A stretch of DNA of 64,000 nt, from the NCBI GenBank assembly GCA_023657425.1, contig JAGTJW010000002.1:486431-550430 (forward strand). Direction: 5' to 3'. Positions 1-64,000 of the stretch are shown here, one piece after another. The DNA is from Ideonella sp. WA131b. GTDB lineage: Bacteria; Pseudomonadota; Gammaproteobacteria; Burkholderiales; Burkholderiaceae_C. Position 1 is the stretch's first letter. Each line of letters begins with the position of its first letter. Under the pieces are notes generated by a model. It did no database searches, was not told the DNA's origin, and saw only the letters and a program-made list of their open reading frames with translations. The position numbers and the translations under genes were made by a program.

Positions 1-1
1 C

Positions 2-979
2 GGGCTGCCGGTGAGCGTGCCCGGCGCCACCATCAACCGCTTGTGCGGCAGCGGGCTCGACGCCGTGGGCACGGCCGCACGCGCCATCCGCGCCGGCGAG
101 GCGCAGCTGATGGTGGCTGGCGGCGTGGAAAGCATGAGCCGCGCGCCCTTTGTCATGCCCAAGGCCGACAGTGCCTTCAGCCGGCAGGCGCAGATCTTCG
201 ACACCACCATCGGCTGGCGCTTCGTCAACCCGGCCATGAAGGCGGCGCACGGTGTCGACGCCATGCCCGAGACGGCCGAGAACGTGGCGGTGCAGTTCGG
301 CATCGAGCGCGAGGCGCAGGACCGCTTCGCGCTGGCCAGCCAAAGCAAGGCCGTGGCGGCGCAGCAGCGTGGCTTCTTCGATGCCGAGATCTGCCCGGTC
401 ACCGTGCCTGCGAAGAAGGGCGACGCAGTGGTCGTGAGCCGCGACGAGCATCCGCGCGAAACCAGCCTCGAGGCGCTGGCCAAGCTCAAGGGCGTGGTGC
501 GGCCCGATGGCAGCGTGACGGCCGGCAACGCCAGCGGCGTGAACGACGGCGCTGCCGCCGTGCTGCTGGCCAGCGAGGCCGCCGCGCGCCGTTTCGGCCT
601 CGTGCCGCGGGCGCGCGTGGTGGCCATGGCCACCGTGGGCGTGGCGCCGCGCATCATGGGCATCGGCCCGCTGCCGGCCACGCAGAAGGTGCTGGCGATG
701 GCCGGCCTGCAGCTGGCGCAGATCGACGTGATCGAACTCAACGAGGCCTTCGCGGCGCAGGGCCTGGCCGTCACGCGCGGCCTCGGCCTGGCCGACGACG
801 ACGCCCGCGTCAACCCCAACGGCGGCGCCATCGCGCTGGGCCACCCACTCGGCGCCAGCGGCGCGCGGCTCGTGGCCACGGCGGTGAACCAGCTGCAGGC
901 CCGCGGCGGCCGCTACGCGCTGTGCACCATGTGCGTGGGCGTGGGCCAGGGCATCGCGCTGGTGCTCGAACGTGTCTGA
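2..979 (+). CDS. Thiolase, beta-ketoadipyl-CoA/acetyl-CoA acyltransferase type (5' partial)
   Basis: The gene enters the window already in frame, so the N-terminus is missing. It is a thiolase, which cleaves 3-ketoacyl-CoA with CoA or runs the reverse condensation. The nucleophile loop NRLCGSGLDAV holds the first catalytic Cys. NEAFAAQ and GHPLGASGAR give the CoA-site Asn and catalytic His, and CTMCVGVGQG holds the second catalytic Cys. The stretch around GGVESMSRAPFVM and DTTIGWRFVNP resembles PcaF/PaaJ beta-ketoadipyl-CoA thiolases more than PhaA. That finer assignment is inference from remembered family sequences. Its stop overlaps the start of folA by 8 bp, so the two are probably co-transcribed. 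Confidence 0.9.
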   Translation, partial: GLPVSVPGATINRLCGSGLDAVGTAARAIRAGEAQLMVAGGVESMSRAPFVMPKADSAFSRQAQIFDTTIGWRFVNPAMKAAHGVDAMPETAENVAVQFGIEREAQDRFALASQSKAVAAQQRGFFDAEICPVTVPAKKGDAVVVSRDEHPRETSLEALAKLKGVVRPDGSVTAGNASGVNDGAAAVLLASEAAARRFGLVPRARVVAMATVGVAPRIMGIGPLPATQKVLAMAGLQLAQIDVIELNEAFAAQGLAVTRGLGLADDDARVNPNGGAIALGHPLGASGARLVATAVNQLQARGGRYALCTMCVGVGQGIALVLERV

Positions 980-1469
980 GATCGTCCTGGTGGCGGCCGT
1001 CGCCGCCAACGGTGTGATCGGCCGCGACAACGGCCTCGTGTTCCGCCACCCGGCCGACGCGAGGCACTTCCGCGACACGACGATGGGCGCCCCGGTGATC
1101 ATGGGCCGCAAGACCTGGGAGTCGCTGCCGGCGCGCTTTCGGCCGCTGCCGGGGCGGCGCAACCTGGTCGTCACGCGGCAGCCGGGCTACGCGGCCGAGG
1201 GCGCCGAGACGGCCGCCAGCCTGGACGCCGCGCTGGCGCTGGCACAAGGCGCGCGGCGGGTCTTTGTCATCGGCGGCGGCGAGCTGTACGCGCAGGTGCT
1301 GCCGCGCGCGGCCGAACTGGTGCTCACCGAGGTGCAGGCCGAGCTCGACGGCGACGTGCGCTTCCCGGCCATCGACCCGACGCAGTGGATCGAGGTGCGC
1401 CGCGCGCAGCCGGCGCTGGAACCCTCTCCCACGCCCGCTTTCAGCTTCGTGACCTACCACCGCCGTTGA
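972..1469 (+). CDS. folA: Dihydrofolate reductase
   Basis: Reduces dihydrofolate to tetrahydrofolate with NADPH in the cytoplasm. The 165-residue product has normal family length. The N-terminal AAVAANGVIGRDNG strand and loop, the substrate-binding PADARHF (Asp equivalent to E. coli Asp27), the NADPH-binding GRKTWESLP and GRRNLVVTR, and the later FVIGGGELY glycine motif all match DHFR. The Trp usually found before the PAD motif appears to be replaced (VFRHPAD). The start is a GTG overlapping the end of the thiolase gene by 8 bp; no better ATG exists upstream. Confidence 0.93.
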   Translation: MSEIVLVAAVAANGVIGRDNGLVFRHPADARHFRDTTMGAPVIMGRKTWESLPARFRPLPGRRNLVVTRQPGYAAEGAETAASLDAALALAQGARRVFVIGGGELYAQVLPRAAELVLTEVQAELDGDVRFPAIDPTQWIEVRRAQPALEPSPTPAFSFVTYHRR

Positions 1470-1481
1470 TCTCCCCGGCGG

Positions 1482-1895
1482 ATGGGCTGGGTCGAGCTGC
1501 TGGAGGTGTTTCTGGCCCTTGACGGCTGGAAGCTGGGGCGCCGCGGCCGCTTTGTGCAGCGCGTCGACTGGCCAGCGGCCATGATGGTCGTGGCGCTGCT
1601 GGGCGCCGTGCCCTGGCTGACGGCGCTGTTTGCGGCCGCGCATCGGGCCCTTCCGCCCGCTGGCTGCGTCCAGGGGGCGGCGCGGGGCGGCGCGGTTGAG
1701 CGCCGCCGCCAGGGGACGGGCGCGCGAGGTCAGGCGTCGCTGTCCGGCGGCGGCGCGGCGGCGAGATCGCCCACCGGCAGCTCGAAGCTCAAGGGTCCGG
1801 ACGACGCCAGGCCCGCAGCCTGCGCACGCACCAGCTCGTCGGCCAGGCCGCGCAGGCGCTCGGCCAGCGCGCCCAGCGAGCGGGGCTTTGGCTGA
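1482..1895 (+). CDS. Possible small membrane protein (doubtful)
   Basis: An open frame 12 bp after folA starts with about 55 residues of clean, GC3-rich codons including a hydrophobic stretch (MMVVALLGAVPWLTALFA) that could be one membrane helix. After about position 1650 it turns into low-complexity Arg/Ala/Gly sequence, runs through a GC hairpin (1686-1707) and overlaps the opposite-strand gene at 1730-2062. The first part may be real or a remnant and the second part probably is not. I recognise no family. Confidence 0.25.
   Translation: MGWVELLEVFLALDGWKLGRRGRFVQRVDWPAAMMVVALLGAVPWLTALFAAAHRALPPAGCVQGAARGGAVERRRQGTGARGQASLSGGGAAARSPTGSSKLKGPDDARPAACARTSSSARPRRRSASAPSERGFG
1686..1707. terminator. 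GC-rich hairpin between convergent genes
   Basis: GGCGGCGC (1686-1693), a 6-base loop and GCGCCGCC (1700-1707) form a perfect 8-bp stem between folA (plus) and the minus gene at 1730-2062. There is no T-run, so it is only terminator-like. Confidence 0.4.
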
Positions 1896-2062
1896 ACCCG
1901 GAAGCCCAACGTCAGCGCCTGTGGCGAGCCCGAGGGCTGGTCGGCCGCGCTGCGCAGGCTGACGATCAAGTCGGGCAGCTTGGGTCGCGGTCCCTTTGGC
2001 ACGCTGAAGCTGGTGATGGTGAGGCGGCCTTGGTCGTGTTCGATGGTCAGCTGGGTGCTCAT
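1730..2062 (-). CDS. Hypothetical protein, 110 residues
   Basis: A short, soluble-looking protein starting MSTQLTIEHDQGRLTIT, with an Arg/Leu-rich helix in the second half and a Pro/Ala/Asp-rich tail. GC3 is high and the frame is uninterrupted, as expected of a real gene. No signal peptide or membrane segment is visible and I do not recognise the family. It lies downstream of, and on the same strand as, the kinase gene ending at 2150, with an 87-bp gap, so it may be its operon partner. Confidence 0.6.
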   Translation of the reverse strand: MSTQLTIEHDQGRLTITSFSVPKGPRPKLPDLIVSLRSAADQPSGSPQALTLGFRVQPKPRSLGALAERLRGLADELVRAQAAGLASSGPLSFELPVGDLAAAPPPDSDA

Positions 2063-2149
2063 GGCGGGGTCTCCTGGTGGGTGGGGTGGAAGTTGGGGTT
2101 GGGCATCAGAAAGGCGTCGGGGCGGGCAGGTCGTGGTGTCGGCGGTGGG

Positions 2150-4878
2150 TCAATGAAACAGGGTCGGCTCGGTCAAGGCGGGCGCCGGGTCGGCCTGCAA
2201 CTGCGCCAGCAGTGCGGCGGCGGCGCGGGTGGGCGCCCCGGCGTCGCCGTAGGCGCGCTGCAGCGCCGGGGTGACCTCGGCCAGCAGCGCGCGCGCCCGG
2301 CCCGCGTCGTGCAGGGCCGTGAGCAGGGCCAAGTTCAGGCGCGCCAGCATCCCAGAGGGCGCGCGCGCAGGCTCCGCAGCCACGGCCGCGGCCAGGGCGG
2401 ACTCGGCCGCCGCCCGCTGGCCCAGGCGAGCCAGTGCCACGCCGCGCAGCAGGTCCCGTCGAGCGGCGTCGCCGTCGCCCACCGGGGCCAGCAGGGCGGG
2501 CACCGCCGCCGGGCGCCCCAGCGCCAGGGCGGCGTCGCGCGCGCCAGAGCCACGGCCGCGGCCAGTTCGGTGGCCGCCTCGGCGCCTTGCGGCGGCAGCC
2601 CCGCTTGGGCGCGCACGGCCGCGGCCACGGCCGCGTCGGACGCCGCGCCGTCGCCAACGTGGGCCCACACCCGGGCTGTCAGCAGATGCCAATAGACCGG
2701 CAGTTCCTGTCCGGCGCTGCGCAGGTCGTCCTCGACCAGGGCGGCCGCGCGCAGCCAGGCTGCCGCCTGCTCGGGCCGGCCGAGCATCAGTGCGTAGCGC
2801 AGCCACCACTCGCGCAGGCGCAGCTGGGCGCGGGGGCTGTCGCCGTACAGGCTGCGCGCGGCGGCCAGCGCCGCCTCGGTCACATCGCGGCCCTGGGCGA
2901 AGCGGGCCGACATGAAGTAGGCCCCGGCCAGGGCCAGCAGCGTGTCCGCGCGCACGCGCGGGGTGCTGGCGGGGTCGTGCTCGGCCAGGGCGCGCAGTTG
3001 CTCGTGGTCGGCATGCGCGTCGTCGAACTGGTGCAGCAGGGCCAGGCTGGTGGCACGTCCTTGAAGGGCGCGCAGCCGCTGCTCCAGCGGCCGCCCGGGC
3101 TCGGCGGCGCGGCCGAAAGGGGCCAGCGCGTCGGCCGGCCGCGAGGCGGCCAGCGCGATCCAGCCGCGCTGCTCGTCGGCCAGCGCACGCAGCGCGTCGC
3201 TCCAGCGCGCCGCGGGCTGGGCGCGCTCGGCCTCGTCCAGCAGATGCTGTGCGTCGAGTGGGCGCTCATCGAGCACCGTCACGCGCGCCTGTGCCACCAG
3301 GGCCTGCGCCTGCACGGCACCGTCGCTGCGGGTCGCGGCCAGCGCCGCCAGACGCTGCAGCGCGCCTTCGGCCCGAGCCAGATCGCCGTAGTTCATCCAC
3401 AGGCGCGAGACGGTCTGCAGCACCTCGGCCTGGGCGGCTGGCGGCAGCGTGGCGATGGTGGCCTCGCCCTGCTCGAGCAGTTCGCGTGCGCCGACATCAC
3501 GGCCGCCGCGGAGGTCGGGGTTGGCGCGCTCGAACAGGCCCACCAGGAAGGCGCTGGCCGCCTGGGCGCGCTGCGCCTCCTGGCGCGCCTGCAGGCCCTG
3601 GGCCACGGCCGCCAGCCCCGTGGCGACCAGCGCCACGATCGCCATCGCCCCAGCGGTCACGGCCGCGCGGTGGCGCAGGACGAAACGCGCCAGCACGTAG
3701 CCCGCACTGGGCCGGCGCGCGCGCACGGGGTGGCCTTCGGTCCAGCGCCGGAGGTCGTCGCTCAGGGCCAGCACCGACCCATGGCGGCGCCCCGGCTCGT
3801 GCGCCAGCGCCTGCATCAGCACGGCATCGAGGTCGCCGGCCAGGGCGCGGCGCCAGGCCGCCGGCCGCAGGCCACGCTCGGCCGCACCGGCTTCGTCGAA
3901 CACGCCCGCGCTGGGGCGCGGCGGGTCGTCGGCAAGGCGGCTGCGCCGGCGTTCGCCACCGGCTTCGGGGCGGTCGTCGAAGGGACGCCGGCCACACAGC
4001 AGCTCGTGCGCCACCACGCCCAGCGAGTACACATCGCTGGCCGTGCCCAGGGGCTCGCGGCGCAGTTGCTCGGGGCTGGCGTAGGCGGGCGTGAAGGCCA
4101 CCAGCGTGGGCTCGGCCGGGCCCTGGCCCGCCTGGCCATTGGGCTCGGCCAAGCGGGCGATGCCGAAGTCCAGCAGCTTCACGCGGCCGTCGTCGGTGAC
4201 GAGGATGTTTGCAGGCTTGAGGTCGCGGTGGATGACGAGCCGGCCATGGGCGTAGACCACCGCGTCGCACACCTGCAACAGCAGCCCCACGCGCTCGCGC
4301 AGCGTCAGCCGGTGCGTCCGGGCATGGGCGTCCAGCGTCTGGCCCTGCACGTACTCCAGCGCCAGCCAGGGCCGGCCCTGCGCGTCCACGCCGGCGTCGT
4401 ACAGCCGCGCGATGTTCGGGTGTTCCAGCGTGGCCAGAATGTCTCGCTCGCGCGCCATGCGCTCGGCCAGGCCGCGCACCCAGGTCAGGCGCGGCAGCTT
4501 CAGCGCCACCGGGCGCCGCAGCTGCCCGTCCGCGTGCTCGGCCAGCCACACACTGCCCATGCCGCCTTCGCCCAGCTCGCGCAGCAACCGCCAAGGGCCG
4601 ATCACGGCGCCGGGTTGGGGTTCGGATCCGGTCTGCGCCGCCGCCGCAGGCACCAGCCGGGGCAGCGTGCCCAGCAGGTCGCTCGTCTCCAGGCGGGCCC
4701 GCAACGCCAGCAGCCCCGCGAGCGAGTCGCGCAGCGGCAGGTCCTCGGCCGGCAGCGACTGCAGCCACGCGCTGCGGTCCGGGCTCGGCAGGTCCAGCGC
4801 TTGGTCGAGCAGCGCCTCCAGGCGCGGCCACTCGGCCGCCAGGGCGGCCAGCGGGGAAGGGGGGGCGATCGAGGTCAT
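2150..4878 (-). CDS. PknB-type Ser/Thr protein kinase with TPR-like sensor region, frame-broken
   Basis: A membrane-anchored eukaryotic-type kinase. From the ATG at 4878 (MTSIAPPSP) the order is: an N-terminal helical segment; a kinase domain at about 93-382 with glycine loop LGEGGMGSVW, VALKL lysine, catalytic HRDLKPANIL, LLDFGIA and YASPEQL; one transmembrane helix at about 406-426; then a long Ala/Leu-rich helical-repeat region. The reading frame breaks near 2534-2544 inside a GTCGCGCGCGCC tract. The continuation (ARDAALALG to PALTEPTLFH, ending at 2150) lies in another frame and clearly belongs to the same protein. This is either a one-base sequencing error or a real truncation. The longer upstream open frame to 5127 has Arg/Pro-rich non-coding composition, hence the chosen start. 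Confidence 0.85.
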
Positions 4879-5216
4879 GCGGCGGACGGTGCCATCGGAT
4901 CGGAGGCCGGTTGTCGCAGGCCGGAGCATGCCGGCTGTCGCCGCGCGCGGCCAGCCCTTATGTCCATCCAGATGTTTACGTCGCGACCCGGGCTGACCGG
5001 ACATGACACCCCCTTCGGGGGCTTCGCGCTCGTGCGCCGGTCGGTGGTGAGCGTCCTCCCCGCGGCCAGGCGCGTGCAAGCCCCGTGGCCGCAAAGACGG
5101 GCGGGTGCCCCGTGGGTCGGCGGGCACAATGGCGCAAGGCGGTGAACGGTGGCCCAGCGAAACGGGCCGCCGAGCATCAAGGCCTGATCGCCAGCCCCTG
5201 ATCCACGCCGGACCCC
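4879..5216. other. Divergent intergenic region, kinase / xthA
   Basis: 338 bp between two divergent genes, so it should contain both promoters. I see no convincing -35/-10 pair and no gene. A small CCCCC-TTC-GGGGG hairpin lies at 5009-5021. Open frames crossing this stretch have the composition of translated non-coding GC-rich DNA. Confidence 0.5.
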
Positions 5217-5987
5217 ATGAAACTCGCCACCTGGAACGTCAACTCGCTGGCCGTGCGCCTGCCGCAACTGCTGGATTGGCTGGCCGCCAACCCTGTCGAC
5301 GCGCTGGTGCTGCAGGAAACCAAGCTCACCGACGACAAGTTCCCCGTCGCCGAGCTGCAGGCCGCCGGCTACGCCGTGGCCTTTCATGGCCAGAAGACCT
5401 ACAACGGCGTGGCCCTGCTCAGCCGCGGCGAGGCGGCGGCAGGCGTGCGGAAGAACATCCCCGGCTTTGCCGACGAGCAGGCGCGCGTCATCACGGGCAC
5501 GGTCGGCGGCGTGCGCTTGATCGGCGCCTACTTCCCCAACGGCCAGGCCCCCGACAGCGACAAGTTCGTCTACAAGATGGCCTGGCTCGATGCCTTGCGC
5601 GGTTTCGTGCAGGCCGAGCTGGCGGCGCACCCGCGGCTCGTGCTGATGGGCGACTTCAACATCGCGCCCGAAGACCGCGATGCCTGGGACCCCGTGGCGC
5701 TGGCCGGCACCATCCACCTCACGCCCGAGGAGCGCGCGCACTTCCAGGCGCTGCTGGGCCTGGGCCTGGTCGATGCCTTCCGGCTGTTCGAGCAGCCACC
5801 GAAGTCGTACTCGTGGTGGGACTACCGCATGCTCGCCTTCCGCAAGAACCAGGGCTTGCGCATCGATCACATCCTGGTCAGCGACGCGCTCAGGCCTGCG
5901 GTGCGGGCCTGCACCATCGACCGGCTGCCGCGCAAGAACGAGCGCCCGAGCGACCACGCGCCGGTGGTCGTCGAACTGGCCGGCTGA
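5217..5987 (+). CDS. xthA: Exodeoxyribonuclease III (AP endonuclease)
   Basis: Cuts DNA at abasic sites and digests 3' ends during base-excision repair. The 256 residues cover the full endonuclease/exonuclease/phosphatase fold: TWNVNSLAVR at the start, the metal-binding LQETKLTD glutamate, LMGDFNIAPEDRD with the Asp and Asn of the active site, SWWDYR, and the terminal SDHAPVVVEL with the catalytic Asp-His. It ends one base before the convergent ntrC stop, so the two 3' ends abut with no spacer. Confidence 0.95.
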   Translation: MKLATWNVNSLAVRLPQLLDWLAANPVDALVLQETKLTDDKFPVAELQAAGYAVAFHGQKTYNGVALLSRGEAAAGVRKNIPGFADEQARVITGTVGGVRLIGAYFPNGQAPDSDKFVYKMAWLDALRGFVQAELAAHPRLVLMGDFNIAPEDRDAWDPVALAGTIHLTPEERAHFQALLGLGLVDAFRLFEQPPKSYSWWDYRMLAFRKNQGLRIDHILVSDALRPAVRACTIDRLPRKNERPSDHAPVVVELAG

Positions 5988-7508
<1,521 letters not shown>

Positions 7509-7554
7509 CAGCCTGCCGCGCCCTGTGGTTGCGCCCCCGGCGGCCCGCGCTCGC

Positions 7555-8655
7555 CTAGGGCAGTGGAATGAGGATTTTGAACACCGTCCGCCCCGGCACG
7601 CTGTCGCAATCGATCGTGCCGCTGTGCTGCTGCACGAAGGTCTGCGCCAGTGTCAGGCCGAGTCCGCTGCCGCCCTCGCGCCCGCTCACCAGCGGGTGGA
7701 AGATGCGATCGCGGATGTCCTCGGGCACACCGGGACCGTTGTCCTCAATATGCAATTCCAGTGCCAGACGAAATCGCTGCCGACCGAAGGTGACCTGCCG
7801 GGCCACGCGCGTGCGCAGCAGCAATTGCGCCGTGCCGGCGGCGATCTTGCCTCCAGGCTGAGCCCAATCACTCCCGACAGCGGCGAGGGCCTGCGTCGCG
7901 TTCTGGGCGATGTTCAGCACGGCCTGAATGAGCTGCTCGCGGTCGCCGCGGAACTCGGGGATGCTGGCGTCGTAGTCGCGCACCACCGCCAGGCCGCGCG
8001 GGTGCTCGGCCATCACCAGCGCGCGCACCCGCTCGCAGACCTCGTGGATGTTGACGTCGGCCACCACGTGCGGCCGCCGGTGCGGCGCAAGCAAGCGGTC
8101 GACCAGGCTGTGCAGGCGGTCGGCCTCGTGGATGATGACTTGCGTGTACTCGGTGAGCTCCCTGGAGTTGACCTCCATCTGCAGCAGCTGCGCCGCACCG
8201 CGGATGCCGCCGAGGGGGTTCTTGATCTCGTGCGCCAGATTGCGCACCAGGTCCTTGCTGCTCTGCGCGAGGGTCTGCGCGCGCTCCTCGCGGTCGAGCC
8301 GCGTCTGCTGCTCGATCTCGATCAGCTCCACCAGCACGCGACCGGGCCGGCCCGACTGCGTCACGATCGCGTGCACCGGCAGGTCGGTGGCGCCCCCGCG
8401 GCGCAGGTGCGTGTCGAAGCGGCTGGTGGCCACCAGGTTGTTTGTCACGGCGGCCAGGGTGTCGCGCATCGGCGCGGGGTCGACGAGCCAGTCCAGCAGC
8501 GAGCTGCGCTGCAGGGCGCGCCGCGACACCGCGAGCGTGTTCTCCAGTGCGCCGTTCACGCGCAGCACGTGACCGTCGGCCTGCACCAGGGTCACCATCG
8601 AAGCCAGCAGATCGAAGGTTTCGAAGTGGTCGATTTCGGGGTCGTCGGGGGTCAT
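7555..8655 (-). CDS. ntrB: Nitrogen regulation sensor histidine kinase NtrB
   Basis: Cytoplasmic kinase/phosphatase that sets NtrC phosphorylation, normally controlled by PII. From ATG 8655 (MTPDDPEIDHFETFDLL) the protein has 366 residues: an N-terminal PAS domain, H-box LAHEIKNPLGG with the phosphorylated His, N-box AVLNIAQNATQAL, and ATP-binding motifs DNGPGVPEDIRDRIF and GGSGLGLTLA. A longer open frame starts at 8778, but its first 41 residues are Arg/Ser/Pro-rich and unlike the family. It sits in the order glnA, DUF4124-like gene, ntrB, ntrC, all on the minus strand. Confidence 0.94.
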   Translation of the reverse strand: MTPDDPEIDHFETFDLLASMVTLVQADGHVLRVNGALENTLAVSRRALQRSSLLDWLVDPAPMRDTLAAVTNNLVATSRFDTHLRRGGATDLPVHAIVTQSGRPGRVLVELIEIEQQTRLDREERAQTLAQSSKDLVRNLAHEIKNPLGGIRGAAQLLQMEVNSRELTEYTQVIIHEADRLHSLVDRLLAPHRRPHVVADVNIHEVCERVRALVMAEHPRGLAVVRDYDASIPEFRGDREQLIQAVLNIAQNATQALAAVGSDWAQPGGKIAAGTAQLLLRTRVARQVTFGRQRFRLALELHIEDNGPGVPEDIRDRIFHPLVSGREGGSGLGLTLAQTFVQQHSGTIDCDSVPGRTVFKILIPLP

Positions 8656-8689
8656 CGGCAGGTCCGCCGTGTGCGGCGGCTCTTGGCCC

Positions 8690-9199
8690 TCAGGACGGCG
8701 GCAGCTTGGCCAGCTCGCGCTTGAGGGCCGCGATGTCGGCCTCCTTGCGCTGGATCGCGGCACGCATCTCGGCCACACGCTCCTGGTAGCGCGCGAAATT
8801 GCGCTCGTCGCCGCGGCGTTCGGGCTCGCCGTTCCTGAACTCGGCCCGCATCTGGGACAGTCGCTCCTCCTCGCGCTGCAGTTCGTCCTGCAGGATGCGG
8901 CGGGCGTCGCTGTCTCGCGCGCGCTGCACGGCGGGGTCGACGCGGGTCTCTCCAGCGGGACGCGCCGCGGGCGCCGAGGCCGCAGCAGGGGCGGGGCGCC
9001 GCGGGGTTTGGACGACCGTCACGGTGGCGCCCTCGATGCTTCGGCAGTTGCGGCTGCGCGCCTCCTCGGGCGTGAGCGCATCGGTGTAGAGCACCGACGG
9101 ACCCGGGCAGCGGTAGACCGTTCGGGCCTCCTGGGCCGCCGTCTGCAGGGCGCTCAGCGTCAGCAGCAACGCGGCGGCGTGGCGGTCGGGTGGACGCAT
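8690..9199 (-). CDS. Secreted DUF4124-like protein with coiled coil
   Basis: 169 residues from the ATG at 9199 (MRPPDRHAAALLLTLSALQTAAQ), a cleavable signal peptide. A short DUF4124-like segment follows (YRCPGPSVLYTDALTPEEA) with two Cys that could pair. Then comes a Pro/Ala linker and a charged C-terminal helix rich in Glu/Arg (residues about 100-165), probably a coiled coil. Family members are common in betaproteobacteria; their role is unknown. The gene lies between glnA and ntrB, 34 bp upstream of ntrB, and may be co-transcribed with ntrBC. Confidence 0.75.
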   Translation of the reverse strand: MRPPDRHAAALLLTLSALQTAAQEARTVYRCPGPSVLYTDALTPEEARSRNCRSIEGATVTVVQTPRRPAPAAASAPAARPAGETRVDPAVQRARDSDARRILQDELQREEERLSQMRAEFRNGEPERRGDERNFARYQERVAEMRAAIQRKEADIAALKRELAKLPPS

Positions 9200-9240
9200 G
9201 AGGAGATTGTGGCGCAGCGGCAGCGTCCCCCTCAAGGAAC

Positions 9241-9263
9241 GAAGCGGCCCTCTGGGCCGCTTC
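9241..9263. terminator. Perfect 10-bp hairpin downstream of glnA
   Basis: GAAGCGGCCC (9241-9250), loop TCT, GGGCCGCTTC (9254-9263). It sits between glnA and the DUF4124-like gene. There is no clean T-run, so it may act as terminator or attenuator. Confidence 0.5.
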
Positions 9264-9295
9264 GGTGGGATCCTTGGATCCGTCGGTCGGGCCAC

Positions 9296-9316
9296 GGGCC
9301 GGCAGAGCGCCGGCCC
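9296..9316 (-). terminator. Candidate glnA terminator stem-loop
   Basis: GGGCCGGC (9296-9303), a 5-base loop, and GCCGGCCC (9309-9316), directly after the glnA stop codon in the direction of transcription. The T-run is weak. Confidence 0.5.
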
Positions 9317-9323
9317 GCCGCCA

Positions 9324-10739
9324 TCACAGCGAGTAGTACATGTCGAACTCGAGCGGGTGGGTGGTCATGCGGAAGCGCGTGACTTCCTGCATCTTCAGGT
9401 CGATGTAGGCGTCGATGTAGCTGTCGGTGAACACGCCGCCCTTGGTCAGGAAGGCGCGGTCCTTGTCGAGGTAGTCGAGCGCCTGGTCGAGGCTGTGGCA
9501 GACGGTCGGGATCTTGGCGTCCTCTTCCGGCGGCAGGTGGTACAGGTCCTTCGTCGCGGCCTCGCCCGGGTGGATCTTGTTCTCGACGCCGTCCAGGCCG
9601 GCCATCAGCATGGCCGCGAAACCGAGGTACGGGTTGCACAGCGGATCCGGGAAGCGCGCCTCGATGCGCCGGCCCTTGGGGTTGCTGACGTAGGGGATGC
9701 GGATCGAGGCCGAGCGGTTGCGCGCCGAATAGGCCAGCTTGACCGGCGCTTCGAAGCCGGGCACCAGGCGCTTGTAGCTGTTGGTGCCGGGGTTGGTGAT
9801 GGCGTTGAGCGCGCGGGCGTGCTTGATGATGCCGCCGATGTAGTAGAGCGCGAACTCGCTCAGACCCGCGTAGCCGTCGCCAGCGAACAGGTTCTTGCCG
9901 TCCTTCCACACGCTCTGGTGCACGTGCATGCCGCTGCCGTTGTCGCCCACGATGGGCTTGGGCATGAAGGTGGCCGTCTTGCCGTAGGCGTGGGCCACGT
10001 TGTGCACGACGTACTTCTGCAGCTGCAGCCAGTCGGCGCGCTGCACCAGGGTGCTGAACTTCGTGCCCAGCTCGTTCTGGCCCGGGGCCGCCACCTCGTG
10101 GTGGTGCACCTCGACCGGGATGCCCAGGCTCTCGAGGATCAGGCACATCTCCGAGCGCATGTCCTGGAAGCTGTCGACCGGCGGCACCGGAAAGTAGCCG
10201 CCCTTGACGGCCGGGCGATGGCCCATGTTGCCGCCCTCGAAATCGGCACCGGTGCTCCAGGGCGCCTCTTCCGAGCTGACCTTGACGAAACAACCCGACA
10301 TGTCGACGTTCCACTTCACCTGGTCAAAGATGAAGAACTCGGGCTCGGGCCCGAAGTAGGCGGCGTCACCGATGCCGCTGGCCTTGAGGTAGGCCTCGGC
10401 GCGCTTGGCCAGGCTGCGCGGGTCGCGCTCATAGGGCTTGCCGTCGCCCGGCTCGAGCACGTCGCAGGTCAGGATCAGCGTCGGCTCCTCGAAGAAGGGG
10501 TCGACATTGGCGGTGTTGGGGTCGGGCATGAGCAGCATGTCCGACGCCTCGATGCCCTTCCAGCCGGCGATCGACGAGCCGTCGAAGGCGTGGCCGGCGG
10601 TGAACTTGTCTTCGTCGAAGTGCGAAACGGGCACGCTGACGTGCTGTTCCTTGCCGCGGGTGTCGGTGAAGCGGAAGTCGACGAACTTGACTTCGTTCTC
10701 CTTCACCATCTTCATCACGTCGGCAACGGTTTTTGCCAT
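9324..10739 (-). CDS. glnA: Glutamine synthetase type I
   Basis: Makes glutamine from glutamate, ammonia and ATP; forms a dodecamer. The 471 residues match GSI-beta length. Visible motifs are FDGSSIAGW near the N-terminus, the glutamate/metal region [31 protein letters not shown], the [10 protein letters not shown] loop, and the adenylylation site [10 protein letters not shown], where the Tyr is the AMP acceptor of GSI-beta enzymes. The upstream sigma-54 promoter and NtrC-type site indicate nitrogen-limitation control; the adenylylation site indicates post-translational control by GlnE. Confidence 0.97.
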
Positions 10740-10829
10740 TCAGATCTCTCCTAGCGGGGCTCGATGGGTTGGGTTTGGTGTGGGATTCAGCGCGCCGGCC
10801 ACAGCCGTGCGCGGCCTGCAAAGGGTTGT

Positions 10830-10845
10830 AGCAGAAACCATGCCC
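10830..10845 (-). promoter_or_regulatory. Sigma-54 (-24/-12) promoter for glnA
   Basis: Read on the minus strand, GGGCATGGTTTCTGCT matches the sigma-54 consensus TGGCACG-R-N3-TTGCW with the invariant GG and GC doublets ten bases apart. It lies about 90 bp upstream of the glnA ATG. Confidence 0.65.
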
Positions 10846-10885
10846 TGACCAGTCGACACGCGCCCCAGCCTGATGCATGGCTGAA

Positions 10886-10902
10886 CGCACCGAGGTCGTG
10901 CG
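10886..10902. promoter_or_regulatory. NtrC-type operator upstream of glnA
   Basis: GCAC-N7-GTGC (10887-10901), the dyad expected of an NtrC site (TGCACY-N5-RGTGCA). It lies about 50 bp upstream of the -24 element of the sigma-54 promoter. Only one good copy is visible. Confidence 0.5.
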
Positions 10903-10914
10903 CACTCTCGGATG

Positions 10915-11718
10915 TCAACGCACCATTTCGGGGCCTAACTGGGCACCACATTGCAGCAGGCCTTCGCGAAGCGCCGCGTAGGCCGCCAGGTCGTCGCCGT
11001 CGCCGGGCTGCGCCGGCTTCACACCCAGCTCGATGTGGCGGCCGTGCTGCGGGTGGTCGACGCTGGGCAGGCTGAAGACCTTGATGCCGGCGAACCGCGC
11101 CTCGATGGACTCCATCAGCGGCGTCAGCGCGGCCTCCATCGCACCGTAGACGATCACCGAGCGCTCGCGCACCGTCGTGGCGCGGTGCAGGTGGCGGTAG
11201 CGCGTGTCGAGCACCCACTCGATCATCGGCCAGGCCATCACCGGGAATCCGGGCACGAAGTGCACATGGCCGCAGCTGAAGCCGGGAATCTTGTTGTACG
11301 GGTTGGGGATGATGGCGCTGCCCACCGGAAACACGCCCATGTTCAGGCGGTGCACGTTGTCCGGCCGCTCGGGCTCGAAGGGCTGACCTTGCTCGCGCGC
11401 GACATCGGCCATGCGCTCCAGGATCAGTGCGCGGGCCTCGGGGTGCAGCGCCAGCTCCACGCCCCAGGCGGAAGCGGCGCACGGGCGGGTGTGGTCGTCG
11501 GGCGTGGCGCCGATGCCGCCGCAGCTGAAGACGAGGTCGCCACTCGCGAAGGCATCGCGCAGGTCGGCGGTGATGCGCGCGCGGTCGTCGCCGGCATAGC
11601 GAGCCCAGGCCAGATCCAGGCCCCGGGCGGCCAGCAGCTCGATGACTTTGGCCAGGTGCTTGTCGGCGCGCTTGCCGGAGAGGATCTCGTCGCCAATGAT
11701 GATCAGGCCGATGTTCAT
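10915..11718 (-). CDS. CinA N-terminal / MoCF-domain protein (molybdopterin-binding family)
   Basis: A 267-residue protein with the MoaB/Mog-like fold of the CinA N-terminal half: LIIIGDEILSGKRADKH at the start, FSCGGIGATPDDHTR (the GGxGxTxDD loop), RLNMGVFPVGS and FVPGFPVMAW. The C-terminal deamidase domain of full CinA is absent, so nicotinamide-nucleotide amidase activity is not expected. The pyrophosphatase-like activity of this domain in some CinA proteins is known from the family; the role here is inference. It overlaps the EI24 gene by 4 bp (ATGA), so the two are translationally coupled. Confidence 0.88.
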   Translation of the reverse strand: MNIGLIIIGDEILSGKRADKHLAKVIELLAARGLDLAWARYAGDDRARITADLRDAFASGDLVFSCGGIGATPDDHTRPCAASAWGVELALHPEARALILERMADVAREQGQPFEPERPDNVHRLNMGVFPVGSAIIPNPYNKIPGFSCGHVHFVPGFPVMAWPMIEWVLDTRYRHLHRATTVRERSVIVYGAMEAALTPLMESIEARFAGIKVFSLPSVDHPQHGRHIELGVKPAQPGDGDDLAAYAALREGLLQCGAQLGPEMVR

Positions 11719-12545
11719 GGCGATGCACTTTCAGCGATGGGCAAGGGCGGCGGCTCCAGCGCCCGCAGCGCGGCCAGTTCGGCCAGCACCAGGTGCGCGA
11801 ACCACGCCGCGGCGAAGACGAAGACGACGACGAACAGAAAGGCCGCCGCAAGCAGGAAGAACGGCGCCAGCACGAAGGCCACGCTGCCCAGGCTCCACAG
11901 CAGCGCCGGCAGCAACGCCAGGTAGCCGGTGCCCACCCCCATGGCCCACAGCGCCATGCGGCGGCCACGGCGAACGCGGCGACGTTCCTCGGCCGTGGCG
12001 TGGGTGGCCAGCGCGTGGTAGCCCAGAACGCGCGCCGCCAGCCAACCCCAGATCAGCGGCGGCAGCACCAGCGCCAGCGGGGGCACCAGCCACAGCGGCA
12101 GGCTCAGCACCAGGGCCAGCAGCGCCGCCAGCGTGGTGGCGGCCGTCCACAGCAGCCGTCGCCCGAGGCCGCAGCCTACGCGCACCTCCAGGGCCGGGTG
12201 GCGCCGGCCGGCCACGTGCCGCGCGATCCCCGGCGCGGCCAGCAGCGCCACCGCCAGCAGCGCCAGCAGCAGCACCAGCGGCAGCGCCAGCACCACCACC
12301 ACCATGGGCGCCAGCATGGCGCGCCACGAGCCCAGCCCGGCGTCGTGCATCCAGCGCCACACCCCATTGGCCAGCTCGAAGCGGCCCACCAGCGCGCGCA
12401 CGGCGTCCAGCGCCGGCTCCCACAGCGCCCCGCCGAGGGCGCCCACCACCAGCAGCACCAGCAACAGCGGCGGCAGCGCCCAGGCCCACACCCGGGGCTG
12501 GGTGACGGTGGCCAGCGCGCGCCAGAAGGCCTCGAAGAGCGACAC
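11715..12545 (-). CDS. EI24-domain membrane protein
   Basis: 276 residues with about five to six hydrophobic helices (for example WALPPLLLVLLVVGALGGA, VVVVLALPLVLLLALLAVA, VLSLPLWLVPPLALVLPPL and a very hydrophobic C-terminal pair). The pattern LIWGWLAARVLGYHALATHA near the middle is typical of the bacterial EI24/CysZ-like family. CysZ is a sulfate channel in enterobacteria; whether this protein carries sulfate is unknown. Upstream partner of the CinA-like gene. Confidence 0.8.
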   Translation of the reverse strand: MSLFEAFWRALATVTQPRVWAWALPPLLLVLLVVGALGGALWEPALDAVRALVGRFELANGVWRWMHDAGLGSWRAMLAPMVVVVLALPLVLLLALLAVALLAAPGIARHVAGRRHPALEVRVGCGLGRRLLWTAATTLAALLALVLSLPLWLVPPLALVLPPLIWGWLAARVLGYHALATHATAEERRRVRRGRRMALWAMGVGTGYLALLPALLWSLGSVAFVLAPFFLLAAAFLFVVVFVFAAAWFAHLVLAELAALRALEPPPLPIAESASP

Positions 12546-12563
12546 CGCGGGCGTGCCCGGGCT

Positions 12564-13376
12564 TCAGCGGCGGTCGCCGCCGAGGATGTCGCCGAGCAGG
12601 GACCCCGCCGAGCCCAGCCCGCCGAGGGAGCTCTCCTCGGAGCGCCCGCCCATCTGCGGCGCCGCGGCGAAGACGCGGCTGGCCAGGCGGCTGAAGGGCA
12701 GGCTCTGCAGCCACACCGTGCCCGGCCCGCTGAGCCGGGCGAAGAACAGACCCTCGCCGCCGAACAGGGCCGTCTTGATCTTGCCGACGTACTGGATCTC
12801 GAAGTTCACGCTGCCCGTGTAGGCGACGACACAGCCGGTGTCGACGAAGATCGTCTGTCCGGGCTGCAGGTCGCGCCTCAGCACGGTGCCGCCGGCGTGC
12901 ACGAAGGCCATGCCGTCGCCCTCGAGCTTCTGCATGATGAAGCCCTCGCCACCGAAGAAACCGGTCGACAGCCGCCGCTGCAGCGCGATGCCCAGGCTCA
13001 CGCCCCGTGCGGCACACAGAAAGGCATCGCGCTGGCAGATCAGCAGGCCGCCGTGCTGGCGCAGGTCCATCGGCAGGATCTTGCCCGGGTAAGGTGCCGC
13101 AAAGGCGACGCGCTGCTTGCTGGGCGCGTTGTTGCTGTAGACGGTGGTGAACAGGCTCTCTCCGGTGACCAGCCGCTTGCCGGCGCCCAGCAGCTTGGCA
13201 AACAAGCCGCCCTGCTGCGCGCTGCCGTCGCCGAACACGGTGTCCATGCCGATGCCGGCGTCCATCCAGAACATGCTGCCGGCCTCACCGACCGCTGCCT
13301 CGCCGGGGTCGAGCTCGACCTCGACGAACTGCATCTCGGCGCCCTTGATCTCGTAGTCGACGACGTCCATGCCCAT
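12564..13376 (-). CDS. AIM24 / TIGR00266 family protein
   Basis: 270 residues starting MGMDVVDYEIKGAEMQFVEV. The family shows a beta-rich fold, and the motifs ELDPGEAAVGEAGSMFWMD, LVTGESLFTTVYSN, PGKILPMDL, GEGFIMQKLEGDG and GEGLFFARLSGPG match the TIGR00266/AIM24 group. The C-terminus is Gly/Ser-rich (SSLGGLGSAGSLLGDILGG). Bacterial members have no settled function; the yeast homologue affects mitochondrial inner-membrane structure. It lies 18 bp upstream of the EI24 gene on the same strand. Confidence 0.85.
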   Translation of the reverse strand: MGMDVVDYEIKGAEMQFVEVELDPGEAAVGEAGSMFWMDAGIGMDTVFGDGSAQQGGLFAKLLGAGKRLVTGESLFTTVYSNNAPSKQRVAFAAPYPGKILPMDLRQHGGLLICQRDAFLCAARGVSLGIALQRRLSTGFFGGEGFIMQKLEGDGMAFVHAGGTVLRRDLQPGQTIFVDTGCVVAYTGSVNFEIQYVGKIKTALFGGEGLFFARLSGPGTVWLQSLPFSRLASRVFAAAPQMGGRSEESSLGGLGSAGSLLGDILGGDRR

Positions 13377-13522
13377 GCGCGCTTCTCCGGCTGTAGATGC
13401 ACCCTGTGGTGCCGGGGCGCGATGCTACCCAAGCGCTGCGGCGCGGCTCCTAGAATCTCGCCGCCCGAAACCCAGCGGCTGCGCCACGGTGCCGCCCGCG
13501 CCCTGCAGGAGAGCCCCCCGCC

Positions 13523-15193
13523 ATGAACCCCGCCGAGATCCTGGCTGCCCACGGCCCCCGCGAGGCCATGGCATACGACGTGATTGTCGTGGGTGCTGGG
13601 CCTGCGGGGCTGGCCACGGCGATCCGGCTCAAGCAGCTCGATGCCAACCTGTCGGTCGTGGTGCTGGAGAAAGGATCGGAGCCGGGCGCGCACATCCTGA
13701 GCGGCGCGGTGATGGACCCACGTGCGCTGAACGAGCTTTTCCCCGACTGGCAGGCCCGTGGCGCGCCACTGAACCAGCCGGTGACCCGCGACGAGGTGCT
13801 GTTCCTCGACGACACCGACGCCCGCCAGACGCCACAGTGGCTGATTCCCGGCTGCCTGCACAACGAAGGCAACTACGTCATCAGCCTGGGTTCTGTGGCC
13901 AAGTGGCTGGGCGAGCAGGCCGAGGCGCTGGGCGTGGAGATCTTCCCCGGCTTCGCCGCGGCCGAAGTGCTGTACGCCGAGGACGGCGCGGTGCGTGGGG
14001 TGGCCACCGGCAACCTGGGCGTGGGCAAGGACGGCCAGCCGCACGAGGGCTTCCAGCTGGGCATGGCGCTGCTGGCCAAGTACACCGTGTTCGCCGAGGG
14101 CGCGCGCGGCCACCTGGGCAAGCAGCTGATCGAGAAGTTCGAGCTCGACAAGGGCCGTGATCCGCAGAGCTACGCGCTCGGCGTGAAGGAGCTGTGGGAG
14201 ATCCCCGCCGACAGGGCCCGCCCCGGCCTCGTGGTCCACACCGCCGGCTGGCCGATGGACGAGCACACCTATGGCGGCGGCTTCCTGTACCACCTCGAGG
14301 GAAACAAGGTCACGCTGGGCTTCGTCACCGGCCTCGACTACCAGAACCCCTGGATCAGCCCGTTCGAGGAGATGCAGCGCTGGAAGACGCACCCGGCCAT
14401 CCGCGCCCACCTCGAAGGCGGCAAGCGCATCGGCTACGGCGCGCGCGCCATCACTGCCGGCGGCCTGCTGAGCCTGCCCACGCTGGTGTTCCCCGGCGGC
14501 TGCCTGGTGGGCTGCGAGGCCGGCACGCTCAACGCCGCGCGCATCAAGGGCAGCCATGCGGCCATCAAGACCGGCATGCTGGCCGCCGAGGCCATAGCCC
14601 CGGCGCTGAAGGCCGGACGTGCGCACGACGAGCTGGCCGCCTACCCCGAGGCCTTCGAGAAAAGCTGGCTGTTCGAGGAGCTGCACGCCACGCGCAACTT
14701 CAAGCAGTGGTTCAAGAAGGGCAACACCATCGGCACCCTGATGACGGGCATCGAGCAGTGGTTCCTGCCCAAGCTCGGCATCAAGAGCCCGCCCTGGACG
14801 GTCCACCGCCACACGCCCGACCACGCGCGGCTGCACGCCGCCAGCCAGGTGCCGAAGATCGCCTACCCCAAGCCCGACGGCAAGCTCACCTTCGACCGCC
14901 TGTCCTCGGTGTTCATCAGCAACACCAACCACGAGGAGAACCAGCCCGCCCACCTGACGCTGAGGGACGCGTCGGTGCCCGTGGCCCTCAACCTCGAGCG
15001 TTATGCCGGCCCCGAGAGCCGCTACTGCCCGGCCGGGGTGTACGAGTACGTGCAGAAGGACGGCGCCGAGCAGCTGGTGATCAACGCGCAGAACTGCGTG
15101 CACTGCAAGACCTGCGACATCAAGGACCCGACGCAGAACATCGTCTGGATCACGCCCGAGGGCGGCGGCGGGCCCAATTACGCCGGCATGTAG
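13523..15193 (+). CDS. Electron transfer flavoprotein-ubiquinone oxidoreductase
   Basis: Passes electrons from reduced ETF to ubiquinone at the inner membrane, linking acyl-CoA and amino-acid dehydrogenases to respiration. The 556 residues have the FAD dinucleotide motif VVGAGPAGLATAIRL at about 20, HILSGAVMDPRAL, TYGGGFLYHLEGN, FPGGCLVGCEAGTLN (second FAD contact) and the C-terminal 4Fe-4S ferredoxin segment with NCVHCKTCDIKDPTQN. Length and motif order are normal for the family. No etfAB genes lie nearby. Confidence 0.96.
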   Translation: MNPAEILAAHGPREAMAYDVIVVGAGPAGLATAIRLKQLDANLSVVVLEKGSEPGAHILSGAVMDPRALNELFPDWQARGAPLNQPVTRDEVLFLDDTDARQTPQWLIPGCLHNEGNYVISLGSVAKWLGEQAEALGVEIFPGFAAAEVLYAEDGAVRGVATGNLGVGKDGQPHEGFQLGMALLAKYTVFAEGARGHLGKQLIEKFELDKGRDPQSYALGVKELWEIPADRARPGLVVHTAGWPMDEHTYGGGFLYHLEGNKVTLGFVTGLDYQNPWISPFEEMQRWKTHPAIRAHLEGGKRIGYGARAITAGGLLSLPTLVFPGGCLVGCEAGTLNAARIKGSHAAIKTGMLAAEAIAPALKAGRAHDELAAYPEAFEKSWLFEELHATRNFKQWFKKGNTIGTLMTGIEQWFLPKLGIKSPPWTVHRHTPDHARLHAASQVPKIAYPKPDGKLTFDRLSSVFISNTNHEENQPAHLTLRDASVPVALNLERYAGPESRYCPAGVYEYVQKDGAEQLVINAQNCVHCKTCDIKDPTQNIVWITPEGGGGPNYAGM

Positions 15194-15280
15194 GGCCCGT
15201 GCGCGCACAGGCCGGGGAGGCGGGGGGCGCGGTCGGTCATGGACCGATGCTATCGGGCCGCCCTCCCGGCATGCCCCGCC

Positions 15281-16252
15281 TCAATTGGCCTCCAGGCCCG
15301 CCTTCTTCACGAGCTGCGCGTACTTGGCCAGCTCGCGCCGGAAGGCCTGCACCGCCTGCTCGGGCGTGGAGATGGCGATGGTGTTGCCCTGACGGGCCAT
15401 CGTCTCCTTCACGCCCGGGTCGTTGAAGGCGGCCGCCAGGGCGTCGTGGATGCGCTTGACATCGGCCGCCGGCAGGCCCTTGGGGCCGAGCACCGCGAAC
15501 CAGGCCTCCACCACGTAGCCCGGCAGTCCCTGCTCCACGAAGGTGGGCACGTTGGGCGCCGCGGCGATGCGCTGCGCCGTGCCCACGCCGATGGCCCTGA
15601 GCGCGCCGCTGGCGATGTGCTGCTGCACGCTGGGCAGGGCCACGGTGGCGAACTCGATCTGGCCGCCGATGAGATCGCTCACCATCGGACCCACGCCCTT
15701 GTACGGGATGTGCTTCGCCGTCGCGCCGGCCTCGTCGAGGAACATCTCGCCGGCCAGGTGCAGGATGGTGCCGTTGCCGCCGGAGCCGAAGTTCAGCTGG
15801 CCCGGCCGGCTCTTCAGCAGCGCGACGAACTCCTTGGAGTTGTTCGCCGGCACGTTCTTGTTGACCACGAGCACGATGGGCGTGCTGCCGACGATGGCGA
15901 TGGGCGTGAAGTCGCCCGGCATGTCGAAGGGCAGGCTCTTGATGACGCTCGGGAAGATGACGACGTTGTTGCTGACCACGCTGAGCGTGAAACCGTCGGG
16001 CGCCGAGCGCGCCAGCTGCTGCAGGCCGATCACGCCGCCGGCACCGGGTTGGTTGTCCACCACCACCGGGTGGCCCAGTGCCTTGGCCAGCGCCGGTTGC
16101 GCGGCGCGTGTGATCGCGTCCACGCCCGAGCCGGTGGCGTTGGGCAACACGAAGCGGATGGTCTTCTCGCCGGGGGTCTGGGCCCAGGCGGGCAGTGCGG
16201 CGGCGGCCATCGTGGCGGCCAGGATCTGGCGGCGTGTCGTCGGGTGCGTCAT
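15281..16252 (-). CDS. Bug/TctC-family periplasmic substrate-binding protein
   Basis: 323 residues from ATG 16252 (MTHPTTRRQILAATMAAAALPAWAQ), a secretion signal with a twin-Arg-like start. The mature part has the Bug pattern: IRFVLPNATGSGVDAITRA, VVDNQPGAGGVIG, FGSGGNGTILHLAGEMF and the IPYKGVGPMVSDLIGGQIE carboxylate-binding region. Such proteins capture organic acids for tripartite tricarboxylate transporters or act as orphan sensors; no TctAB is seen here. A longer open frame upstream (to 16732) lies antisense-like in the CoA-transferase and is not used. The gene is 38 bp downstream of that gene on the same strand, so they probably form one operon. Confidence 0.9.
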   Translation of the reverse strand: MTHPTTRRQILAATMAAAALPAWAQTPGEKTIRFVLPNATGSGVDAITRAAQPALAKALGHPVVVDNQPGAGGVIGLQQLARSAPDGFTLSVVSNNVVIFPSVIKSLPFDMPGDFTPIAIVGSTPIVLVVNKNVPANNSKEFVALLKSRPGQLNFGSGGNGTILHLAGEMFLDEAGATAKHIPYKGVGPMVSDLIGGQIEFATVALPSVQQHIASGALRAIGVGTAQRIAAAPNVPTFVEQGLPGYVVEAWFAVLGPKGLPAADVKRIHDALAAAFNDPGVKETMARQGNTIAISTPEQAVQAFRRELAKYAQLVKKAGLEAN

Positions 16253-16290
16253 CGTGTCTCCGTGTCGTGGGGTGGGTGGTGAAGGAAAGC

Positions 16291-17481
16291 TCAGGCCACG
16301 TATCCGGCGGCCTGCATCGCATCGATCTCGGCCTCGGTCTTGCCGAGGGCGGCCAGGGTCTCGCGCGTGTGCTGGCCCACGCGCGGCGGGTCCAGCCGCA
16401 CGCCCGGGCGCGTGCCGCCCAAGGTGAAGGGCAGCAGCGTCGTGCCCACGGTCTGCCCGGCGCGCTCGCCGTCGGGCAGCACGATGGGCGCCAGGCCGCC
16501 GGTGGCCTGCAGGTGCGGGTCGTCGTAGAGGTCTTCGGGCCGGCGGATCGGCGCGTAGGGCAGCCCGGCGGCCTCCATCGTGGCCGCGAGTTCGTCGGCG
16601 CGCCGCCCAGCCAGCCGCTCGCGCAGCGCCGGCATCATCGTGGCGCGGGCCTTGACGCGCTGGTTGTTGGTGGCGAGCGCCGGGTCGGTCTTCAGGTCGG
16701 CGTATCCCAGCACTTCGCAGAAAGTCAGCCACTGCGCGTCGGACACTGCGGCCAGGAAGATCTGCTCGCCGCCGGCCACGGTGAACACGTCGTACACCGC
16801 CCAGGGGCTCTCGCGTGCGGGCATCGGCGCCGGCTTGCGGCCCGTCACCGCGTACTGCAGCATGTGCTGGCCGACCAGGAACACGTTGTTCTCAAAGAGC
16901 GCGCTCGTGACCTCCTGGCCGCGCCCGGTGATGCCGCGCTGCACCAGCGCCGCCAGGATGCCGATGGCGCCGAACAGGCCGCCCATGATGTCGTTGACGC
17001 TGCTGCCGGCGCGCAGCGGGTCGCCGGGGCGGCCGGTCATGTAGGCCAGGCCGCCCATCATCTGCACCACCTCGTCGAGTGCCGTGCGGAGCTCGTAGGG
17101 GCCGGGCAGGAAGCCCTTGAGGCTGGCGTAGATGAGCCTCGGGTTGACGGCCGACAGTGCCGCATGGTCGAGCCCGTACTTGGCCATCGTGCCCGGCTTG
17201 AAGTTCTCGATCACCACGTCGGCCGTGCCGCACAGCTCACGCGCCAGGGCAGCGCCGCGGGCATCGTGCAGGTCCAGCGTGATGCTGCGCTTGTTGCGGT
17301 TGAACATCGGGAAGAAGCCCGCCCCGGCGCCGAGCAGCGTGCGTGTGCGGTCACCGCCCAGCGGTTCCACCTTGACGACGTCGGCGCCCAGGTCGGCCAG
17401 TACCATGCCGCAGGTGGGGCCCATCACCATGTGCGTGAACTCGACGACGACCAGGCCCACCAGGGGCAGCGGGGCCGTCAT
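16291..17481 (-). CDS. Family III CoA-transferase (CaiB/BaiF type)
   Basis: Moves CoA between organic acids through an aspartyl-CoA thioester. The 396 residues show the family start VVEFTHMVMGPTCGMVLADLG, VKVEPLGGDRTR, NRNKRSITLDLHD, the nucleophile region AGSSVNDIMGGLFGAIGIL (Asp candidate), ESPWAVYDVFTVAGG and a C-terminal RPGVRLDPPRVGQHT segment, at normal length. Its ATG overlaps the stop of the lyase-like fragment upstream by 4 bp, and a Bug binding protein follows, suggesting an operon for uptake, activation and (formerly) cleavage of an organic acid. Confidence 0.93.
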   Translation of the reverse strand: MTAPLPLVGLVVVEFTHMVMGPTCGMVLADLGADVVKVEPLGGDRTRTLLGAGAGFFPMFNRNKRSITLDLHDARGAALARELCGTADVVIENFKPGTMAKYGLDHAALSAVNPRLIYASLKGFLPGPYELRTALDEVVQMMGGLAYMTGRPGDPLRAGSSVNDIMGGLFGAIGILAALVQRGITGRGQEVTSALFENNVFLVGQHMLQYAVTGRKPAPMPARESPWAVYDVFTVAGGEQIFLAAVSDAQWLTFCEVLGYADLKTDPALATNNQRVKARATMMPALRERLAGRRADELAATMEAAGLPYAPIRRPEDLYDDPHLQATGGLAPIVLPDGERAGQTVGTTLLPFTLGGTRPGVRLDPPRVGQHTRETLAALGKTEAEIDAMQAAGYVA

Positions 17482-17645
17482 GCCGCCACCGCCGCGGGCT
17501 GCAGGGTCTTGGGCAGCCCGGCGCGGACGATGGCGCCGCGCAGCCCATCGATCTTGTGCGCCGTCGGCGCGGTGCGGGCCAGGATCTGCAGGCCGTCCCG
17601 CAGGCCCACCTCACGCGCGATCGCCCAATCGGGGTGATGGATCAT
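17478..17645 (-). pseudogene. N-terminal remnant of an HMG-CoA-lyase-like enzyme
   Basis: A 55-residue open frame from ATG 17645. Its first half (AREVGLRDGLQIL, then PTAHKI and AGLP) resembles the first strand and helix of hydroxymethylglutaryl-CoA-lyase/HMGL-like enzymes, which usually read EVGPRDGLQ and continue for about 300 residues. Here it stops after 55 and the TIM-barrel and metal-binding part are gone. It is fused by an ATGA overlap to the CoA-transferase gene, so the fragment may persist as a translational leader. CoA-transferase/HMGL pairs are common in related bacteria, which fits decay of a once-complete pair. A functional microprotein cannot be excluded. Confidence 0.55.
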
Positions 17646-17764
17646 GCGCGGCACTGTAGCCTGGCCTGATGGGCACGCAATCGGGGATACGGCAACGCCG
17701 ACCCGGCCCGGCAGCCGCGCCGACAATGCCCGTCCACCACCCCGCTTTCGATGGAGACCCGCTG

Positions 17765-18742
17765 ATGATCAGCCGCCGCACCGCCACCACCGCCCTGGCC
17801 TCGCTGGCCGCCGCCACGCTGCCCGGCCGGGCCGTCGCGCAGACAGCGGCCACGCGCCGCATCGTCGTTCCCTTCGCGCCCGGCGGCCCGATCGACATCA
17901 CCTCACGGCTGCTGGCCGAGCGGGTGAAGGACAGCCTGGGCCCGGTGGTCATCGAGAACAAGCCGGGTGCCGGCGGCAACCTGGGCGTCGACCTCGTCGC
18001 CAAGGCGCCGGCCGACGGCCTGACCATCGGCATCGCTGCCCCCGCCATGCACGCCATCAACCCCTGGCTGTTCAACAAGCTGCCCTTCGACCCCATCAAG
18101 GATTTCGCGGCCGTGGTGCAGATGGTGCGCATCCCCAACGTGCTGGTGATCAACGCCGAGGTCGCGCAGCGGCTGAAGATCGCCAGCCTCAAGGACTTCC
18201 TGGCCTACGCCAAGGCCCACCCGGGCAGGCTCAACTACGGCAGCGGCGGCATGGGCAGCGCCGGGCACCTGGGCGGCGAGATCCTCAAGCAACGCGGCGG
18301 CTTCTTCGCCGTGCACATCCCGTATGCCGGCGCCGCGCCGTCGCAGCAGGCGCTGGTGGCCGGCCAGGTGGACTACACGCTGGACAACCTGGCGGGCGCT
18401 GCGGTCAACATCCGCGGCGGCCGCATCGTCGCACTGGCCGTCACCAGCGCGAAGCGCAGCCCGCTGATGCCCGAGGTGCCGGCGCTGGCCGAGGTGCTGC
18501 CGGGCTTCGAGATCGACACCTGGTGGGGCCTCGTCGTGCCCGCGGCCACGCCGCGCGGAGAGGTGGCCAGGCTCAACGCCGCCTTCAAAGCCGCGCTGGA
18601 CACGCCCGAGGTGAAGTCGCGCTTCGCGCAGCTGATGGCCGAGCCGGTGGGCGGCACGCCAGAGCAGTTCGCGGCGCTGATCCAGCGCGAGTACAAACGC
18701 TACGAGGGCGTGGTGAAGGCCTCGGGCGCGAAGGTGGAGTGA
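17765..18742 (+). CDS. Bug/TctC-family periplasmic substrate-binding protein
   Basis: 325 residues from ATG 17765 (MISRRTATTALASLAAATLPGRAVAQ), a twin-Arg-like signal peptide. Mature motifs are IVVPFAPGGPIDITSRLLAE, VVIENKPGAGGNLGVDLVAK, the LNYGSGGMGSAGHLGGE glycine loop and IPYAGAAPSQQALVAGQVDY. It is divergent from the other Bug gene at 15281 and clearly a different paralogue. The stop overlaps the GTG of the phosphotransferase gene by 4 bp. An ATG at 17669 is in frame but adds 32 residues before the signal peptide, so it was not chosen. Confidence 0.9.
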   Translation: MISRRTATTALASLAAATLPGRAVAQTAATRRIVVPFAPGGPIDITSRLLAERVKDSLGPVVIENKPGAGGNLGVDLVAKAPADGLTIGIAAPAMHAINPWLFNKLPFDPIKDFAAVVQMVRIPNVLVINAEVAQRLKIASLKDFLAYAKAHPGRLNYGSGGMGSAGHLGGEILKQRGGFFAVHIPYAGAAPSQQALVAGQVDYTLDNLAGAAVNIRGGRIVALAVTSAKRSPLMPEVPALAEVLPGFEIDTWWGLVVPAATPRGEVARLNAAFKAALDTPEVKSRFAQLMAEPVGGTPEQFAALIQREYKRYEGVVKASGAKVE

Positions 18743-19656
18743 GCGCCGTCGGCGCGGCGCTGCCACGCGACATCGGCCCGGCCGCGCTCGACGCCTTGCA
18801 AGCCGAGCCCGCGCGCTGGCTGCCGGTGGTGGCCGCGCTGGCGGCACGCTTCACCGACGCGCCCTGCACCGCCGCCGACACAAGCACCGTGCTCGTGGGT
18901 CTGGCCGGCGGCGTGGTGCTGAAGGTCTACCCGCCCTTCCTGCACGATCACTTCCTGTTCGAGCGCGCGGCGCTGGCCCACGTACACGGCCGGCTGTCAG
19001 TGCCAACGCCGCGGCTGCTGGCCGACGGCGACCTGGGCGGCTGGCCCTGGCTGGCGATGACGCGGCTGCCCGGCACTGCGCTGCTCGGCCTCTGGCCGGT
19101 GCTGGCCGAAGGGCAGCGCCTTGCGCTGCTGCAGCGCATCGGCAGGGTCGCGGCGGAGCTCCACGCCTTGCCACCCGGGCCCCTGCGCGCCGTGGCGCCG
19201 GCCTGGCCCACATTCCTGGCGCAGCAGCGCCAGGCTTGCGAGGCCCGGCAGCACCGAACCGGACTGCCCGCCCACCTGCTGGAGCAGCTGCCTGGCTTTC
19301 TGGACGGCCCCGTACCCGAGGGCCCCGATGTCGCCCTGACGGGCGAGTTCACGCCCTTCAACCTGCTGGTCGACGCGGAGGGCCTGCTCGCCGGCATGAT
19401 CGACTTCGGCGACGGGCTCGTGGGCCCGTGCGCCTACGACTGGCTGGGCCCGTTGTGCTTCTTCGTCGAGGGCCGGGCCGAGCGCCTGGACGCGTTCTTT
19501 GCCGGTTACGGCAGGGCCACGCCGCGCGCCGACCGCGAGGCGCTGCTGCGCCTGTTGCTGCTGCACCGCTACAGCTGCCTGCCGGCGCAACTGAAGCTGC
19601 CGGGCTGGTCCGACGCACCGGACTTCTCCACCCTGGCGGCGCAGTGGTGTCCGTGA
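18739..19656 (+). CDS. Aminoglycoside-phosphotransferase-like (APH/CHK fold) protein
   Basis: 305 residues starting at a GTG inside GTGA, coupled to the Bug gene. The kinase-like fold shows VVLKVYP (ATP Lys), an acidic helix, and the catalytic-loop equivalent LTGEFTPFNLLVD followed by GMIDFGD (metal Asp). The canonical HGDxxxxN Brenner motif is altered to TGEFTPFN, so the usual catalytic Asp is Glu and the His is Thr, while the Asn is kept. It could be an active variant or a non-catalytic relative. The substrate is unknown. Confidence 0.75.
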   Translation: MSAVGAALPRDIGPAALDALQAEPARWLPVVAALAARFTDAPCTAADTSTVLVGLAGGVVLKVYPPFLHDHFLFERAALAHVHGRLSVPTPRLLADGDLGGWPWLAMTRLPGTALLGLWPVLAEGQRLALLQRIGRVAAELHALPPGPLRAVAPAWPTFLAQQRQACEARQHRTGLPAHLLEQLPGFLDGPVPEGPDVALTGEFTPFNLLVDAEGLLAGMIDFGDGLVGPCAYDWLGPLCFFVEGRAERLDAFFAGYGRATPRADREALLRLLLLHRYSCLPAQLKLPGWSDAPDFSTLAAQWCP

Positions 19657-19680
19657 GCCCACGCTCCTAGGAGCGTGGGC
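19657..19680. terminator. 24-bp perfect palindrome after the phosphotransferase gene
   Basis: GCCCACGCTCCT (19657-19668) and its exact complement AGGAGCGTGGGC (19669-19680) with no loop, starting right after the stop codon. A cruciform or terminator stem; no T-run follows. Confidence 0.5.
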
Positions 19681-19729
19681 GGCTCGCCCCATCATCTCCG
19701 GACACGCCGCTGGTCTGCCGCGCATCCTG

Positions 19730-20816
19730 ATGAACCCCGAGCGACCCGAGACCGCCGCCCCGTCGAGCGCCCCTGGCGACGCGGAGCGCCCGGCTGCGCC
19801 TGTGGCCCCGCGCCTGGCGCTGCAACTGGAAGACAGCCCGCTGCGGCGCGAGTTGGTCGGCAGCGGCGCCGCGTACTTCCGCATCTGGGTCGTGAACCTG
19901 CTGCTGACCTTGCTGACTTTGGGCGTGTACTCCGCCTGGGCGAAAGTGCGCAAGGCCCGCTGGTTCGCCCAGCACACCGAGCACGATGGCGACCGCTTCG
20001 ACTTCCATGGCGAGCCCCGGCGCATCCTCGTGGGCCGCGTCGTGGCCCTGCTGCTGCTGGCGGTGTGGAGCTGGTCGTTTGCGATCGCCCCCTGGGTCGG
20101 GCTGGCGGTGCTGGGCCTGTTCTGCGTGCTGGGCCCGCTCCTGTTCGCCAGCGCGCAGCGCTTCCGTTTGGCCAACACCAGCTGGCGCGGCATGCGCTTC
20201 GGGTTCGCGGTGCCCCGAGCGCGGCTGTATGCAGTCTGCGTGCCACTGCTGCTGCTGTGGACGGCCGGGAGCGTGGCCCAGGCCCAGGGCATCGAGGGTG
20301 GTTGGCTGGTGGCGATCGGCCTGCTGCCGTTGCTGGGCCTGCCCTGGGCACACGCGCGCCTGAAGCACCTGCAGCACAGCCACGCGAGCTTTGGCGACCG
20401 TCGCTTCGAGTACCAGCGCAGCGCGCCCGAGTTCTACGGCGTGTATGCGACAGCCGTCGCACTGTTCATCGTGGCGCTGGTGATCGGCGTTCTTCTGGGC
20501 GCGGCCTGGGCTGCGGTGCAAGCCTCGGGGCCGGCGCAGGGCGGCGTGTCGCCTGCCCCCGACAGCAGCCTGCGGCCGCAGCTGGCAGGGCTGCTGGCCG
20601 GCGCCTGGTGCTGCTGATCTGGCTGATGGTCTGGCCCTGGTTCGCCGCCCGGCTTCAGCAAGTGGTGTGGGGCCACACCCGCTACGGCGACATCGGCTTC
20701 CGCGGCGAAATGGAAGGCCGCGTCTTTTGGCTGCTGCTGCTGCGCCACATGGCGGGCGTGCTGCTGAGCTGCGGGCTGTGGTGGCCTTCTGCCGCGGTGG
20801 CCGTGGCCCGCTACCG
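19730..20816 (+). pseudogene. DUF898 (YjgN-like) membrane protein, frame-broken and 3'-truncated
   Basis: Starts MNPERPETAAPSS and shows the two-repeat DUF898 pattern: LGVYSAWAKVRKARWFAQHT in repeat one and ARLKHLQHSHASFGDRRFEY in repeat two, among several hydrophobic helices. The frame breaks near 20600-20605 (a stop follows at 20615). The protein continues in the next frame as LVLLIWLMVWPWFAARLQQ, then YGDIGFRGEMEGR, a third repeat, and WWPSAAVAVARYR at 20815. The usual C-terminal tail after ARYR is missing and sequence belonging to the M48 gene starts almost at once in a third frame. The combination suggests one indel plus a deletion joining the two genes, or assembly error. Confidence 0.7.
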
Positions 20817-21776
20817 AAGCTGGACCTGCGCCTGGAGCGCGGCCCTGCAGCGGCTGAGCTGCACATCGGGGGCTGGCCCTCGGGGCCCCAGCGGGTGTCC
20901 GTGGCAGCGCTGGCCCTGGGGGCCGCGCAGACCGGCGTACCTTGTCCCGTCGGGCTGCCCGAAGGCGGCACGCTGTGGGTCGACGACACCGCCTTCGCGC
21001 AGGCGCTGCGCGCGGCGCAGGGGCGTACAAGCTGGGTCGAGCGCGCCATTGGCGACGCGCGTGCAGTGGCGGCGGCGGTGCTGCTGCTGGTGCTGCTGGT
21101 GGGCTGGTTCGTGCAGACCGGGGCCGGCCAACTGGCGACGGCGGTGCTGCCGCTGGTGCCGTCCCGGGTGGACCAGGCGATCGGCAACCAGGCCTGGGAG
21201 ATGATCGACAAGCAATGGTTCGTGCCGACCCAGCACGGGGCGCGCTGCGAGGCCCTGGGCCGGCGCTTCGAGCACTCCGCGCACAGCTTCGCCCCCACGG
21301 TGACGCTGCGCCCCCTGGCCTGCCGCCGCAGCCAGGACGGTGCCAGCGGCTTCAATGCCTTTGCCCTGCCCAACGGGCAGATCGTGCTGATGGACGGCCT
21401 GATCGAAGCCTTCAACGACGACCAGCTGATGGTGATCCTGGGCCACGAACTGGCCCATGTGCGCCACCGCCACGGCATGCAGGCGCTGATGCGCCAACTG
21501 GGCGTGCTGGCCGTAGCCGGCGCGGTGCTGGGCGACTTCTCCACCGTCGCCGCAACCACGCTGGCCACCCTGCGCGGGCTTGCCTACAGCCGCGACGCCG
21601 AACGCGAGGCCGACACCGAGGCACTGCGCTTCATGGCCAGCGCCGGCTTGCCGCCTGCGCTGTGGATCGAGGTCTGGGACCGCATGGCCCTGGAGGTGGC
21701 GCGCAGCGGCAGCGAGCCGCCGACCTGGCTGTCGACACATCCGCAGATCAGCGAGCGTCGCCGGCTGGCGGAGTGA
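20817..21776 (+). CDS. M48-family (Ste24/HtpX-like) metallopeptidase, start missing
   Basis: Zinc protease with the motif HELAHVRHRHG (HExxH) and a downstream AEREADTEALRF, where a Glu supplies the third ligand. An N-terminal small domain (LDLRLERGPAAAELHIGG, ALALGAAQTGVPCPV, GGTLWVDD) and one transmembrane helix (VAAAVLLLVLLVGWFVQTG) precede it, as in the M48 proteins that neighbour DUF898 genes. No ATG, GTG or TTG lies at the expected place. The frame runs back into the DUF898 sequence, so the true N-terminus seems lost or the two genes are fused out of frame. The family acts in membrane or periplasmic protein quality control. Confidence 0.8.
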   Translation, partial: KLDLRLERGPAAAELHIGGWPSGPQRVSVAALALGAAQTGVPCPVGLPEGGTLWVDDTAFAQALRAAQGRTSWVERAIGDARAVAAAVLLLVLLVGWFVQTGAGQLATAVLPLVPSRVDQAIGNQAWEMIDKQWFVPTQHGARCEALGRRFEHSAHSFAPTVTLRPLACRRSQDGASGFNAFALPNGQIVLMDGLIEAFNDDQLMVILGHELAHVRHRHGMQALMRQLGVLAVAGAVLGDFSTVAATTLATLRGLAYSRDAEREADTEALRFMASAGLPPALWIEVWDRMALEVARSGSEPPTWLSTHPQISERRRLAE

Positions 21777-21832
21777 GGGCTTGGCAAAGCGCGACTCCGT
21801 CGCAGGCCAGCTCATGCTTCAGCCTCGAAACG

Positions 21833-21868
21833 ACAAGGCCCTGACTTCGCTGGAATTCAAGGCCTTGT
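21833..21868. terminator. Inverted repeat before the first direct repeat
   Basis: ACAAGGCC (21833-21840) and GGCCTTGT (21861-21868), an 8-bp perfect stem with a 20-base spacer. A comparable AAGGCCC hairpin precedes the second direct repeat at 30399-30423, which suggests a related origin. Confidence 0.35.
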
Positions 21869-21889
21869 GCGTGCGCCAACGGGTTTCGG

Positions 21890-21949
21890 TGGGGTGGCTG
21901 ATGGGATACAAAACGGCGACCTAAGCTGTTGGTCTCATTGGGAAAAACT
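21890..21949 (+). repeat. Direct repeat copy 1 (putative att site)
   Basis: 60 bp starting TGGGGTGGCTGATGGGA, repeated in the same orientation at 30431-30489 with four substitutions and one missing A. It lies at the sharp boundary between core genes (M48) and accessory genes. The second copy is next to a truncated integrase gene. I read the pair as attachment-site remnants; no tRNA gene overlaps either copy. Confidence 0.6.
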
Positions 21950-22075
21950 GCGGAAGCGAGCGTTTCGTTCCCCCACCTGTTCCCCCACCCTGACCCGGAT
22001 GTCCTGAGACCCTCCACCTCCAGATTGTGGCGGTGGAGCCGACTGTCATCAACTCCACGCAGAAGCCCCATCACT

Positions 22076-23395
22076 CTAGGCTGCCACCTGATACGGCAAG
22101 TCCCTCGACCAGTGGTGATGGATGTACCCGTTGTTGAGTAGCAGGTTGGTCACTACCTGCTCGCTGACCTCGAACTTGTCGGCTGCTTCATCGATTGCAT
22201 AAGACGAGAAGTCACCGCCCAAGAACGACGTGAGCGAATCAAGCGGGCACAAGAACTCAGCGGCGAAGGCGCGTTGATACTTCTGGCGTGAGGTAGCCAG
22301 ATCAGTCGAAGCCAGCCAACCCTTCCTATCCCCCGGAAAGCGCAGGTACTCGCCCAGGAAACGCGCGAACTCGAATCGCTGTCCTACAGGATTGCGCCGG
22401 CGAGGGACGAACTTCATCCGTTGCCCATCCAAGGGGATTGCAACCGCAACAGGGACCCGGCCGTCAGGCACGCTCAGATGTCCCCGATCTGCCACGGGCA
22501 GGCCCAAGAGGTCAAACAAAGTCCTGCTGGACAGAGGCTCTCCGATGTTGCCCAGCGCCCGGCGCAGGGCACGCGCATCGTGGACGGCCCGTTCCCAAGG
22601 CGCACCGTGATCGAGATGATCAATGGCGTCGGGCGAAACAGTGGGAGTTCCGACAACCCCATCTCCCATTTCGAGCTGCGAAAGGGAGGTCAGATCAGGA
22701 CTGCCTCCTGACGATGCAATGGCTGGAGCCAACTCCGTGAGAGCCTCGTCTCCAATCTTCTGCTCCCAAAGCAACGCAGCGTTCAGCGCATCCTCCGGAC
22801 ACTCCTCGGGATCGAAGCCCAGTTCGGCTTCTAGCTTCCTTCGGCGAACGGCCTCCGGATCCGCCAGATCCTCCTGGAGCACTGCCCAAAGCTGAGCCAG
22901 GTCAGATCCCGCGAGGTCCTTGGCATCAAGTCGAGCAAGCACGCTATGCAAAAAACGCTGAACACCCTGCTGGAAGTCGCCCAAAGCAAGCACCCTCGGC
23001 ACCTCCAGTGACTGCAGGTACTGCACCGATTGATCAGGTGTCAAGGACGCAGCCGCCCAGAGGTGTATTGACTCGCCGTCAGGAACGCAGATGACCCGCG
23101 GCCAGACGAATCCGTGGTTCGCTGCGCCAAGTTCATGGACCATCCGCCAGTCGTGGCCAGGCTGTTGAGCCGGCAACGGCTCGTAGTTCAGGCGCCACCA
23201 CGATGCCGCAAACCACATGGCCAGCGGGTAGGCCGACACAAACACGTTGTCTCGTACCGTCTCGGCCCAGATGTCTTGGTTCCGAGTCAAGCAAACACCA
23301 TCGACGTACATGTCGACGAGCGCAGCCGTCGCTCGTACTTCTGCCTCACCAGAAGCCGAGGCCATCCACTTCGCGTTGATGCGGAACTCAGCCAT
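22076..23395 (-). CDS. ImmA/IrrE-like protein without HExxH, TA-like operon partner
   Basis: 439 residues from ATG 23395 (MAEFRINAKWMASASGEAE). The C-terminal third resembles the ImmA/IrrE (DUF955) fold: QRFEFARFLGEYLRF where HExxH normally sits, then YQRAFAAEFLCPLDSL (the FAAELLMP helix of the family) and DEAADKFEVSEQVVTNLLLNNGYI. The zinc His-Glu pair is absent, so it is probably not an active protease. The N-terminal 300 residues are unrecognised. It overlaps the upstream 146-residue gene by 8 bp. ImmA-like proteins often pair with a toxin or repressor. Confidence 0.65.
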   Translation of the reverse strand: MAEFRINAKWMASASGEAEVRATAALVDMYVDGVCLTRNQDIWAETVRDNVFVSAYPLAMWFAASWWRLNYEPLPAQQPGHDWRMVHELGAANHGFVWPRVICVPDGESIHLWAAASLTPDQSVQYLQSLEVPRVLALGDFQQGVQRFLHSVLARLDAKDLAGSDLAQLWAVLQEDLADPEAVRRRKLEAELGFDPEECPEDALNAALLWEQKIGDEALTELAPAIASSGGSPDLTSLSQLEMGDGVVGTPTVSPDAIDHLDHGAPWERAVHDARALRRALGNIGEPLSSRTLFDLLGLPVADRGHLSVPDGRVPVAVAIPLDGQRMKFVPRRRNPVGQRFEFARFLGEYLRFPGDRKGWLASTDLATSRQKYQRAFAAEFLCPLDSLTSFLGGDFSSYAIDEAADKFEVSEQVVTNLLLNNGYIHHHWSRDLPYQVAA

Positions 23396-23828
23396 CGACA
23401 CGTGCCCACCGACGAAGTACTTCCTGGGACAGAGGATCCGTCTCGGGCATGGGATAGCCGTGATACGACCCAAGTTCAGGGTTCTCTAGCTGGGCCTCTA
23501 TCGCGATGCCATCTTCAGTGACTGACCAGACGTTCTTCGGCCACTCGCCCTCCATCCTGTCGCTGACCGTGCCACGCTCAAGTCCCCCCTTGAGGATTGC
23601 CTCGGCGTCAGCATGTCTGAACACCTTTGCAGCATCACACAGCGACTTGCCTTGTCGAGAATCAGACGGCGGGGTCAGACCGAAGTCACCTGGGTTCTTC
23701 TTGTGCTCCGGGTTGCCGCCATAACGTGCACGCTCAGCAAGAGCCTTCAGTTCATCCGAACGAGCTTGCGCCTGCGCAGGCGTAATCAACCTTCGCTTTG
23801 GATTGAACTGGGCGTATCGACGCTTCAT
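23388..23828 (-). CDS. Unrecognised 146-residue protein paired with the ImmA-like gene
   Basis: From ATG 23828 (MKRRYAQFNPKRRLITPAQ). A basic N-terminus and charged helix lead to the conserved-looking GGNPEHKKNPGDFGLTPP and SLCDAAK, then a C-terminal part WPKNVWSVTEDG, AQLENPELGSYHGYPMP, ending VLRRWARVDG. The NPEHK...CD and YHGYP signatures look like a recurring small-domain family of mobile elements, which I cannot name. Eight-bp overlap with the ImmA-like gene shows they form one unit. It could be a toxin with the ImmA-like protein as partner; that is inference. Confidence 0.6.
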   Translation of the reverse strand: MKRRYAQFNPKRRLITPAQAQARSDELKALAERARYGGNPEHKKNPGDFGLTPPSDSRQGKSLCDAAKVFRHADAEAILKGGLERGTVSDRMEGEWPKNVWSVTEDGIAIEAQLENPELGSYHGYPMPETDPLSQEVLRRWARVDG

Positions 23829-24023
23829 GGCGAGCAATTGAACTATTCGCAGTTTACCGGGGCACCACGTCAAGACTGGGGTCGCACGCAGATGGCCGCT
23901 TCGTCAGACCACCGAAGTCACGAACCTGGAAGTCAAGCCTGCTGGCTTTGATGCAGCCGCATAGCCGCCTTGGGGCAAGGCTGATGTACCCTGATCGGAC
24001 CGCAGTCGGGTGCCGCGGGACAC

Positions 24024-24551
24024 TCATACCCACAGGCTCTGCCGCTGCACGGCCAGTGACCTGGCCAACTTCGCGACGTTCCGCCATACGGCCTTGGGTG
24101 AGACACCCTCGCTAAGGGCGGCTTCCTCTACGGCCAACACCACCAGGGGCACCGGCGCCTCGTCCAGCAGATGCGTCAGATGGGCCGCGTAGCCCTTCGG
24201 TACGCTGCCGCTGACCAGCGCATGGCCGAGCGTGTCGGGCGGCACCTCCTGGACGTAGCTCACGCTGGCGTTCTTCGCCGCCATCCACAGGCCCCGCTTC
24301 CGGGAGCGCGCCGCCGCGCTGGGCGGGTCGAGATCCAGCCCCAGCACGGCCAGTACCTGGGCCACCCGGTTGAATCCCAGATCGCTCAGAGCGCCCGCCT
24401 CCAGGCCGACCAGCGTCTGCCGCGAAAGCCCGCTCAGCTGTGCGAGCCGGGACTGCGTCAGTCCCAGCGCCTCGCGCCGCTCGCGGATGATGGTGCCCAG
24501 GTTGGAGAGGTCCACGGCTTGACCCGAAGAATTGTCGAATATTTTTGACAT
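24024..24551 (-). CDS. Orphan XRE-family antitoxin (copy 1)
   Basis: 175 residues. An XRE helix-turn-helix occupies about residues 15-75 (IIRERREALGLTQSRLAQLS, then SRQTLVGLEAG), followed by a C-terminal domain of about 95 residues (SYVQEVPPDTLGHAL, LLDEAPVPLVVLAVEEAA). It is nearly identical to the antitoxin at 32830-33357, where a nucleotidyltransferase toxin gene follows 7 bp downstream. Here the toxin is missing and the codons after the stop bear no resemblance to it. It is therefore an orphan that could cross-neutralise or cross-repress the complete module. The start is fixed by the one-base spacing after the upstream TAG, as in copy 2. Confidence 0.85.
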   Translation of the reverse strand: MSKIFDNSSGQAVDLSNLGTIIRERREALGLTQSRLAQLSGLSRQTLVGLEAGALSDLGFNRVAQVLAVLGLDLDPPSAAARSRKRGLWMAAKNASVSYVQEVPPDTLGHALVSGSVPKGYAAHLTHLLDEAPVPLVVLAVEEAALSEGVSPKAVWRNVAKLARSLAVQRQSLWV

Positions 24552-24552
24552 T

Positions 24553-24648
24553 CTATCGCCCCAGGACCGAACCCGCCAGGTGCTCGCCTGCGGCGCCGCA
24601 GGCCGCGCGGTGGCCACAGCCGTGACAGATGTGCTCGCTGTCGGGGCC
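24553..24648 (-). pseudogene. 3' remnant of a second Cas4-like nuclease gene
   Basis: Translating the minus strand just upstream of the orphan antitoxin gives EHICHGCGHRAAC, a short tail and TAG, matching the C-terminal EHVCHGCGQRATC of the intact nuclease at 33359-33928. The stop is followed by A and the antitoxin ATG in both copies (TAGAATG). Homology ends near 24648, so only about 30 codons survive. Confidence 0.7.
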
Positions 24649-24848
24649 TCCGCTGCGTTCCGCCAACATGCCTCCTCACTGCTTGGCCGACGCTTTGACG
24701 GCAATCGCTCAGGCCGAATCCCGAGCGATTGCCTCCCATCAGCATCGCGTCCGCGCTCACCAACAATCGCGCCCAAGCCTTTTGCATGCTGGCTGATATG
24801 CGCCTGCTCGTCCCGGCCCATCGACGCGGCGTGCCACAGGACGCAAGC

Positions 24849-25382
24849 TCAGTCTCCTGCCCTGAAGCCGCTGCGCACCAGATCCGCGATGCGAACCGCC
24901 ATGCTGCGCGCAGGATCGAACGGCAAGTCTTCGAATCCGAAGGCCGCATAGAGCGCCCGCACATCGTCATCCAGCGGATGCGTCAGCACGCAGAAGCAGC
25001 CGACCTGGTCGGACAGGCGCACCGCCGTGGTGAGCGCATAGAACATCAGCGATCGTGCGATGCCTTGCCCCTGCCACCGCAGGTCGACCGCCAGCTGGCC
25101 CAGCAGGATGGCGGGAAGCGGATCGGGTCGATTGCGTTGCTGCGCCTTCGGCAACCAGGCTCGCTCGACCTGCGCCGTCGACAGGCTAACGTAGCCAATG
25201 AGGCCGCCAGTTTCCACTTCGCAGATCACGCTGGTCCGCGAAACTCCCAATTCCTGGTTGCGCACCGCGTGGCGACGGAACCAGTGGTTCAACGCGTCGC
25301 GCCCGCAATCGAACGCCGCTGTGTCGTCATCGGCCACCAGGGGTCGCGGCGGTGTGAAGGCGGCAGCTGTGTCTGAACTCAC
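24849..25382 (-). CDS. GNAT-family acetyltransferase toxin (TacT/AtaT-like)
   Basis: 177 residues with the GNAT fold: CGRDALNHWFRRHAVRN near the N-terminus (the family's D/E-x-L-N-x-(W/Y)-(F/L) start), beta-4 LLGQLAVDLRWQGQGIARSL with the acetyl-CoA loop QGQGIA, and ALYAAFGFEDLP near the end. Toxins of this group acetylate aminoacyl-tRNA and stop translation. The start overlaps the stop of the upstream DUF1778 gene by 4 bp (ATGA), which defines a type II toxin-antitoxin pair. Confidence 0.88.
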   Translation of the reverse strand: MSSDTAAAFTPPRPLVADDDTAAFDCGRDALNHWFRRHAVRNQELGVSRTSVICEVETGGLIGYVSLSTAQVERAWLPKAQQRNRPDPLPAILLGQLAVDLRWQGQGIARSLMFYALTTAVRLSDQVGCFCVLTHPLDDDVRALYAAFGFEDLPFDPARSMAVRIADLVRSGFRAGD

Positions 25383-25651
25383 TTCTGCCAGACGGGGCGA
25401 GACTTGGACAGTTTTCGAAGCGCCGGTGCTTCCCTCGCCGGCGCACTGGCCCAGGCCTCAAACCTGGCCCAGTCCTTCGCCGCAATCGTCACGATGCGGC
25501 GATTGAGCAGATCGGTCTCAGCGGCTTCGAGGGCGCGCCGCCTCACGAAGTCACTGAGACTGGTACTGGCCTGTTCGGCTGCGGCCTCCAGCAAGGCACG
25601 TTCGCTGGCATTGACGCGAACACTCAGAACGGCGGCGGAGGCGGTTGGCAT
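25379..25651 (-). CDS. DUF1778 ribbon-helix-helix antitoxin (TacA-like)
   Basis: 90 residues from ATG 25651. An N-terminal ribbon-helix-helix (AAVLSVRVNASERALLEAAAE, then TSLSDFVRRRALEAAE) for DNA binding is followed by a tail ending WARFEAWASAPAREAPALRKL, the part that wraps and blocks the acetyltransferase in TacA-type antitoxins. It precedes the toxin gene with an ATGA overlap. A palindrome just upstream (25671-25689) is a good autoregulatory operator. Confidence 0.88.
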   Translation of the reverse strand: MPTASAAVLSVRVNASERALLEAAAEQASTSLSDFVRRRALEAAETDLLNRRIVTIAAKDWARFEAWASAPAREAPALRKLSKSRPVWQK

Positions 25652-25670
25652 AAGGACATCTCTCAACGGA

Positions 25671-25689
25671 TGTATGACAATAGCATACA
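25671..25689. promoter_or_regulatory. Operator palindrome of the GNAT/DUF1778 pair
   Basis: TGTATG (25671-25676), 7-base spacer, CATACA (25684-25689), 20 bp upstream of the antitoxin ATG. It is AT-rich for this genome and overlaps a plausible -10 (TATTGT on the minus strand), as expected for RHH autorepression. Confidence 0.6.
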
Positions 25690-25801
25690 AGGCCGCGCGG
25701 CGCCACGCTCCTGGCATGCCCATCGCCTACGACGAGCGCCGTGCCCTGACTTCGTTCGGCAACAGCTCGCCCAGCCTCACACACCGCACCGGATTCCGAC
25801 C

Positions 25802-27089
25802 ATGAACATTCATTCCCTGCGCCCGCGCGATCACGAAGACGCGGCCCTCCTCGCGATCTCGTGGTTGGCCGAGCGGCATCGCAAGTGCTGGCGCAGCGCT
25901 TTCGAGGCCTTGCTGGACCTTTGGCGGCCCGAAGGTCCGCGTGATGGCTGGCAGCTGGACGAAGACGGCATGACCATGGTGTCAATCAACGCCGGCGAGT
26001 GGTTGATCGCCCGAGGAGAGATCCACGCCCGAGGTGGCCTGCGAGAGATCAACGCCTACCTGCGGGGACGAGAGGGCCCGTTTCTCACGCCCGGCCAGCG
26101 CGACTGGATCGCTCAACTGCGCGCACGGCCCCTGCGCCTGTACCGGGTCACAGACGTGCAGCCCGGCGCCGGCATGACCCTGATCGACGAGTTCGACCCG
26201 CAGGCCCAGCCTCAGCAGGTGGGCGAGATCAGCGGCAGCCGCAGTGCGAGGCCGGGCAAGCTGCTGGGCGCGCGCATCATGGAAGTCGCCACCGGCGTGG
26301 GCATCGACGGGCATCATGAACTCTCGGGAGCCATCTATCCCTTTTCCAAACTGGCGGAAGCGGCCGTGCTGGCGCAGGCCCGCCAGGCAATGGCCGGCTC
26401 TGCCGAACGCAAGCTCCAGGTCGACAAACAACGCGATCTGCTCGAGCTGGCCATCGCCCGCGCCTGGCTGGACCAGTGGTTCGCACCCGCGCCGCTGCCG
26501 CAGATACAGGATGCGTCGACCGGCGATCCCGTGCTCCTGGTGACCGACCACTACCGCGTACATGATGCGGCGGCGCTTGCCGCCTCAGTGGCGTCTCAGC
26601 CCGATGTCAGCGGCGATGCGGCGCAGGGATGGCATCGCCAGGTCGAAGGCAGTGACGGCGCGCAGCGCAGCCAGTCGACCTTCAACCCGGGACGCAGCAC
26701 CGACCGCGTCGAACGCTTCCACCGCACGCAGCGCCTGGCGGATACCGGCCGTGCCTGGTTCCAAGGCGTGGCCGGCGCGGGCGGGCGGCAGCGACGCGAG
26801 CCGCACTCCCCGAGCTTTCTCCAAAAGCACACCTGAACTGCCGCCCGAGGCCATCGCGCAGGCCATCGAGCAAGTGCTCCATCGCCGCTACGCCAACTGG
26901 GCCGACGAGACGATTCCGGCTTTGGGCGGTCGCTCTCCGCGTCAGGCCATCGTCACCCCGGCGGGCCTGGAACGCGTGAAGGGCCTGCTGCGCGAGTACG
27001 AGGACGGCGAGCGCCAACAGTCCGCCGCCCAAGGGCGGCCCGCCGTGTCCTACCAGTTCTTGTGGGACACCTTGGGGATATCGAGGTGA
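25802..27089 (+). pseudogene. SEC-C/MbcA-ParS-like domain protein, frame-broken
   Basis: Starts MNIHSLRPRDHEDAALLAIS. The first frame continues to about 26830 with KLLGARIMEV, SGAIYPFSKL and LLVTDHYRV, and ends at a stop at 26834. The next frame carries the C-terminal domain: RRYANWADETIPALGGRSPRQAIVTPAGLERV and SYQFLWDTLGISR, typical of the toxin-binding/SEC-C-associated C-terminal region. An indel around 26760-26835 best explains the split. The intact product would be about 425 residues. The stop overlaps the GTG of the UPF0158 gene by 4 bp, so the two were co-translated. Real inactivation or sequence error are both possible. Confidence 0.6.
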
Positions 27090-27577
27090 GCACGGACGGC
27101 ACCCCGCCCGCCCGCGGTGGCGATGCCGCACGGGTGTTGACCATCGACCTCGAGGAGCTGAGCTGGGCCTTGACTTCGCGCGACCCGCTCGGAGAGAGCG
27201 CCCACTGGCTGAACCTCAAGTCCGGGGTGATCCTGTCCCTGATCGGACCCGATGCCTACGACGAAACCGACGGGGATCCCCGCGATGACGGCCGCTGGCT
27301 GTTCATCGAACCCATCGAGTCGTCCGAAGCCTTCCGCGTGATGGAGGACTTCGTCGATCAGTGCGGCGATGACCGGCTCGGCCGGGCGCTCGGGCAAGCG
27401 CTGCAAGAGCGCAAGCCCTTCCGTCGCTTCAAGGACGTGCTGGCCTCGCACCCGACCCAACGCGAGGCTTGGTTCGCCTTCGAACGCCAGGCGATGGAGG
27501 TGATCGCACGGCGGTGGTGCGAAGACCATGGCATCTCGCCCCGGTGGACCGCCCGGCCGAACAGGCCTACGCCTTGA
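27086..27577 (+). CDS. UPF0158-family protein
   Basis: 163 residues starting at GTG 27086 (in GTGA, overlapping the previous stop). It contains LTIDLEELSWAL, WLNLKSGVILSL, RWLFIEPIESSEAFRVMEDFV and the terminal KPFRRFKDVLASHPTQREAWFAFE, the recurrent RRFKD...W.F pattern of UPF0158. Function is unknown. Its last 11 bp overlap the end of the convergent oxygenase gene. Confidence 0.8.
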   Translation: MSTDGTPPARGGDAARVLTIDLEELSWALTSRDPLGESAHWLNLKSGVILSLIGPDAYDETDGDPRDDGRWLFIEPIESSEAFRVMEDFVDQCGDDRLGRALGQALQERKPFRRFKDVLASHPTQREAWFAFERQAMEVIARRWCEDHGISPRWTARPNRPTP

Positions 27578-29885
27578 GCCGCGCCAGATCGTCGAGGTCG
27601 GCCCTTCGTTGCGCGACCCTGCGCTCGTAGCTTGCCTGGTTCTTGGTGCACACCAGCACATGCGGGCTGCCCTTGCGCTCGGTGCTGCAGTCGACGTCAT
27701 GCCGGCCCTGACGGATCGAGTCCTGGACGTGACGGCGATCGGTCTCGCGCGCCTTGAAGCGCCAGACCTCCTGTTCAGCACTCTGCACGAAGCGGCTCAG
27801 GGCCAGGCAGTGCTCGCAACGGCAGCTCATCCGGGCCTCGCGCCGCCAGTCGGCAGGCGGTGCCAAGTCCAGCGAGGACCGTGCCCGCAGGTGGTCCAGA
27901 GCAGCCACCCGCAGCCTCAGGCAGGCCGGCCGGTTCAGCTGCGCCGGCCGGTCGGCGAGCCGACGCAAGGCCGGAACGATGACGGCATCCATCCCATAGG
28001 TCTTGGGCCAGGCCAGCCAGTGCGTCACAGCCTTGTCGGCCAACGCGGCCAGGCCCGCAGGCCCCCCGAAGTCCAATGCGCGCAGCGTGTCGTGGACCAC
28101 GCCTGCATCGACGCGTTCGCGGCGCCACTCGTCGGCCTGCGACCTGGGTCGCGCCGGATCGCCCGGCATGGCATCGAGCAGCGCCTGGGCTGCGCCCAGC
28201 ACCTGCCCCCGCCAAGCTGAAACGGCGGCAGCGCGTGCCAGCAGGTCAGCGCAACCGCCGATGTGGAGATCGGCATTGCCTTGCACCACGGCCAGCAGCA
28301 GCGAACCGATGCGAGGGACCGGCAGCAGCTTCAGGGCCTGCACCAAGCCCGCGTTGTCGCCCACCGCATAGCCACCGGCCGCAACGATGTTGGCCAGCAT
28401 CGATTCGATGTGCTCGCGATCCTGCAGACGCACCAGTTGCGACAGCACCTTGCTCTCGGCGCCCGGCCCATCGCCCACCCGACGAGCGGCATGCACGGGC
28501 CAGCTCGCCAGCATCTCTGCCGCCAGATCGTGGGCCTCGTTCCGGGCGGCGTGACCCGGCTCGGCTCCGCTGTCGATCCAGGCTTTGACCAAGCCGTCCA
28601 GGGCCGGCAATGAAGCCGCGAAACCCGCCCGTGCGATCAACCGCAGCCTCTGCCCACGCGGCCACAACACCAGGGCCGCCCGCTGGTAGCTGCGCTCGAA
28701 CGAGGCGCCTTCGTTGCCTGTGGCCTCGTGGAAGTGCTGCTCGTCCGGCTCCATGTTGGCCAGTGCATCTGGCGGGCAGACCTCGCCTTCGTTGAACGGC
28801 AAGGTGCCCAAGGGCGCCACACCGCCGTCGGGCCGCCTCCAATCAGACAGGGTCAAGGAGCGATCGAAAACCTCGGCCACCCTGAATTCGTCATTGTTCT
28901 CGTCATCGCCGCCTTCCTCATCATTGTCGTGGTAGCGGCTGCGCCAGCGTGATCCGGAGTCGCCGTTGTACTCCGCTGCACCACTCTCTTCGATGCGCAG
29001 CAGCGCCACGTGGAGATCGCAGTCGGCACCGCCAGCGGCCGTGGTCAGCACGGTGGCAGCCGCGGCATCTGCGCCCTTGAGCGCCGCAAACGACAGCTCG
29101 GCCGGCGTGTAGGCGTGAGCCAGCGGGTAGACCACCTTGAGCGGCCGATCCTTGTCGAGTCGTGCCGGATCTTCGCACCAACGGCGCAACAAGCGCCCCA
29201 AAGCATCCGTCTCCTTGTCGTAGGACGGTGGACGGGGCAAGCGGCCGCGCCCCGTGCGCCGCAAGTTGTAGACGAGCACCAGCCGGCACCCGGAGTCGAT
29301 GGGCAGCACCTCGTGGACGCAATCGGCATAGAAGGCGGCCCAGGCAAGCTCGGACACATCAGCGCAGAGCAGCTCGAGACGGGCTTCGCGCCCGCGATGA
29401 CGGATCACCAGTTCACCGCCCGCATGAATCGACGGCAGCGCGACGATGAGCGTACCGAACATGCCAGGCGACTTTTCGGTATCGCGATGCTCAAGGAAGA
29501 AGCTGCCCTCGTCGTAGACGAGCAGCTTGTACAGTTCGGCCTCGACGCCGACACCTGCGCCGAGACCCACGGCCGCGCGTTCGACGATGCCCTCCAGCAT
29601 GGCCGGCCAGTGCCTGCTCTGGATGCGCACGCGGTCGGCGCCGATCTGCCATGTGCGGCGCACGGAAGTGTCGACCAGTGTGTCTGCACCACGGCCGTAG
29701 GGCGCGCGTTCAGCCGTCGCGATGAGTTTCGCGGCCTGCGCCGGCAGCAACGGCAGGGCAAGCGGGCCGATGCCCTCAACCTCGATCAGCGGAAGATGCA
29801 AGGCGCACTCGCCAGCCGCAAAGAAGTCGCCTGGCGTATGCACGGTATGCAGGACGGCCGCCAGCGCGGCGTTGATCGAATCCAT
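27567..29885 (-). CDS. Large 2OG-Fe(II) dioxygenase-domain protein
   Basis: 772 residues from ATG 29885. The N-terminal part (about 60-210) is a prolyl-4-hydroxylase-type double-stranded beta-helix with the iron ligands H133 and D135 (FFLEHRDTEK) and H191 (ADCVHEVLP), and the 2-oxoglutarate-binding R201 (GCRLVLVYNL). A highly acidic linker (DNDEEGGDDENNDE) follows. The remaining about 400 residues are helical and unrecognised, with a Cys cluster MSCRCEHCLAL near residue 695 that could bind metal. Protein substrates are typical for the family; the substrate here is unknown. It is flanked by toxin-antitoxin-like genes and an integrase remnant. Confidence 0.85.
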   Translation of the reverse strand: MDSINAALAAVLHTVHTPGDFFAAGECALHLPLIEVEGIGPLALPLLPAQAAKLIATAERAPYGRGADTLVDTSVRRTWQIGADRVRIQSRHWPAMLEGIVERAAVGLGAGVGVEAELYKLLVYDEGSFFLEHRDTEKSPGMFGTLIVALPSIHAGGELVIRHRGREARLELLCADVSELAWAAFYADCVHEVLPIDSGCRLVLVYNLRRTGRGRLPRPPSYDKETDALGRLLRRWCEDPARLDKDRPLKVVYPLAHAYTPAELSFAALKGADAAAATVLTTAAGGADCDLHVALLRIEESGAAEYNGDSGSRWRSRYHDNDEEGGDDENNDEFRVAEVFDRSLTLSDWRRPDGGVAPLGTLPFNEGEVCPPDALANMEPDEQHFHEATGNEGASFERSYQRAALVLWPRGQRLRLIARAGFAASLPALDGLVKAWIDSGAEPGHAARNEAHDLAAEMLASWPVHAARRVGDGPGAESKVLSQLVRLQDREHIESMLANIVAAGGYAVGDNAGLVQALKLLPVPRIGSLLLAVVQGNADLHIGGCADLLARAAAVSAWRGQVLGAAQALLDAMPGDPARPRSQADEWRRERVDAGVVHDTLRALDFGGPAGLAALADKAVTHWLAWPKTYGMDAVIVPALRRLADRPAQLNRPACLRLRVAALDHLRARSSLDLAPPADWRREARMSCRCEHCLALSRFVQSAEQEVWRFKARETDRRHVQDSIRQGRHDVDCSTERKGSPHVLVCTKNQASYERRVAQRRADLDDLARLKA

Positions 29886-30073
29886 GATCGGCTCCCTCAT
29901 GACCGACAGTGTGCACGGTGTCGTGCGAGTCGCACTCGGTCGGCGCTACCGCACCTGGTGGTCGGAGCCACCTGAACTGTTCGCCAAGGCCCTCCGTCGA
30001 GCAGGTCGCGCTTGCTGCGCCTCACGCCAGCAGCTTCAATTGAATCGACATCAGCGCATCGATGGAGGAACGC
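29886..30073. other. Intergenic region between oxygenase and integrase remnant
   Basis: 188 bp between divergent genes; it should carry the oxygenase promoter. No repeat or hairpin stands out. Confidence 0.4.
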
Positions 30074-30442
30074 ATGGGCAGGAAAGGCACCGGTGTCGAG
30101 ACCCGCGGCAAGGCCATCTGGATCCAGTTCAGCCTGAATGGCGAGGTCGTGCGCCAAACGCTCAGGCGTGACGGCATGGCGACGCCGCCGTCAGCAGAGA
30201 ACCTCAGTGAGGCCAAACGACTCGCCGCTGAGATCCGCAGCCGACTGGTGGCCCTCATCGGCCTCATGGTGGCCCTGACGGGCCGGCGGCGCCTGTCGAG
30301 CCGGCATGATGTCTGCGGCTCCTGCGGCTCAGCAAGGCTGGTGCCGCTCAACAGTCCAGCCGGCCAGCGCATCGCCAAGCGCCAAGCCCCACAACAACGA
30401 AGGCCCGCTGCGTGCGGGCCTTCTGAATCTTGGGGTGGCTGA
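30074..30442 (+). pseudogene. Truncated tyrosine integrase (arm-binding domain only)
   Basis: The start MGRKGTGVETRGKAIWIQF and later GEVVRQTL and AKRLAAEIRSRL match the DUF3596/arm-type DNA-binding domain of phage-like integrases. After about residue 60 the sequence leaves the family (Arg/Ser-rich), and the catalytic R-HxxR-Y domain is absent. A terminator hairpin (30399-30423) and the second direct repeat follow at once, as at the end of an intact integrase gene, so an internal deletion removed the core of the gene. The element can no longer excise by itself. Confidence 0.7.
30399..30423 (+). terminator. Hairpin after the integrase remnant
   Basis: GAAGGCCCGC (30399-30408), loop TGCGT, GCGGGCCTTC (30414-30423); a perfect 10-bp stem followed by TGAATCTT. 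Confidence 0.65.
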
Positions 30443-30489
30443 TGGGACGCAAAACGGCGACCTAAGCTGTTGATCTCATTGAGAAAACT
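30431..30489 (+). repeat. Direct repeat copy 2 (putative att site)
   Basis: Same orientation as 21890-21949; shares GATCTCATTG-like and AAAACGGCGACCTAAGCTGT segments with four substitutions and one deleted A. It sits directly after the integrase remnant, so it marks one end of the 8.5-kb block. Confidence 0.6.
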
Positions 30490-30659
30490 TCCGGGAGAAA
30501 TCGAACTGTTCCCCCTTCTGTTCCCCTACTCATCGTGAGCCGTCATGAGACCGCAAGCAGAGACATTCTGACGGTCTTGCTCGTCGCTGGCAACGACGCT
30601 CTGGCGAATTTGAATCGAGCCGCTCCACCGGTGGGGAGCATCTCCGACTCGACCGCGGG

Positions 30660-31688
30660 CTAAGGCTTGCCTGGTGGCCCGTTGACGGCACTCCGTAGTC
30701 CTGCCACCAACTTTCCGATGCCGATGACGATGCCGTCGACCTCCGACGTTGAGACCGTGATCCGCTGCCCAACCTTGTAGGTCAAGTCGCCCGACTCGTT
30801 GATGTATCGCTGATCCACGATGCCATCGCTGTGGGCCAGCAGGTGCCGCTTCTGGAACAGCCGCCTGAGTCGCTCCAGGTCTGAACTGCCGAGGATATCG
30901 ACATACGCAACGCCGACCCGCGCCTGCCAAAGCTCGCTGCCCTGTGCGAGTCGCTGAAAGGCATTCATCGGCGCGGGAGTTGCAGGCGCCGTCGATGCAT
31001 ACAGCCCCTCGCAGCACCGCTGGAACGCGGTCACACCATCCTGCAGGCATGACTCGATCAACGACCGGCACATCAGCTCGGCTTCATCCCTGCCGCCCAC
31101 CGCCGCGATGGCCTGGCGCACGACTTCGACGTTGTCCTTCTTGGCCCTGATCTTGCGCAGGGAGTCATCGAACATGCGATCCACGGAGCTGTGGCCGCAC
31201 GCCGGGCAAAAGTAGGCCGAGCCAATCACCGCGAACCGGCAACTGCACTTCTCGCACGCGATCTCGAGCTCCATTGCTGCCGACGCAGCCGCTGGAACCC
31301 TGTACGGCGTGAAGTGCGGTGCGCCGCCCACCTTCATCGACATCGAGATCAGCGAGTTCCTTGGCTGCCGCCCGTTAAAGGCCCTCGCATCCGCCCGCAT
31401 CGCGCCGTCGATCGTCGATTCAATCACCCTGCGTGCGTGCCGCTCGGCATGTTGAACCTGGGCCTTGGTGAACCAGCTCTTGGCTGGCGCCGCGTGACCA
31501 CACATCGGACACCAGACGCCTTCGTCGCGGCAGATGTTCTTCCAGTCTTCGTCCTTGATCTTGAACTGGAACTCGCAGTTGGTCGACGGGCACTCCTTGT
31601 CGATGTAGCCCTTCTCGTCACTGTCGATGGGGACGGTAATCGAGCGGCGCTCGAGTGCGCGCAGTTCTCGCAACATGTTGTCGAACAT
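30660..31688 (-). CDS. Zinc-ribbon protein with HEPN-like C-terminus
   Basis: 342 residues from ATG 31688 (MFDNMLRELRALERRS). Two zinc-ribbon-like modules are seen: CPSTNC...CPMCGH near the N-terminus and CEKCSC...CPACGH near residue 165. The C-terminal part contains LRRLFQKRHLLAHSDGIVDQ, where RHLLAH fits the R-x4-H signature of HEPN domains, followed by a small beta segment (GQRITVSTSEVDG). HEPN proteins are often RNases of defence or toxin systems; activity here is inference. No upstream partner is coupled to it; a terminator at 31708-31742 separates it from the next gene. Confidence 0.65.
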   Translation of the reverse strand: MFDNMLRELRALERRSITVPIDSDEKGYIDKECPSTNCEFQFKIKDEDWKNICRDEGVWCPMCGHAAPAKSWFTKAQVQHAERHARRVIESTIDGAMRADARAFNGRQPRNSLISMSMKVGGAPHFTPYRVPAAASAAMELEIACEKCSCRFAVIGSAYFCPACGHSSVDRMFDDSLRKIRAKKDNVEVVRQAIAAVGGRDEAELMCRSLIESCLQDGVTAFQRCCEGLYASTAPATPAPMNAFQRLAQGSELWQARVGVAYVDILGSSDLERLRRLFQKRHLLAHSDGIVDQRYINESGDLTYKVGQRITVSTSEVDGIVIGIGKLVAGLRSAVNGPPGKP

Positions 31689-31707
31689 AGGACCTCTACA
31701 CGGCACC

Positions 31708-31742
31708 AAAACAAAGAGGGGCACCGGTTCGCGGCGCCCCTC
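31708..31742 (-). terminator. Rho-independent terminator
   Basis: On the minus strand, GAGGGGC and GCCCCTC close an inner CCG/CGG stem, followed by TTTGTTTT. It ends transcription of the 44-residue gene before the HEPN-like gene. Confidence 0.8.
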
Positions 31743-31752
31743 GACCTTGCGG

Positions 31753-31887
31753 TTACTTCTTCTTCGGCGGTTGAGGCGCCGGCGTCCGCTCCTTGACGGT
31801 CGTGTCAGGGTGCGTCTTGCCGTAGTGCTCTTTGACGTACTTGCCGGTCACGGCGCTGCGGTAGCTCTCTTGCGTCTTCTTCGTCAT
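31753..31887 (-). CDS. 44-residue basic microprotein
   Basis: ATG 31887 to TAA 31755-31753. The product begins MTKKTQESYRSAVTGKYV, continues YGKTHPDTTVKER and ends in PPKKK. The RSAVTGKYV...HPDTTVKE pattern recurs in many very small bacterial proteins that lack a known function. It has its own strong terminator right downstream, which supports real expression. Confidence 0.7.
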   Translation of the reverse strand: MTKKTQESYRSAVTGKYVKEHYGKTHPDTTVKERTPAPQPPKKK

Positions 31888-32009
31888 GTCGATCACCTTT
31901 CTGTTCGATCAACATGAGCCCGGTGCCCGCAAGGCTCGCTAGAATCTCAGGCTCGACCGGGGGGTCCTAGCGGCCTCCCTTCCCCTGGGCTCGAACCAGT
32001 TCAGGGCGT

Positions 32010-32037
32010 ACAAAGCCAGGTTGCCGCCTGGCTTTGT
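32010..32037. terminator. Strong stem-loop downstream of the AbiEii-like toxin
   Basis: ACAAAGCCAGG (32010-32020), loop TTGCCG, CCTGGCTTTGT (32027-32037), an 11-bp perfect stem. It could end the six-gene minus operon; no long T-run follows on the minus strand. The rest of 31888-32159 holds no gene that I can see. Confidence 0.5.
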
Positions 32038-32159
32038 GCGTTGCAGACCCTGTGATTGTATCCAGGGTTTCGACGCGCAGTAGTGGAAACCCTTGTGGAT
32101 TTCCTGTGCCCAAGTCTGCGCCACTCCACCGCGTACTGCTGCGCCATCGGGTGCCACGC

Positions 32160-32822
32160 TCATCGTTCCTTCAGTGCGGACAGATAGGCGGTGGCAACTT
32201 GGACGCAGTGCTCCAGGCTCGGCTGGTACCCGGTCGCTGCGATCGCCTCAAAGGTCGCCACGAACCCCGCACCTGGTTGCCCGATCTGCTCGAGGAACCG
32301 GTCTCGGTGCCGCATCAGGAAAGGCCTGGCAGCCGCCAGCGCTTCCGGCTCTCGCTCGACCACCATGGACAGGTCGAACAGATCACGCGCGGTTGCCCGG
32401 TCGCCGCGGTGGTACATCTTCTTGGCGATCACCTCGGCAGCCGTCTCGACACGCACCGGCCGCCCCTGAATCTCCCACCGCTCCCATGCGACGTCGGTCA
32501 GGTTCGGCGCGGCCACGAAGTCGACCTCACCTTCCTCGAACTGCAGCTTGACGAACGAGCCAGGCATCTCCGTGTACTCCTCGGTCAGTGATGCCGCCGT
32601 GTCGCTGAGCCGGGGCGTCACGTAGCCGAGGTACTGCGGGTCTGGCACGAAGATGTCGATGTCCTTGCTGAGGCGATGTCCGTACCTGAACATTAGGACG
32701 GTTCCGCCTCCGAAGGTCCAGAACGGATCCGCCAGACCCCCATGGAGCTGGATGTCGTCGACCAGCCGCAGCGCTCGCTGGAACAGCACTTCCCAGGGGC
32801 CAGCCGGCAGCGGCTTCATCAC
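32160..32822 (-). CDS. AbiEii/AbiGii-family nucleotidyltransferase toxin
   Basis: 220 residues with the DUF1814/AbiEii nucleotidyltransferase signature: TFGGGTVLMFRYGHRLSKDIDIFV, giving GG and the catalytic D-x-D pair; VETAAEVIAKKMYHRGDRATARDLFDL follows, the helical part found in the same family. AbiEii-type proteins modify tRNA ends and cause growth arrest or phage abortive infection (family knowledge). It starts 7 bp after the XRE antitoxin stop on the same strand, giving a complete toxin-antitoxin module. Confidence 0.85.
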   Translation of the reverse strand: MMKPLPAGPWEVLFQRALRLVDDIQLHGGLADPFWTFGGGTVLMFRYGHRLSKDIDIFVPDPQYLGYVTPRLSDTAASLTEEYTEMPGSFVKLQFEEGEVDFVAAPNLTDVAWERWEIQGRPVRVETAAEVIAKKMYHRGDRATARDLFDLSMVVEREPEALAAARPFLMRHRDRFLEQIGQPGAGFVATFEAIAATGYQPSLEHCVQVATAYLSALKER

Positions 32823-32829
32823 GCCCTCG

Positions 32830-33357
32830 TCACGCCCACAAGCCTTGCCGGTGCACTGCCAGTGACCTGGCGAGCTTCGCGACGTTGCGCCACACAGCCT
32901 TGGGCGCCACGCCCTCGTTTGCGGCGGCTTCCTCCACGGCCATCACCACCAGCGGCACGGGCGCCTCGTCGAGCAGGTGGGTCAGATGGGCCGCGTAGCC
33001 CTTCGGCACGCTTCCGCAGACCAGCGCGTGGCCGAGCGTGTCGGGCGGCACCTCTTGGACATAGCTCACGCTGGCGTTCTTCGCCGCCATCCACAGGCCC
33101 CGCTTCCGGGACCGCGCCGCCTGGCTGGGCGGATCGAGGTCCAGCCCCAGCACCGACAGGAGCTGGGACACCCGGTTGAAGCCCAGGTCGCTTAAAGCGC
33201 CCGCCTCCAGGCCGACCAGCGTCTGCCGCGAGAGACCGCTCAGCTGCGCGAGCCGCGACTGCGTCAGTCCCAGCGCCTCGCGCCGCTCACGAATGATGGT
33301 GCCCAGGTTGGAGAGGTCCACGGTTTGGCTCTGAGAAATGTCGAATATTTTAGACAT
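32830..33357 (-). CDS. XRE-family antitoxin (copy 2, with toxin)
   Basis: 175 residues; HTH at about 15-75 (GLTQSRLAQLSGLSRQTL) plus the same C-terminal domain as the orphan copy at 24024-24551. The upstream nuclease gene ends TAG one base before its ATG, and the AbiEii-like toxin gene starts 7 bp after its stop, so it is the fifth gene of a compact operon. A short AT-rich dyad (GAAT...ATTC) at its 5' end, conserved in both copies, may be the autoregulatory site. Confidence 0.88.
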   Translation of the reverse strand: MSKIFDISQSQTVDLSNLGTIIRERREALGLTQSRLAQLSGLSRQTLVGLEAGALSDLGFNRVSQLLSVLGLDLDPPSQAARSRKRGLWMAAKNASVSYVQEVPPDTLGHALVCGSVPKGYAAHLTHLLDEAPVPLVVMAVEEAAANEGVAPKAVWRNVAKLARSLAVHRQGLWA

Positions 33358-33453
33358 TCTAGCGTATCCGGATTGGTCTAGCCAGACGCTCGCCAGCGGA
33401 GCGGCAGGTCGCTCGCTGCCCACAACCGTGACAAACGTGCTCGCCGTCGGGCC
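32830..33453 (-). repeat. Duplicated block, copy 2 (intact context)
   Basis: Partner of 24024-24648. Covers the antitoxin and the last about 95 bp of the nuclease gene. Here both neighbours (nuclease and toxin) are complete, so this is the likely parental arrangement. Confidence 0.75.
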
Positions 33454-33928
33454 AGCGCGGACGGTCGAGGCCATCAATCAGTCGCCGACGCCGCGCCGCA
33501 AGGGCATGAACCTGCTCGCGCGACATCAGCCTGACCGATCGCGCGATCAGTGGCGCGGAGTCCCGGCCAGGGATGAGCACGAACGCCTCGTCCGACACCG
33601 GGACCCCCAGGTCGTCCTCTACCGCCACACGCTGCGCCGAGAGTTGGATGACGTCCGACATCCTCACCACAGCAGTCGAACGCGTCTTCAGCTCGACCAG
33701 CACGACCAACCCGCTCGGCAGCCGATACGCCCTATCCACCCTGGCCACGATGGGCCAGTGGCTCGTCGACCTGAACTTCGACTCCACCCAGAGCAGTTCG
33801 GCATCACGCAGGACGGCCGGTCGCTGGCGCCATTCCGCGACGCGTGCGCGGCGCCAAAGAAGCCACCATGAAACTGCCAAGGCGACGGCCAGCACCAACA
33901 CCCACAGCCAAATCGATTCGAACGTCAT
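33359..33928 (-). CDS. Membrane-anchored PD-(D/E)XK nuclease-like protein, Cas4/RecB C-terminal half
   Basis: 189 residues from ATG 33928. An N-terminal membrane helix (IWLWVLVLAVALAVSWWLL, about 5-24) precedes a soluble domain with RecB/Cas4 motifs in order: VARVDRAYRLPSG (motif II Asp), VVLVELKTR (ExK, motif III), DVIQLSAQR (Q motif) and a C-terminal CHGCGQRATC (C-x2-C-x5-C, like the Fe-S ligands of Cas4). Motif I (G-x3-H) and the first Fe-S Cys of Cas4 are not in this protein but can be seen in the upstream gene. ATGA overlap with that gene. Confidence 0.75.
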   Translation of the reverse strand: MTFESIWLWVLVLAVALAVSWWLLWRRARVAEWRQRPAVLRDAELLWVESKFRSTSHWPIVARVDRAYRLPSGLVVLVELKTRSTAVVRMSDVIQLSAQRVAVEDDLGVPVSDEAFVLIPGRDSAPLIARSVRLMSREQVHALAARRRRLIDGLDRPRWPDGEHVCHGCGQRATCRSAGERLARPIRIR

Positions 33929-34395
33929 GGCCGACGCCTGGCAGACCATCGCCGCCAGCCGTGCGCCGCCCACCCCAGGATGCACTTCGTCATCCACAGC
34001 AACGGCGGACGGCCCAGAAGAACGCCGCAGAGGCGAGGGCCGGCTCGATAGTAGGCCGCCACCAGGCGTCGACCCCAAGGCCGCGGCCGCAGGACCGCAT
34101 CCCTGAAGTCGCGGAGGGCATCGGTCTGCCATGCGTCCCCGAAGACCATCGTCGCGATGAAGCATCGCTCGCCCGGTCGTCGGGTCGCCCCACCATCCGC
34201 GGCAGCTGCGCTGCGCCCCTCCTGCTCGAAACGCACATGGGCGGCGATACCCCGCTGCCGAGCCACTTCCTGGGCCGCACTCCGCTTCGCGCCGCGAATA
34301 GATTCGAGGACCACCAGACGCTCGCACCTGCCCATCTGTGCGAGCTCGGAAGCCCCCACGCTCCCGTCCCGGCGACGCCAGGCGCGCCTCCTCAT
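33925..34395 (-). CDS. CFI-box protein with Cas4 N-terminal-like motifs
   Basis: 156 residues from ATG 34395. The N-terminal part SVGASELAQMGRCERLVVLE and RGIAAHVRFEQE resembles the start of Cas4/RecB-like nucleases: a lone Cys in an (S/T)-x-L-x6-C setting and the motif-I G-x3-H. The C-terminal part CFIATMVFGDAWQTDALRDFRDAVL with GRRLVAAYYRAGP is the CFI-box C-terminal domain known from diverse bacterial proteins. Four-bp overlaps (ATGA) join it to the StbB/ParR-like gene upstream and the nuclease-like gene downstream. Confidence 0.7.
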   Translation of the reverse strand: MRRRAWRRRDGSVGASELAQMGRCERLVVLESIRGAKRSAAQEVARQRGIAAHVRFEQEGRSAAAADGGATRRPGERCFIATMVFGDAWQTDALRDFRDAVLRPRPWGRRLVAAYYRAGPRLCGVLLGRPPLLWMTKCILGWAAHGWRRWSARRRP

Positions 34396-34645
34396 GGCCC
34401 ACCCTGGTCATCGACGGAGGGCTCGAAGAGTCCGTTCGTGACCCCGTCCGCATCGCCGTCGAAGCCGATCGAGCCCGGCGTTTCGCTGAGGGTCTGCCCA
34501 GGGAGCTTCAGGAGACCTTGCTGGACCAGCAAACCGTCGTAGGCAAGCAAGCGCAGCCGGTTCACGCGCTTGGCGCCCTTGCGGAAGCGGATCAGTTCGT
34601 CGTACAGCCGCGGATGCTCGGCCCGTGTGGGCGCCGGTGCGAACG
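34392..34645 (-). pseudogene. 3' part of StbB/ParR-like gene split by IS21 element
   Basis: Minus-strand coding sequence entering from the IS boundary: FAPAPTRAEHPRLYDEL, then RFRKGAKRVNRLRLLAYDG, and a Gly/Asp-rich tail ending at TGA 34394-34392, which overlaps the ATG of the CFI-box gene. Codon use is clean. It belongs with the 5' part at 38050-38134: joining base 38050 to base 34645 makes one frame (codons for N, S, F across the joint). The rebuilt protein has about 112 residues, like the small partner that follows parM/stbA genes. Confidence 0.7.
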
Positions 34646-34741
34646 TGTTGAGTTCTGGCCGGTTTCGAAATGCTGAGGGGATCGCGGAGGGAGTGGCGTG
34701 ATGCCGGCGCTGACGCGGCACGCAGTGGATGCCGGCGTGCT

Positions 34742-35503
34742 TCAGATCTCGGCGTGTGACTGGCCGCGGTAGCTCTTGCCTTCGATCACGACGGTCTCGA
34801 CGTGGTGCAGCAGCCTGTCCAGGAGTGCCGAGGCCAGGGTCGCGTCGTTGTTGAAGATCCCGGCCCATTGCTTGTACGGGCGATTCGTTGTCAACAGCGT
34901 GGTGCCGCGCTCGTAGCGGTGGCTGATGATCTGGAACAGGCAGTCGGCGCCGAACTTGTCGATGGGCAGGTAGCCCAGCTCGTCGATGCACAGCACCTCG
35001 GGCTTGACGTAGGCTGCCAGCGCCCGCTTGAGGCCGCCGGCGGCCTGCGCGGTGGCCAGCGTGTTGATGATGTCGATGGCGCCGGTGAACAGCACCGAGT
35101 GCCCGCGCTGGCACGCTGCATAGCCCAGGGCCGTCATCAAGTGGCTCTTGCCCAGGCCGACGCCGGAGATGAACACCACGTTGGCGTGCCGGGCCACGAA
35201 GTCCAGGTGGAACAGGTTCTGTATCTGCGGCCGGTTGATCTTGGTGGGCCAGTTCCAGTCGAACTTGTCGATGGTCTTGAGCACGGGGAAGCGGGCCTGG
35301 CGGATGCAGCGCTGCACGCGTCGGTCCTCGCGCTGGGCGGCCTCGCCGTTGAGCAGCTCGGCGAAGTAGGCCAAGTGCGACCACTGCTTGTCGGCGGCGG
35401 CCTTGGCCAGTGGCTGGTAGTTCTCGCGCATGAACGGCAGGTTCAGCGCGGTGAGCTTGGCCTGCGCGGACAGGGCATCGGGGTGGGCGTGGCGTGCTCG
35501 CAT
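34742..35503 (-). CDS. istB: IS21-family ATPase IstB
   Basis: 253 residues from ATG 35503 (MRARHAHPDALSAQAKLTALN). DnaA/DnaC-like AAA+ protein that selects the target and stimulates IstA. Walker A GVGLGKSHL, Walker B VLCIDELGYLPID, sensor-1 LLTTNRPYKQW and the final arginine-finger segment LLDRLLHH are all intact. It starts 13 bp after the istA stop, in the usual istA-istB order. A longer frame starting at 35578 overlaps istA and is not favoured. Confidence 0.93.
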   Translation of the reverse strand: MRARHAHPDALSAQAKLTALNLPFMRENYQPLAKAAADKQWSHLAYFAELLNGEAAQREDRRVQRCIRQARFPVLKTIDKFDWNWPTKINRPQIQNLFHLDFVARHANVVFISGVGLGKSHLMTALGYAACQRGHSVLFTGAIDIINTLATAQAAGGLKRALAAYVKPEVLCIDELGYLPIDKFGADCLFQIISHRYERGTTLLTTNRPYKQWAGIFNNDATLASALLDRLLHHVETVVIEGKSYRGQSHAEI

Positions 35504-35516
35504 GGTTGTCGCTCCT

Positions 35517-36977
35517 TCACTCACGGTCGTAGATGGACAGGTCGGGCGCGGGGATCTCGATGTCGAGCAGGTCGGCACTGCGGGTGAGCTGCAGGGCGGC
35601 GGGCTCGGCCCCGATGCGCCGGCGCGCGGCCAGGATGTGGGCGATGTACTCGGCGCTGAAGGCCTGCAGCTCCAGACCGTCGTCGATGGCGCGCTCGACG
35701 GCCTCGCGGCCGTGCATCTCGGCCAGGGCGAGGATCTGGCGCAGGTGCACCCGGGCGTTCACACGCCGGGCCTCCAGGCCCTCGCGGTAGGCTTGGGCGC
35801 GCGGCGACAGGGCCAGGAACTGCACCAGCAGGCGTTGCTCGCGGGCGCTCTTGCGCTGCTGGGCGAGTTGCTGGGCGTGCTCGGCAAGCTCGAAGTCCTT
35901 GTTGCGCTGCATGCTTCGCGCGTGGAGCGCGACGAGTTGGTCGTGGGCATAGATGCACAAGCGGTCGGCCCAGGCCTTCAGGGTCAGGCGTTGACCCACA
36001 TGGCGCGAGGGCACGGAGTAGGTGTTGGAGTCCAGCGCGACGCGGAACTGCTTGTTGACGCTTGCCGTGCGCACGCGTGCGAGGTCGAACCCGACGGGGT
36101 TGAGCCGCTTGAGGCGGGCGCGCTCTTCCTCGAACATGTCCACGGGTCGGCGCTGGGTGGCGCCGTGCACGCGCACGTCGGCCACCGTGTCCACCCACAG
36201 CTGCGCGGCGGGCTGCACGGCGCTGAAGTCGATGAACTCCTGGCCGGCCAGGAAGTTCTTCTTCACGTAACCCACGCCGTTCTCCACGCGTCCCTTCTCC
36301 CAACCCGAAGCCACGTTGCAGGGGGTGATCTGGAAGCCCCAATGGCGCGAGAAGTCGAGGTACTTGGGGTTGAACACCGGCGCCTCACCGACCAGGCGCT
36401 TGAGCACGGCGGACTTCAGGTTGTCGACCATCAGCCGCGCGGGCACTGAACCGAAGGCGGCGAAGGCGTTCTCGTGGCAGGCCAGGAAGAACTCCATCTC
36501 CTGCGACACGGTGAACTCCAGGTACATGCGCCGGCTGTAGCACAGCACCATCACGAAGAAGCTCAGGCGCCGGCGCGTGTTGCCCACGGCGACGGTGCCG
36601 AACTCACCCCAGTCGAGCTGCGCGCACTCGCCCGGCTCGAAGTCCAGCTTGAGGAAGGCCGGCCGCTGTCGCGGGCGGATGCGGTGCACGTAGTCCTTGA
36701 CGATGGTGATGCCGCCGCCGTAGCCGGCCTCGAGCAGCCGCTGGTAGATCTGCTGGGCGCTGTACGGGTGGGCGTCGAGCCAGCGCACGATCTGGCCCTT
36801 GAAGGCGTCGAGCTTGCTGGCGCGCAGCACGGCCTTGCGCGCTCGGAACTGTTCGGCCTGCGCCCACCGGGCGACGGTGCGTACATCCAGGCCCAGCGCT
36901 CGCGCGGTCTGCGCCACCGTGAGTTGCTGGCGCACCAGGTGGTCACGGATGCGGCAGTAGGTCTCGTAGTCAACCAC
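35517..36977 (-). CDS. istA: IS21-family transposase IstA
   Basis: 486 residues. N-terminal helix-turn-helix (QLTVAQTARALGLDVRTVARW), then the RNase-H-like DDE core: AQLDWGEFGTV (first Asp), RLMVDNLKSAVL (second Asp) and GRVENGVGYVKKNF (Glu), followed by the Mu-like C-terminal beta-barrel region (NKQFRVALDSNTYSVPSRHV). The frame is complete, so the element should be active. Its start overlaps the stop of the passenger gene upstream by 8 bp. Confidence 0.94.
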   Translation of the reverse strand: MVDYETYCRIRDHLVRQQLTVAQTARALGLDVRTVARWAQAEQFRARKAVLRASKLDAFKGQIVRWLDAHPYSAQQIYQRLLEAGYGGGITIVKDYVHRIRPRQRPAFLKLDFEPGECAQLDWGEFGTVAVGNTRRRLSFFVMVLCYSRRMYLEFTVSQEMEFFLACHENAFAAFGSVPARLMVDNLKSAVLKRLVGEAPVFNPKYLDFSRHWGFQITPCNVASGWEKGRVENGVGYVKKNFLAGQEFIDFSAVQPAAQLWVDTVADVRVHGATQRRPVDMFEEERARLKRLNPVGFDLARVRTASVNKQFRVALDSNTYSVPSRHVGQRLTLKAWADRLCIYAHDQLVALHARSMQRNKDFELAEHAQQLAQQRKSAREQRLLVQFLALSPRAQAYREGLEARRVNARVHLRQILALAEMHGREAVERAIDDGLELQAFSAEYIAHILAARRRIGAEPAALQLTRSADLLDIEIPAPDLSIYDRE

Positions 36978-37392
36978 GGCGCGCTCGAGCCTGCTGCAGC
37001 AGCGCGGCCAGGCTCACGGGCTGGCCGCCGGTGTTGGCCCCGGCAACGCCCGGTGGACGCGGCGCCGGGCGCTGCGCCGCCACGGTCCCCGGCAGGGCCA
37101 GCACCTGGTACAGCGGCGAGCGATAGGCGATGAGATCCAGCTCGATGAGCTGCTGGCGTGCCGCGGCGAACTGCTCGTCACTCAGGTGCAGCCGCCGGGC
37201 GAGCGTGGCCGAGCCGTAGTAGCTCAGGCCCTGGGCATCGGACACCGTGACCAGGAACAGGTACAGCGCCGCCGAGCGGGCCTCACAGCGGTCGATGAAG
37301 TGCTGCTGCACGAGCGCCTGGTCAACCCAGCTGAACTGCTCGGGGACCTGGCGCAGCCGCTCGGGCCGAAGTAGCTGCTTGATGGCCTTCAC
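36970..37392 (-). CDS. IS21 passenger protein, winged-helix-like
   Basis: 140 residues starting MKAIKQLLRPERLRQVPEQFSWVD. It includes a helical part SAALYLFLVTVSDAQGLSYYG and RRLHLSDEQFAAARQQLIEL that looks like a winged-helix DNA-binding domain, then a Pro-rich tail. The same protein is often found directly before istA in a subset of IS21 elements (family recollection), so I treat it as an accessory regulator. It overlaps the zinc-finger passenger by 71 bp and istA by 8 bp. Confidence 0.75.
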   Translation of the reverse strand: MKAIKQLLRPERLRQVPEQFSWVDQALVQQHFIDRCEARSAALYLFLVTVSDAQGLSYYGSATLARRLHLSDEQFAAARQQLIELDLIAYRSPLYQVLALPGTVAAQRPAPRPPGVAGANTGGQPVSLAALLQQARARRG

Positions 37393-37879
37393 CGCACCTC
37401 CCGTTGATCACGTCGCGCCCAAGTTGTACGAGGCGCCGGGTGGTGCTGGCCATGTCATCTTGTAGCGCCGGCTGGAACAGATGGGCCACAAGCCCCGCCA
37501 GCAAAGGCGATTCGGCGATCAAGAGATCTTGTAACGCCACGGTCGGGGGCGCCCCGGGAGCCTCGACACGATTGGCCGATTCCTCAATCGAATCAGGCAC
37601 TTGCAGCGGCAAGAGATCTTGTAACGCCCGCGGCGGGCGCACCCGGTCGCAGCTGTAGCCGGGATGCGCGGCGCGCCAAGCCTGGACGCGGGCGACGTGC
37701 ACGGGGCCGCTGAAGTAGTCGCGGTTGGATGGCTTGGACAACCAGGCGGCCTGGCTGGCTGCCTTGCTCGCGCGCCGGCAATCGACGGCGCAGCAGTAGC
37801 GCTGACGTTCACCGCTGCGATGGTCGGGGAGGAAAAACTCCCCGCACGACATGCACTTGCGCTGTCCCGCCTTGGCCAT
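37322..37879 (-). CDS. IS21 passenger protein with zinc-finger-like N-terminus
   Basis: 185 residues from ATG 37879. The N-terminus (CMSCGEFFLPDH, then RYCCAVDCRRASKAASQAAWL) has a C-x2-C...C-x4-C zinc-binding pattern, and NRDYFSGPVHVARVQAWRAAHPGY follows. The central part contains two ALQDLL repeats, and the end LVAHLFQPALQDDMASTTRRLVQLGRD is helical. Proteins of this form accompany some IS21 elements. The start is chosen because residues upstream of it are Arg-rich and non-coding in character. Confidence 0.75.
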   Translation of the reverse strand: MAKAGQRKCMSCGEFFLPDHRSGERQRYCCAVDCRRASKAASQAAWLSKPSNRDYFSGPVHVARVQAWRAAHPGYSCDRVRPPRALQDLLPLQVPDSIEESANRVEAPGAPPTVALQDLLIAESPLLAGLVAHLFQPALQDDMASTTRRLVQLGRDVINGRCGEGHQAATSARAAAPGPRAVQLG

Positions 37880-37976
37880 CGTCGCTCCCCAACGAACCCG
37901 TCGAGCGCGACAACCACCTCGAGCGAACACTCGTCGGCGCAGAGTCTGAAGAAGAAGGAGAACGGAGCTGAAGAAG

Positions 37977-38010
37977 ACCGTCAGAGACGGTGATCCGAAG
38001 AAGACGGATC
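37977..38010. repeat. Two adjacent stem-loops near the IS21 right end
   Basis: ACCGTC-AGA-GACGGT (37977-37991) and directly GATCCG-7-CGGATC (37992-38010). They lie between the terminal repeat and the first passenger gene, so they could be leader hairpins or transposase sites. Confidence 0.5.
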
Positions 38011-38049
38011 AGCAAGAACACGCACGTTCAGACCGGCTGAAAGAAGACA

Positions 38050-38134
38050 AATTCAAGCCGGCGCCCACAGCCCGCTCCAGCTTGAAGACCAAGCGGATCG
38101 GCAGCGGCTCCTTGGGCAATGGACTGATGGTCAT
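38050..38134 (-). pseudogene. 5' part of StbB/ParR-like gene split by IS21 element
   Basis: ATG 38134 within ATGA overlapping the end of the parM-like gene; reads MTISPLPKEPLPIRLVFKL, then ERAVGAGLN, up to the IS boundary. Continued by 34645-34392 (see that entry). As it stands, translation runs into the IS end and stops at 38009 after 41 residues. Confidence 0.7.
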
Positions 38135-39171
38135 GCTGCACCTCCATGCTCGCTGGCCGCGCGGTCTCGCTCTGCCGCCATCACGCTTCGGGCGTAGTTC
38201 TGCCCTGCCAACTGGAACCCGCGCACGTTGGCGAACATGGGCTCCTTGACCTCGTGGATCCGGTGCCTTGGAAACGCTGCCTTGACCGCCTTGCGGAAGA
38301 GGAAGGCGCCGCCACCCACGAGGATGATGTTCTGCAGACTGTGCGGCGACTCGATCCACTCCTTCATGCTCGACACGGCCTGCTCCGTCACGCTCTCGGC
38401 CAACGGCAGCAGTCGCTTGAGGTCGTAGGGTTTCTGGAAGATGACGGGCGCCTTCCCCGTCCGCAGCGCCATGTCGATGGCGTCGAGATCGCGGAAAGGC
38501 GTGCCGATGTCCTTGGTGATCTCGGCGGCGAGCAGTTTCAGCACGTCGGCGACGCCGCGATTCACCGAGTGGCTCTGCTTCTGCACCAGGCGCATGCCCT
38601 GGGCGACCAGCCAGTCGAAGGTTCGCGCGCCCGGATCGATGATCAGGCTGCGCTCCTTGGCGATCTCCCCCAGCTTGCCGTGGGCGTGCGCGTAGTAGGC
38701 CAGCGCGCCCTGCGGCTGGGCGACCGCCAGCGTACGCACCACGAAGATCTTTTTGCCGCCGCCGACATCGTGCTCCCCCGTCATGACCCGCTCCAGGGCG
38801 GCCTTCTTCACCGCGAACAGCGCCACCGGAAGGCCGACGACCAGCAGGTCGATCTGGCTCTGCCGCATCGAACGCAACGCGCCTCGCAGCAGCGCCATGT
38901 ACTCCGGCGATTCGATGTAGTCGTCGTGCAGCTGCGTGGCACGGAAGGTGTCTGCCGCCAGCCGCACCTCGGGGCCAACTTCATAAAAGAGCGACCCGAC
39001 CGGGATGAACATGGTCTTGGCCCCATCCCCGCCGGGCCAGAGTGGTTGCCCATTGCTGGACGGGTAGGCCAGCGACGGGAAGCTCGCGCAGCGGATCTCG
39101 CTGTCCGCCGCGCCGATGACAAACTTGGTGTTGCCGGAACCGACATCCACCGCCCTCACGATCAGGTTCAT
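38131..39171 (-). CDS. ParM/StbA-like actin, PRTRC-system protein D type
   Basis: 346 residues from ATG 39171 (MNLIVRAVDVGSGNTKFVIG, the actin phosphate-1 loop). Further motifs are LLVVGLPVALFAVKK, LIIDPGARTFDWLVAQG (phosphate 2), SHSVNRGVADVL, and NIILVGGGAFLFRKAVK (adenosine motif). The order and length match plasmid actins that push replicons apart, and the sequence around QKQSHSVNRG and EVKEPMFANVRGFQ resembles PRTRC protein D. It heads a minus operon: StbB/ParR-like (IS-split), CFI-box protein, Cas4-like nuclease, XRE antitoxin, toxin. Iteron-like dyads lie upstream at 39279-39352. No ParB/ThiF-type PRTRC genes are seen. Confidence 0.88.
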   Translation of the reverse strand: MNLIVRAVDVGSGNTKFVIGAADSEIRCASFPSLAYPSSNGQPLWPGGDGAKTMFIPVGSLFYEVGPEVRLAADTFRATQLHDDYIESPEYMALLRGALRSMRQSQIDLLVVGLPVALFAVKKAALERVMTGEHDVGGGKKIFVVRTLAVAQPQGALAYYAHAHGKLGEIAKERSLIIDPGARTFDWLVAQGMRLVQKQSHSVNRGVADVLKLLAAEITKDIGTPFRDLDAIDMALRTGKAPVIFQKPYDLKRLLPLAESVTEQAVSSMKEWIESPHSLQNIILVGGGAFLFRKAVKAAFPRHRIHEVKEPMFANVRGFQLAGQNYARSVMAAERDRAASEHGGAA

Positions 39172-39278
39172 GGTGTTCTCCGAGTGAACGAAAGAGTGCT
39201 CAGGATCGACAGACCGACCCCGTTCCTCCACGCGGATACCTGCTTCTGCAGACCCGATTTCGACATCGGATCCGGCCC

Positions 39279-39352
39279 GGTGTCACTGCGCTGGCACTGC
39301 ACTGAACTTCGGGTGACACCGAGAGGGCGCTTCGGCCGCGTGGTGTCACCAC
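39279..39352. repeat. GGTGTCACC iteron-like sites upstream of the parM-like gene
   Basis: Three related sites: GGTGTCACT (39279-39287), GGTGACACC (39312-39320) and GTGGTGTCACCAC (39340-39352, a perfect odd palindrome), spaced 33 and 30 bp, plus weaker GGTCACACT and GTCACCC traces after them. They lie 108-181 bp upstream of the parM-like ATG, the place expected for a centromere/operator bound by the small partner protein. Confidence 0.5.
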
Positions 39353-40207
39353 GGTCACACTGGAAAGTCACCCGTCAACCCCGTCCCGCGGCTTGTCCGT
39401 CTTCACGAGGCACGCCCCGCAAAGACCGGTGCCACCCTTGTCGGGGTACCTGAGGCGGCAGCCTTCGCTGTCAACCCCGCGCCAATGCTGGCGATCTTGG
39501 CCATTGCCACGCTAGATCGGCCCTGCCCCCGAATCGCGCGCCGTCAACTGCCCGCCCCAAGCGACGGCCTTTCCGGCGCCTTGCGGCGGCAGCTGCGCCC
39601 GCGGCCTTGACCATGGGTGGCGCCGCGGTTTCCACTGTGGGCTCCCGAGGGCCCCTCGCCCGCTCCGTCCTCTCGTAGAAGACGAGCACAACAGGCGTCG
39701 CAGTCGTTACCTGCCTCGTGTCTTCAACCGAAGCTCCCGTCCCGAACGGGTGGCGCGACCGGCATCGACCTCCAGAAGGATCGACGCCGCCAGCGTGCCG
39801 AGCCCTCCCCTGTCGCAGTGACCTGCCCGGTCCAAGCCAGCCGCATCCTTGTGATGACGGCTGGGCGCTCCAGACGCGCACCGGCGCAGCAGAACCCCGT
39901 GGCGGCACCTGATGCCGCGCACCGTTCCCGCCAGCCCTTGAGCACGCGCATTTGCGCATCGTGCGGCGTGATGGCCTCCATGAGGCTCCTTGCACGACCT
40001 TCGCTCATCAACTCGACACCGCCCTGGACTCTCGGTCAGGGGTGGACCCATGCGAGTGGCCGGCGCTGCACACCAGGCCTGATCCACCGAATGACCCAGG
40101 GCTCGACCCTGGCGTCGATGTCGCACCCAGCCCCGAGCGGGGTGGACATCACCACTGTCGTCGTGTCGCAGAAATGCGCAGACGGCCTGGATCAACACGT
40201 TTCTATT
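39353..40207. other. 855-bp region without a clear gene; possible decayed ORF
   Basis: No intact gene is convincing. On the minus strand, residues from about 40011 (MMSEGRARSLMEAITPHD, then VLKGWRERC and SGAATGFCCAG) look like coding sequence. A second frame (TRQVTTATPVVLVFYERTE, then MVKAAGAAAAA, ending at 39471) continues in a similar style. Together they may be one decayed gene of about 180 codons with an indel near 39735. I recognise no family. Confidence 0.3.
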
Positions 40208-40213
40208 TTTAAG
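40208..40213. repeat. Target-site duplication, left copy (TTTAAG)
   Basis: TTTAAG directly before the left end of the IS1634-like element; the same six bases follow the right end at 42178-42183. Confidence 0.85.
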
Positions 40214-40277
40214 CTGAAGTTCCCCGCCCCAACGTAAGGCGTGGCTGAGCCAAGTATCTGTCACGACTCACAATTTC

Positions 40278-40297
40278 GGCCCTTCCGGGCCTTTTTT
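40278..40297 (+). terminator. Terminator inside the IS1634-like left end
   Basis: GGCCC (40278-40282), TTCC, GGGCC (40287-40291), then six T. A rho-independent terminator pointing into the transposase gene. Confidence 0.8.
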
Positions 40298-40362
40298 GTG
40301 CCTGACTGTGTAGTCACTAAAAAGTGTTGCTTCTGTGCGCCTTCTGAGGCAGAATTGCCAGC

Positions 40363-42099
40363 ATGGCATCCCGCACAGGAACCGCTCACGTCGTCACCAC
40401 CAAGCGGGCGTACAAGGACAAGGTCTACTTCACCCACCTGCTGCGCCGCAGCTACCGCGAAGACGGCAAGGTCAAGAACGAAACCCTGGGCAACCTGTCC
40501 CACCTGCCCGATGCGCTGATCGACATCATCCGGCGCTCGCTGCAAGGCGAGACCTTCGTTCCCGCCTCCCAGGCCTTCGAGGTCGTGCGCTCGCGCGCCC
40601 ATGGCCACGTGCAGGCCGTCGCTGTGGCCATGCAGCGCCTGGGGCTGGCCTCGGTTGTCGCGTCGCAGCCCAGCCGTGAACGCGACTTGGTGCTGGCCAT
40701 GGTGGCCTCGCGCATCGTGCAACCCGACACCAAGCTGGCCACCTCCAGGCGCTGGCACAGCTCGACCCTGGCCGAGGACTTCGGCGTTGCTGACGCCACC
40801 GAGGACGATCTGTATGTCGCCATGGATTGGCTGCTGACGCGCCAGGACGCCATCGAGAAGAAGCTCGCCGCACGTCACCTGCGCGAGGGTGCATTGGTGC
40901 TGTACGACTTGTCTTCGAGTTACTTCGAGGGCAGCACCTGCCCGTTGGCCAAGCGGGGCTACAGCCGCGATGGCCGGCCCGGCACGTTGCAGGTCAACTA
41001 CGGGCTGCTCACCGATGCGCGTGGCTGCCCTGTGGCGGTCTCGGTGTTCGAGGGCAATACGTCGGACAGCCTGACCTTCCTGCCCGCCGTGCAGCGTGTG
41101 CGCGAGCGCTTCGGCCTGGCGCAGGTGGTGATGGTGGGCGACCGCGGGATGGTGTCGCAAAAGGCCATCGACGAGCTTCGCGGCCAAGGCGGCATCGACT
41201 GGATCACAGCGCTCAAGAGCGTCTCGATCCGCTCCCTGGTCGAGCAGGGCCATTTGCAGCTGGGCTTGTTCGATCAGCGCAACCTGGCCGAGATCACGTC
41301 GCCCGACTATCCCGGCGAGCGCCTGGTAGCCTGCCGCAACGACGCCCTGGCCAGGCTGCGGGCGCACAAGCGTGAGAGCCTGCTGCAGTCCACCGAGGCC
41401 TTGCTGGGCCTGGTCAAGGCCAGCGTGGATGCGGGCCGGCTCACCGGGCAGGACAAGATCGGCGTGCAGGTGGGCAAGATCATCAACCGCCACAAGGTGG
41501 CCAAGCACTTCGAGCTGAGCATCGGAGATGCGGCGTTGAACTGGGCGAGAAGGCAAGACGCCATCAACGCCGAGGCGGCGCTGGACGGGCTGTATGTCAT
41601 TCGCACCTCACTGGACGCCAAGCGCATGGGCGCACCGGATTGCGTGCGCAGCTACAAAGCCCTGTCCAACGTGGAGCGGGCGTTCCGATCATTGAAGACG
41701 GTGGACCTGAAGGTGCGGCCCATCCACCATCGGTTGGCCGACCGGGTGCGCGCGCACATCCTGCTGTGCATGCTGGCGTTCTACGTCGAGTGGCACATGC
41801 GCGAGGCCTGGCGCGAGCTGATGTTCGCCGACACCGATCAGGCCGCCAAGGCCACGCGCGATCCAGTAGCGCCAGCCATGCGCTCGGCTTCGGCAAGCGC
41901 CAAGGCTGCATCGAAGGTGCTCGAGGACGAGCAGCCTGCGCATAGCTTCGCAACCCTGATGGCAGAGATGTCCACCCTCGTGCGCAACACCTGCCGCGCA
42001 CCGAGCGCTGGCGCAGATGCGCCAACCTTCGAGGTGCTCACCACCGCCACGGCACACCAACAGCGCGCCATGGCGCTGATACAGGCCATCCAGCCGTAG
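40363..42099 (+). CDS. IS1634-family DDE transposase
   Basis: 578 residues. The DDE core is visible as LVLYDLSSSYFEG (first Asp), VVMVGDRGMVSQKAIDEL (second Asp) and the YREK-like VERAFRSLKTVDLKVRPIHH near residue 450 (Glu region), followed by the conserved RVRAHILLCMLAFYVEWHM helix. The N-terminal part YKDKVYFTHLLRRSYREDGKVKN with ETLGNLSHLP is typical of the family. The frame is intact. Confidence 0.94.
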   Translation: MASRTGTAHVVTTKRAYKDKVYFTHLLRRSYREDGKVKNETLGNLSHLPDALIDIIRRSLQGETFVPASQAFEVVRSRAHGHVQAVAVAMQRLGLASVVASQPSRERDLVLAMVASRIVQPDTKLATSRRWHSSTLAEDFGVADATEDDLYVAMDWLLTRQDAIEKKLAARHLREGALVLYDLSSSYFEGSTCPLAKRGYSRDGRPGTLQVNYGLLTDARGCPVAVSVFEGNTSDSLTFLPAVQRVRERFGLAQVVMVGDRGMVSQKAIDELRGQGGIDWITALKSVSIRSLVEQGHLQLGLFDQRNLAEITSPDYPGERLVACRNDALARLRAHKRESLLQSTEALLGLVKASVDAGRLTGQDKIGVQVGKIINRHKVAKHFELSIGDAALNWARRQDAINAEAALDGLYVIRTSLDAKRMGAPDCVRSYKALSNVERAFRSLKTVDLKVRPIHHRLADRVRAHILLCMLAFYVEWHMREAWRELMFADTDQAAKATRDPVAPAMRSASASAKAASKVLEDEQPAHSFATLMAEMSTLVRNTCRAPSAGADAPTFEVLTTATAHQQRAMALIQAIQP

Positions 42100-42177
42100 T
42101 CAGAAAACCAAACCCGAAATCCATCGCAAGTGGTTGATGGAAAAGGGCAATTCGGCTCGGGTGTGGGGGAACTTCAG

Positions 42178-42183
42178 TTTAAG
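42178..42183. repeat. Target-site duplication, right copy (TTTAAG)
   Basis: Six bases directly after the IS right end, identical to 40208-40213. Confidence 0.85.
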
Positions 42184-42463
42184 ACTGACCGAGCTGACCG
42201 AAGACCTCGAACGAGATCACCGGACAGCAAAGCCATGGGTGGGTGTGGCGCCAGAAGAGATCGATCGCCGCACCGACGTTTCAGACGATCTCCGCCACCG
42301 TGGGCTTGCCAGGAATCGGCCCCGGTGACGTGCCTGTCGGCGCCTCTGGGCCTTCGATGGGCTTCGATGGGCATCGATGGATTCCTCCAACCCCGGTCGC
42401 CTTCCCGACCGCTCATCCACCGGCGCGCTGTTCGGGCAGTCGCCACCCTCCAGAAAATCCACC

Positions 42464-43714
42464 ATGCCCCGCATCCGCCGTGAACAACCCTCGCGCCGCC
42501 GCCAGCAGGCGGCCGCCTCGCGCAACGAACTGCGCGACGCGCCCACCCTGCCCTCCTCATCCACCCGCCCTTCCGGGACCACCCCGAAGACATCTACCAG
42601 CCCCGGCCGCCTCCACGGCCAGGACGCCCCGCGGCGGCAACGCTGGGCGGGCAAGTCACCCCAGCAGGTGCTGGACATGTACCCGCCGGGCAAGACGCCC
42701 GTGAACCGGGTGGTGGACGTGCTGATCGAGCTGTTCAACCCGCTGCACACCGCGCTCGAGAAGACCGTGTCGCACAAGACGCGCTACGAGCGCGCCCACT
42801 TCCTGCGACGCTTCTTCCGCGAGCTGCACACCGACGCCGGCTTCAAGCTGGCGCCCGACCCGCGCAACCTCGGCCAGCGGCATGTCCAGGCGATGGTGAA
42901 GGTGTGGCAGCGTCGCAAGCTTTCGCCGGGGACCATCCAGACCTACCTGAGCTTCCTGCGCGGCCTGGCGATGTGGCTCAACAAACCGGGCTTCATCCGC
43001 AAGCCCGAGCACTACGGGCTGACGCCCGAGGAGTACGAGCGCCACGAGAACGCCCAGCACGACAAGAGCTGGAGCGGCAACGGCATCGACGTGGAGGGCT
43101 TGCTGTCCCAGGTCTCTGCCTGCGATGCCCGCATCGGTGCGTCGATGCGCCTGATGGTGAAAGTCGGCCTGCGGCGCAAGGAATCGGTGATGTGCCGTCC
43201 CTACGCCCATGTCCACCCCTTCGAGGAGACGGGGCTGCCAGTCGAAGAACGGAGGGCGGATCGGTATCTGTGGACGAAGGGCAAGGGAGGCCGCCCGCGC
43301 TGGCTGGCGCTGGCCACCAGGGAGCAGCAGGCAGCCATCGAGCATGCGCGCAGCGTCGTCAGCGGCCACGATGCACACATGGGGGCGCCGGATCTCGACC
43401 TGAAGTCCAACCTACGGCGGCTGGACTACGCGCTGCGCAAGTTCGGCCTGACGAAGCGGGAGAGCGGAACCACCGGCCACGGCGCGAGGCACGACCACCT
43501 TCAAGGCGAGTACGAGGAGAGGACGGGCACGCGAGCGCCGATTCGCGGCGGCGAGCCCGTTGATCCGGCACTCGACCGGCAGGCGCGACTGCACGTGGCG
43601 AGCATCGCGGGTCATGCGCGCCTTCGCTCGGCCGGGGCATACGTCGGTGCAATCCGACGCGAGCCCGCCGACAAGGCCGACCCGGCCAAGGGCGACCCAA
43701 GCCGGCCCGAATAG
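42464..43714 (+). CDS. Tyrosine recombinase / phage-type integrase
   Basis: 416 residues from ATG 42464 (MPRIRREQPSRRRQQAAAS). A basic N-terminal tail, a core-binding domain (LSPGTIQTYLSFLRGLAMWL) and the catalytic domain follow. Candidate active residues are the Arg in LMVKVGLRRKES, the HxxR of TGHGARHDH, and GHARLRSAGAYVG with the His and nucleophile Tyr. It sits at the edge where accessory genes end and metabolic genes begin, so it may have inserted the second block. The ATG at 42377 is in frame but adds Ser/Pro-rich residues. Confidence 0.85.
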   Translation: MPRIRREQPSRRRQQAAASRNELRDAPTLPSSSTRPSGTTPKTSTSPGRLHGQDAPRRQRWAGKSPQQVLDMYPPGKTPVNRVVDVLIELFNPLHTALEKTVSHKTRYERAHFLRRFFRELHTDAGFKLAPDPRNLGQRHVQAMVKVWQRRKLSPGTIQTYLSFLRGLAMWLNKPGFIRKPEHYGLTPEEYERHENAQHDKSWSGNGIDVEGLLSQVSACDARIGASMRLMVKVGLRRKESVMCRPYAHVHPFEETGLPVEERRADRYLWTKGKGGRPRWLALATREQQAAIEHARSVVSGHDAHMGAPDLDLKSNLRRLDYALRKFGLTKRESGTTGHGARHDHLQGEYEERTGTRAPIRGGEPVDPALDRQARLHVASIAGHARLRSAGAYVGAIRREPADKADPAKGDPSRPE

Positions 43715-43833
43715 GACAAAAGTGACGACGCAGTCCCCGCCGCCTGAATCGGCACGGGTCGGGGAACGGCCGCTTTCCGAACCGCCGCTGGACGACCTGG
43801 CCGTCGCTTGACGACCCACTGCTGTCGTTCAGC

Positions 43834-43849
43834 TCCTCGGGTCCGAGGA
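43834..43849. terminator. Short perfect hairpin between convergent genes
   Basis: TCCTCGG, GT, CCGAGGA, in the 195-bp gap between the integrase and the M55 peptidase gene, which converge. No T-run. Confidence 0.35.
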
Positions 43850-43909
43850 CTGAAAGCGGGCTCTCGAAGTGCTGGTCAGTTCCTGCCAGTGATGATTCGC
43901 CTGCGCAAG

Positions 43910-44740
43910 TCACTGCGCTGCGAACCACAAGAAGGTCAGCACATCGAAGTAGCGCCGTGTTTCCAGTACCAGTTCTGTATTCGACACCTGCTGCACCTGC
44001 GGATAGAACGACTTGGCGTAGGCGTCGCTGGCCTTGTTGAAGCAGAGTTTGAAGTTGAACGCCTCGGGCAGCGCCGGTGGCGCCACCGTCGGGCCGCGAG
44101 CCGCACGCTGCACGGCCGCCTGCACGCCTGCCTGGATCCGATTCGCGGCCTCGGCGGGCAGGATGGACTGCACCGAAGCGCCGAAGCCCTGCAGCGTGGC
44201 CACCGTCTGCAGCCCTTCGATCAGCCCCGAAGCTTCGTCGCACAGCTGCTGATCGCCCGACAGGAACACCAGCGGCACGCCCACGCTGGCGGCGGCGTAG
44301 GCATAGATCAGGAACTCCGAGGCGGTCTGGCCGTTGAGTTCCACGCGTGCGAAGGCGCGGCTGGAGACCGTGTGCGCCAGCGGGTTGCCACCACAGCCGC
44401 CGGCCGAGTGGTAGCCGACGAAGGCGGCGGCGTCGAAGCTCTCGTCGATGCCCTGCACCATCGCAAAGGGGTGGCCGCTCCAGCCGCGGATGAGCTGCAG
44501 CGACTTGCCCGCCGGTGCGCACAGCTTGTGCGGATCGATGTTCCTCGCCGTCCAGTGCGCGTCCTTGACGACGATCGACTCGACACCGGCGGCGTAGGCG
44601 CCTGCGCAGGCCGCGGCCACTTCGGCCGTCATCTGGTCACGGAATGGCGCGTACTCGGCAGGGTGGCCCTTGTCGACCTCCACGGGTGCGCTGATGCAGG
44701 CCACGCCTTCGATGTCTGAACTGACGTAGAGCTTCTTCAT
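43910..44740 (-). CDS. M55-family D-aminopeptidase (DppA-like)
   Basis: 276 residues from ATG 44740. Zinc peptidase that releases N-terminal D-amino acids from small peptides. Signature residues are KLYVSSDIEGVAC (Asp and Glu ligands), VVKDAHWTARN (His), FVGYHSAGG (His) and EFLIYAYAAASVGVPLVFLSGD. Family members form decamers. Last of 16 co-directional genes. A much longer open frame upstream (to 45148) covers the thioesterase gene antisense-like and is not used. Confidence 0.92.
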   Translation of the reverse strand: MKKLYVSSDIEGVACISAPVEVDKGHPAEYAPFRDQMTAEVAAACAGAYAAGVESIVVKDAHWTARNIDPHKLCAPAGKSLQLIRGWSGHPFAMVQGIDESFDAAAFVGYHSAGGCGGNPLAHTVSSRAFARVELNGQTASEFLIYAYAAASVGVPLVFLSGDQQLCDEASGLIEGLQTVATLQGFGASVQSILPAEAANRIQAGVQAAVQRAARGPTVAPPALPEAFNFKLCFNKASDAYAKSFYPQVQQVSNTELVLETRRYFDVLTFLWFAAQ

Positions 44741-44778
44741 AGTCTTCTCCGGCCGGGCGGGGAGGGTGCGGCCCCGCG

Positions 44779-45201
44779 TCATGTCTTCAGTTGTCGGATC
44801 CGGTCGCGCAGGCCAGCGTCCATCGTTCGCATGGGTGTGCCGCTGCGTTGGCGGATCTCGTAGCGGATCCACCCCATGGCAAGCACGTCGGCGCCGTGCG
44901 CGGGCCGGAGCGCGAAGTGCAAGCTGAAGCCGTCGTCCTGCAGCGCTTCGAGACCGACGTCGACGGCGACTTCTTCGTCGTAGGCGGGCGACCGGTGGAT
45001 CGAGACGTCGCAGGCACTTTCGCGCAGCACACCGTCCCGCGCCGTCAGCACACGCAGGTCGACATCGAGCCGGCGAAGCGCCTGCGCAGCCGCCTCGCCG
45101 AAGAAGTTGACGTAGCCGGCCAGCGCCAGCTCGCCGTGTGCGTTGCACTCGGCATAGCGCACACGGGCGCGGAAATCTGCAGCGGGTGTGGGGAAACTCA
45201 T
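44779..45201 (-). CDS. Hotdog-fold acyl-CoA thioesterase (4HBT type)
   Basis: 140 residues. The start RARVRYAECNAHGELALAGYVNFFGEA matches the 4-hydroxybenzoyl-CoA thioesterase family, where the D/E-x-N-x-H-G region carries the catalytic acid (here YAECNAHG; the common Asp is replaced, with Glu adjacent). The helix then beta strands RESACDVSIHRSPAYDEEVAVDVG and FSLHFALR follow as expected. It is the second thioesterase of the operon; substrate unknown. Confidence 0.82.
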   Translation of the reverse strand: MSFPTPAADFRARVRYAECNAHGELALAGYVNFFGEAAAQALRRLDVDLRVLTARDGVLRESACDVSIHRSPAYDEEVAVDVGLEALQDDGFSLHFALRPAHGADVLAMGWIRYEIRQRSGTPMRTMDAGLRDRIRQLKT

Positions 45202-45249
45202 GACAGCCTCCTGCTCATCGGGATGTGGAGTCGAATGATGCCTGGCGCA

Positions 45250-46830
45250 TCATGCACCGGGCGAGGCGGGTGCCAGGGCCAGCTCTGTGGCCCGCTGCGC
45301 CAGCGCCTTGCGGTCGATCTTGTTGGTGCCGGCCAGAGGCATCTGACCGATGAACCATACCCGGCGCGGGTGCAGGTGCGGTGCAGCCAAGGCCAGCACG
45401 TGCTCCTGCAACTGCTGCTCGGTGGGCGTGGTGCCCGGCCTCGGCACCACGAAGGCCACCGGGATGTGGCCACGGCGCTCGTCGGCCAGGGGCAGCACGC
45501 AGACCTCCAGCACGTCGGGGTGGCGCTCCAGCAGACGCTCCACCTGGCCCGGATACACGTTCTCGCCGCTGCAGACGAACATGTCGTCGGCGCGGCCGAC
45601 GAAGTAGTACCAGCCCTCGGCGTCGCGCCGCATGATGTCGCCGGTGTGGATCCAGCCGCCGCGCATCTTCTCGGCGCTGAGTTCGGGGCGGTTCTGGTAG
45701 CCGTTCATGCGCGTGGCGCAGTGCACCTCCAGCACGCCCGCAGCCTCGGCATCGGTCACTTCCAGGCCCTCGCCGTCGACGAGGCGCAGCCGCGCATGCG
45801 GCTGCGCATGGCCCACCGACATGAACGGCCGCGGCTGCCCCTGCGGGTGCGCGCCGAAGTAGCCCGCGCCGGTCTCGGTGGTGCCGTAGCTGTTGATCAC
45901 CGCCGCCGCGGGGAACAGCGCCTGCACCTGGCTCAGCACGGTGGCCGACAGCGGTGCGGAGCCGATGACCACGAGCTTCACATTGCCGAAGTCCGCCTGC
46001 GCCAGCGCCTGGCGCTGCTGCGCCACCATGGCCGTCATCGTCGGCACTCCCGACAGCACGCTCACGCGGTGCTCGCTGATCGCGCGGATGTAGCCCGTCG
46101 CATCGAAGCGCGGCATCAGCACGAAGGCGCCGTGCAGCATGAAGATGTGCGTGGTGTTGACCGTGGCGTTCATGTGGAACAAGGGCGCGGCCACGATGCA
46201 CGGGCCGCTGTCCAGGCACTGGCGCATGAAGTCGGTGGCGTAGCCGGCGGCGATCAGCACCTGGCTGCGGTGCGACAGCAGCACGCCCTTGGGCCGGCCG
46301 GTGGAACCGCTGGTGTACAGCACCATGGCCACCTCGTCCTCGCCGGGCACCACGGCCGTGAACGGGCCCGGGTCGGCCAGCGCGTCGAAGGCCTCGCCCT
46401 GCAGCGGCAGCACCGGCAGCGTTCCGCCCGCTGCACCCGGCAGCGCCATCGCCAAGGGCAGCAGGTCGGCATCGGCCAGCACCACGCGCAGCGCCGAGTC
46501 CTCGGCCATGTAGGCCAGCGTCTCGGCGCCGGCGCGCGGGTTCACCGGCACGCTCACCAGGCCGGCACGCATGGTGGCCAGCATCACGGCCAGTGCATGC
46601 ACGCTGTTGGCACCCATCACGCCCACGCGGTCGCCGCGCACCAGGCCGCGCGCAGACAGGCCGCGCGCCAGCGCGTTGATCAGGTCGTCGAGCTCGCCGT
46701 AGTTCCAGCGCCGCAGCAGGCTGCCGTCAGCCAGCAGCTCGATGACGGCCAGGCCCTCGCGCCCTCGAGAGACGTCCAGCGTCATGCCCAAGTTGAGGGG
46801 CAGGTCGGTGCGTTGGTCCAGCGGGGTCAT
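45250..46830 (-). CDS. AMP-dependent acyl-CoA ligase
   Basis: 526 residues from ATG 46830. Activates a carboxylic acid with ATP and CoA. Adenylation motifs are VLYTSGSTGRPKGVLLSH (A3), INSYGTTETGAGYFG (A5), GGWIHTGDIMRRDAEGWYYF (A7) and DMFVCSGENVYPGQVE (A8), with the catalytic Lys in TNKIDRKAL (A10). The start overlaps the PaaI-like gene by 4 bp (ATGA). It forms one unit with two thioesterases and an MDR dehydrogenase, which suggests CoA-thioester chemistry on the imported substrate. Confidence 0.92.
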   Translation of the reverse strand: MTPLDQRTDLPLNLGMTLDVSRGREGLAVIELLADGSLLRRWNYGELDDLINALARGLSARGLVRGDRVGVMGANSVHALAVMLATMRAGLVSVPVNPRAGAETLAYMAEDSALRVVLADADLLPLAMALPGAAGGTLPVLPLQGEAFDALADPGPFTAVVPGEDEVAMVLYTSGSTGRPKGVLLSHRSQVLIAAGYATDFMRQCLDSGPCIVAAPLFHMNATVNTTHIFMLHGAFVLMPRFDATGYIRAISEHRVSVLSGVPTMTAMVAQQRQALAQADFGNVKLVVIGSAPLSATVLSQVQALFPAAAVINSYGTTETGAGYFGAHPQGQPRPFMSVGHAQPHARLRLVDGEGLEVTDAEAAGVLEVHCATRMNGYQNRPELSAEKMRGGWIHTGDIMRRDAEGWYYFVGRADDMFVCSGENVYPGQVERLLERHPDVLEVCVLPLADERRGHIPVAFVVPRPGTTPTEQQLQEHVLALAAPHLHPRRVWFIGQMPLAGTNKIDRKALAQRATELALAPASPGA

Positions 46831-47279
46831 GCCTTGGCCTCCAGGAAGAAGGTGCCGCGGCCCGTGGCCACCAGGCGGCCTGCGGCGTCGAGCACGTCCA
46901 CGTCGACCACGCCCATCGTGCGCCCGGCGCGGCGCACGCGCGCCTGCGCCTGCAGTACGCCGGCGGCCGGGCGCAGGTAGTCGGTGCGGAAGTCCACCGT
47001 GCCGGCGCCGCGCCCGGCCACGGCGATCAGTGCCATGCAGCCAGCCGTGTCGATGAGCGAGGCGATCGGCCCGCCGTGGAACTGCCCGGTGCCCGCGCCG
47101 CGCTCGAACTCCGGGCGGAAGGGCATCGCGAAGGATGCGGTCTGCGCCTCGGTGTCCACGCTCAGCACGCGGATGGCGGCGAACCGGATGAAGGGCGAGG
47201 CGTCGCACTGTGCCTGCAGCGTTGCGACCGCATCGGACGGCTGGGATGGAGCGGTGGTGTTCATGGTCGGAGTATTCAC
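46827..47279 (-). CDS. PaaI-type hotdog thioesterase
   Basis: 150 residues. GTGQFHGGPIASLIDTAGCMAL is the PaaI signature (HGG with the following catalytic Asp in the helix), followed by TVDFRTDYLRPA and GRLVATGRGTFFL strands. Overlaps both neighbours by 4 bp (ATGA): the MDR gene upstream and the ligase gene downstream. Such enzymes release stalled CoA thioesters. Confidence 0.9.
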   Translation of the reverse strand: MNTPTMNTTAPSQPSDAVATLQAQCDASPFIRFAAIRVLSVDTEAQTASFAMPFRPEFERGAGTGQFHGGPIASLIDTAGCMALIAVAGRGAGTVDFRTDYLRPAAGVLQAQARVRRAGRTMGVVDVDVLDAAGRLVATGRGTFFLEAKA

Positions 47280-48304
47280 GGCGTCACCACGATCTTGCCG
47301 AACACCTCGCGTTCTTCCATCAGGCGCTCGGCCTCGCGGATGTCATCGAGCGGCAGCACCTTGTCGATGACCGGCTTCATGCGCCCGCTGCGCGCCAGCT
47401 CCAGCAGCGAGACGATGTCTTCGCGGCGCCAGCCGTTGCTGCCCATCAGCTTGAGCTCGAAGGTCCAGACGTAGCGCACGTCGATGTGTTCGTCGTAGCC
47501 GGCGGTGGCGCCGCAGGTCAGCAGCCGCCCGCCCACCTTGAGGCAGCGGATGCCCTCCTGCCAGCTGTTGCCGCCGGTGAAATTGACCAATACGTCCACG
47601 CCGCCCGTGCCGCTGATGCGCGGCTTGCCCACCAGCGCGTGCACGGCGTCCATCACCTTCTGCTCGCGGTAGTTCACCACGTGGTCGGCGCCCAGGGCCT
47701 TCAGGCGCTCGGCCTTGTCGGCGCTGCCGGCGCAGGCGATGACGTTGGCCCCCGCCAGCTTGGCCAGCAGCACGCAGGCAGTGCCCACGCCGCCGCTGGC
47801 GCCCAGCACCACCACGGTCTCGCCGGCCTTGACCTGGCCGATGGTGACCATCATGCGGTGCGCGGTGGCGTAGGCCAGCGGCAGGCTGGCGGCCACCTCG
47901 AAGTTCACGTCGTCGGGCAGCTGCACCAGCTGCGGCGCCCAGGCCAGGCAGTACTCGGCGCGGCCGCCGTCGTACATCTCGCCGATCATGCCCTTGGGCG
48001 CGCCCTCGCCAGCCACCGGCAGCGGGTCGACCAGCACGCGGTCGCCCACGGCCCAGCCGCTGACGCCGGGGCCCAGCTCGGCGACTTCGCCGGCGATGTC
48101 CGAGCCGATGACGATGGGCAGCGGCACCTTGATGCCGGGCATGCTGCGGCGGGTGAAGATGTCGTGGTAGTTCAGCGAGCAGGCGCGCACGCGCAGCAGC
48201 ACGTAGCCAGGCTGCACGGCCGGGCGCGGCCAGGCGGCTTCGAACACGGTCTGCTCGGGGCCGCCGTGGGCGTGCACCACGGCGGCTCTCATGGTGGGAG
48301 TCAT
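47276..48304 (-). CDS. MDR-family zinc-type dehydrogenase / quinone oxidoreductase
   Basis: 342 residues. N-terminal GroES-like domain (CSLNYHDIFTRRSMPG, VIGSDIAGEVAELGPGVSGW) and Rossmann domain with VVLGASGGVGTACVLLAKLAG and ALGADHVVNY. The structural-zinc Cys cluster of alcohol dehydrogenases is not seen, so an NAD(P)H-dependent quinone-reductase-like or enoyl-type reaction is more likely. Coupled by ATGA to the PaaI-like gene. Confidence 0.88.
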   Translation of the reverse strand: MTPTMRAAVVHAHGGPEQTVFEAAWPRPAVQPGYVLLRVRACSLNYHDIFTRRSMPGIKVPLPIVIGSDIAGEVAELGPGVSGWAVGDRVLVDPLPVAGEGAPKGMIGEMYDGGRAEYCLAWAPQLVQLPDDVNFEVAASLPLAYATAHRMMVTIGQVKAGETVVVLGASGGVGTACVLLAKLAGANVIACAGSADKAERLKALGADHVVNYREQKVMDAVHALVGKPRISGTGGVDVLVNFTGGNSWQEGIRCLKVGGRLLTCGATAGYDEHIDVRYVWTFELKLMGSNGWRREDIVSLLELARSGRMKPVIDKVLPLDDIREAERLMEEREVFGKIVVTP

Positions 48305-48384
48305 GGGCTCATCTCCAGTCGTTGTTGATGTCTTCAGGGAAAGTCTTTTCGATCGGTGCGCCGTGCCAGGCCTGATCGCGGGTC

Positions 48385-49161
48385 TCAGCGCCGCGGTGCG
48401 TCATGCCGGGGCTTCCAGAAGACCACGGCCTCGCGCAGCCGCGCCAGGGCGGTGCCGATGCCGGCGCCCAGCACGGCCAGCGTGGCGATGGCGGCGAACA
48501 TCACGGCGACGTTGAGGTCGTTCGCGAAAGTCTTGATCAGGTAGCCCAGCCCCGCCCGCGAAGCGACGAACTCCGAGACCACGGCGCCGATGAACGACAG
48601 CACGATGGCCACCTGGGCGCCGGACAGGACGGAATCGGCAGCACTGGGCACCTTGACGTCGATCAGCGTGCGCCAGCGCGAGGCGCCGTTGGCCCGGTAG
48701 AGGTCCAGCAGGCGCGGGTCGGCCGAGGTCAGCCCGGCCACCGCGTTGACGAAGACGGGAAAGAAGCACAGCATCGCCACCGTCACCAGTTTGGACGGCA
48801 GGTCGACGCCGAAGTACACGACGATCAAGGGCGCGATGGCCACCGTGGGCATCGACTGCACGGCGATGACCATGGGGTACAGCACACGCCGCGCGAGGTT
48901 CGACTCGGCGACGACAGCCCCGGCCAAGGCCCCGAGCACCGCCCCGATGGCCCATCCGCCCAGCGCCCCCTGCAAGGTGAAGACCGTATGCGGCACGAAG
49001 GCGCCCTGCGACCAGCCGTGCCAGAAGGCCTCAGCCACGGCCGCCGGTGAAGGCAGGATCTGCGGCGACAGCTCGAAGACGTCGATGGCCAGCGTCCAGG
49101 CCGCCAGCAGCAGCAGGAACGTGGCGGCCGTGGCCAGGCCGGTCTTGATCGGTTCAGCCAC
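48385..49161 (-). CDS. ABC transporter permease, NitT/TauT type (second)
   Basis: 258 residues from GTG 49161 (VAEPIKTGLATAATFLLLLAAW). Six hydrophobic helices; the EAA-loop equivalent is DLYRANGASRWRTLIDVKVPSAADSVLSG. Its start lies 8 bp inside the preceding permease gene. Paired permeases, one ATPase and a binding protein with the same orientation form a complete importer. Confidence 0.9.
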   Translation of the reverse strand: MAEPIKTGLATAATFLLLLAAWTLAIDVFELSPQILPSPAAVAEAFWHGWSQGAFVPHTVFTLQGALGGWAIGAVLGALAGAVVAESNLARRVLYPMVIAVQSMPTVAIAPLIVVYFGVDLPSKLVTVAMLCFFPVFVNAVAGLTSADPRLLDLYRANGASRWRTLIDVKVPSAADSVLSGAQVAIVLSFIGAVVSEFVASRAGLGYLIKTFANDLNVAVMFAAIATLAVLGAGIGTALARLREAVVFWKPRHDAPRR

Positions 49162-49960
49162 CGGTGCTCCCCGGGGTGGACGGGACCGGCCCGGCCTCCA
49201 GTTCCCAGAACAGCAGTCGTCGCCGCAGCAGCCGCACGCCGGCATTGGCCAGCAGGCCGATGCCGCCCAGCGTGACGATGGCCGCAAACGACAGCGGCAG
49301 GTCGTAGGTCGACGACGCGTCCTGGATGAGGAAGCCCATGCCGCGCGTGGCGCCGATGAACTCCATCACGACGCAGCCGATCAGGGCGAAGGCGGTGGAG
49401 ATCTCCAGGCCGGCGAACATCGAGCGTGCCGCCGACGGCAGCTTCAGGTGCCACAGCATGTGCCAGCGGCTGGCGCCTGCGGCGCGCAGCAGGTCCAGCC
49501 GATCGGCGTCGGTGGCGCGCAGGCCGGCCAGGGTGTTGGCGAAGACCGGGAAGAAGCAGATCAAGGCCACCAGCACGACCTTGCCGCCGATGTCGAAACC
49601 GGCCCACAGGAAGACCAGGGGCGCCACCGACACCTTGGGAATGGACTGCAGCGCCAGCAGGTGCAGCATCAGTGCGCGCTCGACCCAGCGGAACTCGGCG
49701 ATCAGCGCAGCCATCGCGGCGGCCAAGGTGCAGCCGATGACGTAGCCCGTCACCGTGGCGGTCAGGGTCGGTGAGAGATGTCGCCAGAGCGTGCCTTCGC
49801 CGGCAGCCCGCAGCAGCGCGCGCAGCACGGCGCCAGGTGAAGGCAGCAGGAAGCCAGGCACGATGCCGGCCTGCGTGACCACCTGCCACAGCAGCACCAG
49901 GAACAGCAGGCCCGAGGCGGGCCAGGCCAGGGCGGCGATCCGCGCGCGGAACTCAGGCAT
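49154..49960 (-). CDS. ABC transporter permease, NitT/TauT type (first)
   Basis: 268 residues, MPEFRARIAALAWPASGLLFLV at the start; EAA loop DLLRAAGASRWHMLWHLKLPSAARSMFAG. It is a clear paralogue of the following permease, so the membrane channel is probably a heterodimer rather than the homodimer usual for SsuC/TauC. Overlaps the ATPase gene by 8 bp. Confidence 0.9.
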   Translation of the reverse strand: MPEFRARIAALAWPASGLLFLVLLWQVVTQAGIVPGFLLPSPGAVLRALLRAAGEGTLWRHLSPTLTATVTGYVIGCTLAAAMAALIAEFRWVERALMLHLLALQSIPKVSVAPLVFLWAGFDIGGKVVLVALICFFPVFANTLAGLRATDADRLDLLRAAGASRWHMLWHLKLPSAARSMFAGLEISTAFALIGCVVMEFIGATRGMGFLIQDASSTYDLPLSFAAIVTLGGIGLLANAGVRLLRRRLLFWELEAGPVPSTPGSTGG

Positions 49961-50735
49961 GGCCTGGGGTGCCCGGGTCAGCGGACAGGCTTCGAAAGCG
50001 CGCCCGAAGCTCGTTGCAGAGCTCGCCGAAGCGCACGGTGGCCATGGTCTCGACGGAACGCGGGCGGGGCAGGTCGATGTCGACAGAGTCGACGATGCGG
50101 CCAGGCCGCGGGCTCATCACCAGCACGCGGTCCGACAGGTACACCGCCTCGGGGATCGAGTGCGTGATGAACAGCACCGTCTTGCCGCTGCGCTGCCAGA
50201 TGTGCAGCAGCTCGTCCATCATCGACTCGCGCGTCATCGCGTCGAGGGCCGCGAAGGGTTCGTCCATCAGCAGCAGGTTGGGTTCGGCCAGCAGCGCGCG
50301 CGCAATGCCCACGCGCTGCTGCATGCCGCCCGACAGCTCCTGCGGGTAGTGCCGCGCGAAGGCCGCGAGCCCCACCAGCTCGAGCAGGCCCATGGCCTTG
50401 TCGTGGTACTCGGCCACCGCCCCGCCACGCGCGCGGATGGGTACCAGCACGTTGTCGATGACGCGCTTCCACGGCAGCAGTGTCGGCTGCTGGAACACGA
50501 TGCCGACGTCGGCGCGCGGGCCGTCGATGGTGCGGCCGGCCAGGGCCAGGCGGCCCTCGGACGGCCGCAGCAGGCCCGTCACCAGTTTCAGCAGCGTGGA
50601 CTTGCCGCAGCCCGAGGGACCGAGCACCGAGACGAATTCGCCCGGCGCCACCCCGAAGCTCAGCGCCTGCAGCGCCGTCAGCGGCCCGCGGCTGGTCGGG
50701 TAGACCAGCGAAACGCCCTCCACCGCCAGGTGCAT
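49953..50735 (-). CDS. ABC transporter ATPase, NitT/TauT type
   Basis: 260 residues from ATG 50735 (MHLAVEGVSLVYPTSRGPLT). Walker A GPSGCGKST, Q-loop FQQPTLLPW, signature LSGGMQQRVGIARAL, Walker B LLLMDEPFAALD and H-loop ITHSIPEA are all present. Drives the two adjacent permeases. An in-frame GTG ten codons upstream (50765) is an alternative start and would overlap the binding-protein stop. Confidence 0.94.
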   Translation of the reverse strand: MHLAVEGVSLVYPTSRGPLTALQALSFGVAPGEFVSVLGPSGCGKSTLLKLVTGLLRPSEGRLALAGRTIDGPRADVGIVFQQPTLLPWKRVIDNVLVPIRARGGAVAEYHDKAMGLLELVGLAAFARHYPQELSGGMQQRVGIARALLAEPNLLLMDEPFAALDAMTRESMMDELLHIWQRSGKTVLFITHSIPEAVYLSDRVLVMSPRPGRIVDSVDIDLPRPRSVETMATVRFGELCNELRARFRSLSADPGTPGHA

Positions 50736-50746
50736 GTCGGCGGCTT

Positions 50747-51832
50747 TCAGCGTGCCGCTCGCGACAGCGTCTCGACCGCCGACACGTCGAAGGCGTTCAC
50801 TTCGTCGATGAATCGGTCGGTGTAGAGCTTGGTAACGTCGACGTCGGCGCGCGTGATCAGGCCCTCGTCGTGCATGACCTTGATCAGCCGCTTCCAGGAG
50901 TCGGCCGGGAACTGCCCATAGCGCCGCGGCGCACCCGCCGGGAAGTCGTCGATCTGCAGGCGGTCGACCAGCACCTGCCTCAGGTCGGTCTTCATCTGGT
51001 CGGCTTCCTTGCCCGGGGCCGGGCGGGCCGTAGGGTTGGCGTCCCAGTAGGCGCGCACGCAGGCCTCGACGTTGGCTTTGCAGGCGATCCAAGACTTGGT
51101 GATGGCGCGGCCCATGCCGGCCACGAGCTTGGGCTTCTCGGCGATCAGCTTCTCGCTGGTGACGAAGCCGTTCGAGAACAGGGTGCGGAACTGCTCCGGC
51201 ATCGGCAGGCGCTTGATGGGGATGCCCGACAGCTCCATGCGGCTGTGCTCGCCGACGAAGAAGTTGACCGCGTCGACTTCACCCGTCTGCAGTCGGCGCC
51301 ATGCGGCTGCGCCCAGGCCGATGGGCAGCACTTCCACGTCCTTCTGCCATGTGACGCCCAGGCTGGTGAGCATGGCGCGCGACAGCGGCAGGTTGCCCCA
51401 GGTCATCGCGCCGACGCCCAGCTTGCGGCCCTTCAGGTCGGCCAGGGTGTTCACCGGGCTGGACTGCAGTGCGACGAACTCGAAGGTCTGGCTGCGCAGC
51501 CAGTTCATCACGAAGCGCACCGGCAGCGGCTCGTTCTTGGCCGCCGCGATGATGGCGAGATCGGGGTTGGCATAGCCGATGTGGACCTGGCCTGCAGCCA
51601 CCTGGGGCAGCAGCACGCCCGACCCGGTAACGGTGATGACGTCGAGCGCCAGGCCCTCGTCCTTGAAGAATCCGAGCTTGTTGCCGTACCAGAGGTACGA
51701 GAACTGCACGTTGTGCGGTGCGGGAACGCCGAAGACGGCCTTTTCCTGGGCGTGGACGGGCGCTGCCGCTGTGGCGATGCCGAGGGCAGCAAGGAAGAGA
51801 ACCGACAGACGCTTGAGTGGGAGGGTGACCAT
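50747..51832 (-). CDS. ABC transporter periplasmic substrate-binding protein (SsuA/NMT1-like)
   Basis: 361 residues with signal peptide (LSVLFLAALGIATAAAPVHAQ). NMT1/SsuA-like features are VQFSYLWYGNKLGFFKDEGL, LPQVAAGQVHIGYANPDLAI and TLADLKGRKLGVGAMTWG. The family binds sulfonates, nitrate, pyrimidine precursors or aromatic acids; the sequence does not reveal which. First gene of the ABC set. Confidence 0.9.
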   Translation of the reverse strand: MVTLPLKRLSVLFLAALGIATAAAPVHAQEKAVFGVPAPHNVQFSYLWYGNKLGFFKDEGLALDVITVTGSGVLLPQVAAGQVHIGYANPDLAIIAAAKNEPLPVRFVMNWLRSQTFEFVALQSSPVNTLADLKGRKLGVGAMTWGNLPLSRAMLTSLGVTWQKDVEVLPIGLGAAAWRRLQTGEVDAVNFFVGEHSRMELSGIPIKRLPMPEQFRTLFSNGFVTSEKLIAEKPKLVAGMGRAITKSWIACKANVEACVRAYWDANPTARPAPGKEADQMKTDLRQVLVDRLQIDDFPAGAPRRYGQFPADSWKRLIKVMHDEGLITRADVDVTKLYTDRFIDEVNAFDVSAVETLSRAAR

Positions 51833-51874
51833 GGGACTCCTTCAGTTGACGGGGTGAATGAATCGAAGCGATAT

Positions 51875-52996
51875 CTATGCCAGCGTCCCGGCGCGGGGCA
51901 TGGCGGTGTGCAGTTCGTCGGGCACCGCGCCGGTGTCCATCCAGCGCAGCACGTGGGCCTGCGCCTCGGCGCAATCGAGGCCCTGCTCGCGGCGCCAGGC
52001 GGCGTCGAAGCAGCTGGTCTGGTAGCGGTGGCCGTCGTCGCACAGCAGCGTGACGATGGAGCCCGCCCGGCCCTCGGCCTGCATCCGGCTGGCGCACCAC
52101 AGCGCCGCGATCAGGTTAGTGCCGGTGCTGCCGCCCACCGGCCGGCCCAGCCGCTCGCTCAGCGCCAGCATGGCCGCCAGGCTCCAGCGGTCGGGCACCT
52201 TGAGCATGGCGTCCATGGTGTCGGGCAGGAACGAAGGCTCCACGCGCGGCCGGCCGATGCCTTCGATGCGCGAGCCGCTGTCCAGCGTCAGTGCCGGGTC
52301 GCGGCTGCGGTAGTGCTCGAACAGCACGCTGCGCTCGGCGTCCACGCCGCACACCTGCGTGTCGTGCCGGCAGTAGCGCACGTAGCGGCCCAGCGTGGCC
52401 AGCGTGCCGCCGGTGCCGGCGCTGGCCACCAGCCAGTGCGGCACGGGGTGCGGCTCGTGGCGCATCTGCTGGAAGATGCTGTCGGCGATGTTGTTGTTGG
52501 CGCGCCAGTCGGTGGCGCGCTCGGCGTGGGTGAACTGGTCCATGTAGTGGCCGCCGGTCTCGCGCGCGATGCGCTCGCTTTCGGCGTACACCTGCTTCGG
52601 GTCGTCCACCAGGTGGCAGCGCCCGCCCTGAAAGGCGATGGCCTGCACCTTGGCCGGGCTGGTACTGCGCGGCATCACGGCCACGAAGGGCAGGCCCAGC
52701 AGCCGCGCGAAGTAGGCCTCGCTGATGGCGGTGCTGCCGCTGCTGGCCTCCACCACCGTGCTGCCCTCGTGCAGCCAGCCGTTGCACAGCGCGTGCAGGA
52801 ACAGGCTGCGCGCCAGCCGGTGCTTGAGGCTGCCGGTGGGGTGGCTGCTCTCGTCCTTCAGGTACAGGTCCACGCCCGGCAGGCCGGGCAGCGCCAGCGG
52901 CAGCAGGTGCGTGTCGGCCGAACGCTGGAAGTCGGCCTCGATGCGGCGGATCGCGTGGCGCACCCACTGGCGGCGATGCTCGGGCAAGTCGTTCAT
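51875..52996 (-). CDS. PLP-dependent cysteine-synthase-family enzyme
   Basis: 373 residues, fold type II. The PLP Lys is in [15 protein letters not shown], the carboxylate-binding loop is [15 protein letters not shown], and the phosphate loop is [16 protein letters not shown]. It differs from housekeeping CysK/CysM by long N- and C-terminal parts. It may carry out beta-elimination or beta-replacement on an amino-acid part of the substrate; unproven. Confidence 0.87.
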
Positions 52997-53015
52997 GGGG
53001 AAGGTGCGCCGCCTG

Positions 53016-54365
53016 TCAGTGCCCGAACACGCTGCGGTAGTGCGTGCACAGCGCGTCCCAGGTGCGGCGGCTTTCGCGCGCGGTACCGGCCGGCGTGCCG
53101 CCGCAGGCCAGGAAGATGCCCAGCAGCGAATGCAGCAGCGCCGGGCAGAAGCTGGTGACGGTGTTGGGCAGCGGCGTGATGTGGCCGGTGTCCTGCAGGC
53201 ACAGGTGCTGGAACGGGTGCTCGAAGCCCTGCGCGCGCAGCCGGTTGACGATGAGGTCGCTGCCCCAGGCGCTGGGCCACATCTGGTCGTCCACGCCGCT
53301 GATCAGCAGCACGGGGCATGACGACTGCTCGATGGGCAGCGCGGCGGTGGCGCGCGTCTCGGGATCGTTGAGCGTGGCGTAGTAGCCGGGAGTGGCGGCG
53401 TAGCCGTTGGGCTCGCTCTCGCCCAGGCGCTTCATCTCCTCCAACGACGGCGAATCGCCGGGCTTGCTGTGCGGCACGGGCTGGCCGCGGAAGGTGAAGC
53501 TGGGCCCGCCCATGCCCTTGGCCGGGTCCCAGCCGATGCTGGTGGTGTACATGGGCACGATGCCCACCACGCCCTGGATGTGCTCGGGCAGGTAACTCGC
53601 CAGCGTAATGACGAGCTCGCCGCCGCGCGACGCGCCCTGGATGCCGATGCGCTCGCAGCCCAGCTCGCGCCGTGCCCAGGCAAAGCCTTCCTCGAAATAC
53701 TCCAGCGGAATCCCGGCGATGAAGGCCGGCAGGTCCTCATAGGCAAAGTAGGCAAGGCTGACCACGTCGTAGCCCAGCGAGGCCAGCACCGGCGCGTAGC
53801 CCAGCTCCAGCCCGCCGCCCGAGCCGGTGAACGTGAAGATGCAGCCGCGCGGCCGGCCGTCGGGCAGCCGGCGCTCTTTCCAGCGCAGCACCTGCCCGCG
53901 CAGGCGGCCGTCGCGCAGCGGCATCACCTCGATGCCCTCCACCAAGCGCTGCAGCGTCACGGTGGTGCTGGCGCAGGGGGCGGGCTCGCCCTCGACGGTG
54001 GCCTGCAGCTCGAACACGTGGGCCTTCATCGGGCCGATGTGCGGCTGGCCCAGCTTGTGCGCCTTCTCGGTGGCGTTCAGCATGAAGGTGCGGTCGCTCA
54101 CCGGCTCGGGCCGCAGGCTCCAGAACAGGCCGGCGGGATCGATGCCCGTGAAGCTGCCCTCCTCGGCGGGAGCATCCTCCACGTCGACGCGGCCAGCCGA
54201 ATCGGCGACGAACAGCGCGCGCGCCGTCCAGGGCACCCCGGCGTCGTCGATCAGGCGGGAACTCAGCCACACCCGCTGGCCGGGCTTGAAGCCGGCGGCG
54301 ACGATGCCGATGGGCGTGGGCTGCAGCGCCACGGCAGGGGTGGCGGTGAGGGTCGGCTGGCTCAT
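53016..54365 (-). CDS. BAAT-family acyl-CoA thioesterase / acyltransferase (copy 1)
   Basis: 449 residues from ATG 54365 ([20 protein letters not shown]). N-terminal Acyl-CoA thioester hydrolase/BAAT beta domain (about 10-140: [34 protein letters not shown]) and C-terminal alpha/beta-hydrolase ([19 protein letters not shown], nucleophile [11 protein letters not shown], acid [11 protein letters not shown], His [11 protein letters not shown]). The nucleophile is Ser, as in acyl-CoA thioesterases, not the Cys of the mammalian N-acyltransferase. Paralogue of the gene at 57844. Confidence 0.9.
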
Positions 54366-54405
54366 GAGGGGATCTCTGTGACTGTGGAGAAGTGAATGGC
54401 GGCGG

Positions 54406-55290
54406 CTAGACCTGGTGCAGCCAGCGAAGGCCGCGGCTGTAGGCGGCAAACACGGCGCTACCGTGGGTCTCTTCGTCGAGGATGTCGCAGCGCACACGCG
54501 TGCCCCAGCGCTGCGCCACGATGGTGGCCATCTCGCGCGTCTCGGCCACGATGTCGGGGATGCCGCGCATCACCGTCAGGTAGTCCTTCCACACGTCGGC
54601 ATCCATGTAACGGTGCCAGGTGGTGCTGAATGCTGCCGTGGTCTCGTGGTCCCCCGCGGCCAGGTAGACCGAGACGTTCAGCGGCCGCTCGACAGCGGCG
54701 AACTCGCGGGCGCGGTCGAACAGGTACGGTCGCTTCCACCAGTACGACGAGCCCACCGCCAGGGTGCGCCGGCAGCGGCCGGGGCGCGTGAGCAGGCAGT
54801 AGGTGGCGAACAGGCCACCCAGCGAGTGGCCGGCCAGCGTCCACTCGGCCGGGTTCACGCCCACCTCGGCCTCGACGAAGGGCATCAGTTCGTCGTGCAC
54901 GAAGGCTGCGAAGGCCTCGGCGCTGCCCGACGGCGGTGCGGGTGCGCCCAGCAACTGGCCATAGGGCGCGTCCCATTCGGGCCAGGGTACGGGGGTCAGG
55001 TCGCGGTTGCGCGCCACCACCGCCGGGATGGCGTTGTCCAGCGGGTAGCCGATGGCCACCGTCTCCGCCGCGGGCATCTCGCCCATGCCCAGGTAGCCGG
55101 CGATCGACGACATCGCACCGGCCCCCAGGCTGCCGTCGGTCACCACGATGCCGTGCCAGCCCTTTTCGGGCTTGGGCGTCATGGGTGTGGTCACGTAGAC
55201 CAGGAACGGGTGCTCGATGGCGTCGCCCTGCACCGTCCAGAGTTCGGTTCGGGCGATGGAGTTGCTGGGCTCGCGCTTGAGGATCTTCAT
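54406..55290 (-). CDS. Esterase of the IroE/Fes/esterase-D-like alpha/beta-hydrolase group
   Basis: 294 residues. Motifs are GIVVTDGSLGAG (oxyanion region), EWTLAGHSLGGLFATYCL (nucleophile Ser), SVYLAAGDHET (acid) and DEETHGSAVFAAYSRGL (His). The pattern of VDG/TDGS then H-S-L-G-G and THGS resembles siderophore and polyester esterases. It has no signal peptide, so it acts in the cytoplasm. ATGA overlap with the VOC gene upstream. Confidence 0.85.
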   Translation of the reverse strand: MKILKREPSNSIARTELWTVQGDAIEHPFLVYVTTPMTPKPEKGWHGIVVTDGSLGAGAMSSIAGYLGMGEMPAAETVAIGYPLDNAIPAVVARNRDLTPVPWPEWDAPYGQLLGAPAPPSGSAEAFAAFVHDELMPFVEAEVGVNPAEWTLAGHSLGGLFATYCLLTRPGRCRRTLAVGSSYWWKRPYLFDRAREFAAVERPLNVSVYLAAGDHETTAAFSTTWHRYMDADVWKDYLTVMRGIPDIVAETREMATIVAQRWGTRVRCDILDEETHGSAVFAAYSRGLRWLHQV

Positions 55291-56180
55291 GGGTGAGCTC
55301 CAGGTGGGGGTGCAGGGTAGTCGGAGGACTCGGAGAACTCGCTGATGACGCCGGCGGCATGCGCTGCTGGCACGGTGATGACGCCGTCATGCTCGACAAA
55401 GGTCACGCCACCGGTCTCCAGGCACTGGCGGCAGGCGTCGAGCCGCTGCACGCGGTAGCGCAGTGCCACCGGCCACACGGCGAACGGCGGTGTGGCCGGC
55501 TCCGGCACGGCAAAGCGCGCGCGCAGGGCGGCAGGGCTCAGCAGCTCCAGAAACTCGCCCTGCGGCGTGTGCCACAGACAGCGCTGCGCGGTGTGTTCTG
55601 CCGGCTCGGCGCACAGCATGTCGTTGATGTAGGGCACATCGGCCGCGAAGTCGTCGCTGCAGTAGGTGATGCCGGCCAGCGTCTGCACCGTGTTCGGGTG
55701 CGTCATCCAGGGCTCGTACCAGATGGTGTCCGGCTTGCCGTGGAAGCTGTAGAACAGGGTGCTCCATCGGCGCGGCGCGGCGCGCCAGTTCAGCATCGAG
55801 CTGCTGGCGGTGGCGTCCGCACGGCCGTCGGCCAGCACCACCTTGCGCGCCGAGTTCATGATGGCCGACGGGCCGTGGCCTCGTGCGATCAGGCGCTCGC
55901 GGTCTGCCGCCAGGTCGCTGCAGCTCAGCGAGAGCATCGACAACCCGTCCCCACCATCGAAGCGCGCGCTCATGAACTCGCGCATCGCCGGGTCGGCGTA
56001 CTTGTGGAAGTCGCCCAACAGTTCGAAGTAGTTGTCGTGAAGCTGGATGATGAAGTTGGCCGTACCCAGGTTCTCGTGCACGGCTCGCGGCATCGCGGCA
56101 AAGCCCAGGCAACGGTAGGCCTCGGCCGCGGCATCGAGGTCGCGCACCGACACGATCACGTGGTCCAGATTGCGCTTCAT
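55287..56180 (-). CDS. VOC / glyoxalase-like domain protein
   Basis: 297 residues from ATG 56180 (MKRNLDHVIVSVRDLDAA). Two vicinal-oxygen-chelate-like halves: LDHVIVSVRDL and FIIQLHDNYFELLGDF in the first, and LAGITYCSDDFAADVPYINDML and GEFLELLSPAAL in the second. Metal-ligand His and Glu candidates are present. The reaction is unknown; the glyoxalase-like_3 group is the closest form I recall. Coupled by 4-bp overlaps to both neighbours. Confidence 0.8.
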   Translation of the reverse strand: MKRNLDHVIVSVRDLDAAAEAYRCLGFAAMPRAVHENLGTANFIIQLHDNYFELLGDFHKYADPAMREFMSARFDGGDGLSMLSLSCSDLAADRERLIARGHGPSAIMNSARKVVLADGRADATASSSMLNWRAAPRRWSTLFYSFHGKPDTIWYEPWMTHPNTVQTLAGITYCSDDFAADVPYINDMLCAEPAEHTAQRCLWHTPQGEFLELLSPAALRARFAVPEPATPPFAVWPVALRYRVQRLDACRQCLETGGVTFVEHDGVITVPAAHAAGVISEFSESSDYPAPPPGAHP

Positions 56181-57814
56181 GCTGCGGCCTGCGGCGGCTG
56201 GGCCATCACCACCGGCGGCATAGCGGCGTAAGCCTGCTGGATGCGCGCCTTGCCGGCGGCCAGCGCGTCGGGCCCGATGTAGTGCGCGCCGGCCAGCACC
56301 GCATGCACACGGCGGGTGTGGTGGATGTCGTCCAGCGGGTTGCCGTCCAGCAGCACCAGGTCGCCGATGCCGCCCACGGCCACCAGGCCGTCTTCGGCGC
56401 CGCCGCCGTGGTACTCGGCCGCGCGGCGGGTGCTGGCGTGCAGGGCCTCGTGCGGCATCAGACCGCACTGCTGCGTCAGGTGCACCAGTTCCTCGTGCAG
56501 CGAGTAGCCGGCCACCACGTAGGGGTTGGGGTAGTCGGTGCCGGTCAGCACACGCACGCCGGCGCGGTGGGCGGCGGCCACGGCCAGGCAGCTCAGCCGG
56601 TAGGTCTCGTCGAAGAGGTACTGCTTCTCGGGGTTGGCCGCCATCATGTTCATCATCGGGCTGTCGCGGTGGAACACCGTCTGGTGGAAGGTCGGCATGT
56701 GCGCCTCGTCGACCGAGCCCAGCGGCCTCCGGCCGCCAAGCGCCTCGACCCGTTCGCTCACCACCACCGTGCCCTGCAGCCAGGTGCCGTGCTCGGCCAT
56801 CAGCCGCGCCAGGCGCTCCAGCCGCGCCGGGTCGTACCGCTCGGGGCCGCGCTCGTTGTAAAAGAGTTCGGCGCTGTGCGCGATGCCGTGCTGGCCGCGC
56901 CGCACGGCGGCTTCCACGCCCACCGACACCGGCACGTGGCCCATCACGCGCACGCCGCGGCGCTGCAGCACCTGCATCAGGCCTTCGTAGCCCTCGGCCG
57001 GCAGGTGGCTGTAGGGCTTGGCGAAGTCGTAGCCCAGGTCGGCGATCCGCTCGCCGGCCTGGCGGCCGCCTTCCAGGTCGGCCACGGCATAGCTCATCAG
57101 CGGGGTGTGGATCAACGGCGCGCCGTCCACCAGCGGGCTGCCCACCGCCATGCGCGGGCCGGCCAGCTGGCCGCTTCGTACGCCGTCGCGCATCCACAGA
57201 GCGTCGGGGCAACCGGCCATCACTTCGATGCGCGTGATGCCGCAGGCCAGCAGCTCCCACAGCTGCAGGGCATAAGGCAACACGTACCACTGGCCGTCGC
57301 CGCCGCCCTGCACCATGCCGGCGAAGGCCTGCGCCCAGGGGGCGGTGAAGGGGTGGGCGTGGATGTCCGACAGGCCGGGCATCAGCGTCTTGCCGCTGGC
57401 GTCGACCACCAGCGCGTGCTCGGGCAGCGCGCCGCCGGTGGGCTGCACCGCGGCGATGCGTCCGCCCTGGACCCACACGTCGTGTGCCGGCAGGGCCTGC
57501 CAGCCGCGCATCGTCAGCACGCGGGCGTTACGGAACACCAGCACGCGCTCGGCGTCCAGCCGCTGCATCAGGCCGGCGGTGAGCGCGGCGTCGGCGGTGC
57601 ATATCGCGCTGCGGGTCTTCGGCGTCTGGTCCGAGAACGAGGGCAAGGCGGCGGCATCCGCCGCACCCGGGGCGCTGGCGAGCCAGCCTTGCCGGGCGTC
57701 GCGGTCGGGAGAGAACCCGCCCATGAAGTGCAGCGGGCAGCACCAGGTGCGCCAGGGTGCGGCGGCGTGCGTGCGTGCGGCGGTTTGCTGGGCCAGTGGC
57801 GACAGAGGAGTCAT
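56177..57814 (-). CDS. Metal-dependent amidohydrolase (imidazolonepropionase/prolidase-like)
   Basis: 545 residues from ATG 57814. TIM-barrel amidohydrolase: metal motif LSDIHAHPF (H-x-H), later ligands in VRVMGHVPVSV and QHGIAHSAE, and the Asp in VLTGTDYPNPYV. The C-terminal part GGIGDLVLLDGNPLDDIHHT is the standard closing beta domain. The N-terminal 75 residues (AAPWRTWCCPLHFMGG) are unusual for the family. No signal peptide. It probably hydrolyses an amide or cyclic bond of the operon's substrate. Confidence 0.9.
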   Translation of the reverse strand: MTPLSPLAQQTAARTHAAAPWRTWCCPLHFMGGFSPDRDARQGWLASAPGAADAAALPSFSDQTPKTRSAICTADAALTAGLMQRLDAERVLVFRNARVLTMRGWQALPAHDVWVQGGRIAAVQPTGGALPEHALVVDASGKTLMPGLSDIHAHPFTAPWAQAFAGMVQGGGDGQWYVLPYALQLWELLACGITRIEVMAGCPDALWMRDGVRSGQLAGPRMAVGSPLVDGAPLIHTPLMSYAVADLEGGRQAGERIADLGYDFAKPYSHLPAEGYEGLMQVLQRRGVRVMGHVPVSVGVEAAVRRGQHGIAHSAELFYNERGPERYDPARLERLARLMAEHGTWLQGTVVVSERVEALGGRRPLGSVDEAHMPTFHQTVFHRDSPMMNMMAANPEKQYLFDETYRLSCLAVAAAHRAGVRVLTGTDYPNPYVVAGYSLHEELVHLTQQCGLMPHEALHASTRRAAEYHGGGAEDGLVAVGGIGDLVLLDGNPLDDIHHTRRVHAVLAGAHYIGPDALAAGKARIQQAYAAMPPVVMAQPPQAAA

Positions 57815-57843
57815 GGTGGTGGGGCTCCCGAGGTGGATGAGGT

Positions 57844-59169
57844 TCAGTCTGCGAACAGCTCGCCGTAGAAGCGCAGCATGCGGTCCATGGCGGTGCGGCC
57901 CGCCTCGGCCGTGGCGCGCGGCTGGCCGCCGCAGGCCAGCGTGATCTTGGCAAGCGGGTGGTACAGCGAGGAACACATTGCCGTGGGCTGGCCCGGCGGC
58001 ACCAGGTAGTGGCCCACGTTCTCGAAGGCCAGATGCTCGGCGCGGTGCGCCAGGCCGTGGCGGCGCAGGCGGTCGATGACACGGTCGCCGCCATAGGCGC
58101 TGGGCCACATGGCATCTTCGCGGCCCGACAGCAGCAGCAGCGGCCCGCTGCAGCGTTCCACCGGGATGCCGCAGCGCGCGTCGGCCTCGGCGCTCGCGGC
58201 GTCACGCAGATAGTCGGGTGTGGCGGCCAGGCCATCGGGCGTGTACACCGCGTTGGGTCCGTCCAGGGTCAGCTGCACGTCGGCATAGGGCAGCGGCTGG
58301 CCGTTCAGCACCCAGCTCGGCTCCTCGTGCACGTTGCGCAGGTGGTCGAAGCCGGCCACCACGTTGTGGAAGGGCACCATGGCCACGCCGCCGCAGAACA
58401 GGTCGGGGCGGTACGACGCCAGCACCAGCGTCAGTTCGCCGCCGCGCGAGCCGCCCTGCACGGCGATGCGCTGCACACCGAAATGCTGCCGCATCCACAA
58501 CGCCGCCTGCTCGAAGTACGCCAGGTCGATGTGCTGCATCAGTTCGGGTCTGCCCGGCCATGCGAAGGTGGCCGCACTGAGCACCGGGATGCCGTGCGAA
58601 GCCAGCAGCGGTGCCCAGCTGTTCTCGACGCTGCCGCCCGAGCCGGTGAGCGACAACACCGCGCCGCGTGCTGGCGCGGTCCCGGGCGCGGGGTGGAAGG
58701 CCAGGCCGCGCACGGGGCCCTCGGCCAGTTCCTGCACACGCACGCCCGGGCCCAGGCGCGTCTGGCTGAACTGGCCTTCAGCCAGCACGCGGCCGCCGTC
58801 CAGCACGCGCAGCGTGTGCTGGCGCGGCTGCAGCTTGTCGCCGCCGGGCTGGCCGGCCATGTGCATGAAGCTGCGGCCCCGCGCCATGAAGGCAGTGCGG
58901 TCCATGGCCCCGGCCGGGGCCATGGACCACAGCAGCCCGTCGCGGCTGGTGCCGAGGTAGCTGCCGCGGCGGCTGGGCGCGTCGGCGGTGTCGATTCCGC
59001 CCGTGGCATCGGCGCTCAGTTCGGCCGTGGCCCGCCAGCGCTGGCCGACGTCATCCACGTGCTCGAGTTCGAGCGTGACAATCTGTCCCGGCGCCAGGCC
59101 GCTGGCGCGCAAGGGCACCCATTCGTTGTAGAGGTAGGGCGCGGGGCGCAGGTGGAGTGCAACGGTCAT
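57844..59169 (-). CDS. BAAT-family acyl-CoA thioesterase / acyltransferase (copy 2)
   Basis: 441 residues from ATG 59169 (MTVALHLRPAPYLYNEWVPL). Same two-domain layout as the gene at 53016: N-terminal beta domain (GSYLGTSRDGLLWSMAP) and hydrolase domain (LTGSGGSVENSWAPLLASHG, nucleophile VQGGSRGGELT, acid LSGREDAMWPSAYGG, His FENVGHYLVPPG). The acid region reads REDAMWPS rather than VDDQMWPS. Its separate place in the operon suggests a different acyl or amine partner. Only 5 bp separate it from the MFS stop. Confidence 0.9.
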   Translation of the reverse strand: MTVALHLRPAPYLYNEWVPLRASGLAPGQIVTLELEHVDDVGQRWRATAELSADATGGIDTADAPSRRGSYLGTSRDGLLWSMAPAGAMDRTAFMARGRSFMHMAGQPGGDKLQPRQHTLRVLDGGRVLAEGQFSQTRLGPGVRVQELAEGPVRGLAFHPAPGTAPARGAVLSLTGSGGSVENSWAPLLASHGIPVLSAATFAWPGRPELMQHIDLAYFEQAALWMRQHFGVQRIAVQGGSRGGELTLVLASYRPDLFCGGVAMVPFHNVVAGFDHLRNVHEEPSWVLNGQPLPYADVQLTLDGPNAVYTPDGLAATPDYLRDAASAEADARCGIPVERCSGPLLLLSGREDAMWPSAYGGDRVIDRLRRHGLAHRAEHLAFENVGHYLVPPGQPTAMCSSLYHPLAKITLACGGQPRATAEAGRTAMDRMLRFYGELFAD

Positions 59170-59174
59170 GGGGC

Positions 59175-60548
59175 TCAGGCGTTGGAGTTGGGGGTGGCGC
59201 CGCGCGCATGCACCGCCAGACGGACGTAGTGGCCCTGCAGCCGCCACAGCGCCAGCACGCCGAGGGCCAGCGTGACCGCCGCGACGATGACCATGGCGTG
59301 CAGCAGGCCGCGGGGGTCGGCCGTGCCGAAGCGGTCCGACAGCCAGCCCACGGCCGGCGCCTGCAACCCGCGCAGCGGCAGTGCCACCAACGGAAACAGC
59401 GCGATCGAGCGGCTCAGCAGCGCTGGCGGCGACATCTGCTGCAGCAGCGCGGGCGCCTGCGACACGCCGATGACCAAGCAGGTCATGGCCAGGCCCGCCA
59501 GCAGCAGAAGCAGGCCGGCCGAAGGCGCCCAGGCCATGGCCACCACCAGCGGCAGCGCGGCCAGGCCGCCCAGCCAGACGAGGCGGAAGTTGCCCACCGG
59601 GTTGTCTCGGTTGGCCGGGCGCGTCACCCAGTACAGGCCGGCCACCGTGCCCACGGCGCTGGTCAGGGTGACGACGAGCCCGAAGTCCAGGCCCGCCCCA
59701 CCCACCGAGCTGCCGAAACTGCGGCCCAGGATCGCCGGCGTCCACAGCATCAGCTGAAACCAGCCCAGCGTGATGAGCGACAGCGAGGCCTGCACCATCA
59801 CCAGCGACAGCCCGTGCTCGCGCAGGTAGCGCCCGAACTGGTGGTGCGACAGCGAGCGCGGGGCGACCGTGCCAGAGGTCGCTGCACTCGGCGCTGCAGG
59901 ATGCAGCCGCACCCCCAACAGCAGCAGCACCACGGGCAGGCCCAGCAGCGCCGTGACGAAGAACATCAGCCGCCACGCCGGCGTGCCTTCTGGCCAGGGC
60001 AGCCGTGGCCCATGGGCCAAAAGCGCCTCGTACACCGCACCGCCGGCCACCAGAGCCAGCCCGCTGCCCAGCACCAGCGTGGCGTACACCGCCGCATTGG
60101 CCACCGGCAGGCGGCGCGCCGGCACGACCTGCGGCGTGAGCGCGTAGACGATGGGCAGCAGCGCCGCCTCGCCGATGGCTAGGCCCACCATGGCCCACAG
60201 CAGGCCGTCGAAGCCCTGGCTGAGACCGCCGCCATAGGTGGCCGCCGACCACACGGCCACGCAATAGGCCAGCACCCAGCGCCGGTCCCATCGGTCGGCC
60301 AGCCAGCCGATAGGCCAGGCGGCCAGTGCTGCCAGCGTCACGACCGTCAGGCCGTGCAGTTGACCGAGTTGCAGGTCGCTCAGGGCCAGCTCGGCGCGGA
60401 TGGGCTCCACCAGCAGCGTCTGGATCTGCAGGTTGGTGGACAGCAGCAGCACCGCCAGCAGCGCGCCAAGCCCGAACAGCGAGCGCGCCGTCCAGGCGCT
60501 TGCAGAGGGTGCGATAGGCAATCCAGAGGATGTACTTTGCGTCGTCAT
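59175..60548 (-). CDS. MFS transporter
   Basis: 457 residues, 12 hydrophobic helices. The helix 2-3 loop GWLADRWDRRWVLAYCVA matches the MFS D-R-x2-R-R motif, and WLSDRFGTADPRG is its second-half counterpart. No signature points to a substrate. First gene of the 16-gene minus operon, divergent from the TonB receptor; likely inner-membrane uptake of the compound brought in by the receptor. Confidence 0.92.
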   Translation of the reverse strand: MTTQSTSSGLPIAPSASAWTARSLFGLGALLAVLLLSTNLQIQTLLVEPIRAELALSDLQLGQLHGLTVVTLAALAAWPIGWLADRWDRRWVLAYCVAVWSAATYGGGLSQGFDGLLWAMVGLAIGEAALLPIVYALTPQVVPARRLPVANAAVYATLVLGSGLALVAGGAVYEALLAHGPRLPWPEGTPAWRLMFFVTALLGLPVVLLLLGVRLHPAAPSAATSGTVAPRSLSHHQFGRYLREHGLSLVMVQASLSLITLGWFQLMLWTPAILGRSFGSSVGGAGLDFGLVVTLTSAVGTVAGLYWVTRPANRDNPVGNFRLVWLGGLAALPLVVAMAWAPSAGLLLLLAGLAMTCLVIGVSQAPALLQQMSPPALLSRSIALFPLVALPLRGLQAPAVGWLSDRFGTADPRGLLHAMVIVAAVTLALGVLALWRLQGHYVRLAVHARGATPNSNA

Positions 60549-60768
60549 CGAGGGTTGCGGACTCCGTGCTGATCATGCGGAGTCTTATTGCTGCCGCGTG
60601 TGGCGACTACGCTACCGGGATTCCTAAAAGTTGACAATAGGTTAACTCGGTGGAACAGTCTCGGCACGCCCTGCCGCACCCTGAACGGGCCGGGACGGGC
60701 GGCGAACCCGCCGCCCTGTATCGCTGTCATTCCGGTCTGCACCCCCCTACAACCCCCGAGGAGTCTCC
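60549..60768. promoter_or_regulatory. Divergent control region of the catabolic module
   Basis: 220 bp between the MFS gene (minus) and the TonB receptor gene (plus). A TTGACA at 60631-60636 with AACAGT 17 bp later is a weak plus-strand promoter candidate. Local AT content is higher than in the genes. See the dyad at 60630-60646. Confidence 0.45.
60630..60646. promoter_or_regulatory. Dyad GTTGAC-N5-GTTAAC, candidate operator
   Basis: GTTGAC (60630-60635), AATAG, GTTAAC (60641-60646): an imperfect inverted repeat with one mismatch that overlaps the TTGACA -35-like hexamer. It is the likeliest binding site for the XRE-cupin regulator encoded at 63031. Confidence 0.45.
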
Positions 60769-62982
60769 ATGTCCCGCATCTACTCCCACCGCCGGTCTTC
60801 GTTCGTCCGTTCCGCGCCGCGCCTGTCGCCGCTGAGCGCCTGTCTGGCCGCCGCCCTTGGGGTTCCGCTGGGTGCCGCGGCACAGCAGGCGCCAGCGGCC
60901 AACACCGGCGTCGAGACCATCACCATCACCGCCACCAAGCGCACCGAGACGCTGCAGGCCGTGCCACTGTCGGTGAAGGCGATCACCGGCGACGAACTGG
61001 AGCGTCGCGGTGTGTCCAGCCTCGAAGAGGCGCTGCCGGGCGAGCCCAGCGTGGTGTTCAGCAAGGCGGGCACGCCGCTGTCGCGGAGCGTGGCCATCCG
61101 CGGCGTCTCCGACGGGGCGGCCGTCGGCCTGACGCAGTCCACCGTGGCCATGTACATCGACGACATTCCCACCAGCGTGGTGCAGGGCAACGGCAACATC
61201 GACCTGGGCCTGTTCGACATCGAGAACGTGCTTGTCATCCGCGGCCCACGCTCCACGCTGTATGGCTCGGCATCGCTGGGCGGCACCATCAAGATCACCA
61301 CCCGCAACCCCAGCCTGAAGGCTATGGAGTCGTACGCGCGGCTGGGACTGTCGAAGACGAACGGCGCAAGCGACTGGAACAACGAGGCCGTGGCGGGCGT
61401 CTCGGTGCCGCTGGTGAAGGACGTCGTGGCCCTAGGCCTGACGGCCTACCGCACCGAGCAGGCCGGCGTGATCGATGCCGGAGCCCTGGGCAAGGATGTC
61501 GACAAGGTGGTCACTAGCGGTGCGCGCATCGCGCTGCTCGCAAAGCCGATCCCGCAGCTCAGCGTGAGTGGCCGCCTCTACCTGCAAGACCTGAAGCAGG
61601 ATTCGTCCTCGGTCTACGACGTCGGCACCGATCTGCAGATCGGCAGCAAGGCCGTGCTCGAGCCGCAGAGCGACAAGCTGCAGGCCGCCAACCTGTCGCT
61701 CACCTACAAGATGCCGGGCTTCGACATCGTGTCGGCCACGTCTTACTTCGACAAGACGGCGCGTTATGTCAGTGACTTGACGGCATCCTTCGGGCCGTTC
61801 AACGGCGCCTTCGGATTGCCCGCCGACACGAAGTGGGTGCTCTTCGGCGGATTCGACTCGCGGGTCGCTGCCCAGGAACTGCGGCTGGTGTCGTCCGAGG
61901 TCAACACGGGGCTCACGTGGTCGGCAGGCGCTTTTTGGTCGAACGAAAAGACGAAGAACTTTGCTGACACACCCGTGCCCTTCCTGGGCAACGCGTTCGG
62001 CAGCAACACCATGGTCGACCGCACCCAGACAGCACTGTTCGGAGAGCTCGGCTACAAGTTCGCGAATGGCGTAGCCGTGAATGCCGGCCTGCGGCGCACG
62101 AGCTACAAAAGCGATGACCAGGTGAACCTGACGCAGTTCGGCGCGACCACGGTGAACAACTCCGTGATCAAGGAAACGCCGACGACGCCGCACATCTCGC
62201 TGAGCTGGAGCGACACGCGCAGCACCTACTACGTGCAGGCATCCAAGGGATTCCGGCTGGGCAAGACCAACTTCCCGCTGGCCATTCCGCCCGGCGTCAC
62301 CTTCGTCGTGCCGCCGTTCGCCACATCGGACAGCCTGTGGACTTATGAAGCCGGCGCCAAGCTCTCGCTGGCCGACAACCGCGTCAACCTCAACGCGGCG
62401 GTGTACCAGACGAAGTGGAAGAACCCGCAGCTGACACTTGCTTCGCCGCCCGCGGTGGGTGGCTTCACCTATGTCGATTCGCTGGGCCGCCTGAACCCGG
62501 GCGCTTCGGTGGACGTGCAGGGCTTCGAGATCGAGGTGGTGGCGCGGCCCTCGTCTAACCTGCGTCTCTCAGCCGGCGTGGGCTACACCGACAGCACCTT
62601 CAGCCAGAACGTCGTGGGCCTGGACTCCACCGGCGGCGTGACGCCGGGCGGCACGCGCAGCGCCGGCATCCCGCGCGTCACGGCCAACGGCTCTGTGCGC
62701 TATGACTTCGACGTGGCGGGGCGGCCCGCCAACCTGGGCTTCAACCTGCAGCATGTCGGCGGTTACCAGAGCAGCTACACGCCGGCCACCAGGCGCACGC
62801 TGGGCGATTACACGGCCATGGACCTTCGTTTCGGCGTGGACATCGGCGATCTGACGCTGACGGCCTTCGTGAACAACCTCACCGACGAGCGGCCGCTGCT
62901 GTCGTCCACTCTGTTCGGGCCGGAGACGGTGTCGACGCTGCGGCCGCGCACGATTGGCGTGGTGGGCACCTACCGGTTCTGA
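60769..62982 (+). CDS. TonB-dependent outer-membrane receptor
   Basis: 737 residues with a signal peptide (about 1-40, ending GVPLGAAAQQ). The plug domain begins after VETITITATKRTETLQAVPLSVK (TonB-box-like) and includes SSLEEALPGEPSV, VAIRGVSDGAAVG and ENVLVIRGPRSTLYGSASLGGTI. The beta-barrel ends with the typical LRPRTIGVVGTYRF and C-terminal Phe. It belongs to the broad receptor type common in organic-compound degradation clusters rather than to classical siderophore receptors. Divergent from the catabolic operon. Confidence 0.94.
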   Translation: MSRIYSHRRSSFVRSAPRLSPLSACLAAALGVPLGAAAQQAPAANTGVETITITATKRTETLQAVPLSVKAITGDELERRGVSSLEEALPGEPSVVFSKAGTPLSRSVAIRGVSDGAAVGLTQSTVAMYIDDIPTSVVQGNGNIDLGLFDIENVLVIRGPRSTLYGSASLGGTIKITTRNPSLKAMESYARLGLSKTNGASDWNNEAVAGVSVPLVKDVVALGLTAYRTEQAGVIDAGALGKDVDKVVTSGARIALLAKPIPQLSVSGRLYLQDLKQDSSSVYDVGTDLQIGSKAVLEPQSDKLQAANLSLTYKMPGFDIVSATSYFDKTARYVSDLTASFGPFNGAFGLPADTKWVLFGGFDSRVAAQELRLVSSEVNTGLTWSAGAFWSNEKTKNFADTPVPFLGNAFGSNTMVDRTQTALFGELGYKFANGVAVNAGLRRTSYKSDDQVNLTQFGATTVNNSVIKETPTTPHISLSWSDTRSTYYVQASKGFRLGKTNFPLAIPPGVTFVVPPFATSDSLWTYEAGAKLSLADNRVNLNAAVYQTKWKNPQLTLASPPAVGGFTYVDSLGRLNPGASVDVQGFEIEVVARPSSNLRLSAGVGYTDSTFSQNVVGLDSTGGVTPGGTRSAGIPRVTANGSVRYDFDVAGRPANLGFNLQHVGGYQSSYTPATRRTLGDYTAMDLRFGVDIGDLTLTAFVNNLTDERPLLSSTLFGPETVSTLRPRTIGVVGTYRF

Positions 62983-63030
62983 AGCGGCGATCGGGACGCC
63001 ATGCGGGCGGCACGGCTTAGTATGCAGGTG

Positions 63031-63708
63031 ATGAGCGACCACGACCGCCCCGAACCCATCGACGACGTAGCCGACGACGGCCACTCACGCGTGAGCCACC
63101 TGCGCCACACGCTGGCGCGGCGGCTGCGCACCCACCGCATGCACCAGCACATGACGGCCTCGGCGCTGGCGCAGACCGTGGGCATCAGCAAGGCCATGCT
63201 CTCCAAGATCGAAAGCGCCGAGCGCATGCCCTCGGTGCCGGTGCTGCTGTTGCTGGCCGAGGGGCTAGGCATCGAGCTGTCCGACCTGTTCGGCGGTCCA
63301 GCGGCATCGATGGAGCCCGAACTGGTGAGCCGTGGGCAGGAGCCGGTGTTGCCGGGCGGCGACCTGCACGACGGCGTGCAGATCACCCTGCTGGGCTCTA
63401 TGGAGCTGCCGGGCATGCAGATCCGGCTGCTGCGAATGCTTGCCGCGCCCGGTTGCCGTTTCCCGAAGCCCGTGCAGTTCGATGGCTTCTGGATCGACCA
63501 CGTGATCCACGGCGAGTTGATCATGCAGATCGGGGAGCGGCGCTACCACCTGCGGCCGGGCGACTCGCTGACCTACCGCGGCGAGGTGCCGCACGAGATG
63601 GTCGACCTGCCCGCCGGGCCGCTGGAGGTGCTGGCGGTGGAGGGCTGGCTCACCTCGACGGGCATGAACCCGGGGCAGTTGGGCAAGGGCACGCGCGGCA
63701 TCCCCTGA
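63031..63708 (+). CDS. XRE-cupin transcriptional regulator
   Basis: 225 residues from ATG 63031 (MSDHDRPEPIDDVADDG). N-terminal helix-turn-helix (MTASALAQTVGISKAMLSKIESAERMPSV) and C-terminal cupin (HVIHGELIMQIGERRYHLRPGDSL, then GEVPHEMVDLPAG) for effector binding. An upstream in-frame ATG at 63001 would add ten residues. It follows the TonB receptor gene by 48 bp and is the obvious local regulator of the module. Confidence 0.9.
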   Translation: MSDHDRPEPIDDVADDGHSRVSHLRHTLARRLRTHRMHQHMTASALAQTVGISKAMLSKIESAERMPSVPVLLLLAEGLGIELSDLFGGPAASMEPELVSRGQEPVLPGGDLHDGVQITLLGSMELPGMQIRLLRMLAAPGCRFPKPVQFDGFWIDHVIHGELIMQIGERRYHLRPGDSLTYRGEVPHEMVDLPAGPLEVLAVEGWLTSTGMNPGQLGKGTRGIP

Positions 63709-63772
63709 GGTCCTGCTGCCTGGGTCCGTACACCTGTTGGCCCTGGCTTGAGCCAGACAAGGCCGATGCCCG

Positions 63773-64000
63773 TCAGCCCGTCGCGGCGAACGCAGCCACG
63801 GCCTCGTCGAGATCGGCGTCGGTATGCGCCGCACTGAGCTGGGTGCGGATGCGCGCCCAGCCCCGCGGCACCACCGGGTAGGAAAACGCCACCGCGTGCA
63901 CGCCGGCGTGGTGCAGCTGCTGCGCCAGCGACTTGGCGGTGTGCTCGTCGCCCAGCATCACCGGCACGATGGGGTGGCCGCTGCCGATGAGCGTGTGGCC
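63773..64000 (-). CDS. kbl: Glycine C-acetyltransferase / 2-amino-3-ketobutyrate CoA ligase, C-terminal part
   Basis: The gene continues past the window end. The visible 75 residues begin GHTLIGSGHPIVPVMLGDE, followed by HHAGVHAVAFSYPVVPRGWARIRTQLSA and an end AHTDADLDEAVAAFAATG. This is the closing domain of KBL, which converts 2-amino-3-ketobutyrate and CoA to glycine and acetyl-CoA in threonine degradation. The RIRxQxSAAHT motif is characteristic of the alpha-oxoamine synthase family. The PLP Lys lies outside the window. Confidence 0.88.
   Translation of the reverse strand, partial: GHTLIGSGHPIVPVMLGDEHTAKSLAQQLHHAGVHAVAFSYPVVPRGWARIRTQLSAAHTDADLDEAVAAFAATG

Follow-up and report, generated by a model that had tools for sequence, protein, structure and literature searches.

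Cas4 genes on mobile elements are already known, and the members of the Cas4 family are all said to possess four conserved cysteines (Hudaiberdiev et al. 2017, PMC5704561). For the plasmid-borne Cas4 clade of Burkholderiales treated in the same article, the part available to us ascribes four conserved cysteines to all members, describes no partner protein, and does not contain the word "split." In SXT/R391 ICEs, srpMRC, which has a DNA-binding partner protein, was shown to stabilise the integrative element, and ParMRC of IncA/C plasmids is related, according to the available part of the report (Carraro et al. 2015, PMC4489591).

We analysed a 64,000-nt stretch of Ideonella sp. WA131b (GCA_023657425.1, contig JAGTJW010000002.1, positions 486,431 to 550,430, forward strand), hereafter called the window, with a locus that shares with srpMRC and ParMRC a ParM-type actin gene and a small partner gene, close to an integrase gene on a likely integrative element. 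Unlike these systems, for which the accessible text of PMC4489591 names no nuclease, it includes genes for a putative nuclease; its partner protein matches no family. On the minus strand, an actin-like gene (38131..39171, 346 aa) is followed by the small partner gene (gene 2, 38134-34392), the gene for nuclease subunit A (33925..34395, 156 aa), the gene for nuclease subunit B (33359..33928, 189 aa), an XRE-type regulator gene (32830..33357; HTH_3, 43 bits), and a gene for an AbiEii-like nucleotidyltransferase (32160..32822; PF08843, 70 bits; cut-off, 22.5). A tyrosine recombinase gene (42377..43714, plus strand; PF12834, 30.2 bits; PF12835, 27 bits) diverges from the actin gene, and an IS1634-family transposase gene (40363..42099, plus strand; NF033559, 326.3 bits) has inserted between the two. 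The actin, taken for PRTRC-D-like in the preliminary description, satisfies TIGR03739 over profile positions 1 to 320 of 320 (477.1 bits; cut-off, 214.8), with a further match to ALP_N (91.1 bits), and corresponds to protein D of the PRTRC cassette (TIGR03734-TIGR03736, TIGR03739). Unlike that cassette, the window's genome has no linked PRTRC ThiF above the cut-off (best match, 25.9 bits versus 144.75), which was reached in 9 of the 15 genomes searched; to our knowledge, the CFI-box gene (encoding subunit A) and the nuclease gene (encoding subunit B) lie outside the PRTRC definition. The name StbB/ParR-like, previously given to the product of gene 2, found no support in Pfam or NCBIfam, no family of which matched it in three intact relatives. 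Six regions upstream of actin genes, searched for centromere-like repeats, contained short, weak repeats only. Together, the actin and its partner resemble a segregation module of their own, co-inherited within the same operon.

The window copy of the locus is probably damaged, because gene 2 is cut by a 3,444-bp IS21-type insertion (34626..38069, minus strand), which leaves a 5' fragment (38070..38134) and a 3' fragment (34392..34625). Besides istA (36977-35517) and istB (35578-34742), the insertion contains two more small frames; it ends in perfect 12-bp terminal inverted repeats (TGTGGGCGCCGG) and is flanked by a target duplication of 5 bp, GCCCG, which occupies 34621-34625 and 38070-38074. 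Its extent was determined by blastn against locus L010, which lacks the insert and whose nuclease is 95% identical: the uninterrupted stretch aligned to window positions 38227-38070 and 34625-34309, the two matches overlapping by 5 bases. The sequence thus does not support an intact operon in this genome.

To place the locus in context, 59 related loci were compared, with counts for each gene restricted to loci with enough sequence present. Gene order was fixed: the integrase, on the opposite strand and upstream of actin (41/41), then actin (46/46), the partner (52/52), the CFI-box gene (54/54), and the PD-(D/E)XK nuclease gene; all five were present in 43 of the 59 loci. The conserved core therefore consists of four genes (actin, partner, CFI-box, and PD-(D/E)XK), not six. 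The preliminary description had envisaged a six-gene maintenance unit, with the segregation genes, the nuclease genes, and XRE/AbiEii as an addiction pair all on one transcript. All six genes are tightly packed in the window, and in many close relatives the XRE start lies at +1 after the nuclease stop. However, an XRE gene occurred within 1.6 kb downstream in merely 18 of 58 loci and an AbiEii gene in 11 of 58, and we therefore regard this pair as accessory; AbiEii was also found in L021 and L050, outside the 1.6-kb count, and in L012 the gene after XRE is another one, of a 465-aa type. The window protein matches the profile for the AbiEii toxin of the AbiE type IV toxin-antitoxin system, no match to an AbiEi antitoxin was listed, and the gene upstream of it matches XRE/HTH families. 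A six-gene unit is accordingly very unlikely, and the neighbourhood comparison, proposed at the outset as a refuting test, spoke strongly for the four-gene core and against all six genes as one unit. The four-gene group likely resides in mobile elements of many proteobacteria.

The coordinates and junctions reported earlier for the six genes all held. Three junctions in the window are ATGA overlaps (38134-38131, 34395-34392, and 33928-33925), nuclease B and XRE are joined by TAG-A-ATG with a 1-nt gap (33361-33355), and the GTG start of AbiEii at 32822 is preceded by a 7-nt gap. In 49 of 52 loci, a possible partner start codon lay at precisely -4 relative to the actin stop. For the partner-CFI junction, the -4 spacing was seen in 25 of 55 loci, a start within -40 to +15 in 28, and none in 2; for the CFI-nuclease junction it was seen in 32 of 56, with the other 24 within -40 to +15, a wider range that has little discriminating power at this GC content for both junctions. 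Judged by the -4 start-codon spacing, coupling of the genes exceeds chance. In comparisons with L016, L017, L019, and L023, dN/dS was 0.16 to 0.19 for the CFI gene and 0.24 to 0.29 for the nuclease gene; values against L009 and L010 were 0.40 to 0.73, with dS merely 0.016 to 0.062. Both genes are under purifying selection.

Subunits A and B match complementary parts of Cas4, in agreement with the split Cas4-like nuclease proposed earlier. Subunit A combines a Cas4 N-terminal motif (C24, G49-x3-H53) with a CFI-box C-terminal domain (NF041770, 56.4 bits; cut-off, 40); the CFI-box tail is missing in some relatives. Subunit B consists of an N-terminal hydrophobic helix, a PD-(D/E)XK core (D65, E79xK81), and a cysteine motif (C166xxC169x5C175). 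In profile comparisons with 13 of 14 Cas4 sequences (L102 was left out), full-length B covered Cas4 columns 44 to 186 of 205 and the start of A matched columns 6 to 53. An initial profile comparison of A with Cas4 had scored no better than shuffles; in the comparison reported here, 0 of 400 column shuffles scored as high as the real match. Both halves exceeded the score limits in 49 of the 59 loci (10 did not have both), and 47 of these 49 passed a pattern filter, which 2 failed. In 63 diverse sequences of A (the 49 paired loci plus 14 plasmid sequences), the only invariant residues were C, G, and H, i.e., the first Fe-S cysteine and the G-x3-H motif absent from B. Among the 59 nuclease frames, D-x12..14-ExK was found in all and C-x2-C-x5-C in 58, the exception being a broken frame in L034. 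The three Fe-S cysteines of B and the one of A jointly align to the four Cas4 positions, so that the Cas4 cysteine set is here divided between two genes, the first cysteine/His motif on one and the rest on the other.

The structure model of B alone was confident, and a fold search with it returned, among the matches listed, likeness to Cas4 from about residue 66 onward (compared were Sso0001 in 4ic1 and Cas4 of 7mi4 and 8d3l); B thus has both the PD-(D/E)XK active-site residues and the Cas4 fold. Differences from the Cas4 family (TIGR00372) are the two polypeptides, the hydrophobic N-terminal helix of B (48/48), and the optional CFI-box of A; moreover, the plasmid annotation tables that were read list no cas genes next to the pair. 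Neither window protein carries four cysteines on one chain, and B scored below the TIGR00372 cut-off of 65 bits in the window (15.8), L089 (29.4), and L132 (20.4). Sequence searches of A against solved structures gave nothing credible, and its model was poor. As a candidate natural A-B fusion, we considered P0193 and P0196, which covered a 345-aa query (A then B); by eye, the CFI-box interior was out of frame, and both were taken as frameshift joins. Overall, prediction of a heterodimeric, membrane-anchored Fe-S nuclease from the two sequences is well supported.

Alternatively, the two could be neighbours without a shared enzyme: B would then be a small PD-(D/E)XK nuclease that is complete by itself, and the role of the CFI-box protein would be a different one. 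B by itself has the D, E/D, and K residues and three cysteines, as well as its confident model; moreover, another gene lies between the halves in L092, L123, L126, L127, and L133, and the halves are kilobases apart in L091 and L132. Against this, in a reciprocal test the N-half was accompanied by B in 3 of 3 places, with 11 CFI-box-only loci lacking B; the sole invariant residues of A align to Cas4 residues absent from B; and the four cysteines are described as universal in the available part of PMC5704561. We consider independent roles improbable.

On plasmids, both halves were present in 15 of 15 regions retrieved via one half, in about eight differing settings; regions had been picked among the matches listed, which comprised 40 of the 64 records for CFI and 40 of the 1,114 for the nuclease. 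With tblastn, the N-half of pAQU1 matched 1,092 plasmid records and the window nuclease 1,114, both mostly from Klebsiella, Salmonella, Escherichia, and Citrobacter. The two record lists were counted separately, and one such plasmid was examined, the IncC-typed L132, which was retrieved for both halves and carries relatives of both. Should the pair work as a single enzyme there, a so far nameless component of a plasmid backbone of medical importance would acquire a biochemical function open to testing. Up to now, the N-half has gone under the labels CFI-box protein or hypothetical protein. The pALIDE201 protein (L089) is annotated Dna2/Cas4, and proteins of this type presumably belong to the plasmid-borne Burkholderiales clade, as far as the accessible text of PMC5704561 describes it. 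Phages (nuclease query) and viral contigs gave no matches.

What the pair does was considered in light of its neighbours. A membrane-bound exclusion or defence nuclease, destroying phage or plasmid DNA on entry to the advantage of the element already present, would suit the hydrophobic N-terminus; a Cas4-like nuclease lowers RSF1010 transfer or maintenance in Synechococcus, according to the available part of PMC10653904, and the window island also carries the PADLOC candidate PDC-M14A (56.1 bits) and AbiEii. However, PADLOC matches were weak for B (Cas1g/Cas4, ≤19.2 bits) and nil for A, and the genes stay beside integrase and actin while downstream genes vary, a pattern that better suits a backbone task. 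We regard defence as unlikely. A Cas4 by which mobile elements counter CRISPR adaptation or divert spacers could be invoked from the Cas4 fold of B and from the mobile Cas4 genes in the available part of PMC5704561, but the annotation tables for the retrieved plasmid regions name neither cas1 nor cas2, and this reading has the slightest chance of all.

We thus favour A and B as complementary Cas4 halves that join at the inner membrane as one Fe-S nuclease, which probably trims or degrades DNA ends for maintenance of the element. Subunit A would complete the cluster with its fourth ligand and contribute one residue to the active site, so that neither half would function alone, and the N-terminal helix of B would anchor the enzyme in the membrane. 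Its activity would be that of a Cas4-type exonuclease, serving the element itself rather than the host in DNA processing, be it in replication, segregation, or transfer. More tentatively, a membrane-anchored heterodimeric Cas4, with its Fe-S cluster and active site spread across two chains, could belong to the backbone of integrative elements and large plasmids, ranging from PRTRC-D elements to IncC, as an enzyme that couples DNA-end processing to actin-driven segregation and conjugation. This makes testable why ParM-type segregation operons of mobile elements contain a nuclease. Consistent with the earlier statement of novelty, the literature searched yielded no description of a split Cas4 or of a segregation-plus-nuclease gene group.

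No island border was set from an unoccupied site, because, of 30 family genomes, 3 (its own included) gave a match to the M55 peptidase gene at the flank, the others at 34 to 36% identity. In relatives, the genes left of the integrase include RadC, DUF5983, and a ParB-like gene that scores below the PRTRC_parB cut-off, which suggests a larger element; its ends were sought and not found. Elsewhere in the window, a stretch interrupted by stops (24568..24726, minus strand) is what remains of another nuclease-B C-terminus; a second XRE gene follows directly downstream of it.

The six minus-strand frames of the proposed coupled operon were open, and their coordinates and all five junctions agreed with the preliminary description. 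The actin (window 38131-39171) is PRTRC protein D, with a score of 477.1 bits against a cut-off of 214.8. The third gene encodes a CFI-box C-terminal domain (56.4 bits), the fourth a PD-(D/E)XK protein (29.8 bits), the fifth an XRE regulator, and the sixth an AbiEii-like protein. For the small partner encoded by gene 2, three intact relatives matched no family, and the earlier label, StbB/ParR, is thus a name by position only. Upstream of the actin gene, at 39279-39362, lie two GGTGTCAC-type repeats, a possible operator or centromere; similar repeats were seen at the related loci L016 and L019.

A nuclease profile scan, with one genome per species, yielded 59 loci, titled almost throughout as proteobacteria. 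Hosts included Piscinibacter (formerly Ideonella) sakaiensis 201-F6, Rubrivivax, Caldimonas, Dechloromonas, Accumulibacter, Achromobacter, and Thauera. The only non-proteobacterial title belonged to L028, a contig of 3.1 kb whose bin is titled Candidatus Bipolaricaulis. At loci with enough upstream sequence, the nuclease was accompanied by the CFI gene in 54 of 54 cases, the partner in 52 of 52, the actin in 46 of 46, and a tyrosine recombinase, divergently oriented and a homologue of that at window 42377-43714, in 41 of 41. The proposed six-gene adjacency therefore held for the first four genes, but not for the toxin-antitoxin pair: within 1.6 kb downstream, XRE was present at 18/58 loci and AbiEii at 11/58 (L021 and L050 carry AbiEii outside that count). 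Two copies (L043 and L066) were decayed, and L034 has a broken nuclease. At L014, L025, L033, L042, and L062 an extra recombinase adjoins the element integrase; that of L025 matches the XerC/XerD families.

Interruption of gene 2 by an IS21-type insert was borne out by L010, which lacks the insert and whose nuclease is 95% identical to that of the window. By blastn, the L010 stretch aligned to two pieces of the window, 38227-38070 and 34625-34309, the two matches overlapping by 5 bases. The 3,444-bp insert is bounded by perfect inverted repeats of 12 bp, and GCCCG is duplicated at its target site. Besides istA and istB, it contains two additional small frames that precede istA (36970-37930). 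Its relatives occur in plasmid records of Caballeronia sp. SBC1 and SBC2, at about 67% DNA identity. Since gene 2 is interrupted, the small partner is broken in this genome, and the genes 3' of it have probably lost their coupling to the actin promoter. In searches of the same genome, no second actin copy turned up, and a second nuclease was represented by a remnant only.

Pairwise comparison of distance matrices from the 43 loci with all five genes gave ten correlations, all exceeding 500 permutations. The strongest were actin-partner (0.81), integrase-nuclease (0.74), and CFI-nuclease (0.67), and the weakest was actin-CFI (0.29). Between the window and L010, dS was 0.55 for the actin, whereas it was 0.05 for the CFI gene and 0.06 for the nuclease gene, indicating that the operon recombines between modules. 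The far greater divergence of the actin (38131-39171) marks a recombination joint within the operon.

With retrieved Cas4 sequences as reference, neither subunit A (the CFI-box gene product with the Cas4 N-terminal motif, or N-half) nor subunit B (the nuclease) alone carried the full Cas4 residue set. Because the two chains also travel together, we read them as a split Cas4. A and B would pair as a heterodimer, putatively located at the inner membrane, in which a cluster bridges the two chains.

Tblastn gave matches in 1,114 plasmid records for the window nuclease, in 64 for the window CFI protein, and in 1,092 for an N-half query taken from pAQU1, each figure being a separate count. Fifteen plasmid regions, chosen via one half among the matches listed, all contained both halves (B of L123 by annotation only), as did L132, chosen since both listings named it. 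By our own grouping, the pair adjoins TraG-N and M48 on MPF_F plasmids (L089 and L094), occurs with ParM/StbA, mobI, and S49 (L092, L126, and L133) or with only mobI and S49 in view (L127), with a DHH phosphoesterase (L122), on pTK9001 (L123), with VWA/DUF3150 (L093 and L134), on Pseudomonas megaplasmids (L124 and L125), near topA (L090 and L128), and on IncC and pAQU1 (L132 and L091, respectively). The N-half of L090, L128, L091, and L132 is encoded by a small frame that lacks the CFI-box; this domain is thus optional, unlike the Cas4 motif. On L132, mobI and the replication initiator flank the N-half, with ParM/StbA next to it and B about 5 kb further along (6830-7351). This B ends in a C-S-C cysteine motif, and the cluster motif seems reduced in the IncC lineage. 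Among three plasmids picked by actin, the pair was present in L087 and absent from L086 and L088.

The preferred role for the pair is processing of DNA ends for its element during replication, segregation, or transfer. The main rival, a role in defence or exclusion, is less favoured because the genes hold their place beside integrase and actin while downstream genes vary, because the neighbours of plasmid copies include mobI, a replication initiator, topA, or TraG, and because phage records gave no match to the genes.

Since the 59 loci had been selected by nuclease, a CFI-picked test was run on 399 genomes of the order, with up to nine first-look candidates scored per genome. CFI-gene matches occurred in 12 genomes. 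Three matches (the window's own, G514, and G574) covered the N-terminal part, and the nuclease adjoined all three, two of them new; the other nine genomes held 11 CFI-box-only loci with neither N-half nor nuclease within the 3.2 kb examined. In 300 genomes of the order, the nuclease was found at full length in the window genome only, with weak partial matches in five others; the element carrying it is therefore rare in the order.

As far as the accessible text of both papers goes, the nearest described systems are Cas4, with a clade reported on Burkholderiales conjugative plasmids (PMC5704561) in a text that does not use the word "split," and srpMRC, a ParM-type system stabilising an ICE (PMC4489591). 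Within the accessible literature on CFI-box, PRTRC, StbB/integrase/ParM, plasmid, partition, or solo Cas4, mobI with Cas4, and IncA maintenance (TraDIS), a search which most subscription journals lay outside, we found no account of a split Cas4.

Elsewhere in the window, a second, degraded copy (24024-24726) comprises a nuclease-B C terminus with stops and then an open XRE gene, followed by a 465-aa gene (22076-23473) in the same order as at L012. A fragment of another integrase (30062-30442), consisting of the Arm DNA-binding domain only, suggests a composite island. A zinc-ribbon-like protein (30660-31724) matches the PADLOC candidate PDC-M14A (56.1 bits), and a 777-aa protein of the island (27567-29900) shows a weak 2OG-Fe(II) oxygenase match. 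A GNAT acetyltransferase (24849-25723) adjoins a TacA-like antitoxin, with which it likely forms a toxin-antitoxin pair.
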